Shown here piece after piece: positions 1 to 64,000 of a stretch of 64,000 bases of DNA. Position 1 is the stretch's first letter. Each line of letters begins with the position of its first letter. This stretch comes from Akanthomyces muscarius (Eukaryota > Ascomycota > Sordariomycetes > Hypocreales > Cordycipitaceae): NCBI RefSeq assembly GCF_028009165.1, contig NC_079243.1:1736001-1800000 (forward strand), given 5' to 3'. A model generated the notes under the pieces. It was not told the origin of the DNA and did no database searches. It worked only from the letters and a program-made list of their open reading frames with translations. The position numbers and the translations under genes were made by a program.

Positions 1-1612
1 TATTGAGTGAGTCGAGTAAACTATATTGTTTGTAGTATACGGTTGATGGTTCCTTTCTCAGGTGGGAGGCGGACAGCAGCATTCTTTATAGTTCATCTCT
101 GAGCCAGTGTAAGTCGGGGCATCGCAAGGCTGACCCAACTTGAGAAGTTCGACTCCCCGGAGCTGAATACGTTCCACTCCACCTTTTGTTTCCAGTTCGT
201 CTATCTCCAGGTTATATCGAATAATTCTTTCCCAAGCGAGAAGGTCATAACGTAGCAACGTCAGCACGACGTTGCAAGGGCCCCCGTCTGCTGAAGATGC
301 ACGCTCTCTCGCCTGATTCTAGGTCTAGCGGCAAACACCGATGGTGGATCTCTTGGCCTGGATCGTAGTGGCAACGGGCACCGATGCTGGGGTTTTAGTG
401 GCTGCGTAGGTGGTGCTTAGGCGGCGACCAGAGCTTCATTCGGGAAGGTGTGGAAGCTGTGGGTGTGTTCAGAACTTCAGCCGCAGTGGACGTTCGGCCC
501 TCGGGCAGGTTGCCCGTCGTATTGCTCGCGCCAGTGATGGTCCCCTGGGCTGAAAGCAAGACCAGCCTCTGACTGCCGGTCGCGTCGGGTGCCTTGCACG
601 ATTCATCGCAGATCGCGCAGCTCCTTTGCCTTGAACGGAGAGCGGCAGGTAAGTAGTCATCACTCATGTCTGGAGACAAGTTTGGCGCTGGTGCAAGCTG
701 AAAACGTGACAACTCTGATCAGCACAAGGATTCAGCCTCGAGACGAGAGATGTGCACGAATCTGCCCGGAGGAACTTCCAGCTCTTGTTGATCAACTGGC
801 CCATTGCCGTCATAACCAAGCAGGAGTCCTCATGTCGTCGAAGCTGCAGCGGCTTTCACCCAATTTGAAATGGTGACTTCCATGGCATTTTCGATGCTGC
901 GCAGGTAGCAGACAATTGACAAAATGACTGACGGCCTTGGCCGATAATTTACATATGACGATAATGCAAAAAAAAAAGTGTGTAAGCTCGACTTGAATTT
1001 AGTTCGACCGCAAGTAATTCGTTGAATTTCTACTCTTGCATCTTTATGAGATAAGAGTGATGCCAACCTGCACGGCACTTTCAGTACAAACAGCTACAGA
1101 GGCACCCGAAAAGCTCGCAGAGACCCTTGACTTTTCTACTTGAAGGTCTGTATATGAGTAAAACACTTCAAGTATACTATTTCAATTTTGTTCAATTTCT
1201 TTTTTTACTTCAGCTAGATAGAACAACAATTCGGGCTTCTTATGGTTTAACAACGCACTCAGGGCACTACACAAGTCCGCTACAGCGGAGTTACAGTGGT
1301 CAAGAGCGCCAACGACGGAACGCTCCAGCGGCTGACTAACGATCAAGCTTCATCCCACCATCAACGGTCCAACGCAGACCAGAAAAGTCGAGTTGCATCA
1401 TTGCGCCGCTGTGCACCCAACGAACAAACGAACATATCCTCAGTCGCGACTGTATACCTCTGCTATATCCGTTCACTGGCTGAACCGCGCCAATCCTCCC
1501 GCGACGTGACGACTGTGCAATCTCTTCCCTCCTCATCGACGACAGAACCCTTGGCGCATCACCAGGCGCGCATCTCCCGCCCGGGGAAGACACCAAACGA
1601 CATAATCACAGC
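1..1612. other. no supported gene
   Basis: Only short, mutually overlapping open frames without recognisable domains, signal peptides or consistent introns. The last few hundred bases, pyrimidine-rich and without long open frames, are probably the promoter and 5' UTR of the small gene that starts at 1613. The left edge could hold the end of a gene outside the window, but nothing visible supports one. Confidence 0.5.
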
Positions 1613-1963
1613 ATGTCTGGCCCCTTAACAAAGCCCAAGCTGCGCGGCGGCCTGATTGCGTCTGCCTTTGGCGCCGTCATCATCGTCGGCGCCCTCACCG
1701 GCGCACAGCTCAAGACCGACGTTCAAAAGACCGAGGTACATACAACCCCCGCCAATATCGAAGTCATGTCGCTAATATACTTTTGAAACAACGCGTAGTC
1801 GATTAAACAGTTCCGAGCCGACTCGCCCGCGCAGCAAATAGCCATCCTGGAGGAGCAGAGGAAGCACCTGGTGCAGCAGAGTAGGCAGATGGATCGCAAG
1901 ATGCAAGTATTCCAGGAGCGTCTCGTGGAGCGCGAAGAGGAAAAGGCGAAGCGGGCGAAATAA
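1613..1963 (+). CDS. small single-pass membrane protein with C-terminal coiled coil (unrecognised)
   Basis: Two exons, 1613-1735 and 1799-1963, give 95 residues. The 63-nt intron has a GTACAT donor, a GCTAAT-like branch site and a TAG acceptor, and both exons meet in phase 0. Residues about 12-31 form one hydrophobic segment (GLIASAFGAVIIVGALTGAQ); residues about 42-95 are a charged, Gln/Glu/Arg-rich helix likely to form a coiled coil, ending in KRAK. The layout (short N-terminus, one membrane span, basic helix) resembles small mitochondrial inner-membrane assembly factors such as Pet117, but I do not recognise a diagnostic motif and do not assign it. It ends 232 nt from the convergent stop of the next gene. 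Confidence 0.7.
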
Positions 1964-2195
1964 CAGGACAGAGGGAAATTTCGCGTTCCTTACGCTTCAC
2001 CGCTGATGTGTGGCTATTTCAGCCGCGCGCTGTATGATACTGCATGATACCCCGATAGACTTGTACATTACTTGCATAGACACAACATAGATCTCAATCA
2101 CACATTACATTCGTACAGCCACATTCCATCATTATGCATTTTAATTCGTCCTCATAACTCTTTAATCTATTCAATGCATCATGGTATTCATCTGC

Positions 2196-3949
2196 TTACT
2201 GACCACCAACACTGGGCAAATCAATGGCCTTGTACAGCAGAATCAAGGCAGAGTGAGATTCGCCACCGCCCGACAGAGCCTCGACCTTGTCCACCATCAC
2301 CTCCGTCACCTTGTCGTCGTTGAACCACCACCACTTGCCATCCTCCTCGCCGGCGGCGCCAGTCTTGGGGTCCACGGGTGCAGTCTTCTTGACATACGCC
2401 GTGTAGTGGCCGCTGTCGGCGCTGGCGCCCTGGTGCGTGACGACGCCGCGGAGCTCATACAGGCCGGATTGGTTGGCACCGTCGTCAGTCCGTAGCTCGG
2501 GGTTGATGAGGGCGTTCAGCTCCTTCTTGGCGGTCAAGAGAGCAGCGGCTTGCTCAGCTTCCACCTCAGCATCCGTCTTGTACGTCTCGCCCATTTCGGT
2601 GTCGCCATCTGCCGACTTCTCGGCGGGCTTCTCGCCTGTTCGCTTTTTCCTCTCGGCTTCAGCCTTTTCCTTATCCTTGACCTCTTTCTCGCTAGGCAGT
2701 CCAGCACCGCCAGCAATGTTGTCGCTATTAGCGTTTGTCTTGCGTCGCTTGCGGGCACGCTCGATATCCTCCTCGTCTTTGCGCACTTCACGAACCTTGT
2801 CGCGGACAGGAATGAGGGCCTTTCTTAGGTCGTCGGAGCAGAATTCAACAATATCAAGTTCTTGGGGAAACGTGACCTTGCGCATAATCTTGGCCTTCTT
2901 CTGCGTTTCGCGCTTCCAGAAGAAGCGCACAAAGTGAACGGTGAGATATTTGGGGGCTCGGGAAATTTTGGATCGTTTTGTATATGTCGCATCTCGGTCG
3001 AGGACTTCCGACTTCTTCTCAATCTTCTCGCTAAGACCAGCAAGAATACCGTCGCGAAGGTGGTTCGTCTGGCCGTCGATGTGGCAGTTGAGCTTCGTGA
3101 ACTGGTCCTTGGCGACAATGGGTTTCTCGCCTGCTGTAATGGCATCTTCTTCATCGCATTCCATAGATGAGGTGAATTCGCCGCCCATGTACTTCTGAAC
3201 AAATGAGGCGCTAGGACCGTCCTCCTGCTTAATCTGGACCTTCTCGCCGAGCTGCTGCACAATCTGGGACCAGGCCTCTTCCGCGTCCTGCTGCGCGTAA
3301 CCATTGTTGGCTTTCGCCTTTTCAGCAAACTGCGGAAAGACGACGCGCAGGGCACTCAAAAAGTTCATGGGAGGAAAGGGATCCTGCGTAGCGCTCATCT
3401 TCTTGTAGAGAGCGGCAAGCTGGGAGGCCAGGTCCATCTGTGACATGCCAGCCATTAGACCGGACGAGTCGCTTCCCTTGTAGTCTTCGAGGGCACTCTG
3501 CAGTTCGGGGATCGCGCGGAGAGTCTGGAGAGTCGAGTTGAGGTAGCAGGTGTTGCCCAAGTTCATCAGACCAGCGGGGGTGGCGCCGACCTGCTGAGCC
3601 TGTTCAGCCTCGGTCATATCCTCAACAAACTTGATCTGATCCTTGGGGCGAACAAGTTCGCCAGCGCCGCTGGGGGTGCCCATGACCATTAGGACCTGGT
3701 TGGCTTTTAGGCCGAGCTTGCTCATGTCGGCGTCATCCTTGAGCTGGCCGCCCTTGACGAGGATCTTTTGGCGTTCGGGTTCGACATCGGTCAACGAATA
3801 GATTTGGAGCTTAAAGTCGAGTCCAGTGGAGTCGGAGTCGACCTCAACATCGTACTTTTTGCCTTGGTGCTTGGCCACCACTGTTACCGTCAGCGGTTGT
3901 TTTGATCGCGCGGGGAATGGCGGGGTAACAAACCAGGTATGACTGCCAT
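2196..3949 (-). CDS. UBP6: ubiquitin carboxyl-terminal hydrolase Ubp6/USP14 (proteasome-associated)
   Basis: Cleaves ubiquitin from substrates docked at the 26S proteasome. Exon 1 is only 16 nt (3949-3934); after a 53-nt intron (3933-3881, branch CTGAC, acceptor AACAG) exon 2 runs 3880-2196, giving 566 residues. The splice creates the N-terminus MAVIPVVAKHQGKKYDV, the usual start of fungal Ubp6 just before its ubiquitin-like domain (residues about 4-75); reading straight through the intron gives an implausible leader instead. The Cys box (GLMNLGNTCYLNS, nucleophile Cys about 117) and the His box (GASADSGHYTAYV, His about 497) are present, with a charged Lys/Glu-rich insertion at about 350-450 and the terminal hydrophobic LILLYKAIDLP. 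It is divergent from the ARPC4 gene with 642 bp between starts. Identification is very secure. Confidence 0.95.
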
Positions 3950-4591
3950 GATGACGAATTGCTATATGCCCGAGGATGTGCAGTTCGATCTGTTGTCTGT
4001 AGTAAAAGGACACTCGTCGAGTGCAACAGATAAAGTGTGAAAATCGGAGGAGGAAGAAGTGTGTCGGAGGCGGCCCGGGCGATTTGCCTTCGAAGATGGT
4101 GGAGACAGACCGAAGGTTGAGCTTCGTCACTACTGGTACCTGATTTAGAGCGTCAGACGAACTGGAGGTAGTTACAAGCTTATATCCAGGCAAAGGCGAG
4201 AGCAGATATGTTGATTTTCCTGCTTTCCGGTGCTATTCTAACCTCGTACCAGAAAGTGATTATATCCTTCATCCTCCTTATTTAAAAACCCTTCCCCAAA
4301 GTTTTCTTATGCAACAGCCACGACCGCCCTGTCACTGAGCTTCCTTCAGTGCTTGCTCCAGCATCATCAGTGGAGTCTCTGGGCGGTGAATGCGCCACAG
4401 CGCCGCCTGCGCGCGCCACAAGCTTCACGTGACGCATACGTCGTTTCCTCTGCTCAGCCCCACCAACAGACGTCAGGTAGTGAGCTCCAATACGTGACCC
4501 CGCCGTCGCAGCCAGCAGTAGTGACACTGGACAAAGCAACAAGGAGCAGCACCACGACGAGCGCCCAGCTGCGGCGTCCCTTAATCTGATC
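3950..4591. promoter_or_regulatory. bidirectional intergenic region Ubp6/ARPC4
   Basis: These 642 bp separate two divergently transcribed housekeeping genes, so both promoters and both 5' UTRs must lie here. No clear TATA box precedes either start, as is common for housekeeping genes. Open frames here have no domain character. Confidence 0.6.
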
Positions 4592-5328
4592 ATGGTGAGT
4601 TCTTGCTAGTGAAAACAGCAGCGCATTCGAGTTTTCGAGCTGACGAATGGTGGACAACAGTCTCAATCCCTCCGCCCCTACTTGCAGTGCGTCCGCAGCA
4701 GCTTGACGGCTGCCTTGACGCTCTCCAACTTTGCCTCGCAGACTGCCGAGCGACACAATGTCCCCGAGATCGAGGCCCAGACATCGCCCGAGGTGCTCCT
4801 AACTCCCCTGACGGTTGCGCGCAACGAAAACGAGCGCGTGCTCATCGAGCCCAGCATCAACTCCATCAGAATAAGCATCAAGATCAAGCAGGCCGACGAG
4901 ATTGAGCACATCCTTGTACACAAGTTTACCCGTTTCCTGACGCAACGAGCCGAGTCATTCTTCATTCTGAGAAGAAAGCCGATCAAGGTACATTTGCGCC
5001 GCCCCGACCGACCCTCCCGGCGCTTGCGGGATTCAAGTTAACTGGTTTTTAGGGCTATGACATTTCTTTCTTAATAACGAATTTCCACACGGACGAGATG
5101 CTGAAGCATAAGCTAGTCGATTTCATCATTCAGTTCATGGAGGATGTCGACAAGGAGATTTCGGAAATGAAGCTCTTTGTATGTATCCCGATGCATGGCA
5201 GTGGAGTGCCGGCTAACAATTGGCAGTTGAACGCCAGAGCGCGTTTCGTCGCAGAGTCTTTCCTAACACCAGTACGTTTTATGTTGAGAGTACAGTAAAT
5301 CAGTGCTAACCCTCTGCAGTTTAATTGA
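4592..5328 (+). CDS. ARC19: Arp2/3 complex subunit 4 (ARPC4, p20)
   Basis: Structural subunit of the Arp2/3 complex that nucleates branched actin at endocytic patches. Five exons: 4592-4594 (the ATG alone), 4661-4987, 5053-5178, 5227-5271 and 5320-5328, giving 169 residues, matching the family length of about 168. Phases fit at every junction. The protein begins [16 protein letters not shown], contains [20 protein letters not shown] and the C-terminal helix region [18 protein letters not shown], and ends LTPFN. The last coding exon is only 9 nt (TTTAATTGA), so ORF-based callers would truncate both ends. The family is highly conserved and the identification is secure; yeast ARC19 is the orthologue. 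Confidence 0.95.
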
Positions 5329-6034
5329 TTCGACCCAAAACGATGTTCAGAGTAGGAAAAGTGGACGACCGAAGCGTGGATATAAGGGGGCTGGACCAGC
5401 CCATGTCAGTTTTAGAGGCATGACTACGTATTATGTAGCAAATGACACAATTAACAACAGCTGCTGGCACGCGATGTTGGCGACCAACTCGTCTTAATGG
5501 TAAAAGCAGAAGTGAGAAAGTAAAGTATTGTCGGGAACAGACAATAGAATGGGGCCGCCAGGGCCCGCTGCATTCTGATATGGGCTGGCGATGTCGGCGG
5601 TTGTCCTTCACATTGCCTGCAAACGGAGCGTGCTGCACACCATGCACCACAAGCAATATGTGTGGACGTGTGGATGTGTGGCGATAGCCAGCTGACCAGG
5701 TATACTCTTTATATTTAGAGCTTCCAAATTCCTTTTCCTTTCATCCTCTCTTCAACCTTCAACCTCATTATCTCTCATACCCATTCGACTGGCTTGAATT
5801 GATCCCAAGCCATTCGATCTTCAAATCTGCGTTTGTTGTGACGCAAAGCTCTCGTCTTCAACAAGTCTTCTCTTCAGACTTTCTATCTCTGTGAAGTTTC
5901 TGATAATTTGCGCTTTGGTCGGCATCTTTCTTCTTCTACTTCTTCGACCACGAGCCTCGCTGCGCCTCGTAAATCCCAGTTCTTTTTCTTCCTCTACTCT
6001 TCCAGTTACTGACTCCTCCACCAGCGCTCCCGAA
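5329..6034. other. intergenic, probable long pyrimidine-rich 5' UTR
   Basis: A 706-bp gap without a supportable gene. A TATA-like sequence lies near 5701-5716. From about 5730 to 6030 the plus strand is rich in CT tracts, typical of filamentous-fungal 5' UTRs, leading to the start of the RRM gene. An open frame from 5891 covers part of this and joins the RRM frame but begins with a hydrophobic stretch encoded by the CT tract and not like the rest of the protein. Confidence 0.5.
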
Positions 6035-8195
6035 ATGGCTACACCGAGCCATGCACTTCTGAAGCTTTTTACTTCAGACGCGGAGAGCTCCCACATGAGC
6101 TTTGATCCCTCGCTACCTTCGCCTCCCGAGTCTAATACCTCTTACTCTTCTTCCGCGATGCTTTCGCGAGTCGACTCTGGCTCCTCAGGCATGGCCTACC
6201 GGAGCAACCTCAATCCAGAGTCTGCTGTGTGGACTCCCGCCGGCTGGGGAGACTTTTCTTCTGCCACTTCTAAGGTAGAACAACTTGACTACTGGGGATT
6301 TTCTGCTTGCTAACTTCGTCAACAGAGTGCCAACACCACAACGAGCTCAACCGACGATTTTGCACAAGAGCTTCTGTCGCAGGCAATTGCCCAAGGCTCG
6401 GCCTCTTCCGCAGGAACACCATAGAATGGTAGTCCTGCCAAGGGCCACGGCCACGGCGATGAGCCTCACAGCGGTGGTGACTATACTGCTTTTCCCAACT
6501 ATGCCTTTGTCACCTCGCCTGGGCCGCAACAGTATCCGCAGCAGCACAATTGTGGCAAAAGCAACATTACGAGCCCCATGCCAACCTCTGGTCGCATGAC
6601 CGAGCCGCGAAACTATGCACCCCGCACATCCGGTTTGCCCATGTCCAGCGAGCCGCCACCCAAGTTCAATCTGGAGCTGCCCACAGTTTCGCAGAATGAG
6701 CAGGAGACGTTGCTGCCGTCGCCAGAGGCCTTTGAGTACCAGCTTGGCGCTTTGGTTCAGCAGACTCTGCCGGCCCAGCAGAGCCTTGCCGTGTACCAGC
6801 CGCCGGCCGAGGTCTACGATGGGCGCTCCGAGAAGCTCAAGGCGCTGACGAACCCAGCCTGGGGCAATTCCAAGCTCGCTTCTGTTCTTGACCCGAGCAA
6901 CATGCCGTTTGTCGAGGCCGCTAAGCAGGCTCAGCCCAAAAACTATGGCGTTGTTCGCCTTGGTAACGTACGTGTGCTAAAGAGAGAGCGAGAAAATTGC
7001 GGTGTAACTTTTAACTGACTTCTGCAGATTCCATTTGCCACCAAGCGCTCCGAGGTGATTGCTTTTCTCGGCCGCAACTCCAAGATCTTGAACGATGTCG
7101 AAGAGCCCGTTCACATCATCATGGAAAAAGTCACCAGCAAGACCATGGATGCCTACGTCGAGTTTATGACTCTCGAGGATGCCATGCGTGCTGTGGAGAA
7201 GCACACCCAAAACCAGCTCTCCGGCCGGCCGACGCGTTTGGGCGACCGTCCTGTGGACTTGCAGCTTTCCAGCCAGGCAAGCCTCATGAAGGACTTGTTC
7301 CCCGTCGCGGCCGGCGTCGTCTGGAAGGGAGTGACCCCCGAGATCCAGCCCGTGAAGCCCAACGAGCCTTGGTCCAACTTCAAGGGTTTCATTTCCGCCG
7401 AGGAGATGGTCATGCTCGTGAAGCATGTCGAGGTTCCCCACCGAGTAAGTTGCTTCCCGTTGTCAATTTCTCTGATTCCTGCTAACACAAATGTTTCCCA
7501 GTCGCCTTTTTCCAAGGAATGCCCCCAGCGTCCCTATGAGTGCCTCATCAGCACGCTGCGCAAGTTTCCGTGGTACATGACCGAGTGCATCACGGTCGGC
7601 CAGCGCAATGCCATGTTTCAGACCACGCGCGACCTGCTGCGACTGTTGCTCAAGAGCCTTGACAAAGGGGACGACACTGTCACGCTCAACAAGCAGCTGC
7701 TGCGCCGCGTGGCCAAGGCTGCCATGGAGTGCCCTGGCTTCACCACCCTGATGAAGGATGACATTGCCTGGATCGTGGGCATGGACGATGGCGAGCAACG
7801 CTCCTACGGCCAGCCAAGGTTCGCGAGCAGCTGGCGCCACCAGTATGCTCTGGTCCCCAAGCCCAGCATGCCGCTGGACGTGGTCGAGGTACGTTTTCCC
7901 TTCTTCTCCACTCATCCATCCGGTTTCTTTCTTCCGGCAGCTAACGCATAACTTGTAGTGGTACATTACTGCAATTCGGGAACAGACGATGAGAGACGTG
8001 TTTGCACGCCCCCACGGCGAGCGGCGCGTCATTCAGGACAAGGCCCTGTCCACTGACGGATACTGGGGCTACTTTTGGGTCGAGGTCGATTACCCTACCG
8101 GTGCTGCTTTTGACAACATGATGCTTGCGCACGCTGCGCAGGTTGAGTTTTCAGCGATCGAGGCCATTCTTGCTCGTGCTTCTGGTTTCATGTGA
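6035..8195 (+). CDS. single-RRM RNA-binding protein, with an in-frame TAG in one splice form
   Basis: Exons 6035-6274, 6326-6967 (or from 6425), 7028-7444, 7502-7888 and 7959-8195; all junctions are phase 0. The N-terminal third is Ser/Pro/Gln-rich and disordered. The RRM lies around the exon 2/3 junction: an RNP2-like VVRLGNIPF followed about 40 residues later by the RNP1-like MDAYVEFMT. The C-terminal 250 residues are mostly helical (YECLISTLRKFPWYMTE) with no domain I can name. If exon 2 starts at the proximal acceptor (CAACAG, ending 6325) the frame meets TAG at 6422-6424; if the acceptor is that very TAG, 33 codons including the stop are removed and the frame stays open, giving about 607 residues. 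The fungal family is RNA-binding but its targets are not evident from sequence. Confidence 0.8.
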
Positions 8196-9914
8196 TTTCT
8201 TTTTGTTTGTTTCGGACGCGGGAAACGACGGAACAACTTTTGAAGTGGCGTTTGTTTCTCTTTTTATCTATTTTCCACTGTTCGCTCATTTTGGCGGAAC
8301 ATTTCTTTACGATGGATCATTTTTGAAGTAGGTGTTTTGGGAAACAAACTCGACAGGTGGAATCTTTTTTGGGCTCTTTGGCTGGACTGGACACATTGGG
8401 ATATGGGAACATTGGGACGAAAAAATGACAGACGGAGATATTGTTTTCTACACTTCTTTTTTACCTTTGTTGTTCTTTTTACTATTTGATTTATTTAGCT
8501 TATTCGGCTCCTCCACGCGTGGTCCAATCGCCATGATTGCGACAAGCTTTCTTGTCAACGCGCAGAAGCTAGCTTTGGGCCGGGGTTTCAACAAGCTAGC
8601 CCGTCGTGGTGAAGCAATGCCGAGCTTGCGGGTAATAAAAAAAGTTGTACCATCAAATCCGATTCGAAAATGTGCGAGAATAGATATCGAATCCGGGCGC
8701 TGCTGCTACTGACTTGGGCTGCGTGTTGCTACAGTCTAGGTTAGTGATGGCGGCATCTTGCGTCGAACATGCGTCAAGTGGGAGCTTCAAATCTACACAC
8801 CGAAAACAGTGTAAAAGAATCCCCCAAGCCCACCAGGAGGAGTTAGTTTGATGCTCAATTGCTGCTCATGCCAGCTCAAATGCGGAAATGAAGACGGCGT
8901 AGCTGCATGAGAGGCCGCCCGAGGCGAGAGTCCAAGGACACGACCAAGCTCTGGCGTGGTGGAGAGCAAGGGACTCGCCGTCAAAGGCTTTCTGAAAGAA
9001 TGTAATGCCTTTCCCGAGGGAAACACATGAGCGAGTTCATTTTGCGGTTATTACTGATAGAGATGCCACATGCTACGTCGCATCGAACGCTTTAGGCTCG
9101 TTCGCCTCTAGTTACCCAGATTGGGTGTAGGCTTATCCTGCGCGAGATCCGGCCCCTCCGGTAGCAAAAGTGTCACTACCGGACTTGAACGATACTGTTC
9201 TGAAAAGCTAAAGATACAATGTAGGGCAGGCTTATCACAATGCCAATACGTTTGAGAAGGTGCCAATTGGGGTCTTGTTTCGTTTTCCTTTTGTTGGCAT
9301 AGTTGCGTTCCAGCCTGCTTTGTACAGGAGTTGGGCGAGGCAGTTCACGGCCTGCTCGGCCAGGGACCTTGGAGATCGCAGCTAATTGCTGGAACTGGCG
9401 CCAGACGGCTGTGAATAGAAGAGTCTCGCTGGGAACAATTTTTTTTTTGGGTGTTGTCCTGCATTTTTCGCACCTCATACCTGAATGCGGGTATAATTGC
9501 AGCCGCTCACATCTGAGGCCGGCGATGAGCTGCTTACGCCACCAACGTCGCTAACTCGTTGCGGGCTTCAAAGGCGACACATGGGTCCATGTCTGGGGTC
9601 CTTAATTGGACGGACAAAATAAGAACCGGAAGTCCTGCAAATTCGCAGCAGGTGTTCTATTCCCGGCGATGATATCGTCACTTCTAGCAAAGTCATGTCG
9701 CATCGTGCGGGTTGCTTGGCAAGGTGAGGCTGGACCGCAAGGGCTTTCGCAGTTTATAACCTATCTTTGGAGATGGAAGACGAGTTGCTAGGAGAGTCTG
9801 GTTGTAGAACAGTATAAAAAGCTCCTGGATTCGCTCCTATACCAGCACTGCATTCATCATCAGCAACACACTTTACACCACCTCTTCAGCCAACTCATTC
9901 CCCCCCCCCCCAAG
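8196..9914. other. 3' UTR and intergenic region, no supported gene
   Basis: The first few hundred bases are T-rich and are probably the RRM gene 3' UTR. Beyond that only short open frames without domains occur. The last 100 bp hold the promoter of the secreted protein gene. Confidence 0.5.
9813..9820 (+). promoter_or_regulatory. TATA box of the secreted DPBB gene
   Basis: TATAAAAA about 95 bp before the ATG at 9915, followed by a CA/CT-rich leader typical of a strongly transcribed secreted-protein gene. A run of 12 C (9900-9911) stands three bases before the start codon. Confidence 0.6.
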
Positions 9915-10247
9915 ATGCAGTTCACTGTCCTCGCCGCCGCCGCCATGGCCGCCGTCGCGCAAGCTGGCCATGCCACCTACTTTACTCCCAACGGCCACGC
10001 CGGTGCCTGCGGCTGGGGCATCAACAATGACGCCTGGGCCGTGGCCCTACCTCCCCACGCCTGGGACAACGGCGCGCACTGCGGCAAGGGCATCAAGATC
10101 AAGCACAACGGCAAGGTGCTTGACGGCTACATCGCCGATCTCTGCGCCGAGGGCTGCGCACCCGACCAAGTCGACTTGGTCCAGGGCTTCTTCCAGCAGT
10201 TTGCTCCCCTCTCCAAGGGCGAGATTGTTGTCGACTGGTGGTATTAG
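9915..10247 (+). CDS. small secreted double-psi beta-barrel (RlpA/barwin-like) protein
   Basis: Single exon, 110 residues. Residues 1-17 form a signal peptide (MQFTVLAAAAMAAVAQA). The mature part fits the RlpA-like double-psi beta-barrel fold seen in expansin/barwin-related fungal proteins: GHATYFTPNGHAGACGWGI at the start, then IADLCAEGC with the conserved Asp, and a final strand GEIVVDWWY. Four cysteines in the mature part allow two disulfides. Such proteins act outside the cell, often on cell-wall polysaccharides or as effectors; many lack hydrolase activity. The start is fixed by the signal peptide and the TATA box 95 bp upstream. Confidence 0.88.
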   Translation: MQFTVLAAAAMAAVAQAGHATYFTPNGHAGACGWGINNDAWAVALPPHAWDNGAHCGKGIKIKHNGKVLDGYIADLCAEGCAPDQVDLVQGFFQQFAPLSKGEIVVDWWY

Positions 10248-11663
10248 AGTGTTGGCCATCGCGGCCGGATGCATGGGGGATGGCCTCTGGTCATCATCAC
10301 GCAGCGAGAGCTGGTGAAGGGCCATGTTCGGGACAAAGTCCGTCTCGAGGGAAACGATGGGAATGACGTAAATGATGGAAGAACGTGTACACAGAAAGAA
10401 ACACATGGTACATATTGAATATAGCATGTTTCTCACTGCTTGGAGTCGATGCCACTCACCTGTTAAAACCTTTGGAGAATTACATTGCTCATGAAGCTGT
10501 ACATTGGCATTTTCTCCCATGAACTCCCTTGCACTTTATTAGCGGAAGCCATCTTTGAGAACGTCTTTGGCCTGCATCGTATGCCGGATTCCATACTACA
10601 AGTTCATATCTGGCAAACAGCGAAGACGGGGGTGTTGGATGGTCCATCGCACTTCACTCGACTAGGAAGTCTTGTATGGAACCTGTCTGACGTGACAATG
10701 GCTCTAACAAACACCAGAGGAGACGCGAGGCTAGTCGATGAAACATGACCGACATCTGCTCATTGTGAATGGTGGCATTAATTCGGATTGGAGATGCTGG
10801 AGCAATATTTAGTTTCACCTCTTTTCACTGGGGCGGGCGACGACCAGCTGCAGACCGTTGCAGTATCGGCGTCCAGCGCGGGTCCGGTACCTGAAAGTAT
10901 CCTCTTTAGCGTGATGCAGCCCCTAAAGACCCCACTGTAGCTCGTGGAGCTTGGGCCACCCAGCCGCCTATTGCTGCTGCAGCGGCACCTCTCCAGGTGC
11001 TGCCGGACCCACTGTCCGCTGTTTGCTGCCCGGTACCCACAAAGTATCCCAGCTGGTGACAAAACAACATGTCGTCGGCCTGGCAGAACTTGAGCGCGTT
11101 CTCGGGCATATCAGAAGATATCAGAAGATCAACTTTGATAGCCTGTCTATAGTGTCTCCTGTCATATTGTTACTTGCTATATTCTGCTTACTTCCCCTAT
11201 ATGCTTCATCTTCAAATTAGCTAGAGTCATTAAGCATTACCTTAACGGTATTTCGTGACCCCTGCCCAGGCACCTCAGGTACCCAGCAACGTGGCTGTTG
11301 CCGTCGTCCAGTTGCCTGCAGGGCCTGAAACGTTTGCGATTCGTCCCTTGTTTGCGATGAACATTTTCCTTCCATTCGGACAATTCGAATGTCTCGTTTC
11401 TGCTATTGTCTGGCTCAAAAGCAAAATAGACCCCTGACTTTTCATTCTTCTACGAGTTTCGCTGCCACCTTTCCCAGCCAAGCCACCTCCCTTTGTTCAT
11501 CGGATGCCGAATAGTCAATCACAGCCCGGCCCCACCACAGCTTTTCTGACCAGGTCCCTGAGTTGGCTGATCTTTTCTCCTTCAACTCGGACTTGCTCGG
11601 AGCATCACCACAGCCAATCTTGAAGCGTTTCTTCCTCCCCAACTCAATCAGACACCATACAAA
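10248..11663. other. intergenic, no supported gene
   Basis: Short open frames only. A KpnI-like GGTACC occurs repeatedly (near 10887, 11033 and 11279), probably by chance. The last 200 bp, CT-rich with the CACC/ATACAAA leader, are the Sfh5 promoter and 5' UTR. Confidence 0.5.
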
Positions 11664-12798
11664 ATGTCTACTGAAGCTGCTGCCACCACCACCACGACGG
11701 CCGAGGCGCCCAAGACGCCTCTCGCCAAGCTCACGGCTCGCCTCGCCGAAATCACCACCAAGGCCGACTACAAGGAGATGTGGGGTGTCGAGCTCGACGT
11801 CTCGCCCGACCACATCCCCAGCCAGGTCGTCCTGCAAAAGTTTCTGCGCGCCAACGGCAACGATGCCGAGGCCGCCGAGAAGCAGCTCGCCTCGGCCCTC
11901 ACGTGGCGCAAGACGATGCAGCCCGGCAAGCTGACCAGCCAGCAGTTTGACAAGAGCAAGTTTGCCAACCTGGGATATGTCACGGTCCACAAGGACGACG
12001 CCGGCAAGGAGATGGTCATTACTTGGAACATTTACGGTGCCGTCAACAACAATCAGGCCACGTTTGGCAATGTCGAAGAGTACGTTCTTGCAAACAACAC
12101 ATCAGACTAGCCTTTTCTGACCACTCCCCAGATTCATCAAGTGGCGCGCAGCTCTCATGGAGCTCGGCGTCCAGAAGCTCAAGCTCAGCGAAGTTAAGGC
12201 TCTCATCCCCGACGGCGGCGAGGACCCCTACCAGATGATCCAGACGCACGACTACGTCGACGTCAGCTTCTTCCGCATGGACCCCGCCGTCAAGGCCGCC
12301 AGCAAGGAGACCATCCAGACCCTATCCATGGCCTACCCCGAGCTCCTCGCCCACAAGTACTTTGTCAACGTGCCCTTTATCATGGGCTGGATGTTTGGTG
12401 CCATGAAGCTCTTCCTCGCCCCGACTACCCTCCGCAAGTTTCATCCCATGACCTCCGGCACCACCCTCGCCTCGGAGCTGCCCACCATTGTCGCCACGCT
12501 CCCCCGCGAGTACGGCGGCAAGGGACCTAGACTTGAGGAGGTCGGCCAGCAGTTGGCGTTTGCGGACGCCGCTCCTATGGCTGACAAGACGGAGGCGACC
12601 AAGGCGGAAGAGCCTACGCCCACTACTGCAGCTCCTGTGGCTGAGCCTGCTGTCCTTGCGACGACGGACAAGGCGGAGGTTGCTACCGACAAAGCTGATG
12701 AGGCTACTCCAGCTGCTCCCGCCGCTGCGGTCACTGCGGCCGCTCTTGAGCCCACTGCTGAAGAGGCTGCTGCTGCTGCCACAAAGACTGCTGCTTAA
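11664..12798 (+). CDS. SFH5: Sec14-like CRAL-TRIO protein Sfh5
   Basis: Exons 11664-12079 and 12132-12798 (intron 52 nt, GTACGT donor, CCCCAG acceptor; the Glu codon is split) give 360 residues. The N-terminal CRAL-TRIO-N part contains EMWGVELDVSPDHIPSQ and VVLQKFLRANGNDAEAAEKQ; the lipid-binding domain follows with VTWNIYGAV-like strands, FFVNVPF-type KYFVNVPFIMGWMFGAMK and HPMTSGTTLASELP. The MWGVEL segment is characteristic of fungal Sfh5. In yeast Sfh5 is a Sec14-superfamily protein at the ER/plasma membrane reported to bind heme rather than exchange phospholipids efficiently. The last 90 residues are an Ala/Thr/Glu-rich low-complexity tail, longer than the fold needs. Confidence 0.9.
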
Positions 12799-15700
12799 AT
12801 TCGACTCGAGAGGAGTGTGATGGTGAAATATCCCAGAGAAGGTTGCTAAAATGTGGAATACAAATGATACCTAAATTAGAACGCTTTTAGATATCGCACA
12901 GACCTGTGCGATTTAGTTGCAATAATACCCGTGTTTATCAGTCTGGCTCAAATCTACCCACGATGCAACCAGCGCGTGTCTGCAAACCGTTTACTTCTTG
13001 GCCGTGTTTTAACTAGGTAGTGGTGGAAATGCTCAATGTGTGCTGGCACCTGTTGTGGAAGTTGGCCCCAGCCACTCGGTATGGCACGTATAACTAGGTA
13101 CCTCACCCGTGGGCGCTTCTCGCTCCCTTTGTTATCCATCTTTTCCGAAATCTCTCACTGGTCACACCAGAGCGCGAGCTTGGGGACAAAATTGACATGG
13201 TGCTTTGATCAGCAGTACGACGAAACTACCACTCAGTAGTGTGCTTCGGTTTCGTGTTCTGAATATTGAGTGGGTGTTCTAGTGACTTATTAGAAGAGTA
13301 CACAGGGCCGAGATGGGGCGTGAGGATTCTTTCTCGAGTTTTCGCGGCTGCATTCGAGAAAAGAGGTTGGCGTCCCTCTGGTTGTGTTTCTGTCCTTCGC
13401 ACTTTGCAGTAGCCGTCGATGGTGGATTCGAAACTCAGCATATTATCTCTTTGCTGTCAAGAAATATTGTGCTTTTTTTGATTTTATAAAAAGAAGAATG
13501 CCCCTCATATAGTCTTAAGGACTACTTTCTAGCTTGTCAACTGCCGAAGCACTAGGCGCCGTTATCCTCGCCTCCCCATACTGCTTTGGCCACGTCAATG
13601 GACAAACTGCGTGCGTGCCAGGATTTGACATGTGCACTAGCTGGCGATGCGGAATGCCATATCTGGCGAGTGTCAGCGCGGCATTGATTTCAACACGAAG
13701 TAGGATGGCGAGCCGGCGGATTGGCCAACCAGGAAGGCGGCCGTTGGATCAAGCATTGGCGTCTTACAGCCCCGAAGCGCTGTCCTGCGCCTGAATTATC
13801 GTCAGGATGATTGAAAATGACGACGTACTGCTGGTAAGCACGCAATTCACCAGAGGCTGAAGTCTGGCGGCAACGAGCGCCATGAGCAAGGCTGCTGCCG
13901 GCCTGTTGACTCGCACCGAGTGGTAGAAGCATTTGCAGGCAGGGTCCGTTTCGCTACAGCGCTGTTCTTCGCTGCCTATGTCGCGGCCCGGCGCCTGTCC
14001 AGAATATTGATGTCTCCCACGACCACCCGAGCCTGGGAATCTTTCCAGCCTAGACCTCTCATCTCATCGGGTCTCGAAACATGGAATGGTATTTTAGTCG
14101 GGTATAACTAGTCTAGCGTAGCGTCCCTCCCAGGAAGAAATGGGCTGCATAACGCTATGGTTAAGCACAGCGCCTCTTCCAGGAAGATGCGAAGAAGAAT
14201 TCGACATCTTTCCGAGTCTGTCTAACTGCCGCAGCGAGTCAAAGCGAAGTGAATTTATGCGCCGAGACGCTTCAAAATATGGTCGACTCTGCCGTCGATA
14301 GGGCCTCTCCCTACCCATGCACTCCTGTCAACACACCTGTAATGTTGGAACGCGGTATCTCGGGATCGATAGCACAGCGACCATAAAAGGTGCAATACTA
14401 CTGCGTTTGAATTGAAAAAGAGTATCAGATCTCTAACAAAACATCTGGGACGATAGGACTATTCTCCGGACAAATCATTCGTGTTGGTGGATGGCTCGTA
14501 AGCTGTGTTTGGGCCTCGCTGAGAGCCATTACCTCGTAGACGAGAGCTAAAATCGAGTCATGTGGCGATGAATATAATTTGATGGAATACACTGAGACTG
14601 AGAAAGAATCAATGGATTGAGTCACACTGCATCCTTTCCGGACCTATAAAAGCGGCGGATGTATAGGCTGGTTGAGGCGCTAAGCAGACGTAGAATTTGC
14701 TGAAAAGCAGCATCAGCACGGCACACATGGCTTGTAAATACATTTTTCGCCAGTACCGTAATGGTGATATTTTATCATGACCAGCGCGTGAAAAGACTGC
14801 TGTGAAGACATGCAACCCTTTGGCAGGCACCAATCTGATGTGAGTCTGTCACCACGTCCTCTCACACCTGTTGGATTTACGAAATGGCGTTGAAATGCGA
14901 CATTTGCGGGACTTGGGGAAATTCCGGTACTTTTTCACGATGAGACCGTGTGTCATTCTGAGGTTATGTAAGTGTGGTGACGCGAGATATAGTATCACCT
15001 GGGGCTGCGGCCGCCAGGAGGGCTAGTCAGTTATATGCGCTTTCGTTGGTGTCTCTGGGCTGTCCAACATGATGCTTGCCGCCCGGCCCCCGTAGGACGG
15101 AGGTGACCAGCGGTAGCGTGCGACCTGATGGACTAGAGCAGTCTGTTTTATGGTACGTGTGATTCTGTCCAGTCACTCTCGTTTCTGGCCCCTGAGCCAT
15201 TTGGTGCTGTTCCGGGCGGAGTATCATTGGCAGAGGTGCGAACCGGGCGCGAGTCGTCACAACAGAGAAATATGTGCGACGAAGCACTTTCGCGTATCGC
15301 GACATGGCCACGCAGAACCAGCATCAAAAGACTCAAAACTAGCACCGTGCCTACTTTTAATATTCAATTCTCCCATTGAAGTCGATTTTTGCCCGAGTGT
15401 TTGAGAGTGGTGGTGCTGTCGTGAGATGGCCATGTGTCAGCAGCTGAACTAGCAAAGCCACAAGGCGAAAGGGCGGGTACGACAATTTTTTGAGGACGAG
15501 CAAACTTGAGAACTGCTGTGCATTGTTGCGAAGCAAAAATTGGCATTATAAATGGCGCAGGTGCTGCACAGCGTTTGAGTTCCATGACGGGTGGTCGCCT
15601 CGACGAGCACATGTGGGGATGGGACAACAAGAGTCTCGATGTGGCGCTACAGAAAAGGCGGATACGGGATTATAGAATAATATCAGTGCGTCGGCATCTA

Positions 15701-17123
15701 TGCTGAAAGGCATGGCGCTGACTAGAAAAATAGATGCATGGCGACAGACATGGTAGTGTTGATATATAACGGCGGCAGTTGATGTGCCCGAATTAGGCAA
15801 GGCGACGAAGGAGCATCGGCATATCAGGTACAGGCCAAAGTAGATCACACGTGGTTTTGGAGGAGAGCATCGCGGAGAGGAAAAATAATGACGAGACGAG
15901 AATGGCCCCGGGACGCCTTGGGAGACGCGGCCTGAGCTGTGCCATGGTCGACGGGAGGCGAGGCCAGGTCGACGCCGGCCTGCTTTCTGTTTTACCGCAA
16001 ATGCCAACGTAGAAAAAGTGTACAAGGTACGGAGCACGAAAAAAATAACGCCAACGAGCCGACATGCTAAATAGCCGGCCCGCTCCCTTTTCCTGGCGCC
16101 GCCTCGTGTGCTGCCTTTCCTGCCTCTTGCCTCCTACACTTGTTTCTCTTTCTTGATCCAGCCAACGTCGTGTGGTGTGAGAAAGAGGCATCCCACCAAG
16201 AGGTTTCTAGCCGAAAGACCATCAAAAACACTCAAGTTTCGCAGAGATACTGGCTGTATCCTCGTCGAATCACTTTTTTATTTTATTTGTTGATACGTTG
16301 ATGGTCGAGTTCAGCCATCGACATCTCCCGCATCTCCACCCCACGCGTCGACGCGGAGAGAGAGCGAGCGAGCGAGCTGAAGGCGCAGCCCCAGCATAAA
16401 AGAACAGCCAAGCCGACCATTGATCGCGTCTCGGGGATACCTCGAGTCAGCCAGCTTCCCGTCGTCGTCTGCCGCCGGCCTCACGCAGAGAAAGTCAGGG
16501 TATGTGCAACCAACATTGGCCGCCGAGCACAAGACCTGGTCTGGGGCCAGCAAAAGTCTCCCTGATTATCAAATAAAGACTAAAGACCCAGGCGGCGCGT
16601 GCCACCAACCAACCCGCTGGGCCATATCCGCTAATGCAATCCATTGCGGGCTCTAGTGCACTTGAAGAGTTGTTTTAGCTGGCTGTTCTGCCCTTGTCTT
16701 AGACTTGGCCGCTGAGCTGCTTGGTTTCCGGTAACTAGTGGTGCGACGCCAACCAGCAATCCCATCCTATCCCATCCCATCCCGCACCCTGCTCCGTCTT
16801 CCCATCGCCGCTCGTCCTCACGCCAAACGCCAACTCTCCCTCTTCCCTTCCTGCAACCGCCACACCGTCGTGGCAGCACAACCTTGCGTCTCTCTTTGTG
16901 CTTTTTTTTTTCTACGTGCATCTGCCCGACGGCGCAATCGACATAGTCGGTCTCTTTTTGTTTTTTACGAGACTCGACGTGTTCTATGCGACGCGGTGTG
17001 TTGTCGTGATTCTCCCGTTGATTACGCTCCTTGTCGCGCCCGTGCCCACCGCGCGCCCGCCCACCCATACACTCGCACATAACCCCGACATCGCCCTCTC
17101 CTTTCCACAACGTGTCTGCCACC
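12799..17123. other. 4.3 kb without a supported gene
   Basis: I read both strands for split exons and found none with a domain. Low-complexity patches occur near 16350-16376 (GAGC/GAGA repeats) and 16764-16792 (tandem CCATCC-type repeats). The last 300 bp, CT-rich, are the 5' UTR of the SET-domain gene. An open frame of 271 codons on the minus strand (16631-17446) is antisense to that gene's Pro/Ser-rich N-terminus and is rejected. Confidence 0.5.
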
Positions 17124-19772
17124 ATGCTGCCACTCTTCCTCGAGCCAGAGTCGAGCGCCGCGGGCAGCGTCACGGACACAATGTCCAATGTCGCGTCGTC
17201 CAGCTCCACGCCGCCCACCACCGTCGCCGACAGCGACAGCCTGCATTCCGACACCTCCAAGCACGATGTCGTCCCCTTCACGGAGACGCTACTCGTCACC
17301 GCGCAAATCGTCGACCTCGAACTGGCACCCGAGCCTGTTCCAATGCCCGAAACTACCCCAAAGCCCGAACCTGCCACCGAGCCTGATCCCGTGCCAGTTG
17401 CCACCACCACGTCTGTCGAGTCTTCACCAAAGCGAGCGCGCCGCACGTGTGCCGCTGCGCCCGTTTACAATCTCTCCAAATTGAGCGGCACCGATGGCCA
17501 TGGCAAGCGTCGCGCCAACGGTGACGATGTCGCTGACCGCCGACGCCGCACAATTTCAGGCGACACCCTTGTCAACGATGGCATGTCGACACGCAGCCTC
17601 ATCTCGACCCGCGCCAAGTCTCGCGGCGGCACGGATGCGATTGACGCGCTCGATCTTGGTCCCTCCGGACTACACTCGCCGCGCACCACTCGTCGCCTTG
17701 GCCACGATTCCCCTCGCACGCGCCGCCTCAGCTCTCGCGCTGGTGCCAGTGTCGGCGCAACCGTCGCGTCTTTTGGCTCTCGCTTGTCCAAGATCAGCAA
17801 GCGTGGCACCAAGGCCGTCGCTGGCTCGATGAGCCGAGTCTCTCGCGAGCTCTTGCGTCTACGCGACACCAAGGAATTCTCGCATATTGACGAGCGCCCT
17901 GTTGTCCACACCGTTTGGGCCAATGGCAAGTACATCGACCCCAATGCCCGGCCCCCGCCGCCTTCGCCACGCCGGAAGAATGCCAAAGCTCGCGAGACTG
18001 AGCTGGAGGAGAAGGCCGAGGAACCCGTGATCGAAGTGAAGCCTCGCGGACCCAAGAAGTTCCTGACCAAGGGGCTGTATGCGGGCCAAGACGTACCCGA
18101 AAACCCCGCCCAGTGTCTGACGTTACCTGAGAGGAAGAAGCTCGGCAGCATCCCCGAACTTGCGAAACTTGACTATCAGCGAATTAAAACTGGGAAGACC
18201 CCGCCATCCAACAAAGTCATGCCGACACTTGCTTACAACGGTGTTCGACTGTTGCTCCAGGGTCGCGACTTTAAACTACCATTCATGACTTGTAACCCGC
18301 TGCCACCCGGGCAGCCCAAACCTGATGAGTGGAAGAAGATGACAAAAAGTGAGCCGATTCATGCATGACCCCGCGATGGAATGTTTGCTAACTTTGTGCA
18401 GATCGATTCATCGGCGACTCGAAAGACTATTGGCGCAAGTCACCTCACTACCAGGACTATTCCAAGTGCGTTTGCAAACCTGAAGACGGCTGTGGCGACA
18501 ACTGCCAGAACCGAATCATGCTTTATGAGTGCAACGACATCAACTGCAATGCCGGAAAGGCAACATGTACCAACAGAGCATTTGCGACACTCACCGCGCG
18601 ACGTGCCAAGGGAGGCAAGTACCGTGTCGGCGTCGAAGTGATCAAGACGTCCGACCGCGGCTACGGAGTGCGAAGCAACCGCTGCTTCCGCCCTCACCAG
18701 ATCATTATGGAATACGCCGGCGAGATTATTACAGAGGAGGAATGTGAGCGTCGCATGAACAACGAATACAAGAAGAACGAGGTAGGCTTTACCGCTGAGC
18801 TTGATCATGGTATTTTGCTAACAAGTAACCTAGTGCTATTACTTGATGAGCTTCGACCAGAACATGATTATCGACGCCACTACTGGCAGCATTGCCAGAT
18901 TCGTCAACCACAGCTGCAAACCCAACTGCCGCATGATCAAATGGATCGTCTCCGGACAGCCGAGAATGGCTCTATTTGCTGGCGACAAGCCCATCATGAC
19001 TGGAGATGAGCTGACATACGACTACAACTTTGATCCCTTTTCCGCCAAGAATGTCCAGAAGTGTCTCTGCGGCGCCGAAAACTGTCGTGGTGTTCTTGGA
19101 CCTCGGCCACGCGAGGCGAAGCCCCCGAAGACTGACTTGAAGAAGGCTGTCAAGGGCTCGATCAAGGCCGGGAAGCGCAAGCTCAAGGAGATGCTGGGAG
19201 AGGAGGCGTCTGGCAACGACAAGACGAAGAAGCGCAAGATTCAGCCAGCGACGGGCGTCAAGCGCTCTCTCTCGAGCGCGAGCCTGAAGGCCGCTAAAGG
19301 CGCCGCGACCGCGATCAAGAAGAGTGTTTCCAGCATGTCGCTGGCCAAGAAGAATTCGGCCAAGTCGACGCCTGTCAAGCGACGAGCCAGCACGGGCAAC
19401 CTGCTCAAGAAGGCCGTGACGAACAAGCTCGTCAAGCGCCGACCGGTCGCGGGCAAGCCCGGTACGAAGCAGGTCTCTTCGCGCTCCTCCAGCCTGACCA
19501 TTGTCGGGACCAGCGAAGAAAATGCGCGCGCCGGGAAAAAGACGACACCGAAGAAGGCAAGCCCCGGCAAGGCCTCAGCCAAGGGTACACCTAGCCGCAG
19601 TCCCAAGAACACGCCAAAGGGCACGCCCAAGAGCGGAACATCCAGTCTCGGCGGCACTCCTAAGAGCAAAACGACGCCAAAGGGAAAAGTGACGCCAAAG
19701 ACGGCCCATCGTCGTTTGAGCGGCAAGCCTAAGCAGGTTGCCAAGCCTACGATTAAGCTTGTTGACGAGTAA
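17124..19772 (+). CDS. ASH1: Ash1-type SET-domain histone H3 lysine methyltransferase
   Basis: Exons 17124-18348, 18402-18781 and 18834-19772 give 847 residues. The order is disordered N-terminus (1-400), AWS zinc-binding region (KCVCKPEDGCGDNCQNR), SET domain (VGVEVIKTSDRGYGVRS, MEYAGEIITEEECERRM), cofactor motif NHSC at about 560-563, catalytic YDYNFD at about 597-602, post-SET CLCGAENC at about 612-619, then 220 residues of Lys/Ser/Pro-rich basic tail with repeated TPK motifs. AWS-SET-post-SET marks H3K36-type enzymes; the lack of WW/SRI regions argues for Ash1 rather than Set2. In Neurospora and Fusarium, Ash1 deposits H3K36 methylation on poorly transcribed and subtelomeric chromatin. 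The ATG at 17124 (ACCATG) is chosen; a longer frame upstream has no ATG. Confidence 0.92.
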
Positions 19773-20280
19773 CCTGACTGCTAGAAACGAGGCACAAGTT
19801 GGGTGAGAATTCAGCATGTGGGGTGCTGCAGAAGAAGGACAAATCAAGTCGGCAGTGCAGAGCCATGTATGGCGTTATTTACATGTACAAGGGACCTCGA
19901 CATTCATTACAACTCTACTTCAGTACACGACGAGAGGCAAGGGGCGGGGAATGAGAAGAGGGACAAGGCGGTATATGATCTGGAATTGGTTTTTTTCTGG
20001 GCTTTGCTTAATTTTACTATGGAATTTTGGGTTTGATTGTTTTCTTTTTACTTTTGAAATTCTTCATCATATTGTTTTCTTAGGGGGGAAATCGGGGAGT
20101 TTCGGAGAACATTTTATTTGCGATACTTCAACGTGCATAGGTATTATTTAGGGTGCGTGGCCGCGGTAGACATTGGTCACCTTTGCCGGCTTCTTTTCTC
20201 CCACCAGGGTGTGTGTCTTTTTTTTCTCTCACTGTTTGTGCAATTCAACCACGTTGCTTTTACGCTGCTTTGTTTATGAG

Positions 20281-20308
20281 ATGTGTGTGTATGTGTATGT
20301 GTGTGTGT
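20281..20308. repeat. TG-rich microsatellite
   Basis: Imperfect run of TG with ATG interruptions on the plus strand, about 28 bp. Confidence 0.7.
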
Positions 20309-20812
20309 TTGTCTGCATGCGTGTTCCAGATGTTTGCATTTTGTCGCGGGCGTAGTGGTGGTGATGGTGGTGGCAAGAGAGACCACACAGGCACTGCAGA
20401 AAAGCTTGCAGGGGTGAATATGCATGTCACCCCCAAAGAAGAGGAAAAGCCTGCTTTTGCGTTTTTTTCCTGTGGTTCGTGTCGACAGTTCCTTTGTGTT
20501 GCCTGGATTACTTGACCGGAATATTTGAGCCGTATACCCGAGTTGCTAGATATCGACGGCGATGGGGGGATTGGATTGGCTGCCCGCGAAAGGTTCCTCT
20601 CCGGGGAAGCGGACAGGGAAGAGCCGGTGAGGCATTTGGAGAGAGATGTTTTGGTGTATGTTCAAGTGGCACCCAGTATGCTGTGAGACAACGCAGACGT
20701 GCATATATCATGCATGTGCTAATGTAATGCAAGGTCGACTGAGAAGGCATAGGTGCTGGAAAAAGAGGCCTGGAGTGGTTGAATGACTGCAGTGCATGAT
20801 GCATACAATATC

Positions 20813-20840
<28 letters not shown>
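20813..20840. repeat. (CA)14 microsatellite
   Basis: Uninterrupted CA dinucleotides over 28 bp. It lies about 500 bp from the TG-rich tract and is its complement, so the two could pair in a single strand. Confidence 0.85.
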
Positions 20841-20843
<3 letters not shown>

Positions 20844-21630
20844 CAGTACACGCATGCATACATGCACTTGAACGTATGAAGATGGCGCATAAGCCGTTGA
20901 GAGGAAATCATACAACGTCTTTTGAAAGAGGGCGGAAGGGACAGTCCGCACCTGCAGAGGGACGGAAAGGTCCAATGTCCAGGCTTGAAACCCGTGGAAT
21001 GGCAAACGAGAAACCAGAAAAATCGTGAGATGCGGCGTGATTGCTCTATTTGATTGCTGCTGCAGCCTCCATTATGCGAGCAGCTTTTTTGGAGTCGTCA
21101 TGTGCGGCGTGCATGGGTTTGTGGAGAGAAAAAGCCCTGTTTACTTTGCGTCGCACAACATCTTCCAAAAAAACACAAAAAAACATGACCAACTTGTGAG
21201 ACATGGCTGGTTTTTGCACCGTCTTCAGTGGCAAGATGCACCACCGAGACTCGAGTCCCGGCCCAAAGCTCTGATGATAATGGGCGGGAAAGGTGCCATC
21301 AAAAAGGGTTGGTTACACGAGGGACGGCGAGGCCGCCGTGCATCTTATCAGAGTGCAGCAAAGGAAAAGAGGTACACGCACGTAGCAGGGCACGCCTAAG
21401 GCCGCACTTCACCTGAATGGGTGACGCCCGGAGACACCCGCGACGTCAGGAAATGTGTCAGAGTCCTCTCGTCTACCACGAAGAGTTACACAGCATACAT
21501 CGGACGCACGAACGAGGGCAAGAGGGCGAGGCGACCAACAAGTGCAAAAAGAAAAAAAGAATGAAAGAATGTATATTGAGCATCACAAAACTCGTCATAG
21601 GCGAGCAGAGCCATCCCACAAGCCTTCGAA

Positions 21631-21835
21631 AAAGAGCACAACGCTGTGTAGATGATCAAGCAAAACGCTTCAGACATTTTGTCAGGTACAATAGAAAGCC
21701 AAATTTGTGTCGCGCACTAACAACCCAGAAGCCACTAGCCGTATAGACCTGCAAAGCACAAAACCATGTGAATCATCAAGAAAAACGCTCTAAACATTTT
21801 GACAATTGCAGAAGCCAAGTTTGTGTCGTGCCACG
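21631..21835. repeat. diverged 120-bp tandem duplication
   Basis: The sequence at about 21631-21715 recurs at about 21751-21835 with an offset of 120 bp. Shared anchors are GATCAAG/CATCAAG, AAAACGCT, ACATTTTG, AAGCCAA and TTTGTGTCG, in the same order and spacing (a few bases of drift near the end). It lies 100-300 bp beyond the stop of the minus-strand Cys-rich gene, so probably within its 3' UTR or terminator. Confidence 0.7.
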
Positions 21836-21931
21836 ACAAGTCCTGCCTCGGGCTCCTCCGGGGGCGCCAATGCACATGTTGCTTATGTTTGCGGCGTGGC
21901 GGCACCTGAAGCACAGAAAAAGAATGGTGCC

Positions 21932-22911
21932 TCACTCCCGCGCCGCTCGGAACAGCTGGCGCGCGATTCTCTCCTTCCACTCCGCGAATACGGCGTAGAA
22001 GCTCGCGCAGAGGTAGTAGGCAACAAAGGCCAGCATGGGATCGACGTGGACGCAGACAACAGGACCCGACATGCCCAGCGCGCGCGCGACGCTCGACGCG
22101 CCGGTCGCAAAGAAGCGTGCCAGCGCCACCGTGCTTACCGGGATGCCGAGCCGGGCGACGACGGGATCTCCGGGCCGCGGCTGGCGCAGCATGTCGTAGA
22201 TGGGCGGGATCGTGGTGACGGGCCGCGCCGCGGCAACCGAGCTGGCAATGCAGTCGAGCGTCTCGTCGCCGGTGGACGCGTCGCGCACGCGGGCCCGCGA
22301 GCGAGAAGTCTCAAACCGTGGCCGTGCGACGAAAAAGGTGCCAAGAGCAGGGCGCCCGTCGCGGCCCGGACGAAAGGTCACGATGCAGTGCTGGACAGAG
22401 GTTGGACGGGCGTATGGCGCGTGACGGAGGCGACGGACACCAGGGCCGGGACACCGACGGATGGGATGGCCGGTTCGGCAACGGTTGATCTTGGAGGACC
22501 GCTCACAGGTGCACTTTGGGGTTTCTCTCCGTCAGTAGAAAAGCCCATGGCCAGATGGTCTCGTGCGTGATGACTTACACCGGGGTTGGGGGCGTGCTTG
22601 GGGAGATCTTCCACCTCGACGCCGCGCAGGAGGCGACTCCCAAACGACGTCGTGCAGCCGCTGCATATTTCGTGCTCGCACTGGACGCACAGGGCCACCG
22701 AGGCGTCGTCGCAGCAAAAGGTGCCGCAGCCGCACTGATGACATGTCCACAGATACCGGATCACAGCACCCGGGGGCAGCGGCTTCTCTTTGAGCGTGCT
22801 TCCGGGAGAAGCAGAAGCAGGAGTGGACGGGCTAAAGGGCAAAAGGTCATGAAATGGCTTATCTGGGGAGTAGGGCGGCATGCTTTTGCGAAATGCAGTA
22901 GACGAAAGCAT
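21932..22911 (-). CDS. unrecognised Cys-rich (zinc-binding?) protein
   Basis: Two exons, 22911-22579 and 22390-21932, give 263 residues. The 188-nt intron has a strong GTAAGT donor and a CTGTCCAG acceptor, both in phase 0; without splicing the frame stops at 22378. Residues 57-86 hold a dense cysteine cluster, CHQCGCGTFCC and then CVQCEHEICSGC, with spacings like a zinc ribbon or treble clef. The C-terminal exon (IVTFRPGRDGRPALGTFFV onwards) is Arg-rich, then hydrophobic (VVCVHVDPMLAFVAYYLCAS) and ends in an amphipathic helix. I do not recognise the family. Similar architecture occurs in poorly characterised fungal proteins with one N-terminal zinc motif. Function unknown. Confidence 0.7.
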
Positions 22912-25248
22912 GTGTGAGAAGATTCAAAATCAAGATTGAAGGAGAAAGGGAAAGCGGAAAGAGGGAACACGCAGGCAGGGGAACGAATGTTTGAACAAAA
23001 AATCTGGAAGATTAATGAGAGGCTCAGAGGTGAACTGAAGTTGAAGTGAGAGAAAAAGAACAGGTGGTGATGGAGATGCGACAAGGGAAAGGAGGGAATA
23101 ATACGAGTCTGATATAGGGATCTAGAGGGATTGCGACAGCGACGGGCTGAGAATGAGTACCCGAAAGGGTGAGGTGCATCGAGGATGCAAAGAGGTGGCT
23201 GCATCATTTCCGTTTGGCCGTTTGGCGGAGATGATTGCCGAGCGAGGAGGAGGCTGGGCTCGGTTTCTGTGAATCTGCGCGCGCGGGGGAAAGAAATCGA
23301 CGCTGAGGCTGTGAGAAGAGACAACATGATGCAGGCGTATAAAGATATCTGATGTGTCGTTTTTTGAAGGCTGCGAGACCGGTGACTTCCGATTTGCTGC
23401 CTGTGGTGAGGATGACCAGGGGGGGGGGGGGGGGGGGGCGGCGTGGCCAGTTGTTGCGGCTGCGTCGTTGGTTGTACAACAAGTCATCTTTTGTGGCTAA
23501 TCTTGTCATTCTTCCGTCTGACGAGGGGTCATTTTCGTCTGTATGCTGGCTTTTAGCCGAAGCTGGTCACACGACGCAACGGGATGGCCACATCCGGGCC
23601 CGACAGTTTGGTTTGTGGTGATGCTCGGGTCGGCGAGCCCGAGGAACGACGGACGCCAGGCTGGTCTTTTCCCGCACCTTCCCTTTTGATAAATCGCATC
23701 AGCCTTATTTCCACGGACTCTGGTCAACAAGATTGCTTTTGGGGGCGGTTATTGCGCGACGTAAAAAGTGTGGTGCTGTGCGTTGTGGCCAGGCTTATGC
23801 ACCTGACGCTGCAGGATCCCGAAGATTGCCTTGTTGGTGCGTCTTCCCCTTTCAGAGTGCTGCCACGAGCAGGAAGGGCAGCGAGTGTGCCAAGATTCCT
23901 AAACGCCTCGTGGGTAGTGATTGGAAACAAGGGACGAATCCCGACTGACATCGACGTCTGGCCCGCCCCAATCGCCGACCATGCGTTGTCACCTCTCGCT
24001 GGCAATCTATTGATCGGATTTTCGGACTTTTCTTGTCCCTTTCTCGCAGTTTACGATTGGCGCCGGCTGCCTCACGTGTTTGATGCCCGCATTGCTGTTT
24101 GGTGTCGTGCATCGTCGTGGGAAGCCGGGGGTGTAGAGGGCCCTTGACCGAGTGGCCTGTGCAGAGCAAGATGAACATGGCACTGGATTGGGATCTGCAA
24201 ACAGACGTTACTGGACTTTGAAATCTGCGCAAACAAGATGGTCTGAAGAGGGGTACTTGCCCGCGCACGAGTGTGCTGTCTTGACGCCGGGTCGACCTGT
24301 ATCTGGTTTTCTGTTCGTACCAGAATAGACTGTGAGGCCTAGGGGATGAGCAATTGAGGAATTCAACCAAGGGAATTAGTCAAGCGTAGAAGCGCAGCGT
24401 TGGGTATTGTTCTCTCCTGCAATGTAGAGCGTTCGGCAATCGTGTAAGCCTATGAGCCTATGTGGTGTGACGGCGAGATTTGCGAGGAACATAATCAAGC
24501 GATTTCTCATGTTTGAGGGAAATACTGCCCGCGATGGTGATGGTGACGAAGAGTGTACTTGAGGTATGGAGGTTTAGCAAAGGAAGTCAAAGGTCTCGCG
24601 CGCATCTACCTCACCAGCATATCACGTCGACTGCGAGATCGGATGAAAGACCAGAAGGCCGAGGAAAATTAAGTCACATTATGTTGAGGACTCACTATGG
24701 TTCTGAGCTCTGCAGCACGAAAATATTTCCATAAAGTCGAAATACTTGTATGACATGGTTTGCGTGGTACCTGTCAGAGCTGCGATCTTGCTGTCGAGAG
24801 GTCACATGAAGCCGCTCCGACACCGCAAAATGGCAGTTTAAAATTCGAAAGAACAAAAAAACAAGAAAACTGCATAGATGACTTCCTGTTATTTAAGCTC
24901 GGTAAAAGTATTGTCTGATATATTTTCTATTCGTAGCAATTATACACATATTGTCAAGCACCGGGTGTAAGAGATCGGCCCACTATTAAACGGCTCATCT
25001 CGGCAAACTCGGTCGCTGACGTATTTTCGGTGGCTCGTCGGAGCGCAGCCGTTTTACTCGACCAAACCCCTTCAACGACATCAAAACAGCGCAGGAGGCA
25101 TAGCGCATCGGGCGCAATCGCAGCCAGACCTCTGAATCATCATTAGACCCGAAAGTCAGCGTCCGCGCACCGAGAACCCGCCGAGGACCCGACGACAGCT
25201 TCACCCCGAAGCACCCGCGCGCAGACCGGGCGCGCAGCAGATGCCGTC
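22912..25248. other. 2.3 kb intergenic, no supported gene
   Basis: The promoter of the minus-strand Cys-rich gene and, at the right, of Pfa5. An open frame at 23584-24147 (187 codons) starts with ATG but has no domain, signal peptide or intron evidence; I treat it as chance. A run of 20 G lies at 23419-23438. Confidence 0.5.
23419..23438 (+). repeat. poly-G run of 20
   Basis: Twenty consecutive G on the plus strand, about 500 bp upstream of the start of the minus-strand Cys-rich gene. Its length should be treated as uncertain because homopolymers this long are error-prone in assemblies. Confidence 0.8.
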
Positions 25249-26710
25249 ATGGCTGGATCGGCGAGCAATCGACAATCGACTCGCATCGCCATTCGCACGA
25301 TACCAATCTTCATACTGTGCGCTTTTGTAGTCGCAACATACATATATGTCGGGCACATATGCGGTGCGTAGCTTTGCCGGCCGGACGGGGCCCCCGATCC
25401 CTTTGTTTACGTACTGACCAAGTGGCTGCGCTACAGTGCAATACTATATCGTGAAGAAAGGCCGCACCGGCTTTGGTGCCGGGATGATTGTCCTGTACTT
25501 TGTCATCTTCTTCATCATGATCACGGCCTACCTGCGGACATTTGTGGCCGTCATCCGCAACCCGGGCCTGGTGCCGCTCGTCAACGGCCAAGCAGACGAC
25601 GCAAACGAAAAGCAGCCGCCGCCGCCGCCGAGACGACGACGCAGACGTCGCGATGAGGAGCCGGATGTCGAGGCTCAGCCTTGGACACCGGTAGACATGA
25701 GTCCAGACAGCCCTGGGCTCGAAAGCTTTTACAGCAAAGACGTGTTTGTCTGTGAGGCAGACGGCCGTCCCAAGTGGTGCTCTGGCTGTCGTCAGTGGAA
25801 GCCCGACCGTGCGCACCATTCGAGCGAGATTGGGCGCTGCGTGCGAAAGATGGATCACTTGTGTCCCTGGGTGGGAGGAATGGTGTCGGAAACATGTGAG
25901 TCGTCGAGAATCGAGCAGGAAGCACGGAGAAAAGAACCATCCACCCACTAACATGAACCCCCAGCATTCAACTTTTTCGCGCAGTTCACCTTTTACTGCG
26001 CAATGTACTGCTCCCTCGTGCTCGGCATAAGCAGCTACACAGTCAGCCAGCAGTCTGGCGAGCGCCGCGATGCCGACGGCTGGGTCGTCGCGGGCGTCGT
26101 GCTGTCGGCCTTTTTCCTGCTCTTCAGCGGCGGCATGGCACTGACCTCGCTGCGCTACATCCTCACCAACATGACAAACATTGACATGTTTTCCCGCACC
26201 CGCCTCTCGTACCTCGCCGTGCACATCCCGCTCGAGTCGCCCCCTTCGAGCTACTACCCAACCATAGTCTACCCGCTGGAGCAGCCCAGCCTCTTGCCGC
26301 CGCCACCAGCACCGGCTGCTGCGGGCGCCGAGGAGCTGACTGCTGCTGCTGCTGCTGCTGATGCTGCCGCCACCCCTGCCGTCGTCTCCGGCGGCGCCAC
26401 GCCCGGGTCCGTGCCTGAAAGCCCCCCTCGAGACGTGCGGGCGCAGCGCAAATTTGCCATTCTGCGGGTAGAGTCGCGCGAGAACCCCTGGGATCTGGGC
26501 TTTCGCCGCAATTGGACCTCGGTCATGGGCCACACGCCCCTTGAGTGGCTGCTCCCCATCAAGCACTCGCCCTGCTGCGACCACGACAGCATGGAGAGCG
26601 ACTATCCTACCGGGAAGCTCCTCGACGAGCTCAAGGGCCGGTATAGTTTTCCTGGGTACGAGAGTGCAGCGATTGATCCTGCGCGGCCAAAGGAGCATGT
26701 CGCTGTGTAA
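25249..26710 (+). CDS. PFA5: palmitoyltransferase Pfa5, with DHLC in place of DHHC
   Basis: Exons 25249-25363, 25437-25895 and 25965-26710 give 439 residues; both splits complete codons (Gly-Val and Ser). Membrane spans: about 16-35, 51-70, then two after the catalytic loop ([19 protein letters not shown] and [19 protein letters not shown]). The cysteine-rich domain reads [18 protein letters not shown] then [16 protein letters not shown]; Asp178-His179-Leu180-Cys181 replaces the usual DHHC. The family S-acylates membrane proteins through the loop Cys; some yeast members carry Tyr at the third position and remain active, so activity is possible. An Arg/Pro insertion (99-110) and an Ala-rich linker (about 310-335) are species-specific. 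Membrane of the endomembrane system or vacuole is likely. Confidence 0.88.
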
Positions 26711-27050
26711 ATTCCTGGAATGTTAGAAGGGTAATGTTGTTAATGGAGCATGGAGAAGCGTTATTTTTCTTCTTTTTTTTTTCTTTTTTGAATGGGTATA
26801 GATTCAACATTTTTTTTTGCATCAGCGAGTTGACATTTTGGGTCATCGTTTCGAGAACTTATTGGAGTAAGCGGCCTATCGGACGAAATCATAAGTAGTA
26901 AGATATCAATAGTACAATCAATTCAAGCAAGGTATCCTGTGTCTGTCTTCCTGTGTTTCCGCGTCAATAAGCACCTGCATCTCTATATCCGTCTCCTATA
27001 CGACTTGTATCCTGTATTGTATCGTGTATCTGGTCGTTTTCTCCGCTCCC
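26711..27050. other. intergenic between convergent genes
   Basis: About 340 bp with T-rich tracts near 26761-26820, probably the two 3' UTRs and polyadenylation signals. No gene seen. Confidence 0.5.
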
Positions 27051-28271
27051 TCAAGACTCGCCCCTGTCCCCATTTCCGCCCCCTTCTTCATCTCCCGCCA
27101 GCATGTCATTCTCAGAACACGACTGGTCCGAGTCGTCGTCTGATACGTACGACACCACCACCTCCCTCGTCCGGAGATAGTGGTAGATGAAGTCGTAGTC
27201 CAGCCAGTCGCCCTCCTCACGGTCGTCCTCCTCGCGCTTCAGCCCCAGGTTCACCTTGGCGCCAAAGTCGACCACCCACGGCTCCCCGCGCGGGTCGATG
27301 ATGACGCTCTCGTTCTCCGCCGCGCCCCAGTAGACGCCGAGCTGGTGCAGCTCGGCGAGCGTCCCCGCGACTTTGCGGTCCCACGCCTCGCGCAGCTCCA
27401 CCGGCAGGTCCGCCATCTCATACGAGTTGAGGCTCGCGCCGGGCACCCAGTCGCGGAGGAAGCCGACGACGTGGCCCTCCCTGGGGTGGTGCAGGACGCC
27501 GCGCAGGCCCGGCACACGCAGCGGCGCCGGGGGAGGGTGCTGCTGCGCGCCGTCCTGCGCGAGGTCGGCGAGGGCCGCGCGCAGCTCCAGCATCGTCCGC
27601 AGGTCCCGCCCGACGACCGAGTCGCCGAACGCGACGCCGCCGCGCTCGGCCTTGCAGAACATTTCCTCGCCGTCGACGAGCACCCGACACGCGACGTGGT
27701 CGACGAGGGGGTCGTGCACGAGCGTCTCGAGGACCGTCACCTGGCCGATGTGGTAGGCGGGCAGCGCCGGGGGAATGGTGAAGGGAAGGTTGTCGGCGCC
27801 CGGGTGGGCGTGCTTGATTTCCTCTGGGAAGTACTTGTTGGCGCAGGGTGTGTACTGGAGAGAGCCGGAGCAGGCTTGGTTCTGGGAGCAGGAGGAGGGC
27901 GGCGATGGCGATGAGTCGACCATGCGGAGGAGTGGGATCGGGAGGAAGAGGTGGTCGGCGAGCCGCGGCGATACCAAGCTAGTACGGTGGGTTGTGATTA
28001 TACGGCGGATGAGGTCGCCGCCAGCCAGGACAATGTCGTTGAAGAGGTCTTGTGAAACAATGTCGTACTCGTCGTCGGAGATGCCGGAGGATTGCAGTCG
28101 TTGGACGAGACGGCACATTCGTTGTGAGGGTGTGTCGAATTTTGAGTCGCTGGGCATGGAGTCGACGTTGATGGATATCGAAAAGAGGATGCCAATCCAC
28201 GAGGCGAGAATGTGCGCTCCGTCAGGGCCGGAGTTGAGCTGCTCCAGACGATACTCCATTGCGGCGGACAT
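27051..28271 (-). CDS. fungal protein-kinase-like fold protein, probable pseudokinase
   Basis: Single exon, 406 residues. The C-terminal half looks like the fungal kinase-like/phosphotransferase family: GHVVGFLRDWVPGASLNSY (hinge), ELHQLGVYWGAAENESVII (catalytic loop, about 307-325) and WVVDFGAKVN (DFG at 335-337). In active relatives the loop usually reads WGDxKxxNV; here it is WGAAENESV, so the catalytic Asp is Ala and the metal-binding Asn appears to be Ser, while DFG is intact. The N-terminal 200 residues have no obvious fold. The protein ends in an acidic tail (DDDSDQSCSEN). The start is the first ATG; a second Met four codons later is equally possible. Substrate unknown; a role in sensing or scaffolding is inference. 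Confidence 0.75.
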   Translation of the reverse strand: MSAAMEYRLEQLNSGPDGAHILASWIGILFSISINVDSMPSDSKFDTPSQRMCRLVQRLQSSGISDDEYDIVSQDLFNDIVLAGGDLIRRIITTHRTSLVSPRLADHLFLPIPLLRMVDSSPSPPSSCSQNQACSGSLQYTPCANKYFPEEIKHAHPGADNLPFTIPPALPAYHIGQVTVLETLVHDPLVDHVACRVLVDGEEMFCKAERGGVAFGDSVVGRDLRTMLELRAALADLAQDGAQQHPPPAPLRVPGLRGVLHHPREGHVVGFLRDWVPGASLNSYEMADLPVELREAWDRKVAGTLAELHQLGVYWGAAENESVIIDPRGEPWVVDFGAKVNLGLKREEDDREEGDWLDYDFIYHYLRTREVVVSYVSDDDSDQSCSENDMLAGDEEGGGNGDRGES

Positions 28272-30783
28272 GAACGATGCAAGCCAAAACGATGGCGAAG
28301 GCAGACAGTGTTATGGCGGAGGAGGTTAGTCGGAAAGGCTGACAGTGTAAGTGCGCTTGCTAGGAAAGATGACCTCGAAAGGCAAATGATATGTGGGTGG
28401 CTCGCAGTACGAGCCCAGCTATCCTGTTGACGGGAGACCCGAGTCTTTTAAGTGTTTCTCCGAGTTGGTGATGTCGGCAGCGTCTTGCCATCTGTCCCCG
28501 TCCTACGAAGCAGAGCAGGTGTCAGCCGCTTGATTCGAATGTCTCATTCGAAATCTATGGCAAAATCCACTCACGAGGCTGCAGCCTCCCTAGCTTCAGG
28601 GCCACGGGCACTTCATAAACAGTCACATTGTCAAAGAGGCCCATGGGCCTATTTGTTTTGTTTGCTCTCCGACAGGGGGGTGGCCCATCGGCGCTGACAG
28701 CGACGCCCTATGGCTGAATGGTGGCGGACGAATGTCCCATCCCCTTTGTGTAACAGCAAGTACAGCTCTGGTCCCATCAAGTTGGGCTTGTAAGTATCGA
28801 GGGGGGACAATGTGATATACATTGCAGTGCTTCTTTTACGACGGGCAGACCAAGCAACATATGAGCTGATCGGCCGGAGATGACAAGCCTCAAGTCGCAC
28901 CAAGCGCCGCCGACACCCTTGTGCGGGAATGTCGTACGGAGTACAACGGCTATCAGGATCGGACAATTAGGTCGACCGGTGATTCAAAGAAAGGTGTTGC
29001 GCGCGCCTGCAACCTGAATGACGATCCAATACGCCGCTCGACGGCCGGCACCAGCGACGACGGCAATGCATTGGAACGCGACAAAAGGAACAAACAAGCA
29101 ATTGACCCATCTCGGTGAGCTGGAGTTGCCCCTTTCATAAGTCATCACAAAAGGGATGAGTATTCCTTTGCCCTCTGAAAGGCGGGAAATAAGGTGGCTG
29201 CAGGCCAAAGCATGCGGCTTCCCGTCTCCGCGGGGGCGACCAGCCAGTCAAGAAAGAGGTTCAGGAAACCCTTGTGCGCGCGCCCGCCGCGACGACCTGG
29301 TCCATGGGTGCTTCGCAGAGCTAAAAAGAGATGCAAACCGCTCTAAAAACGCTCGGGTCAGAATACAGACCGTGAGTCACTTTTCTTGCCAAAGTTGACC
29401 GAGCGGCGCGGAGCAACGAACCAATGATGTTTCGTGGCTGCATCGTTCCGCTTCGATGGAATTCGACGGGTTTTGGAGATGATCATTCGCAAAAATAATG
29501 AAACAAAAATAATGAAATTGGGCAGGGCTCTCTCAGAACAGCACGAGGACGTGCAAGTCTAGAAAGGACGCGCGGTCATGGTATCCAAAACACCTTCCCG
29601 AGCCACACGGAAAGGCCCAAATGCATCGACGCAGCTTTGTTGAAAGAAGGCAGCTTCCCGTCCGAAGGGTTGGAAATTAGCCTGCATAACCATTGTCTCC
29701 GCCGGAGAAAAAAATGACGCGTCATATGATCCTTTTTTTGGCTCATCGTCAGACGATGCGATGCAGGTTGGCCGTTCGCTGGCGCTACGGTCACACCAGA
29801 CAGGGCGCACAAGCTGGGCCGTTCAGTCTGGGGTATGACGCGATGGAGCTGATAAAATTTCGATCGCAAACTATTTATGATAGTAGAATTTTCTGTATTT
29901 ATCCAGATGGTGTATTGTTCTTCATCTGTATTGCAATTTCTCACGCTTCACGCTGTGTCAGGAGAATTCGCCATCTCACATCGCACCTTTACTTGCACAA
30001 TTTCTACCTTGTGCAAGCTATATTAAAGTTCGCGTCTACACTTGCGTGAGACTTTGAGACCTCGTTCCTCATTCCATACCTTAACTTATTGCACCTGGAG
30101 TTCGTTCAGTATAGACGAGTACGTCCATGCGAGAATGAATGTAGGTTGCCGATGTGGTCCTGGCGCTTGACAGGCAAACATGTCCGCCATCTTGCCCAAT
30201 GTGCACTTGCTCGATGAGTCCAAGATACGCCATCGAAGGTCCGGGAAATCTTCAATAGGAGTCGTGATCTACTTTGATCCTGTCTTTATTCAGCATCAAT
30301 CAGAGCCGGAGCCGCAGCGACCGACTTTTTTAATACATGCCTCAGTTTCCAGAGAAAGTTCAGCTCGAAAGCAGCATACAAATACATCTACTCCTAGTCA
30401 AGGAAGAAGGGACTTTTCTAGATTTTCGATAGGGCAAACAAAAACTATAAGCCACGAGATGGCCTGTGCTGCAGATGCCTGCACACCGGTCCGCGGTTGC
30501 ATGTCGCGTCTGCCGATGAAGTCTATAAAGACAAACACTCATCTCAAGTAGCCAGTATATCAAATCTGACACATTGTATGCCAGTATGTCAGCACCTACC
30601 CGAAGCACTATTATCTGGGCACGGGCGGGCAAAATGATCCGCCAATATCGGCAGACCGACTGGTAGAAGTTTCTACGCAACGCAACCTTTGCATCCAGTT
30701 TGCAGAAAGAGGAGTTGCCGGGGGAAAATTCGAAATCATGCGGAATTCTATTCATCTCTTATAGCATTTTGCGAAAATGATTT
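28272..30783. other. 2.5 kb intergenic, no supported gene
   Basis: Short overlapping frames on both strands, none with domains, signal peptides or coherent introns. It marks the transition from the core-gene region to the accessory region. Confidence 0.5.
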
Positions 30784-31965
30784 TTACAAATCGTATACAG
30801 TCTTGTTCCAATCCTGGGGGTCGGCCAGTTTCTCCGTCAGCACCGCTTCCGGGTCACTCCCGACGTCAGAATAGTCGACGACGACGCCGTCCTCGACATG
30901 CTCTCTCTTGCTCGTCATTGATATAAAGCGATCAAATGCCCAGTCGCGTATCTTTGTAAAGTTGCGGCACATGTGCATGCTTCGAATGTCTGGTTCGGCG
31001 ATCTTGGTGTCTGGGTGCCACCGGTAGGGGACCACGCTGACGTCGACGGAGCAGGTGAGCGACTCGCGAAGGGCTTCGATGCAATGATCTGCGAGGCCAG
31101 AGTCGTTAGCGAGGCGGTGAAAAAAAAACGTATTCTGATTTAGTCTGTCAAGGTCGAATGCTCGCGAGCAGGATTTCTGTTGTGTTGGGTTTTGATTCAC
31201 CTAGATGTGCCCACCCCAAAAAGTCAATGGATCCGTCCTGGCGGACAATGGACGAATTATACCGGAGAGGGTAGATAGATTGCCGAAGCATGTTCTGATA
31301 TTGATTAGCCAATGGCAACGTTTCAGTGTAAAATAATACGCACTAGGCAATGCAATTGGTGAAATACGTCGAGACCAATCACGTAGTCCGTCTCCGAGCC
31401 GGATACCGGGGCGTGCTCGGTGCGATTAATGAGCCTGATGGCAGACTTCTCATCAATTCGAATAGCCATACCTCCTAAAAGAAATGATTAGTCAATTGAT
31501 TTCGAGTAAAGGGTCTTGGCCCAGGTTCATGCTCACTGCTATACATGTCTTGCCAGAGCTGATCCTTCTCGTCGTCTGGCCACCCCTGATAGGGGCTTTC
31601 ATCTTCGAGAAAAGCCACTTTAAACACAACGGGGACCTCTTCAATGTGCTCATAAGCCGGTGCTTTTAGCGATGTTAGTATTCTCTAGAGTTCCTGCGCA
31701 TCAGTATTTTACATGAAGACGACATACAATATGAGCGTAGGTCCATTGATCCACCGTGTTGCCAGCATTGCGGGCGTGGGACATGGCCGATGAAACCCAG
31801 AAGTATTGCAAGAGTAACATTGAGTAGTGCTGATGCAATCAAAAGCTTGCAGCGTAGGCTCTTAGCAGGGTTTTCCCTGAAAACGGCTTGTTCCGAGCTC
31901 TGCAACAGAGGCGCATTATATGCACGCCTGTTGCCATTCGACGGCCGACAATCTTCGGACAGCAT
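30784..31965 (-). CDS. UstYa-like (DUF3328) oxidase
   Basis: Five exons on the minus strand: 31965-31728, 31662-31537, 31474-31344, 31294-31201 and 31088-30784, giving 297 residues; all phases fit and three codons are split. A single membrane anchor (about 41-60) follows a short cytosolic tail. The family signature is complete: YSPAYEHIEEV, YQGWPDDEKDQLW, then both HXXHC motifs, HQLHC at 160-164 and HLDHC at 195-199, followed by CSVDVSVVPYRW and MCRNFTKIRDWA. UstYa-type enzymes are copper-dependent oxidases that cyclise ribosomal peptides (ustiloxin-type) or modify other fungal metabolites. It is divergent from a small secreted-peptide gene 846 bp away. The last 50 residues are acidic. Confidence 0.9.
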
Positions 31966-32810
31966 TTTCAGCAGGAGAACAACAGTAAGGGAAGCAAAAC
32001 ACTATTAAAGCAAATAAACAAGTTATTTCCGTGTGAAAGATGAAAGTTAATCAAATTGAAAGCCAGCTCTACATTTATTGCTAGTGGCGGCCAGGTAGGC
32101 GCAAGGCTATGGCTTGTTCGTGTCCAGCGAGCCCGGCGACGGCTGATGCGCCTTGTCGCAACGTGTGACGCCCGGTCGCATAGATGGCTCGTAGCTTTTC
32201 TGCCAATTACATTGCATCTCAGCTTCGTACGGGAATTCTCCGAAAATCTCACTGCCTTGCAGCCTGCGTACTCGCCGCGGGTACCATGGCCGCGCCGGCT
32301 AGGCCGTGGGCTCCGAGTAAGCGCGGGCGGCGCTCCCCGGCCGTGCTGCAAGCTGCAGGCCATCGCAACAAGACCCCTCGATGGCATGCATGATGACAAG
32401 AATAGCGAAAGCAATTGGGAGATGTTTTCTCCGTGGGCTTGCGCGACGACTAGGCAACTGAACTCCGCAGCAGGTCGGGCGATATCGATCGGGCATCCGG
32501 ACGTTGTCCTCCTTGGTCCGGACGTGGTGCGCGGACTGTCTCCGTGTGCGCATGTCTCTGAAGCCTTGCAATGCCACTTACTCACACTTCAAAGCCCTAC
32601 AGCCACGGATAGTTCATATTGAGCAGCACGCTGGGAGAGAATGAATGATGTGACTGCATCGGGTGGCGAGTGCGAGCTAGGAAGCCTTGCACCTTGGGCG
32701 GGGGGTGCACGGCGAAGTCGTGTATAAAAGGCAGAGTAAAGGTCGGTCTGGAATCTTTTTTCTTGCTGATACAAAACAACTCCATCCATCCAATCAATTC
32801 TTTCGCAGAA
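31966..32810. promoter_or_regulatory. divergent promoter region, UstYa-like gene / small secreted peptide gene
   Basis: 845 bp between two divergent starts. On the plus strand TATAAAA at 32723-32729 lies about 85 bp before the peptide ATG. No frame here is convincing as a gene; the overlapping frames at 31968-32622 lack domains. Confidence 0.55.
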
Positions 32811-32999
32811 ATGAACACTCAAGTCTACATCTCCATCGTTTTCGTCGCAGCCATTGCTGCTGTGGCTGCGGCTCCTGTAACCCAAGAGCCCGATGCCACG
32901 ATCTACGCTGATGACGGCGACAACATTGTCAGCTGGGGCAAGTTTCGCAGTATGACGCCGTCTCCTTTCAAGTTGTGTACTCAGAATTCGTTGAACTAA
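32811..32999 (+). CDS. small secreted peptide precursor, gene structure uncertain
   Basis: Unspliced it encodes 62 residues. Residues 1-21 are a clear signal peptide (ending AAVAAA before PVTQEP), then an acidic stretch IYADDGDNIVSWGKFR. The ATG is supported by a TATA box 85 bp upstream. A GTATGA donor at 32950 leaves two alternatives: a 69-nt intron to 33018 giving an ending FRKRL (49 residues, with a dibasic KR), or a longer intron to an acceptor before 33228 joining an exon with CACYGEEL and a third exon from 33339. Phases fit in both. Secreted, function unknown. Pairing with a UstYa-like gene makes a ribosomal-peptide precursor conceivable, but there is no repeated core. Confidence 0.6.
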   Translation: MNTQVYISIVFVAAIAAVAAAPVTQEPDATIYADDGDNIVSWGKFRSMTPSPFKLCTQNSLN

Positions 33000-34019
33000 T
33001 TCTTTATCAAGACTAAAGAACGCCTGTAATGCGAAATGAGCGAAGCTTCTTGCTGAGCTCGAGACCACTGCATCTAGAGTGTGGGAAATTTAGGTGAAAG
33101 TTGGATAGATAGGGATACTGTAGATTTAGGTAGAGCATACACTCTTTCTAGATTGGTGTTTTTTATATTTACTCCCCAATTCACTGTGTTGTTACTATTG
33201 CTCTTGTCTCGCTGAAATCCAAGGCTGTGCCTGCTATGGAGAAGAACTTGGTAAGTCGAGCTCTGTGTTTGGATGTATATCAGCTTGTTTTTGAGAAAAA
33301 GAATGGTTGACTCTGTGAAATGTGTTTCGCGGCACAGGATTCATGTCCGTACCGACATCAGCCAGCTTGGCTGCGCACAGTACGAACCATGATTCGCACT
33401 ATGCAATCTGACAATCCAACAAGACCGCTCCCTGTCCCACCTGGGATCAATATTAATACTCGAGGCCGAGTCGTTTAGTGAGCAGAATTTCTAGCGATTA
33501 CCCTGTTCATTGTGATTGTTCATCTCCACCGGATCTGGCACGGGAAACCCCCGGTCGCAATTAGCTATAAACCGCCTTTCTTCGGGCCGGGGAGGAGAGT
33601 TTACTGCCGCGCACACCACCAGCTTTGCGGCTAATTGTTCACCGCTAAATATACATCGCTCTATGCTGCTCAACTAATTCAAAGTATAAGAGCACAGTAC
33701 ATTTCACCTGATTATCGACGCCCTCTCGTACACTGACTGTCATGAAAGAACATAGGCGCGCTTGTTAGAGGCCTCGGGCGCTGTATTTTAGTGGACCGCG
33801 GTTGGCGGAAGACAGTTTGCTTGACCACACATGAGGTCAAGTGTACTCTACTCTCGCCAACTAGTCTGTAGATGCATGCTGGTAACGTCTGTGTGTCGCT
33901 GTCCTGAGGTCCATTTTCGGGGGGTTAGCGCACCAGTTTGTGGACGCGCCGACCGCCCTAGACGGGTACCTCCGCGGTTTATCCGCAGGTACCTATAGTT
34001 GTCACTTATACCTTGCGAG
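33000..34019. other. intergenic, possible downstream exons of the peptide gene
   Basis: Includes a candidate exon at 33228-33253 (CACYGEEL) followed by GTAAGT and a second candidate after the acceptor GGCACAG near 33338. Otherwise no gene seen; composition becomes AT-rich after 34020. Confidence 0.4.
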
Positions 34020-35940
34020 CATAATACTAGGCGCCTATATGAAGAAGAAGGCAGAAAACATACCTCTACATTTATAGTAAAATATATCTATTAGTTCTAG
34101 TAGCTCTATATACCTATTATAAGATACTATATAAATAGAAATAATATAAAGGAAGTTTATAAGGTATAGAAACTTATAGAAATAAAGCGCCTAACTATAT
34201 ATATTAATTATAACTTAATACTACTAAGCTATCTTAATACCTAACTTTTATCTCTAAGTACTAAATATAGATAGTAAGTTAGTCTTTAATATTAATAGTC
34301 TTTAAATTATTCTAATACTTAATATTATTTACTCTAAAAGAGTAGATAATAAGCTAAAACTATATATTCTACCTTATATACCTACCTACTACTACCTAAC
34401 TAGCTACTAACTATAAAATATATAAAATAACTTTTTTCTTTATACCTACTAAGAAGCTTATATTTAATATAATTATAGTTATTATTATACTAGCCTTATA
34501 TAACTATATATTTAATATATTATACTTAACTAATACTTATAGTTTACTCTTAAAGGATATCTAAGGTCTTTAAGATTCTATATTAATCTACTAGAAAAAG
34601 GAGAAATTAAAGATTCCTATTTTCTACTATATTAATAGTACTATATTATCTAAGAATAAAGTAATACTCTATTCTAAGCTAAATTATAATATAAGCTAAT
34701 AAAGCTTAGACGTTTAGGCTTATATAGTACGATATAGTAAATACTATAAATAATATACTAGAGATTATATATACTACTATTATTAATAACACTAATACTA
34801 ACTTTACTAGGCGATATACTAGACTTAGTCTATAATTAAATAATATAGTATAACTTTTAGTTTACTATATTTTTTAGTATATATCTAAATAAGAATACTA
34901 ATTTTAATCTCTAAAATACTTTCCTAAAAAAGGAAAAGTAAAGTTAGTTATTTTATATATTTATATATATTAGCTTTACTTATAACCCTTATACTGTTTA
35001 AGATATAGTGCCTAATAAAGTATAGATAAATTAACCTCTAAACCCTAAGATTATAAAGTTAGAGGAGGAGTATATAAGGCTTAAGTAAGGAAGGTGTTAA
35101 ATTAAAGATAGTTAGTATAAAAAGAGAATCTAAATACTCATAGAAAATATTAGAAATAAGTAGATTTAGTATAATAAAGTGACTATAAAAGAATACTATA
35201 AATACTATTTTTATAATAATCTTATTTAAGATATTAAGATATAAGTTTCTAGTAAGTTTAATAAAGAAGATAAATAGTTAGTAATTAACCTTATTATACT
35301 AAAATAGGTAAAATTCGCTAAAATTCTTTATTTATAGCTTAATAATTAGATAAATAATAAGCTTTTTAAATATAAAGTTAAGGCTATTAACTTAATAGTA
35401 GCTCTTTATAATAAGAAAGAAGCTAGTAAAATAAGATATATATAATAGCTAGTAAGGATTAAAATGTCTATTAAATAAGAGTTACTAGAGAGTAATATAT
35501 TATTAGAGCTAGATTTAGAGCTAGAGGACCTATTTCTACTACTTATAGAAATAACATAATACCTAGACTATATTAGTAATAAGTAGCTACTAGTTAAGGC
35601 GTGGCAGTTTAGTTATTACCGCCTACTAGTACTTAATAACCACTTTAATAATAAGCACTTAGATTACTAAGAGATAGCTAAGTAATATAGTAAGGCGATC
35701 TAGTGTAGCTATCTAGAATACAAATAGGAGAAGTTTAACTATATAAACCACTTTTAAGGTTATATTAAGTGAGTTTATAGGGTAAGCCTTAGGTTATTAG
35801 ACTAAGTCGTAAAGAGGAGATAAAGGTAGGCGGCGTGTTGTAAAAAGGCACGTAGAGGAAGGCAGCAGAAGAAAATCGCAAAGATAGCCGCCCGCTAAGA
35901 TATGATCTAGCTACTTATATTATACTTATATTAGAAATTT
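34020..35940. repeat. RIP-mutated transposon relic
   Basis: About 1.9 kb of extremely AT-rich sequence in which CpA and TpG dinucleotides are almost absent and TpA is dominant, on both strands, the signature of repeat-induced point mutation. At 35590-35905 the plus strand still reads as one protein frame broken only by TAA, TAG and TGA, all derivable from Gln or Trp codons by C-to-T or G-to-A change, ending in a basic Lys/Arg-rich tail. I cannot name the element. It shows the organism has, or had, a RIP-like defence. Confidence 0.85.
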
Positions 35941-37612
35941 TGAGTCCGATTGCAATACAGTTAATGCGAATTCCTCTATGCCTTGCTCTGTAGCTTCTTA
36001 ATAGCCTTGTGTAGGAACGGCTGGATGGACTGTAATTGTTCTGTTTACTGGCTTAATCCCGGCCTACTTTGATGGGTAGCTAACTGGTTAGACGCTCTGT
36101 CATGCTCCCCCCACTGTGTGTGCTCACTAAACCTCGCCGATCGTGTCAATGAAACAACAGAAGTGCAGGAGCCACACTTGAAGGCCCGTCATTACCATTT
36201 ACTCGCGAGGGAGGGAAGCAGCAGGAGATTTGCCAGCACCCGAAATGCAGGTCCGAGATCTTCAAACATCCGAATTACTTTAAAAAACCATGTTAAGACA
36301 GCCGTCTCACTCAAAACATTGGAACAGGTCGCAGAGAGGGGGGCTTCGGTCAGGCCGCACCAGCCCCAATAAGTAAATGCACCTGACTAGTGAGCTGATT
36401 TGGTGCCTGTAACGGTAAAATCAGTGTAGGTTGAACCTTGGCGCTGGCGAATTAGTTCTGTAGATGTGGGGCAGCAGGCTCCTAAAACAGGCGCCAGGCG
36501 CTCTACGGTATCCAGCGACATAGACGGCTGTGTGCGGGCTGCTGAGCGACATGAAAAGAGCAAGCTCCTGGGAACCTGAGAGGTGGGGGGCAGGAGTATT
36601 TCGAAGAAATGGGCTTGCCGCCAAATCTGTGATGATATATGGAAGGAGGCAACCGGCGGCAAGACTGCCGTGTTTGAGTCGGTTGTGCAGTTGCAATCCA
36701 CTGTAATTTTCCCACAGAGAAGATCAAGGGAGCTGGCGTGAGACAAGATTTTCAGAACGCTATGCGCGGCTCAATGTCAATTTTGAGTCATAATTCTGCT
36801 GATGGTTACTAGCAGCAAATCAGCGAGATCGACCGTGGAAGCAGCAGGCGACTTGCGAAGTATGGCCCCTAAGCTGGCTTTATGTGGAACAGACATACCG
36901 TCTTGAAGAGGCTTACAACGCTGATGGCCAAGTCATTTTAATTATTATAGCTCCTATCTCAGGCATTTTCAGCCATAATTGCGGTCAGAATATATCAGGT
37001 ACCCAGGTTACTGATTCTGCTTGTACTGTACATCTCGCTCGCCAGAGTTCGAATTAAAATCCAATTACAATATATAACTATATTACTATAGTTCAAATCC
37101 GTATTGCTAGCGAGCTGGATTTACCACTTGAGGAGTCCTGGTCTAACTACCGACGTGCCAAGGAGGAGGCGCTGCCATTGGTCCAGCATGGCAAGTTTTC
37201 TGGCTCGTATGCCAAGGACTTCATCATCTCAGCATTCTCTTTCTTATTCTCAAATCCGTCATTTATCAGCCCAGACTTAATCGCCAATAACGCGTATTGT
37301 ACGGCTCCCCAGCGGTTTCCGTCCTTACACGACGTCAGGGCTGTAAGCCGTTACGCAAAACCTAAAGATCCGTGAAGGCGCTCCTGTTTATATAGGCTAT
37401 ATGTCTGCCGCTTCAAGCTCCAAAGGACCGTTTGACAATATCACGACTTTCGACAATAACCTGCGACCGGGCACCGCAGACACCACTCGACAAATCCATA
37501 ATATTTTTGATCAAGATTTGCTCATGGTATCTTTATGCAGGCGTGATATATTTCCGTTTTTTCTCCACTTGATGAGGCAGCAACGACATTAGTCTTAAGC
37601 GAGAAGACGTTG
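35941..37612. other. degenerate region, no intact gene
   Basis: Open frames are short. A plus-strand frame at about 37085-37375 (QIRIASELDLPLEESWSNYR onward) is protein-like but matches nothing I recognise. Short palindromic sequence flanks 37036-37105. Confidence 0.4.
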
Positions 37613-38360
37613 TCATTCACATGTCTGATGAATTCGACAGATAGCTACGCAGATTTGGGCCATGTCTTTGTAACTAGTGTAGACCCAGTCTCCGCCGCAC
37701 TGTCGGCTCTCTTGTCCTTGCTCGCCTTCTGCTGATATTGGCCTGAAAGATGCTCGATTATGGCCTCGGGTCTGGCAGGCCTGGACATTTTCCCCTCTCG
37801 GCCTACTATCGTACTGTTGTCCCGTCCCAAGGCAGGTTGTAGGATGTATTGCAATTCTAATTGAAACACCGAGGGCCAAAGGGAAACTAAAAGAGCAACT
37901 GCAGCGCTACGTCGCCAGGCTTTGTGAGAGACTGTATCATGATTGGAAGACCATGAACAAGGACCCAAGCACAATTGCAGCGATCGCCTAGAACCCAACC
38001 GCCTGGGCAACGCTGTTGTGGTTTCACACCATGTAGTGGCCGAGGCTTTGGGTCAGCAAGGCCGCGACAACCAGACCTTCCAAGTACCGCTGAGATGGGC
38101 GGGTGCCTTGTTCTTCGGCCGTTGTTGGAGAACTCTGTTTCCGCTCCATATTGGCATTCTTGTTTTGGAGTGCTTGGCTGGCGTGCGTTGATGGTACCGT
38201 AGCCCTTTCCCCGTGAACGGTTTGATAATGTTTGCTGTCATCGTTACCACTGGTGTTGAACGAACTCAGCAATGCCAGGGAAATAGAGCCCACCGTGAAC
38301 AAATTGTATTTGAGCTGTACTTTGTTGGCTTTCGGCTACCAGACGACGTTTGCGGGTTGG
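37613..38360 (-). pseudogene. decayed membrane-protein gene (unrecognised)
   Basis: On the minus strand, 38302 downward reads RYLEGLVVAALLTQSLGHYMV, then a TGA, then NHNSVAQAVGF, a TAG, then AIAAIVLGSLFMVFQS, a TGA, all in one frame and all hydrophobic membrane-like segments. The stops are consistent with C-to-T or G-to-A change at Arg, Gln or Trp codons. After one frame change it continues AWRRSAAVALLVSLWPSVF, then QLELQYILQPALGRD and a hydrophilic tail to TAG/TAA near 37645. Upstream of 38302 the same frame continues through another TAG. I infer a multi-pass membrane protein inactivated by point mutation and one indel; family unknown. Confidence 0.45.
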
Positions 38361-39028
38361 CGTCGCCGGGAACGTTTAAAGCCACATGGCCCCCACTAAC
38401 GCAGCTAATATATCTGCTAGTATGGGGCGAAGAACAAAGGTTGGACGTCCGAAAACAAACGCAGGACCTTTACTAACACATCACAGGCACAGTTATGACG
38501 ATGCAGCTTCTCAAAACTTCATCAGAGGATCCTGGCGCGGTTACCGGATAAATGACTTGCTGGCTTGCTTCCCCATAGCGGCGATGGGCAGGTGGTTGGT
38601 GTGAAAGTGATGGTTGGCAGTCTAGTCTCTAGCTTGTGCATAATGCCGGATTCAGATCGCTCACTTGAAAATGAGTATTAAGTAAAATCTGGGAGAACCA
38701 TATCTCTCGCAGCTCATCTATTGTTCCTGCCATTACTACCGCTCACCTGCGTGCCAGTCTTTCGCTTCCGGGAGTCCTGATACGCTAATGGCTGTGTCTC
38801 AGCATGGAGGGGGGTAGAGTTTCTAGCTACACATCACATAAGATTTAATGGACGGAACGAATGGAATGGGCGAATTAATACAATACCCGCTGTGCCTTTT
38901 CTATCACCAGCCGGCTGCTAGAAAGTGCCACACCATCATCAACATTGACAAGTCGATGGATCCTGACGAAACACCTACACACCAAAAACAACTACACACC
39001 CGCGAATACGCAGACTCGAAAATAAAAT
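38361..39028. other. intergenic, no supported gene
   Basis: Likely promoter of the adenylation-domain gene; short frames only. Confidence 0.45.
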
Positions 39029-41030
39029 ATGGTAAACGAAATGATGGCCCTTGTGGAGGGCAAAAGCACCCCAAAATCTACAACTACGTCGCTATGGGTG
39101 GCGCTGAATCAGCGCGCCGGCGTCGACCCGGACCGCCTAGCCTTGCTGTCGCCCAAGCAGCCGCCGAACCTGCTGTCGGAGCTAGTACGGCCATGGCCCG
39201 TGGGAGGCCATGAAGACGAAGGAAGAGAAATGAAGAATAGTAGCAGTGTCATTGGCGATGGCCGGGGTACAACCGCCATCCGCAAGCTCACCTCGCCGGC
39301 CTGCCTCCTCAGCTACCTGCTGTCGTGGATCCTCCCGACGCCCGCCAACTCTGGTGATGCACCGTATCTGCAGTGGTCGTTTGGCGAGCTGCAGCGTGCT
39401 TCTATCCGGCTCGGCGTCTTTCTACGGCGAAGCCGCGGCGTAGAGCCTGGCGCCACGGCAGTCCTCTTCACCACCTTGTCGGCGGAATGGACTCTGCTCC
39501 TCTCTATGTCGGCCTTGAACCGATACACTGCCGTGACCCTTCCCAACAGTGCTCTGAGACCTGGCAACCAAGTATTGCAGGACCAAATGGACGAGCTAGC
39601 GCCCTCCATCATTGTCGTTGCAACCGAGGCTGAGGCGAGACATGTGGCCGACAACTTGTCGACGAACATCGCCGTTGGCATCAGCATAGAAAAGTTCACG
39701 AATCAGGCGCCAGACGGCTGGGTCAGCATGGCAGACATTGCGGCCGAGATGGCGTCGCAGGGCTGCCACAACTACATCGACACCATGGCAGCCCTGCAAA
39801 ACGAGCCCGAGGACCACGGGCGAAACGCCTTTGTCGTCTACACCAGCGGCTCGACAGGCAAGCCCAAGGGCTGCCCGCTCTCTGTGGGCTACCTGCTCCA
39901 GGCGCTCGACTACCTCGCCACGCAGTACGTGCCGCTCCTCCCCACGCCCATCACGCTCGTCTCCGGCGTCAACAACCAGGTGCGCTGCCAGGCCATGACC
40001 GTGCTTTCATGGGCGACGGGCAACGCGGCCGTCATGGACACGTGCGAGATGGACCCCGAGTCGATCCTCGACGGGCTGCGGCGGTGCCGCCCTATATCAA
40101 TCTCTCTCTTTGTCACGGCCGTCAAGACGCTGGCGCGCGCGCCCAACTACTCCGCCGACGCCGTGCGGTCCGTCCGCGTCGTTAACCTGACCGGGCTGAC
40201 GGTGACGACGGCGGCCCTCCGCGTGGCACAGCAGACATTTCCCCGCGCGCAGATCCTGCCCTCGTACGCCATGACCGAGGCAGCCAGCGTCGTGACATGG
40301 GCGTCGTGGTACCGCCCGCCAGCAGTCGACAAGATGCCGTCATGGTGCGGCATCGCGGCTTCTGGTATGGTGGCGCCCGGCTCGGCGCTTAAGGTCGTCG
40401 GTCCGGATGGACGGCGGCCCGTGCCGCGCGGGGAGGTCGGCGCGCTGCACCTGCATGGGAAATCGGTTATCGAAAACTACCTCAACCCCAATGATATATC
40501 AGACGCATTTTACACCGGAGACGACGGCCGTCGTTGGTTCGTGTCTGGGGATGATGCTTTAATTAACGCGGAGGGCTTTCTGCACGTGCTCGGTCGGAGT
40601 GAGAACACGCTCAGGCGCGACAACAAGATCGTCGTTGCTGGTACTGTGGAGAGTTTTCTCGAGAAGGAATACCCAGGAACATCGGTAAGAACACTATTGC
40701 TCTCCACTACATCCGCAATACGTCACTCTATGAATCAGGCACTAACACTAACATATCTTCTTGAAGACTGCCGTTGTCAACATTACATCTCGCGACGGCG
40801 CTATTGGGCTGTACGCTATTTTTGATGACAAGATTCCCGCGACGTCATCTACCGAGATTGAACATTGTGTTGTCCAAAAGCTTGGTAAGGCGTACCGAAT
40901 TGAAGGTGCTGCGAGCCTCAAAGCGATTGGGTTTGAAAAATGGCCACCGACGATATCTCGCAAGATTGACTACCGTCGTTTGCGGCCTGCAATTGAGAAA
41001 TACATAACATCTGCCTCGGTGACGAAATAG
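39029..41030 (+). CDS. NRPS-like adenylation domain, N-terminal remnant of a hybrid NRPS-PKS
   Basis: Exons 39029-40684 and 40767-41030 (82-nt intron, GTAAGA donor, TTGAAG acceptor) give 639 residues. The adenylation core motifs are present in order: A3 VVYTSGSTGKPKG, A5-like PSYAMTEAA, A7 WFVSGDDALIN, A8 GRSENTLRRDNKIVVAG and A10 SRKIDYRRL. The domain activates an amino or other carboxylic acid as AMP ester and would load it on a carrier domain. The reading frame stops at 41028, about 60 codons after A10, which is where a carrier domain should be; the carrier Ser motif and a ketosynthase start follow in the same frame after further stops. It may therefore be a live stand-alone enzyme or a pseudogene. 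A-T-KS order is known from SwnK-type synthetases. Confidence 0.75.
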
Positions 41031-41123
41031 TCGCGCTCACTCTTTCAATAATACACCGTATGGCTATAGTTGGTGAGAAACATGTTGTCGCGCGGGCAGA
41101 ACAGTACACCGCAAAGAGCATAG

Positions 41124-41444
41124 TTACGTATCCGTAGATATGCCAACTCGGCAAATATTGTGGGCGGAAACTCATTGCGCATCATCCAGGTCCAGGCGCG
41201 GCTGGAGAAACTGCTGAATCGGCCAATCCCGATCGCTACGCTTTTCGAACACTACTCCGTCGAGTCGCTGGCAGCATACCTGGGCGGAAATGATGCGGTC
41301 GGCGTGGAGCAGCACGCCTTGCAGCCTCGCGCGCCTCCTGTCACCAAAGACGAGGGCATAGCCATAGTCTCCATGGCGTGCCGACTTCCTGGTGATGTAG
41401 ACACTCCTGAAAAGTTCTGGCAGCTGATGATCTCCAGAATCTAA
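41124..41444 (+). pseudogene. carrier-protein half and ketosynthase stub of the same synthetase
   Basis: In the frame of the adenylation gene, but beyond four stops, lies VGGNSLRIIQVQARLEKLL, the phosphopantetheine motif and helices 2-4 of a carrier (T) domain (PIATLFEHYSVESLAAYLGG). About 40 residues later comes DEGIAIVSMACRLPGDVDTP and EKFWQLM, the unmistakable N-terminus of a polyketide ketosynthase, after which the frame ends and no more ketosynthase is seen. The synthetase was therefore A-T-KS and was cut off within the first 30 residues of KS. The missing T helix 1 lies between 41031 and 41123. Confidence 0.8.
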
Positions 41445-42399
41445 CAAGATCGCAAAGAGAAGTATTGGGAATGCGCGGCGAGAGTGTGCGGGTTCTGGCA
41501 AGATATTGAGATGCTCGCGGATGGTCGTCCTCAGTGTCCCACACCTGCTGTTTCCGAAGTTTATGAAAGTCCTCCATTATCACAATCTAGCTCTGTAAAT
41601 AACTATATACGCTATCTACGACAACAATTTTGCTAATGGCTGAAGCAGCCCGTCACAACTACCGAATACCTCAAGCAAGCGCCGTGCAGCATGGTGGTCA
41701 TTGATCATTTGTGGTGCGGATGCTGCGAGCTCTTCTGATATAGAGTATTCGGAAAAATGCCCGATCCATGGTAATGGGGAACGGCGGCTACTCCGACGCA
41801 GTCGCTGCAAGTGCCACGACTGACAGAAGTAATCATTGAATTTTCAGGAAACAAAGCAGCCACAGTGACTATCGATCGTCTGAAAGAAATTGTAGAAAGT
41901 CGAGTGAGCCATTTATTTACTTAATTTTTGATCAAATATAACTATGGAATATTGGCTTCTAGAGATTTGCGCTCTGCCTGTGTATAGGTTGGCCTCAGGA
42001 TGGCTCTATGGCGTGATGGGAAACCGCTTGCGAGTCTGACAGCGAAAGACTACTCAAGAGCAAGAGTGTGGCCCCCGCACTTCTGCTGGTGAAGCATCTC
42101 ATTTCCGACACGATCGGCGAGGTTTAGTGAGTCCACATTATAGGGGGAACATGGCAGAGATTCTAACCAGTTAGCTACCTATCAAATTAGGCCGGAATTA
42201 GACTGGTAAGAAGAATAATTATAATAATAATAATAATAATAATTAAATTTAATTAAATTATTATTATTATTATATAGTAAGATAACTATAGTATTAAGAA
42301 TTATATAAAATAAAATAATCGCTAATATTTAAATCTATATACTCTAAAATAATAAAAAATGCAGAATTATGCCGCCTATACTTAAAGGTTGTGGTCTTC
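41445..42399. other. AT-rich deletion boundary, no gene
   Basis: After the KS stub the sequence has no PKS similarity. At about 42220-42275 a (TAA)n tract passes through the palindrome AATTAAATTTAATT into a (TTA)n tract, able to form a hairpin. The rest is AT-rich. Confidence 0.6.
42223..42273. repeat. (TAA)n/(TTA)n inverted microsatellite
   Basis: About 25 bp of TAA repeats followed by a palindromic centre and about 17 bp of TTA repeats. A likely hairpin and recombination-prone site, about 130 bp from the 3' end of the monooxygenase gene. Confidence 0.7.
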
Positions 42400-43986
42400 T
42401 TAATAGCTGAACCACTTATACAGCGAAAGTTTCAGCGCCTCCACGTCGAAGGAATCTCCCTCCGCCAACCACGCGACGATGCCATCCGGGCGTACCAGCA
42501 CCGCTCGCAGCCCTCTTGTGTCTTGGGCGGCCACGGACAGGTAGTTGACCTTCCAGGCAAACTCGGTCCCGATGACGGCGTCCTTAAGCTCAGCGCTGTC
42601 CTCAAAGTCCACCAGCCAGGCACGGCCGTTCTGCAGCTTGTCGCCCATCCTAGTGCCGTCGAGAAACTCAAAGTCGGGCACGCTAGAGCCGACCAGCTCA
42701 TGGTCAAAGACGCCGCCCTTGCCGAGGACATAGCGCTGGGCCAGCCCCCACACACGGCCAATGACGAGGTTCATGCCGTCGTCGGTATTGAGCATGTCCT
42801 GGGTGAGGTTAAGGACGGCGCGGCCAAAGAGGTCTGGCTGCAGTGACAAGACCTGCGAGCGCGTCCAATCGAGCACCCAGTCGGCCAGCGGATGGCGCTC
42901 GCTCTCATAGCTATCGATAAGCGTCGTGTCTAGGGGCGCCGATGTGCCTGGGTACGAGGCCATAAGCTCCTGGCGGACGGTGGCGGCGAGCTTCCACCCA
43001 AGGTTCATAGCGTCGCCGAGGCCGAGATTCAGGCCCTGGGCGCCTAGGGGCGAGTGGATATGCGCGGCGTCGCCGGCAAGGAGCACCCGGCCCTTGCGGA
43101 AGGTGCTCGCGCCCTTAGACCGGTCGGTAAAGGTAGAGATATAGTGTAGGGCGTGGACCGTGATCTCGCCGGGGCCTAGGACCTTATCGGCGATGCTCCG
43201 GAAGTGCTCGACCGTCACCTCCGAGTTTCGGTCAAAGGTAGCGCCGTCCCAATCAAGGAGCGCGATACAGTCGTCGGAAAAGGTCATAACCATGCCGCCG
43301 GGCGCCGGGTGGAAGCCGAGTTCCATCTCCTTCTTAGACGTGAAGTCGAGGCGCGCCATATAGCCCGTGAACATGGGGTCGGAGCCGGTCAAGTTGATGC
43401 CCGCGAGCTTCCGGATCGTGCTCCGGCCACCGTCGCAGCCGACGAGCCAGCGGCCGCGGAACGTGCTGCCCTGCTCGCCGGCCACGACAGTGACGCTGCT
43501 GTCGTCCTGGCGGAGGATGGATGTGACGGGGTGGTTGACGAGGATGGTGACGCCGTGGCTGCGGGCGCGCTTGGCGTAGATATCGGTCACCTCTTGGATG
43601 CAGCTCTTGGCCGGCCGCGTGACGGGCCCGCGCAGGCGGTACTTCCACCGGTTCAGGTCGAACTGGGACATGTTGAGCTTCAGGCCGGCGTAGTGGCCGC
43701 CGTAGGAGTAGCCCTCGCGCTTTACGCCGAACCATTGACGCTCGAGGGGCGAGACGTCGTAGTGGCTGAGCTGGGAGAGGAGGCCGCGGCGGTATAGGGA
43801 TTCGAGGGACGGAACCATAAGCGCGCGCTGGCCGATGGGGATGGCCTTCCAGTCTGACGTGAGGCTGGGATCGCGCTCGATGACGAGGACCGAAGCGCCA
43901 GCGAAACTGAGCTCGGCCGCGAGCATCATGCCCACCGGACCGGCCCCCGCGATGATGACGTCGTACAGCTTGTCTAAACCTGTCAT
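42400..43986 (-). CDS. FAD-dependent aromatic monooxygenase (PHBH/class A type)
   Basis: Single exon, 528 residues. FAD fold GAGPVG at 14-19, the Asp-Gly motif CDGGRS at 184-189 and the FAD ribityl-binding GDAAH at 305-309 (VLLAGDAAHIHSPLGAQGL) are all present, followed by a thioredoxin-like C-terminal region with NGRAWLVDFEDSAELKD and GLRAVLVRPDGIVAWL, typical of pentachlorophenol/tetracycline-type hydroxylases of secondary metabolism. It uses NAD(P)H and O2 to hydroxylate or epoxidise a (usually aromatic or polyketide) substrate, probably soluble. No introns and no lesions. A TATA element lies on the same strand at 44124-44115, about 130 bp upstream. Orientation is convergent to the synthetase remnant, consistent with a tailoring enzyme left behind in a broken cluster. 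Confidence 0.9.
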   Translation of the reverse strand: MTGLDKLYDVIIAGAGPVGMMLAAELSFAGASVLVIERDPSLTSDWKAIPIGQRALMVPSLESLYRRGLLSQLSHYDVSPLERQWFGVKREGYSYGGHYAGLKLNMSQFDLNRWKYRLRGPVTRPAKSCIQEVTDIYAKRARSHGVTILVNHPVTSILRQDDSSVTVVAGEQGSTFRGRWLVGCDGGRSTIRKLAGINLTGSDPMFTGYMARLDFTSKKEMELGFHPAPGGMVMTFSDDCIALLDWDGATFDRNSEVTVEHFRSIADKVLGPGEITVHALHYISTFTDRSKGASTFRKGRVLLAGDAAHIHSPLGAQGLNLGLGDAMNLGWKLAATVRQELMASYPGTSAPLDTTLIDSYESERHPLADWVLDWTRSQVLSLQPDLFGRAVLNLTQDMLNTDDGMNLVIGRVWGLAQRYVLGKGGVFDHELVGSSVPDFEFLDGTRMGDKLQNGRAWLVDFEDSAELKDAVIGTEFAWKVNYLSVAAQDTRGLRAVLVRPDGIVAWLAEGDSFDVEALKLSLYKWFSY

Positions 43987-45323
43987 TATGCGATGTGATT
44001 TCTCTTGTTCGATTAGGCGTAGACTGGTTTTAGATGTGTTAGACTTGGGATATGGGAAGATTTTTGATGTATTAAAATTCTTGACTGAAAAGTATTTTCT
44101 ATCCTACAGGACTGCTTATATATATGCCATTTCGATGCTGACAAGCCGAGGCTCAGAGACACTTACAGTGCCATCAGGTAATTCCGAGCGCTAATGTATG
44201 GCGATTTGGTGGCACACTGCTCGGAATTACTTGCGACCCACGGTAGACTATAGGCTGCGACGACGAACGTTTATTATTATCAACGCTTATGGAAGACTGG
44301 AATTAAATGGCAACCAGATTGTGGACAGCGGGCAGGCAGGAGGCCCGTCATCCGCTCTAAATCCCATCGAAGCGAACCTTTTTGGCTGCTTGCTTACACC
44401 CTGTCGCAGGCGGGGCGGCGCAGCGTCACATAACGAGATTTAACGACGGTTTAGGCTGATAGACCAGTGTCACGCAGGGCAGTTACTAGACATTGGATAA
44501 CGTGTGTTGATTGGAGAACTCTGTGTCTGTGCCCAGGACCACTAGGGACACCTTAAGGGGTGTCACCCACAAGAAGCTGGAAAACGCGTACTAAATGGGC
44601 TAAAGACCGCTGACTGGTCTGACCTGGTCCTCTGCTTGACAACCAGCATGACACAAATCTTAACCGACATAGGGCTAGGCAAAAGGGTCTAAGATTCAAC
44701 GAGGCTTATAACACGGGGCGAACCTCCCAGTCGTCGCGCAGCCTGAAATGCACTTTCAGGGTAAGCAAGCCTGCAAAAATGCCATACTCGTCTTCTCTTA
44801 CCTTAGTTTTTGGCCAATATACAACGGCCAGATCCGCTATTACACTAGCTACAGAGATGCCTCCAACTAAGTGTAGAGGCTAATTAATAACGTCAGGTAT
44901 GGTATGCTGATGATAGCCCGAATATTCCGAGGTAGAATGCGCCCGCTCGTATTTCGTCAGTTCATTTTATTTTCAGCATTTGTCCGAATAGCTGCTGGTA
45001 TCAACGGCTCTAGATCCCTAGTCCAAATTGTGTGCCTCAGTGCCAACCATGTCAGCACAAACGCGATTACTTCAGCTCCCAGTGGGCTCGTTAACGCTGA
45101 GCCCGCAACAAATTGGCCAGGCTTTTTGTCAGCTAGCATCCATAAGTAATTCAGGTAAACTGAGCTCAGCTGGGCAACTTTCGACATCTATAAATTTTCT
45201 TTACGTACTCAGCGAAGCTACACTGATTGAATATATAAACCTCCTCATCGCCTTTGCCTGGAACATTAATTAATTCATCAATATCACACCGAAAAAGCAG
45301 CTCTCAAAAGTATATCGCATAGA
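43987..45323. other. intergenic, possible repeat relic
   Basis: No gene. The region 44450-44750 has no stop-free frames and several short direct repeats, suggesting old transposon remains, but nothing is identifiable. TATATAAA at 45232-45239 precedes the methyltransferase start by 85 bp. Confidence 0.45.
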
Positions 45324-46559
45324 ATGGCTACTCTCACTCTCGCCCAAGCCCAGCCGGCTCCAGTCTCTAATCAGAGTGATGAGCCCAAAAACATGGAAAT
45401 CGCGCTCTCGACGGCCGCAGACTCCAAACACAACGAGCTAACCACTACCCCTGTTCATGAATATTTGTACACTATGATTGAGATTGGCGTTGTCCGCACT
45501 TTGGCAGAGCGTGGTGTCTTTAGTGCTATCCCAATTACAGGCGATATTTCCGTCCAAGAGCTGGCGGAGAAGACCAGCATCGACCTCGCACTACTTAATC
45601 GCTTCATCAAGTTTCTCATCCTCGCCAAAGTCTTGGTCAGTCAGGCAACTGGCCGCGTTGCCCACACTGCCAAGTCAGAATTCTTTTCCATACCTAGGGC
45701 AATCGACTTTTTGTCGTTGCATGTCGATTTCTTCATGGGACCTGCTACTCGCTGGCCAGATTATTTTGAAGCGAACGGCTTCAAAGAACCACAATCTGGC
45801 AAGCAGACACCTCTCGGGCTCTACCACGGCTACCCAGACAAATCGATTTACGAAGTCATGCCCCTGCTCCCTGGCAACAAGGCGTCTATATTCAATCGCG
45901 CCATGGCCAATACTTTGGATAGTATGCCCATATTGGGCTACTACGACTTCAGCTGGATCGCCAACCACGCCTGTATCGAGGCTGACCCTAAGCGCACGTT
46001 GTTAGTGGACGTCGGCGGCGGCAAAGGTCAGGCTATCAAAGCTATACTGGAGGAGAACCCCACAATTCCTTATGGGCGATGCGTTTTGCAGGATCAGGCT
46101 TTCATGATTAACGAGGCCATTGCCGAGAATGATGTGGTCGTGAGGCAAACCGCAAAGGTGATTTCAAGTTTCTTCGAACCACAACTCGTTAAAGGTATGC
46201 TCCTCTCATTATTTCTCCATTTATATTATTTAGGAAGTAATTAATTGTTTTTAGGTGCGCTGGTCTACCACATTCGCAGAGTCCTCAATGACTGGTCCGA
46301 CAAAGAGGCCATAGAGATTCTACAGCACGTCCGCGATGCTTGTGTTGCCGACTCGGTCGTTCTGGTCTCGGAACAGATTCTTCCGGATGAACCGTCGTTA
46401 GATCTAGCCGCCATGGATGTTTTTATCATAAACTACGGTGGAAAACGCAGAACGCGGGCCATGTTCGAGGAGCTGGCCGGCGCCGCAGGTCTCAAGGTAG
46501 CAAGCGTCTCAGTGGACAAGGCTACTGGACAGGCCATGATTGAGATGGTTCCCACGTGA
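45324..46559 (+). CDS. fungal O-methyltransferase (COMT-like family 2)
   Basis: Exons 45324-46194 and 46255-46559 (60-nt intron, GTATGC donor, TTTTAG acceptor, split Gly codon) give 391 residues. A winged-helix dimerisation half (EYLYTMIEIGVVRTLAERGV, DISVQELAEKTSIDLALLNR) precedes the SAM-binding LLVDVGGGKGQ at 226-236 and the FFEPQLVKGALVYHIRRV region. Where many family members have HDW, with the His acting as base, this protein reads LNDWSDKEA, so that residue is Asn. The C-terminus is regular (AAMDVFIINYGGKRRT, AMIEMVP). It transfers methyl from SAM to hydroxyl groups of phenolic or polyketide metabolites. Neighbouring monooxygenase and synthetase remnant fit a former cluster. Confidence 0.88.
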
Positions 46560-49326
46560 GGCAGCATTTAGGATGCTGTCATCCTCATTATCTGTTTATT
46601 GTGTATGAAATTACTTTATTTTGTTAGCCTCTTAGGGATCCCATAGAATATCTATTTCACCTCATAAACTTTTGTCAAATGTTTGGTTGTCATGATATGA
46701 CCTCTTAACCCTGGATATGCGTTCAAGTTGTCCATCGTAACCATGAGAAAGCGTCATCAAACTATTTGCTATCACGAGCAGCTATTTTCAACAGAGATAC
46801 ACCAAAGTACCTCAATTGAAACGTCACCCAGTGCTAGTAACGGTATCTTCATGTCTCTAAGAACTCTTCCCTTGTTTGTTTTTCAATACAGAGATTCTTT
46901 ATAGGCCAACTACTTTCGTCATGGAGCAGACGGCGAGTGTGACTGTACCAAAACCGTGCAATACGCGAGCTTGCGACCATGCTCAGTCCCACGTCAGAAA
47001 TCATCTAAGGAGCATTCATAGTGTACAGAGCACGCAAGCCATTGAAGGGGAGAGCGACCAGCTGAAAGCCTCAACCACGTCGCAGCCTCTACCAACAGCT
47101 GCTGGCCTACATTTTTAGCATTAGATTCCCAGTGTCTTTTTTTTCTTAGGAGCATTCTCTACCTAATTTAGAGCGTAGGAACATTCGAGCCTCAGAGCAG
47201 AGCCTCGGAATACTCTGGATGGATTTTTTTCTTTTATCAATACCAAGGGGGTTCAGTTTTAATGCTCTGACGCTGTAACGCGTACGAGACAGCTGTCTAT
47301 TAGTGGCAGAGCAACGGCTCTTATGCAGGGTCTTGTACGAGACTAAAGCGGGCGTCCAGCCTAACGCCGAGTTTGTTGTTCTCGTATCGCACAAAGCTTT
47401 TAATTACAGCTGTCCCTAAATTTGTATATAGCGCAGTTGTTGTAAGCGATGTGCTGAACCTTTGGCGGGGTTGACGAGCCAATGTGTCACAAGCCTGGCC
47501 ATCCTTCGAGGCCGCCTAACTAGACATGACCTTGTTCCTCAGCGGCCGAGAGCCTTCAAAACCGCCCTTTATTTTCCATCCAGTCCGAGCGAATCATCCC
47601 GCTATCTGACTCGAGACTACTATAAGAGTAATAGTTCCATAGGCGATTTGCTACCCAGAGCTCACTGCGTTTCCGTCTGACCCAAATTCGTGTTGTGGAT
47701 GCTTCTACTGCGGAGCATAGCGGAACACAACGCACCAGTCGGTCGGCGACTACAGGAAAGGGCGAGACGATTGTCACACTTTTGGATAAACAAGGATCGT
47801 AGCGTGGACGCTGAGTTTCCACAATTCAAAGGACTGGATGAGCATTTCGCCACGGCCACACAAAGGCGGCGAAGGACATTCGCTTTTATTGCAACTGCAG
47901 GCCTGGGGAAACCGAGTTATCGTCTGCACTGTTTTTTTACTCAGCCGCTGAAACTTCCTCGACAGCCGAAAACATGGCCTAATGAACTGCTTCATCGTCC
48001 ATGTCACCGAAGCTGGTGGCAGAGTTCATATGTTTGCCGAAAATGGCCGGGCTTGGTTGGGCCATGTCAGCGCATGCTGATCTCTGCTCTATGCCGCAGC
48101 GACGCCAGGCCATGGATTCTATGACATTTTTTAATGAGGTTCTCGGCGTCTTCGAGTCTCTTATTGCAGTGCCACAACTGCAGCCGACCCGCATCGCGCC
48201 AAATGCTCATTCTACGACGACAGGCAATTGCCGTGTACAGTCGGCAGCCCAGCAAATATGCGTGGGCCGTGGCAGCAACATGGCAGGGGAAAATAAACGA
48301 TGTCGTCATGTCGTCGACGGAAATGCTGTCGACTGTGTGCTGAGGAAGCCCGAGTATGCTTAAAGGCAGTCCATCGGCCGAAGCAGGCGGGCTCGGATAC
48401 TTATTGCTACCCACCATAAGCGAAATGTTCTTGGCAGTAGATCCTGGCCTCTTATAGGCAGCGCCCGACCAAAACCAACTACTACAAGGTGGATGAAGAA
48501 TTTAGAGTTAGAATAGTGCTTGATTTTTAGCCGAGCATGCGCATGTTCTTCACTGTGGCGTTTCCTGGCGGCACGTCTTGTCCCGCTCTTGAGGAAGCTG
48601 ATCAGCATCACGAAAGGAGGGTTGCGGTGACATCATGTCTAAAAATACCACCTGGTTTCCGGGGGATCCAAGCTTATACCCAGAGGCGCCTTGCTACTTT
48701 AAATGCAGGTACAGTATAGCGCGCCCTACAGCAACTCGATGCATGGAATAACCTACACAAGGACACAGCATTACGAATTGCGTCTAGAGCTGTACTAGGG
48801 GCCAAATGTGCTAATTTTCATGACTCGTTCTTGACCATACGCATACGTCCGAGTCGGAGAAAGCCACCTTGAGTCATGTTCAACAGTATGCTAGAATTAG
48901 TATTATAGTATAAACACGTTTGCTTGAGCCTGGCTCTACCCCGCACTACCAAGACAATTGCAGAAAACAAGCGGCGCAGATCAGCGCGATCGCTGTGACT
49001 ACTCTGTCGTTGCTGAGTGGCTGCTGAGTGGTGGCTGTGAGCTATTCCAGGATCTAGTCTGCCTTAATCTCCATCGATCGATCCGCAGGCAGACTACAAA
49101 GGAATTTGACTCGGAAACTTGTTTGGAATGATGTCACAGCAATTAGAAACCGTTCTTCACTGCGGCCAAGGGGATCATTCGAGCAATACTAGGTCTTGCG
49201 CTGTCTATAAAAAGCAGAAGGTTTGCCCAAACAAAGCATCTATCGAAAACACTCATCTCAATCCTTCAGCTTATCTACACACCCATACATTCTTACACCA
49301 AGTTGCCAAAACCACCAGCTTTAAAA
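46560..49326. other. 2.8 kb region of degenerate sequence
   Basis: No intact gene. Two stretches look like coding remains: minus strand 48067-48417 (with RLEDAENLIKKCHRIHGL, reminiscent of the C-terminus of fungal Zn2Cys6 regulators, not certain) and plus strand about 48720-48870 (ALQQLDAWNNLHKDTALRIA). Both lack neighbours that would make a gene. Confidence 0.4.
49206..49213 (+). promoter_or_regulatory. TATA box of the secreted 8-Cys protein gene
   Basis: TATAAAAA about 120 bp before the ATG at 49327, followed by an A/C-rich leader ending CAGCTTTAAAA before the start. Confidence 0.6.
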
Positions 49327-49887
49327 ATGAAGCTTCTTGCACTTACCTCTGGCATCCTCGCACTAGCCTCTGGCACCGAGGCATGCATTCGTGTCCACGC
49401 ATACCTGCACAACGATCCCGTCGTTGGAGACGGCATGAAGATTCAAATTTACGAGGGCCACCGCCGCATCTGCAACACGGGCGCGCACAAGTACCTGGCG
49501 AGCGACCAGACCAAGTGGAACGTCAAGTGCGAAGGCGACAACTTTGAGGTCGAGCTCACCGACGACGGGAAGAAGGGAACCGTCCGGAAGCACAGCATCG
49601 ACTACAAGACCGACCTGGACGCCAAGGAGACCAAGCACAAGGTCGAATGCACCTACAAGACAGGCCAGAACGAACGCTGCGCAGGCTACACCTCGTGGAC
49701 GGAAACGACGCTGGTGGACAAGGGCGGCGACTGTGACGAAGAGTTTAGCATGAAAAACTGCGGTTCGCCCGAGTGTGACCTCACGGAAAAGGACAAGACG
49801 CCCGCGAAACCAGTCAAACCCAAGCAAGGCTTGAAGGAGCCCAAGCAAGGCACGCCAAAGGGTGAGCGCCGCCACCGTAGATTTTAA
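49327..49887 (+). CDS. secreted 8-cysteine protein with basic KPKQG tail (effector-like)
   Basis: Single exon, 186 residues. Signal peptide about 1-18 (MKLLALTSGILALASGTEA). The mature protein has 8 cysteines (20, 49, 68, 108, 118, 136, 145, 150), an even number suggesting four disulfides, and alternates beta-like strands (MKIQIYEG, FEVELTDDG, HKVECTYK). From about 155 the protein changes to a Lys/Pro-rich tail with two imperfect KPKQG repeats and ends GERRHRRF. I do not recognise the family. Size, cysteines and secretion fit fungal effectors, adhesins or antimicrobial proteins. The tail may be cleaved or bind polyanions (inference). Confidence 0.82.
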   Translation: MKLLALTSGILALASGTEACIRVHAYLHNDPVVGDGMKIQIYEGHRRICNTGAHKYLASDQTKWNVKCEGDNFEVELTDDGKKGTVRKHSIDYKTDLDAKETKHKVECTYKTGQNERCAGYTSWTETTLVDKGGDCDEEFSMKNCGSPECDLTEKDKTPAKPVKPKQGLKEPKQGTPKGERRHRRF

Positions 49888-50884
49888 ATCTCAGGGCTAC
49901 AGTGGAGGAAGCAACGCCCGGTAGTTATCGGGTTGACAATCCTGTGGTACAAGTCGGAAGCGAGGATATAGACCGAGTACCGTGTAACGATATCTAGCCT
50001 CATACAGTTAGATAATCAACGAAGTACTATTTAAGCAAGAAAAGATTGTCGCCAATGACTGAATTAATAGTAATGCAATATAATAACTGTAAACAGAGTT
50101 AGGGAAGCTTGTTGTTACTTTCCCTCAAAAAACTTATACCCAATGACCTAGGCTTAGTATCAAGTACGTTGTTCAAATCTGATGTGGTGCATGTCGCCGC
50201 CTGACCCTGACGCCAGAATGAGGCGACACCGGATAATTTTCCGATGTAAGTTGGCATTAACGGAGCAGAAGCGTCTATGCCTTTGATGCCGGCTACTCCT
50301 TTGCGTTGTGCGCCAGGGCTATACCAAAAGTATCTTATTCGAAGACGGCCAAAGCGATGTCGCGCTTTGACCTGGTATTGCCTGTCATTGCCAGGCACCA
50401 GCTGCCAACCCACTTGCACTGACACACACCAACGCGTTTTTTCCTCTCAATGTCTAGAAACGCTGAATTAAAAGAGGAAATGGCACCAGCCGTACACGTT
50501 TGCTGTCAATTCCTAAATAAAGCGCTCACACTCAAGAGTATGGACAAACATCTAGGCAAAGAAGCGTGCAGATAATAAGAGCAATTGCCATTGCTCTCGT
50601 TAAAAAGCCGCGCACGGATGGAAAACAAGCCATAGCGACATACACACATACATAGAACGAAGATTGCGCTCGGACTAGTTTGTTTCTTGTCCGAAAAGGG
50701 TTTAATGTACCACCAAAGGGGGCATGGAAGTTCCAGATGCTTGCTATCCTAAACGAAGCTCATTCGCCTGCCCGTATTGTATATGAACCACTGGACTGCC
50801 AGTTGCCCCTGCCGCCTGAAATATGCCCTGGCAATACATGTTTTACCATCTGAGATCTTGATAATCCAGAGCGAGGCAGCGAAG
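49888..50884. other. intergenic, no supported gene
   Basis: Short frames only; the last 120 bp lead to the lipase start. Confidence 0.5.
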
Positions 50885-51751
50885 ATGATTGCTCCTGCCG
50901 TCGCCATCGCCCTGCTCGTTTCACTCTTGGCCAGCGTCAGCCAAGCGTGGCCCGCGCAGCCAAGAACGGGAGCAGCGCTTCAACGGCGCATCATCGTCGG
51001 AAACGACTTTGGCTGCCGCTCCAAGTTCAGACCTGTTGTTGTCCTCCACGGCCTCTTCGCCACCCGCGAGACCGACCTCAACCTCCTCGAGACCTGGCTC
51101 CGCCTCCAGGGCTACTGCACCTTTGGGCTCACCTACGGCGCGCCGCCGCTCCTCATCAGCGTCGGCGGCGTCGCGGCGATTGACGACTCGGCGGCGCAGA
51201 TCCGCAACTCCATCAACGAGGTCCTCACCAAGACGGGCGCGAGCAAGGTCGACATCGTCGGCCACTCCGAGGGCGGCTTCCAGGCGCTCTACGTGGCCAA
51301 GCGGGAGGGGCTCAGCGCCCGCATCGGCAGGATTGTCGCGCTGGCGCCGCCGACCAGCGGCGCCGCGTACCCCAACCTCGTCGGGCTGGGCGACCTGCTC
51401 CGTCCCGCGGTCAGCGTGCAGATCCTCACGGGCGGCTGCCTGGGCTGCGTCGGCCTGCTGCCGGGCAGCACCGAGGTGGCCAGCCTCCACGACGGCCCGG
51501 TGACGCAGCCGGGCAACGACGTGACGGTCATCGCGACCAGATACGACAAGGTGGTCACGCCGCCGGGCACGGCGTCGTTTATCCACGAAAGTGGCGTGTA
51601 CAATGTGTTTGTGCAGGACGTGTGCTCGGCTGATCTTACCACCCACAACGGCATGGCCCTGGATCCAAACGTGTGGAACTTGATACACAACGCACTGACG
51701 GGCGACAACGGCCGCGAGTTTACTTGCGTCCCCTACATCAGCCCAGTATAG
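50885..51751 (+). CDS. secreted lipase/esterase (alpha/beta hydrolase, class 2 lipase-like)
   Basis: Single exon, 288 residues from the ATG at 50885, which begins a proper signal peptide (IAPAVAIALLVSLLASVSQA); the in-frame Met further upstream would put 36 polar residues before it. The alpha/beta-hydrolase fold shows the oxyanion motif VVVLHGLFA, the nucleophile elbow GHSEG (Ser128), acid Asp221 (TRYDKVVTPP) and His254 (LTTHNGMA), in the right order and spacing. Cysteines 44, 78, 185, 188, 247 and 281 suggest disulfides. It hydrolyses ester bonds of acylglycerols or related lipids outside the cell. It is high-GC with strong C/G third-position bias, so core-genome-like or recently acquired. 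Confidence 0.9.
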   Translation: MIAPAVAIALLVSLLASVSQAWPAQPRTGAALQRRIIVGNDFGCRSKFRPVVVLHGLFATRETDLNLLETWLRLQGYCTFGLTYGAPPLLISVGGVAAIDDSAAQIRNSINEVLTKTGASKVDIVGHSEGGFQALYVAKREGLSARIGRIVALAPPTSGAAYPNLVGLGDLLRPAVSVQILTGGCLGCVGLLPGSTEVASLHDGPVTQPGNDVTVIATRYDKVVTPPGTASFIHESGVYNVFVQDVCSADLTTHNGMALDPNVWNLIHNALTGDNGREFTCVPYISPV

Positions 51752-52557
51752 CAGAAGTTATATTGTCATGACTCAGATGAGGAAACGAGAATTAAACTGT
51801 TCAAAACTTGTAGTAAATAACAATAATAATCATTATAATCATAGTTTGAATAATTTGTGAATTGCGAAACGGCTGATAAGAACCAGTTGGCTGATAAAAT
51901 ATCCGTGCACCACACCATGACCCAGTACATACCGAGTGGAGGCCAGGCTTTGCGCACCAGCATCAACCGACAGCTCTTTGATCTTGAACGTTGTGGAGAA
52001 AGTGTGCATCTCACTGTCACTCACTGCCTGGCGAGGCAATTGCCCTCCAATAGGATGGCTAGTTTTACTAGCTTCAACTGGCATTCCTCTTCTCGAAAGC
52101 GGCCCCCCCTCCCCCGCCTGTCAGTACCGCCTTGACCCTCGGGTAGCCCAAATGTCAAAAGCCCAGACGACGGTTATAGTAATATCGAAACCAGCTAGCA
52201 GCCCGGATTGCCTCCTCGGCAGAGCTATCACAAGGTCAATGCGGCGACACTTATGTAGCGGCAGGTCCCATCATGCAAGTCCAGAGTCACAATTTCGTTG
52301 GGCGCTGTTTGTTCCAAGTCATTAGACTTTACGGGCCAGGCGAAAAATCTTCGCGCACGAGCAATAAGTGGTGCAAGAGGAGGATGGAGATCCCTGGGGC
52401 CGCATCCATATGCGGCGCGCGCCGAGTTTAAATGATTGATGGAGAGGCCAAAGCCCATCACCCTGTAGATATCTTGTATAAGTCCCGGGGTTCATGCTCC
52501 GCATTCACAGACCCTTGTTGTTGATTACTTTGGCTGCGTCTTACTCTATCCTCAATC
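51752..52557. other. intergenic with AATase promoter
   Basis: About 800 bp. TGTATAAG at 52475-52482 is a TATA-like site 75-80 bp before the methionine at 52558. No gene otherwise. Confidence 0.5.
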
Positions 52558-54113
52558 ATGACGGTCAAGAGCGACATGACAGTTCTTCGCCCTCTGGGCG
52601 GGCTGTAAGAAACGAAAACGTCCGCAATGGAGTCCCAAGGCGGCAGGCTAACGTTGCAATCAGGGAAATGTACTTTGCAGCCCGAAATCACATTGGCATA
52701 TACCGCGCCGTGGTCGTCACGGCTCGCTACATAGGCGCGAGTCTTACGAATCCCGGCGTAGATGGGCGGTCGGTCTCGCCCCAGTTCGTCTCTTCTCTGT
52801 CCGCCGTGGTTGCTGCGCATCCGATGCTGCGGGTGGGTATCCTGGACGAATCCACGAGTCGGGCGAGCTTTGTACATGTTCGATCGATCAATATACAGGA
52901 CTACATATCTGTTGTCGAGGTAGACTGCGCAACGGAAGAGGGCTTAAACTTAGAGCTTGCACGCCTGCAGGCGTCGGCGCACGACGAACCATGGGTTGAT
53001 ATTGAATCAAGACCGCCCTGGAGGATCGTCATTGTGCGAAACAAGAGTGAAAAGTTGGGAATCTCGGAGGATGTGTTGTTTTCATTTCATCATAGCGCGG
53101 TCGATGGGAAAAGTGGCATGCTCTTCCACGAGTCGTTACTAACCGAGCTACGAGCGAGGGCAGGGTCCAAACCGCAAGACAGCCCAGAGTATATTCTTTC
53201 ATTTCCAAAGGCCCCAGAAATCCCGGAGGCGCAGGAAGACAGTGTGCCGTTTTCCTTCTCGCCCAGGTTCGTGGCCGCGTTGCTGTGGAAAGACTTGGTA
53301 CCGGCCATGTTCAAGCCTGCCCCCCAGCCGGTCTGGAGCGGAAAGGCCATCTCCTTCTCCGCACCATACATCACGCGCATTTTGCATCTGGAAATTCCCG
53401 CTGAGCACGTTGCTATACTACGACAAGCTTGCCGGGCGCACAAAACTACGCTGACCGGCCTCTTCCACTCCCTGGCATTCGCTTCGCTCGTCGCGTCTCT
53501 TCCGCCAGAGGAGGCACCGGCTTTCAGCTGCGGCACGCCCATCAGCCTGCTGAAGCATCGCCGCGACACGCAGCATGACAGGTTCTCACGGCAAGAGACG
53601 CTGCGTCTTCTGCTCAGCACCCTGGACCACGCAATCTCGCCGGCTGCCGTGTCACGAATGCAAGCGGCCCTTGGCGCCAACGACGAGAGTTTGGGGACGG
53701 AGATTTGGGGCGCGGCGGGCGACATCAGAGGACAGCTCGCTGACAGGGTCGACACGCTCCCGCGCGACGACACGGCCGCGACGGTCAAGTTTGTTCGTGA
53801 CTTTCACGCGTACTGGGCAGTGAAGGACGGCAAGCCTAGGCGGAACTCGTGGGAGTGCAGCAACATCGGCGCGTTCACAAATCCGAGCGGAAAAGGGGAC
53901 CAGCTTCATATCAGCAGAGTAATGTTTTCCAATGGTGCACCTGTGGCAGGCGCAGCGATTGGAGTCAACGTTGCGAGCGTGGAGGGAAGTGGCTTGACGA
54001 TTACGCTGTCCTGGCAGAGGGACATTGTCGAAGAGAAAGTCATGGCGAAGCTGAAGACCACGCTTGAGCAACTTTTGAAGAATTTTTTTGATACTGGACA
54101 GTGGTTGATTTAG
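52558..54113 (+). CDS. alcohol acetyltransferase-like (AATase/condensation-fold) protein
   Basis: Exons 52558-52604 and 52664-54113 (59-nt intron; donor GTAAGA, branch GGCTAACG, acceptor AATCAG, split Leu codon) give 498 residues. The spliced N-terminus MTVKSDMTVLRPLGGLEM then YFAARNHIGIYR matches the usual start of this family; reading through the intron gives a frame open from 52494 with an unlike leader. The condensation-fold active-site motif HHSAVDG is at about 158-164 (SFHHSAVDGKSGM). The C-terminus has the DFG-like structural loop replaced by NIGAFTNPSG. Members acylate alcohols, using acetyl-CoA or related thioesters, to make volatile esters or acylate metabolites. Confidence 0.82.
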
Positions 54114-54968
54114 GCATTACTGCAAATCCGGGGCAATGGAGCATGTTGGAATACGAGTCGTCTCAGATGTAAATGACTACGAGGTGTGCCGTTCCATTGT
54201 GTAAAAGGAAGCGTGCCTTGGGTGCTCCTCATCTCGCCTTTGACCACTATTAGGAGTTTATAGCTTCCATTATTAATAGCAAAAAGATGTAACTTGAGAA
54301 TAATGATTATCATATCAGAAATCGCGATTCTTATTAGGCACTTATAGTGGATTTCCAGTAACATCTTCCGAAAAAATGACCGGAATATCCTCTGTTTTAC
54401 GCTGTAAAAAGGCGCAGACGGCATATTGCAGATTTGAGACTGCAATATTCACGCAGATCATTACAAGTATGTAGGTTTCCGCTGCGTTACGTTAGCCAGG
54501 AAGATGGGCGACTCCGGCTTACAAAGCATCGCCCGATGGACTTGCAGCGTCTCCCGCAAAGGTGCCGAATATTCGGGGGGGGGGGGCCTTCTCGACGAGC
54601 CCTCGTGGGCGAAGAGAAATTTTCTGGTCAAGGTACTGAGTCTAGACTCTGGACATACTCCTTCAAGCACAGACTGGAAAATCATGTCTTAATTCTCTCG
54701 TGGTCCCTAAGCCCATGTGCTGGTGCCTAGCAAGCACAACGTTTGCGTCTGGCGACAGAATTCAGCCTCACAGGGGCACTAGACTGCAATCTGGGGCGGA
54801 TAGCGCCTATTTGTTTTCGCGCAAGGCTGTAGCCCTCTCTTGATTCGCAACGGTTTCCTCGTATTTGTGCCCATGACTGAGCCCTTGGGCGCAGCGTTTA
54901 CCCAGATCCGATTCCGTGGCGTCGGTAATTCTAGGGCATTTTCGACCCAGCAACAGCGAGAAAAAGGC
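54114..54968. other. intergenic, no supported gene
   Basis: Short frames; a run of 12 G at 54575-54586. No domain seen. Confidence 0.5.
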
Positions 54969-55010
54969 CGTCGCCGGAAGGATTTGAACCATCGAGCCGG
55001 AGCCGAGCCA
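54969..55010 (-). pseudogene. 3' part of a tRNA-like sequence
   Basis: On the minus strand GATGG-TTCAAAT-CCTTC resembles a T arm (one mismatched pair in the stem), followed by CGGCGAC and G as a possible acceptor 3' strand and discriminator, then GCC and a run of five T (54965-54961) like a Pol III terminator. No 5' partner GTCGCCG is found nearby upstream, nor a D arm. A truncated serine- or leucine-type tRNA is the best guess. Confidence 0.35.
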
Positions 55011-55258
55011 ATCATTCGAAACATTGTCGCAAAAGAAATTCCCCGGAACTTTTAGTGCTTTCAATGGGGAAACGAAGTTGAATTGAGTGGCAACACCACA
55101 CTGAAGGCAGTGAAAATAGACTCGGGGTGGGAGGTTTCGCATATGACGCTCCGGCGGCAGAAAGCCTCTTGCTTCAGGGTACGAATGAATAGACCATAGT
55201 TAGTCTAGCTGTGCTTTCCAGATCGTAGAGCGACAAAAAGATCAAAAAAATCATGCCA

Positions 55259-55390
55259 CTCCCCCGGCAAGGTTTGAACTTGCGACCTTCAGATTAACAG
55301 TCTCTTTGAAGATTGTTAGTAATTGTGCTTGAGGTAGCCACTGGTGAGTGGGTAAACTTACGACGCTCTAGCCAACTGAGCTACAGGGGA
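55259..55390 (-). tRNA. tRNA-Asn(GTT) with a 58-nt spliceosomal-type intron
   Basis: Exon parts 55390-55362 and 55303-55259 join to a 74-nt tRNA: acceptor 7 bp (one G-U), TA, D arm with GCTC/GAGC, anticodon stem TCAGA/TCTGA, loop CTGTTAA with anticodon GTT at 55298-55296, variable AGGTC, T arm GCAAG/CTTGC, discriminator G. The inserted 58 nt (55361-55304) start GTAAGT, contain TACTAAC (55321-55315) and end AAAG. They sit after the second pair of the anticodon stem, not at the normal 37/38 site, and without their removal the anticodon stem cannot form. Both internal promoter boxes (D arm and T arm) are intact, and T7 (55250-55244) follows 8 nt after the tRNA, as expected of a live Pol III gene. 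Confidence 0.85.
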
Positions 55391-55983
55391 ACGAATTACT
55401 AAGCAGTAATTGTTGAGCGTCGATCCAGCTATTTCATGTTATACATATGAAAGAGAAAGCCTGCATCAACAGTTTAGTGAGGTTGTGGAGGCACTATCCA
55501 AGGTGGGCTAAGGAAGACGCTGGTGGTTGTGAAAGGAACAATAGAAATTAAGAAAATGAGGCAAGGTTAAAGAACAAGAAAAAAATGCAGGATTATTATT
55601 GGAAAGAATGGAAACATTCATAGGGAAGCAAAAGATAAAAAGAAGTAGCGAGTCGCTACTTTTACGTCCTACCTAGAGCGGCGTCTTTTTTTGTCACCCA
55701 CTAGCTACGGATGGTAATATACTGACTGTTCTATTGCAAATTTGTGGTTGTGAATACACAACAAACGAAGGCTCTGCTGCATGAATTAGCTGAGTATCTC
55801 CGTTTCAATTCCCTTCCTCTTTTGCTTTGCCTTTCCGGAGAAATTGCGTTGCGGTACGGCTGTTCTCCTTGCGCCTCGTGCCGATCACACACAAAAGCTC
55901 CTGCAAAAACAGCAAGGTTCAATCTTACTCATATCAGAGTTCCTCGGTTCAAATAATATCATCCTCATCAATAGTCTGCTGCT
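55391..55983. other. intergenic between tRNA and GFA-domain gene
   Basis: About 590 bp with short frames only. It lies upstream of the tRNA and downstream of the GFA gene, both on the minus strand. Confidence 0.5.
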
Positions 55984-56589
55984 TCAATAGCATCCGTGAT
56001 CGTGGGGCCTATCCCAGCGAGATGGCAGCCCCTTGCCAATATCACTATACGTATCGAGGTACCGCACACATTTCTTCTCGGTAAGGTCTCTCATGTCAAA
56101 CTCGGCCTGGCCCGCGTCGACGGTGTGCCCATTGACGGAGACATAGGTGCCGTACTCTGGGTCGCCGCTCCCCTTGATCGCCCGCCACGCCTTGGTCGGC
56201 GTCGGGGCATCGCTGCCCGCGATGTCTGGCAGCTCCAGCGCCGCCGCATCCACGTCGACAACCTCGCCCGCGGCGTTGGTGTTGAGGCAGCGCACGCCGC
56301 ACGTCTTGCAGAAGAAGAAGTGAATCTCCCTGTCCTCGGTGAGGTAGTCGCCTAGGTCGGCGTACGGGTCGAGCGGGTGCAGCAGCAAAAAGTCGGCCGC
56401 CGGATCGGCGGGCTTGAGGTGGAAGAGGCCCATCTTGTGGCAGGTGGTGCAGTTGCAGCGGGAGATGCGCTGCTCCTCTTCCTTGGGCGGATTGGACTCG
56501 GTGTGCGGTGCGGGCAGCGTGAAGAAGAGCACGTAGCGGGTGGCGCCGCAGTGGCATCCGCCAACGAGCGGTACTTTTCGCGATTCCAT
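55984..56589 (-). CDS. GFA-domain (CENP-V/GFA family) protein
   Basis: Single exon, 201 residues from the ATG at 56589 (a longer frame upstream has no ATG). The GFA zinc ligands are present: GGCHCG at 11-15 (Cys12, Cys14), SRCNCTTCH at 44-51 and FFCKTCGVRC at 92-101. The family (glutathione-dependent formaldehyde-activating-type fold) binds zinc and glutathione-like thiol adducts; most fungal members are uncharacterised, so I call only the fold. A PPKEEEQ insertion follows the first ligand pair. The promoter would be to the right, where no TATA is evident. Confidence 0.88.
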   Translation of the reverse strand: MESRKVPLVGGCHCGATRYVLFFTLPAPHTESNPPKEEEQRISRCNCTTCHKMGLFHLKPADPAADFLLLHPLDPYADLGDYLTEDREIHFFFCKTCGVRCLNTNAAGEVVDVDAAALELPDIAGSDAPTPTKAWRAIKGSGDPEYGTYVSVNGHTVDAGQAEFDMRDLTEKKCVRYLDTYSDIGKGLPSRWDRPHDHGCY

Positions 56590-59500
56590 GCTAGAGGTGG
56601 TGATATGGAGGTGCAGATGAAGGCAGAGCAATTCGGGCAATTTGACGTTTATATGTTTGAGCTCTGGGATTCAGCTGCGGGGCATGCCTCAGCTCGACTA
56701 ACGACTTACTGGTAGCGCCACAGCATCGTGAACCGTCGGTGGTCGATAGACCAGCAAATTCACGGTGGCGTAGAGATAACGTGTGCACAAGCAAGGTTTC
56801 TGCAAGCCTTCCGCAGATCATCTACATAGTAGGTGGTCCTCCAGTGCTAGCATTGTTGTTTTATTGCAACGACGGTCTGCCTCTCAACGTTGTAGCGCAA
56901 ACGTAGCAGAATGTAGTGCTCGCTGTACGTCTTCCCCAGGACAAACGAGCCTGGAATGGACAGGTTCAACATCTTTGTCCGAGGCTTGCAGCCTCTCTGG
57001 TTCAAGAAGTCCATCTAGTATCGTTGCCATGTACTGCTGCGATGCAAGCTGACGCGCCGCGGTGGATCGTGGATGCTAGACCTGTTGGTAATTATGGTGA
57101 TCACCCGAAGGTGTACGGGACCCTTCCTGTCCTCGTCTGAATGACGGTCTCGGATGCAGACTCTTGTGTCTCATCCTTGATATAGCTTCTTGGGCCACTT
57201 CCTAGCTATTTCATGCGCTCCATAGATTTTCCCGGATCTTGACCTCCAGGATTGCATTCGACGCCCCGCCTGGCTTACACCGAAGAGAGCGGCGGGTCAG
57301 CAGAGAGAAAGTTCCCCGACGTTGCTCTTGGTACTGGCCTGAACACCAGAAATCCCGAATCTATGGAATCTTCTATAATTCTCCAATGCTTTCCGTTTTC
57401 TGTCATCTCATTAGATATTTTGCTCAATGATTCCTTTGCATGATATCTCGGCCTACAAGGAAATGACTCCCAGGTGGGGCCGGGTCCGGAGCCGCGACTG
57501 CCTCACAGGCCCGAATTTCCTCATACAGCGAAGGTTCTGAACATTCTTTACGGCCCCTTGAAATGGTGTAATGAATAGTACGGAAGAAACAGTCCGGGCT
57601 TGGACGGAACAGGAATTCACGGTCGACTCGTTTTTCGTGGGCTGGCATTGGTGGACGTGTGCCGGCGTAGAACACCGGGCGACTCCTCGTGGTATGAGAC
57701 TCGTCAATCAAGATACAATCTCTCATGTCGTTTTCTAAAGCTACTTTGGACTCTCATTTTCTTTGAGTCTCGAAGCTCGGGCACGGAAAGCGCTGTTCGT
57801 CGTACTTGGCAGCAACAGGTGCCGAGCACAGCAAAGCACCCGAAGAGAGGAGATGTAAAATCCCGATACAACTAGAAAACCCCGAGAAAATATGACACTA
57901 AGATACTACTGCAGTTTTCAGCATTATAAAGGCCTTTCGAACCAATTAAATAGGCCTTTTGAGCGTAGCGACTTTTCCTCCGTAGACACTATGAACGCGC
58001 GGTCGAGTACAGCTACCCTATACTCAGCCCGGAGGGTATATGTATGCGTGATGAACATCTGTATACAGCTTATGGAGACATCTATGACTAGTTTGACAAC
58101 TCCAATTTATAGAGAAGATGTCAAAGAAATTATTCGTAGGTTTGAATGCATGTTTTGCGCTGGTGCTGTGTAGGACTGCTGAATTATATCCTCAAGCGGC
58201 TGTCCTAAAAAGAACGTTCGACCACGTCGCTATCGCTCACCACCACTGAAAAGAGAAGCATAGTGAGAAACAACTCTCAAGACCCAGGCGCATTCTTTCA
58301 TTCTATTCAGATCTCTGTCTTTGTCATCACCAAGGCATACCCGTACACAAAGAAGCATTTGCCAATGATAGGGGTTGAAGGGCTTCAACAGCCATCCCAC
58401 GTTTTTACCAAAAGCCAAAGCACGTAGAGGCCAAAGAATGCCACAGTTACTTTCCATCTAGTGGCCGTTGTAGATCATTCGATTGCTTTGACATCCTTGT
58501 GACAGATGTATCTCTATCAAAATCTACCGAATGCGTGTGCACAGGCCCTGGTCGGCATCGGCAGGAGCCGAGCCAAGTATAGTTGTGACAAACGACAAAC
58601 CTTGCCGCCACAGATGCAACCCAAAGTGATTAGCAAAGTACAGACACAGCTGAAAATAGGTGTACCAAAGCTGGTCACGTTGCCACGTTCGACTTTGAGA
58701 GGGGGGAGCATTGTGCACGGTATACCCGGACTTCGCACTCCTGTCTTGCGAGTTGCGCCCCCCCGTTGAACCACTTGCGATGTCCGGGCTAAACGACAAC
58801 CCCCGGTCGATAGCTCGTAGCTTCTTGTCCGACAGAGCTGCAAAAAAAGTCAAATAAAGGAAGTCACCTCATGAGATTATACATTTACGTATTTGGACGT
58901 GACCGGTCAACTGCCGAAGGCGCATGTTTCTTTGCAGCGCAAAGCACGGGAGTCCGAAAGCAGAATGACATGACAGGGGTCGAGCATCAAGGTTTGATCT
59001 AGCATGTGTCACCCATGGCCCGAGAAGGCCAGACTGTAAGCCGTCCAGAACCTCGATCATTGTAGAACGGTCTGCCCGTTAGCCCCGAAACGATTTTGCG
59101 CAGTCTTTTTCGCAACGCACCGCACGGTTGCGCGGCGCCGTCCGAACGGGAGGCAAAAGGCCCAGAACGACACACTCCCTCGCAGCGCAAGACATTCTCC
59201 CAGAGTCCCGTCAACTCCTGCACGGGCTTCTTGCTCTCCTCATCCTGCCGGATTCAGACCATTTTCTCTGATGTTGACAGTTTTCTTTTGCCCCCATGTC
59301 CGTCACGAGGCCTCGGAGACGTTTCGTGCGCGTTTCAGATCCGGGGCGCTATTGGCTGAGAGCTTTCTTCAACGCCCTTTGTTGCTACTTGTGCTTGGCA
59401 ATCCTTTGCCTCTTATTTAAAATGGCCTATTAAAACGAGTCAAGCATTTGGAGTGTACATGAAAAGTCAGTCAGAGAAACGCGCGACCGCGTAAAGTGTT

Positions 59501-62500
59501 TTTCTTTTTCTTTCGCAGACACAGACCAGCCAATTCGAAACAGCGGGTTGTCTACTGCCTGGAACCGTAAACTTGCACTTTGACTTGCATCATCTTTCTA
59601 CGCACACACCTCAAAATATCCCCTTTATCCTTTTTGACTTTACGATATGATGCCATCGCGCAGCCCGCCATTGTCGGAGCAGATGCAGCGCTGTTCGCGC
59701 CGTCCCCCAGAAGGAAAGCGGCAGTGCCCATGTCCCAATGCAGCGATCTTCCGCATTCCAGTCCAGGCGCGCCCACCAGACACGCCCCCCCGCCTAGCCG
59801 TTTTTGTCCTTTTACTTTCTCACCTTTCCTTCTTCAACGCTGCACTTACTCATGAGTAGAGAAGGGGGCCTAAACCGTTTGTGCGGTGGTGGTGCCGCCC
59901 CAACAGCGTGGTTCTCCCGTGGGCAGAAACCGAGCCCGTCGCTCTCACATGGCGCAACCATAGCCAAGGGAACCACTTTGACACGACGGAGTTGGCCTGG
60001 CCCTTTTTCACTTTTTTGCCACTGTTCCTATTTCAGCCCGGGACCAGGACTGATTCTCTCGCTGCAGACTCGCCCGACCCGCCCTCTCGAACCAACCGGG
60101 CTGCCGCGGCGTGATGGCTTCAAACTCCGCTCGCTCCTCCTCTTCCGTTTGCTAAGAAAGTGGTCTCTCTGTTCCCACTTGGGCGACGTACGTGGCGTCA
60201 AACTTTGCTGCTGCTGCGGACGCCCGGCTGCTGCCTCGTTCTTGTGGTGGGAAGAGCTCCAGTGCCCACGAGGAGCGGCGGGCGGCCCTCTCCCTCGGTG
60301 TCGTGCCGCTCCTTGGGATTTCCGTGACCGTGTCCGCCCAGTGCGCTCTTTTGCTTGGCTGCTGCTGGGGCCCTCGAACCTGTGGGCAAGAGGCGTGCGT
60401 GTAATATGGTCGCTCCGTCACATTTTGTAGAGTGAACGAGTCGAACAACATCGGCGTCACCGTCTTATGCTTGAGTTGTCGGGCGAACTGCGGATCCTGG
60501 TTATGTACTATCATGTGTGAGTATTATCGAAATTATTGAAAATGAGAGTTGAGATAAAGAACCTGCATTTGCAACTGTTCACTGTGCAGCGGCAAAAGGT
60601 ACATTCTGGATTGTAAGCGAGCTAAACTCGCGCACTTGTCTTAGATGTGATATGCGACGCGCAGGGCGGGCGATGAACACATGGGCAGGAGACATAGCCG
60701 CTGAAAAAGACGCCCCCATCACTTATCTCTTACCATTCTTTTCTTGCATTCCTACCTGTGTCGTATTCCCAAGTCGCACACACGCCCACACCACACACCG
60801 AAAAGGTGGGATGCGTGATCGGATGGCGCGTCACCAACTGTCAAACTCCCAAGCCCCCAACACCTTTTTCTTTTCTTTTCGGCCAAGCCTCGACCGGTGG
60901 CGGCGAGCTTGTGTAACTGCCGCGATATAATAAGAAACAAGGCAAACACGCAGAAACAAAAAGCGCCACCGCCACCCATTCGCCAGCTACGGATATGCGT
61001 ACACACTGAAGGAAACTGGGCGTCTGTCAGCTACAAGACACGTAAATTCGCAGTGTGCATCAGGCGGGCGGAACCAAGAAAACTGGCGAAATCACATGAT
61101 GGCTCTTGGTTTCATGTTAAACCGGCGCGCCGCATTCGTAGTCTGCCTCAGACACTCGTGCTGGACCGTGCCGTTGGGTTGTGTGTTTCTCGCTGGGCGC
61201 GGCAGATGGAGGGCCGTGAGCCAGTCAAGTTTTAGGGAGCGACTGAGACATGACCCAAATCCCGGGTTGGTTGTTTCCTGGCCTTTGCCAAAATGTCTCA
61301 GCCTTGCGTCAGTGACCATCTACAACTGCTGCAACCTATCATGATCTGTCGGCTCTTTCCGCAGCTCTTCTTGTTGGGTTTTCTTGTTTTTGAGCAAAGT
61401 GGTGCAGCGATTACGCAGCTGCGTGTGCCTCAAAATCTCCGTCACTTCAACGGTCAACTTTCCCCGGCTCTTCGGAGCAGCCGACCAACTCACAGCGTAG
61501 AAGCGCGATTCACGCAGCCACTAATGCACCGCCGTTTTCTCCTATCCCTTTCATCCAATTGCCAGTCTCTCTGACTAAACTGACCGAGCCAATCCCTATA
61601 CTTGATTTTCTCCTTTCTCCCACTTGCCACTCTCTCTCACACACCCCTCCCCCACAGTATTGGGCTCCAGTGAAGTTTGTGTTAGCTGCAAACTCTGCCG
61701 CCTCTCTCTCAGGAGAAGCAGGCCAGCTGACTCTCCCCTGCACTGAGCCGCTTCACCATTTCCCTACAGAGAAAAGAAGTCCACTTTCTACTGGGTTTCA
61801 TCTGAAAAAGACCTCCCTTGCCCCCTTTCAGTGTGTGTTCTTCTGCTACTTCTGTGGAGCACTCCTGCCGTGCCCACCGTGAGAGTGGTGATGCTCTGCC
61901 GAATCCGGCGAAGGAGGGCATCTTCACCAATCAAAGGCGGCACAAGGCTCCTTTGTTCTCCAAGCCGCAGCACTTTAAAAAAGTATTGACTACCCAGAGA
62001 GGACTGTTTCAGCGCAAGGGCCATGAGGAGAGTTACCCTATGCGCGTATATGTGAGCACAGGCGCGACTCTCGCAAGAAGCGGGCGGGGACTGAGCAGTC
62101 GCTGCCTGAGCGTCAATACCAGCGTATTGTAAAGGTATCATCTGAGGCAGCTCTGCGCTGTTCACCTCATTAAACGTTCTTGTCTCTTGTTTACGATCGT
62201 TGACCTGCCGTCTCTCGCCTGGCAAGTCTCTCGATAGCACGATGGTGAGCCCATCTCTGCAACGGCCCCTCTCTCGCTGTTTCCGGTCATCTCAGCAAAC
62301 TCGCCAACATACAAACCCTTCTCCGGAGACTTGCAGCCCTGATGCAGAATAAAAGATGCAACTCTCCTGTCTACAAGTGACGCAACGCCACCGGTTTTGG
62401 CCGCAAACCAACGCAAGCGGAAAGACTTGTTCGCTGGGAGCCGAGCTACTCTTTACCGTTGTACATTCACAGCATCGCCAGGGTTGCGGGTTAATGCTGC

Positions 62501-64000
62501 CCGTGCCTCCCGCCTCGCAGCGCCCCAGTGTTTCCCTCCTCTTCCCTGGGTCGCCATTGTTCGGGTGCCTCGTCCGGACGACCCTAATGTAGGTACAGCC
62601 CGCCAATCCTCGGCAGCGACACAGCGCCGAACCCGCAAGCCGTAGAGGAAGGGCCGCAACGAAGCCGACGGCCCCAGGATGAGAGTCCTGCTACCCACCC
62701 CCAAGAAGAAGCGCAAAACCAGCGTTGGTGTCCCATACTGCCGGTAGACAGGCTGCTGCCCCAACACCCCTCGTCTTTCCCCCCTCTCCCCTCCCCTCCC
62801 CTCCCCTTTGGCTGTAGTGCCCCTCCAACCCTCTTCCCACCTTGCCCTCAACTCGTTGCGCATGCGTCATCCCCGCCCACGTCGCCTTCTCCGTGTCTGT
62901 GTAGAGTTGCAGTGCTAGATCACATACCTCGGGCTATTCCCGAGCCCCAAGGAGAGCGCCGTACCAATCGTGTGGAAAGCGCAAGTCATGTCAACCGCCT
63001 TTGGCTTCTTGTGGTAGCTGAAAGCGACTTTTGGTTTTCTGGCAGGCCCCTTGCGCCTGCAGACCGAAATTCTCTCCCTCTAGAATGGGGGCAAAGAGCA
63101 CGCCCACCCCTTTCCACATTTGGTCTTCTTGCTCTGATACGTCGTCTTCACTGTGACATCAGCACGCCACCCCTCCTGCTCATAGCATCCCCCACTGCGC
63201 CTTTAGTCTCCGCTAATGAGCTAGAAGGCTTGCCCTCGCCCGCCCGCCAGTTGGTTTCCTCTGCTCGGACCCTGGCTCTGCCTCCTGATTCGACGCAAGT
63301 CTCCGTAGGCATCTCCTAGACAGCGTACGCTCACCGCCCAGGCGAGGACACAACCAGCCCTTTCACCAACTTTGCGGGGCACACCAGTTTAGTGAAGTTT
63401 GCGTCTGTGAAGGAGGGGGTGGATGATAGCCGCACAGCTGACCGGAGTAGTCGTTGCGGTCAGCGTGACTGCCAATTTCTCGGTCAGCTTCGAAAATCTT
63501 CGGAAGTGATTGTTAGTAGACTCAGAGGACAAGCTTACGGAAGGTGACAATGTGAGAAGCGGAAAGGCTCTGTAATAGGGTGGCACTCACTTTCGCTTGG
63601 TGATAGAGACTTTGCGTTGGTAGCCACCCCCTACACAATAAGCGATAGCAATTTTTTAAAAAGACCAACGTCACAGAAAAATGAGTTCAAGAAACATTAG
63701 TAGCCTGTATTGCTAATAAGATTACATAAAGTCAGATAACCAAATCGTCGGTCTGCAATGCAATGTCTGGCCCCTGTTCGAGGTGACCTGCCCAAAAGGC
63801 GACGAGTCACACTTGAATGCCAGGCGCACTAAATGTTTTGGTAAATATAACAGATACAACAGGGATATAGACATTGCGAGGGAAAAAAAAAAAACAGCCA
63901 ACCGATATGTGCCGTGAGGCGTTACCATCTTCGTACGTATAGTTTAAAAAAGACGTGCAATTGTAAAACACTGCGGTGGTCAGTCGCACCGAACAAGACG
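56590..64000. other. 7.4 kb without a supported gene
   Basis: Includes frames up to about 208 codons (59804-60430 plus), but they are Pro/Ser/Arg-rich products of GC/CT-rich DNA, overlap other frames in other phases, lack domains and show no consistent splice pattern. CT-rich stretches (61500-61700, 62760-62810 with tandem CCCCT) suggest long 5' UTRs or promoters of a gene starting beyond 64000. Nothing is asserted. Confidence 0.5.
62779..62810 (+). repeat. tandem CCCCT polypyrimidine tract
   Basis: Five-base unit CCCCT repeated several times with small variations in a purely pyrimidine strand. Confidence 0.6.

Follow-up and report, generated by a model that had tools for sequence, protein, structure and literature searches.

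Putative U2-type spliceosomal introns in nuclear tRNA genes of the fungus Akanthomyces muscarius

Canonical introns of eukaryotic nuclear tRNA genes lie at position 37/38 and are removed by the tRNA splicing endonuclease and a ligase. They are taught as one class, apart from the spliceosome. Ectopic tRNA introns are known from archaea and from red algae of the Cyanidioschyzon type, where the endonuclease cuts at bulge-helix-bulge motifs. In some yeasts (Schizosaccharomyces, Rhodosporidium), U6 snRNA genes contain introns of the mRNA type. To our knowledge, no nuclear tRNA gene with a spliceosomal intron has been described.

We analyzed a stretch of 64,000 nt from Akanthomyces muscarius (hereafter, the window) along with the whole genome, which comprises 36.2 Mb in 12 contigs. 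The window contains an interrupted tRNA-Asn(GTT) gene (Table 1). According to the original prediction, the gene carries a 58-nt insert with GTAAGT, TACTAAC and a terminal AG, and retains a run of seven T and both internal promoter boxes. The insert is indeed present after position 28; the run and the boxes are intact and were located by coordinates. It would resemble the introns of U6 snRNA genes as a spliceosomal GT-AG intron in a short non-coding RNA gene of the Pol III type. The hosts here are instead tRNA genes with internal promoters, belonging to 11 isoacceptors and interrupted at several sites. The genome yielded two full-length U6 genes, neither of which is interrupted. We consider it very likely that these inserts are U2-type spliceosomal introns in nuclear tRNA genes of the Pol III type, that the spliceosome removes them from Pol III transcripts, and that they form a genome-wide set.

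Table 1. Features of the interrupted tRNA-Asn gene (positions are those of the window)
Feature	Positions	Strand	Length	Remarks
Interrupted tRNA-Asn(GTT) gene, whole	55259-55390	-		called tRNA-Asn(gtt) by ARAGORN with an intron allowed; locus L039
Exon 1 (acceptor 5' strand, D arm, positions 26-28)	55362-55390	-	29 nt	identical in 3/3 copies
Spliceosome-type intron, GTAAGT...TACTAAC...AAG	55304-55361	-	58 nt	site 28/29
5' splice site GTAAGT	55356-55361	-		first 6 nt of the insert
Branch-site-like TACTAAC	55315-55321	-		branch A 12 nt from the end of the insert
3' splice site AAG	55304-55306	-		last 3 nt of the insert
Exon 2 (remaining anticodon arm, variable loop, T arm, acceptor 3' strand, discriminator G)	55259-55303	-	45 nt, including the discriminator
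Anticodon GTT (Asn)	55296-55298	-
A box TAGCTCAGTTGG	55372-55383	-		intact
B box / T arm GGTCGCAAGTTCAAACC	55271-55287	-		intact
T7, similar to a Pol III terminator	55244-55250	-		8 nt past the discriminator

No tRNA in the window is reported by ARAGORN without the intron option or by Rfam at the gathering score, as is expected for an interrupted gene. In its predicted fold the unspliced RNA lacks the D arm and the anticodon arm, and its folding energy is unremarkable (z -1.51). A scan for bacterial-type promoters and terminators added nothing. The three signals together (the 5' hexamer, the branch motif 9-13 nt from the end, and the terminal AG) occur in 9 of 1,278,890 random 51-60-nt stretches of the window. 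The window has 12 intron-like signals, which is only moderately above chance (mean 2.95 and maximum 10 in 20 random sequences). Across the genome there are 120 pairs of GTAAGT and TACTAAC versus 34 for the reversed pattern, a count inflated by repeats. A dispersed A+T-rich repeat with ends of the type GTAAGTTAC...ACTAAC (G000:C3:22782, C3:662878, C3:965104, C1:111096) contributes to this inflation.

The exon search found three tRNA-Asn loci in the genome, all with an insert at the identical site. The other two loci, obtained by the exon-pattern search, are an inverted pair on contig 4, 0.7 kb apart. A wider pattern of TGTTAA and the B-box core matched 14 places (25 in the reversed control), three of which are tRNA-like according to ARAGORN and by eye. 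This pattern would miss a tRNA-Asn gene with an ordinary 37/38 intron; the exons of such a gene are expected to show up with the spliced sequence as a query. That query matched only the same three loci, each in two pieces and never contiguously. The original prediction had left two matters to be checked, namely whether other tRNA-Asn genes carry the insert and whether the window gene is an isolated pseudogene beside normal copies. All three loci are interrupted at the same site, and no contiguous or otherwise normal tRNA-Asn copy was found by these searches.

The exons are identical in every pair of the three copies (29/29 and 44/44). The inserts are 78% identical between copies 1 and 2 (46/59), 69% between copies 2 and 3, and 60% between copies 1 and 3, with maxima of 64, 63 and 62%, respectively, for shuffled sequences. 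For copies 1 and 3 the identity (0.60) is thus below the shuffled maximum (0.62), and their common origin rests on the site and the signals. The similarity of the gene flanks does not exceed that of shuffled sequences, whose upper limit is just reached by the 3' flank in copies 2 and 3. The inverted pair (L042 946-1078, plus strand, and 1740-1871, minus strand) has in common the start of the 3' flank and the 3' end of the intron, hinting at a local duplication or gene conversion.

Exact removal of GT...AG from the window gene gives the 74-nt tRNA-Asn(GTT) cloverleaf that had been predicted, with a fully paired anticodon stem. The accompanying statement that no other cut restores the tRNA was too strong. 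Among 169 cuts shifted by up to 6 nt on either side, 79 were called as some tRNA, and the cut shifted by 1/1 scores 116.2. For Asn the ARAGORN score favours the GT-AG cut, which holds the single top score (117.5). When ARAGORN places the intron itself, looking in the anticodon loop, the cut is shifted and leaves a stem mismatch in copy 1, the window gene (58 nt removed), and in copy 3; copy 2 is wrongly called tRNA-SeC.

In total, 19 interrupted tRNA genes were found, in 11 isoacceptors and on seven contigs: three genes each for Asn, Ser-GCT and Ser-AGA, two each for Trp and Leu-AAG, and one each for Ser-TGA, Ser-CGA, Thr-TGT, Arg-TCT, Pro-AGG and Lys-TTT. The spliceosomal reading of the window insert, as originally proposed, is strengthened by the sixteen genes among them that carry a similar insert at other sites. 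The genes were found in several ways. ARAGORN with introns allowed revealed tRNA-Thr(TGT), whose anticodon is split between TG and T by a 60-nt insert GTTAGT...TTCTAAC...AAG. A 138-nt Rfam tRNA match corresponds to one member of a tandem pair of tRNA-Trp genes (L063 1001-1138, 1257-1394). As read by eye, each has a GT-AG insert in its variable loop besides a loop intron, and TGGAA of the loop intron is able to base-pair with the anticodon side. A search pattern combining CTAAC, the B-box core and T4 gave 45 rows (29 in the reversed control) at 17 places, i.e., nine interrupted tRNA genes, six ordinary Gln or Glu genes with CTAAC in the D loop, and two others. The three tRNA-Ser(GCT) genes, split between GC and T, were new from this pattern. 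Run at a longer distance, this pattern matched 23 places in 35 rows (control 20): eight further interrupted genes (two Ser-AGA, Ser-TGA, Ser-CGA, Arg-TCT, Pro-AGG, Leu-AAG and Lys-TTT), two ordinary Glu genes, and 13 places read by eye as non-tRNA. An exon search with six of these genes as queries added a third Ser-AGA and a second Leu-AAG gene.

Thus six genes were found without the CTAAC filter (three Asn, Thr and two Trp), two by exon match, and 11 only via the filter. The branch motif is therefore partly selected in the set, while the 5' hexamer, the length and the exact distance are unselected. The pattern searches covered inserts upstream of the B box. With the branch variant CTGAC, 15 rows at 10 places (22 rows in the reversed control) contained no interrupted tRNA gene; one of the places is an ordinary Leu-CAA-like gene with a loop intron (by eye). 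The Rfam tRNA search, in which 63 of 781 candidates were scored, had one of the 19 genes among its 54 matches.

The insertion sites, numbered by eye, are 28/29 in Asn, 35/36 in Ser-GCT and Thr-TGT, 31/32 in Arg, 33/34 in Lys and 47/48 in Trp. The remaining inserts are in the D loop, after GGTT in Ser-AGA, Ser-TGA and Ser-CGA, and beside G18-G19 in Pro and Leu. Removal of the exact insert results in an ARAGORN tRNA call for all 19 genes with loop introns allowed; the anticodon of the second Trp gene, where the loop intron is still present, is ambiguous in this call. Unspliced and with introns disallowed, none of the first 17 genes is called. At sites in the D loop, the variable loop and the anticodon loop the GT-AG cut is not distinguished by its ARAGORN score, and some alternative cuts outscore it in the Ser D-loop, Trp, Arg and Lys genes (the shifted-cut scoring covered all genes but Pro and the last two found, Ser-AGA3 and Leu-AAG2). 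For Pro-AGG the border can be read from paralogs. One interrupted and two uninterrupted genes have the same tRNA exons (L096, L098, L099), which fixes the border as GT...AG, or slid by one G, i.e., within 1 nt. In the interrupted Pro-AGG gene the insert is at the end of the A box and alters its last position (by eye).

All 19 inserts start with GT and end with AG. The 5' hexamer is GTAAGT in eight, GTACGT in five, GTGAGT in two, and GTTAGT, GTGCGT, GTATGT and GTAAGC in one each. These sites are close to GTRAGT, as U2-type introns require. The 3' ends are CAG (14), AAG (3) and TAG (2). Every insert has a branch motif YTAAY 8-14 nt from its end (10-12 nt in the first 17). This motif is CTAAC in 17 inserts, CTAAT in one and TTAAC in one; these two variants belong to the pair of genes that only the exon match had revealed, both of which bear the signals as well. 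The length is 51-60 nt in 18 inserts and 107 nt in one (L096, Pro-AGG). The D-loop inserts of Ser-AGA (L003/L088/L100) and of Ser-TGA and Ser-CGA (L089/L090) are at the same site. The similarity of their bodies is marginal between the first Ser-AGA gene and Ser-TGA (33 of 1000 shuffles were as good) and not significant between the former and Ser-CGA (208 of 1000). A common origin of these inserts is unproven.

Other intron types were considered and rejected. A U12-type intron, with the 5' site RTATCC and the branch site TCCTTAAC, fits none of the 19 signal sets. The catalytic core of group I and group II self-splicing introns takes a few hundred nucleotides; the inserts have 51-107 nt, and the window has no Rfam match at the gathering score. 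The U2-type introns of fungal protein-coding genes are similar to the inserts in length, in the GTRNGT-like 5' site, in CTAAC near the end and in NAG. The difference lies in the host: the inserts interrupt tRNA genes, whose promoter boxes are internal and whose terminator is a T run. To the best of our knowledge, the type of intron is ordinary and only the class of the host gene is new.

The inserts might also be non-canonical introns cut by the tRNA splicing endonuclease, an alternative already named with the original prediction. Odd insertion sites in tRNA are a known habit of archaeal introns, and ordinary loop introns are common in this genome: among the other fetched tRNA genes, 27 of the 45 distinct sequences in ARAGORN have a loop insert. 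The ectopic introns of archaea and red algae resemble the inserts in their D-arm, anticodon-arm and variable-loop sites and in the occasional presence of two introns in one gene. They differ in being defined by bulge-helix-bulge motifs, whereas the inserts carry spliceosomal signals. The 4-bp central helix of such a motif is complete at the borders of none of the first 17 inserts (0-3 pairs, with one simple placement). What the inserts have in common is splice signals rather than structure. No class of insertion site coincides with the canonical position 37/38. The canonical introns share with the inserts that they interrupt nuclear tRNA genes and have to be removed for function, but they are a separate class. 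The 24 ordinary loop introns (Thr-TGT and two mis-modelled Trp were left out) have 8-28 nt versus 51-107 nt for the inserts, and none has the three signals; the two classes differ in site, in the GT-AG ends and in the branch motif. They coexist in eight of the 19 genes: Ser-TGA, Ser-CGA, Pro, both Leu and Lys according to ARAGORN, and both Trp by eye. Arg-TCT probably has both classes as well, with about 10 extra loop bases that ARAGORN does not report as an intron. The endonuclease thus fits badly on account of the sites, the incomplete helix and the distinct class of length and signals. We rejected it as a highly improbable explanation.

We also weighed the possibility that the interrupted copies are dead, i.e., pseudogenes or insertion debris, and that uninterrupted genes supply the tRNAs. 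Besides the uninterrupted Pro-AGG genes there are two uninterrupted and two interrupted genes of Leu-AAG, the uninterrupted pair having a different acceptor stem. For the other isoacceptors queried, every gene returned by the exon searches is interrupted: Asn (3/3), Ser-GCT (3/3), Ser-AGA (3/3), Trp (2/2), Thr-TGT, Ser-TGA, Arg-TCT and Lys-TTT (1/1 each). No uninterrupted copy of these eight isoacceptors was returned by these searches, which were not exhaustive. The only contiguous match in the Ser-GCT, Trp and Thr exon search is Thr-CGT (93%). Ser-CGA (1/1) was seen by pattern only, since the Ser-TGA exon query did not return its locus. Such a miss, like the share of candidates scored in the Rfam search, leaves some room for the dead-copy explanation. 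Within the same non-exhaustive searches, all eight serine tRNA genes found are interrupted.

The pattern of conservation argues against dead copies. In 12 within-family pairs the 53-nt gene stretches beside the inserts, some of which include loop introns, are 97% identical (617/636), versus 64% (310/486) for the intron bodies; identity at the signals is 159/168, somewhat favoured by the anchoring of the alignments at both ends. The B box, the terminator and the splice signals are all retained. Within the scope of these searches we rejected this explanation and consider it very improbable.

We infer Pol III transcription, removal by the spliceosome and the dependence of the cell on it from the sequence. 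The splice signals, the insert lengths and their conservation speak for the spliceosome. Guided by the intact A and B boxes within the gene, transcription would begin shortly before exon 1 and would stop at the T run. U1 and U2 would recognise GTAAGT and TACTAAC, and ordinary two-step splicing would take the intron out. Only then could the anticodon arm form; in the other genes, the D loop, the anticodon or the variable loop would be made whole. Any accompanying 37/38 intron would be removed by the tRNA endonuclease.

The polymerase deserves separate consideration, because the spliceosome normally partners Pol II and might act here on Pol II transcripts, either read-through or dedicated. Some first exons are indeed very short (16 nt in Pro, 19 nt in Leu, 20 nt in the Ser D-loop genes), and an ORF on the same strand (55984-56670) lies upstream of the window gene. 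However, all 19 genes have at least five T within 0-20 nt past the discriminator, and the B-box core GTTCRANYC is intact in all 19. Furthermore, the 11 isoacceptors are dispersed over seven contigs, and each gene would need its own Pol II unit. We regard Pol II transcripts as an improbable substrate, although less so than the two explanations rejected above. The absence of TTTT from introns was too weak as a test of Pol III transcription. TTTT occurs in none of the first 17 introns, but shuffling of the same introns gives this result with P = 0.14, which is not significant. In other intron-like stretches TTTT was found in five of 12 in the window and in 10 of 47 elsewhere.

If the spliceosome does process these Pol III transcripts, the consequences for the cell would be direct. 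The cell has to decode Asn, Trp and Ser codons and, unless an uninterrupted copy escaped the searches, would therefore depend on the spliceosome for doing so. The tRNAs of genes with both types of intron would need both machineries. It appears likely, though less so than the spliceosomal nature of the inserts, that the spliceosome is essential for tRNA maturation on Pol III transcripts, with the tRNAs for Asn, Trp, Ser, Thr-UGU, Arg-UCU and Lys-UUU made only through it and the dual-intron genes requiring the tRNA endonuclease in addition. The production of basic parts of the translation apparatus thus probably depends on a machine that is not known to act on tRNA.

Essential tRNA genes with spliceosomal introns, some of them beside an ordinary tRNA intron, would break the separation between tRNA introns and the spliceosome, and would couple splicing capacity directly to decoding capacity. 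They would also be a natural system for studying how genes of structured RNA acquire introns and whether Pol III transcripts, short and uncapped as they are, can be handled by the spliceosome. For annotation there is a practical warning: genomes of this kind may seem to have no tRNA-Asn or tRNA-Ser.

Several other features were observed. The genome size, the 50-60-nt introns with CTAAC and an alcohol-acetyltransferase family protein in the window would fit a filamentous ascomycete; PDB matches of proteins from the window are not diagnostic in this respect, and a search for 5.8S rRNA, with 39 of 1093 candidates scored, gave no match. One stretch found at four places on contigs 9 and 12 (G000:C9:64348, C9:119264, C12:31184, C12:41628) is a repeated element or a segmental duplication. 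In the window, ORFs for an AMP-binding enzyme, an aromatic-ring FAD monooxygenase, a lipase-like protein and an alcohol-acetyltransferase-like protein are clustered at 39026-54113, possibly forming a secondary-metabolism cluster. An ORF on the minus strand at 2196-4229 encodes a deubiquitinase with a ubiquitin domain, related to Ubp6/USP14.
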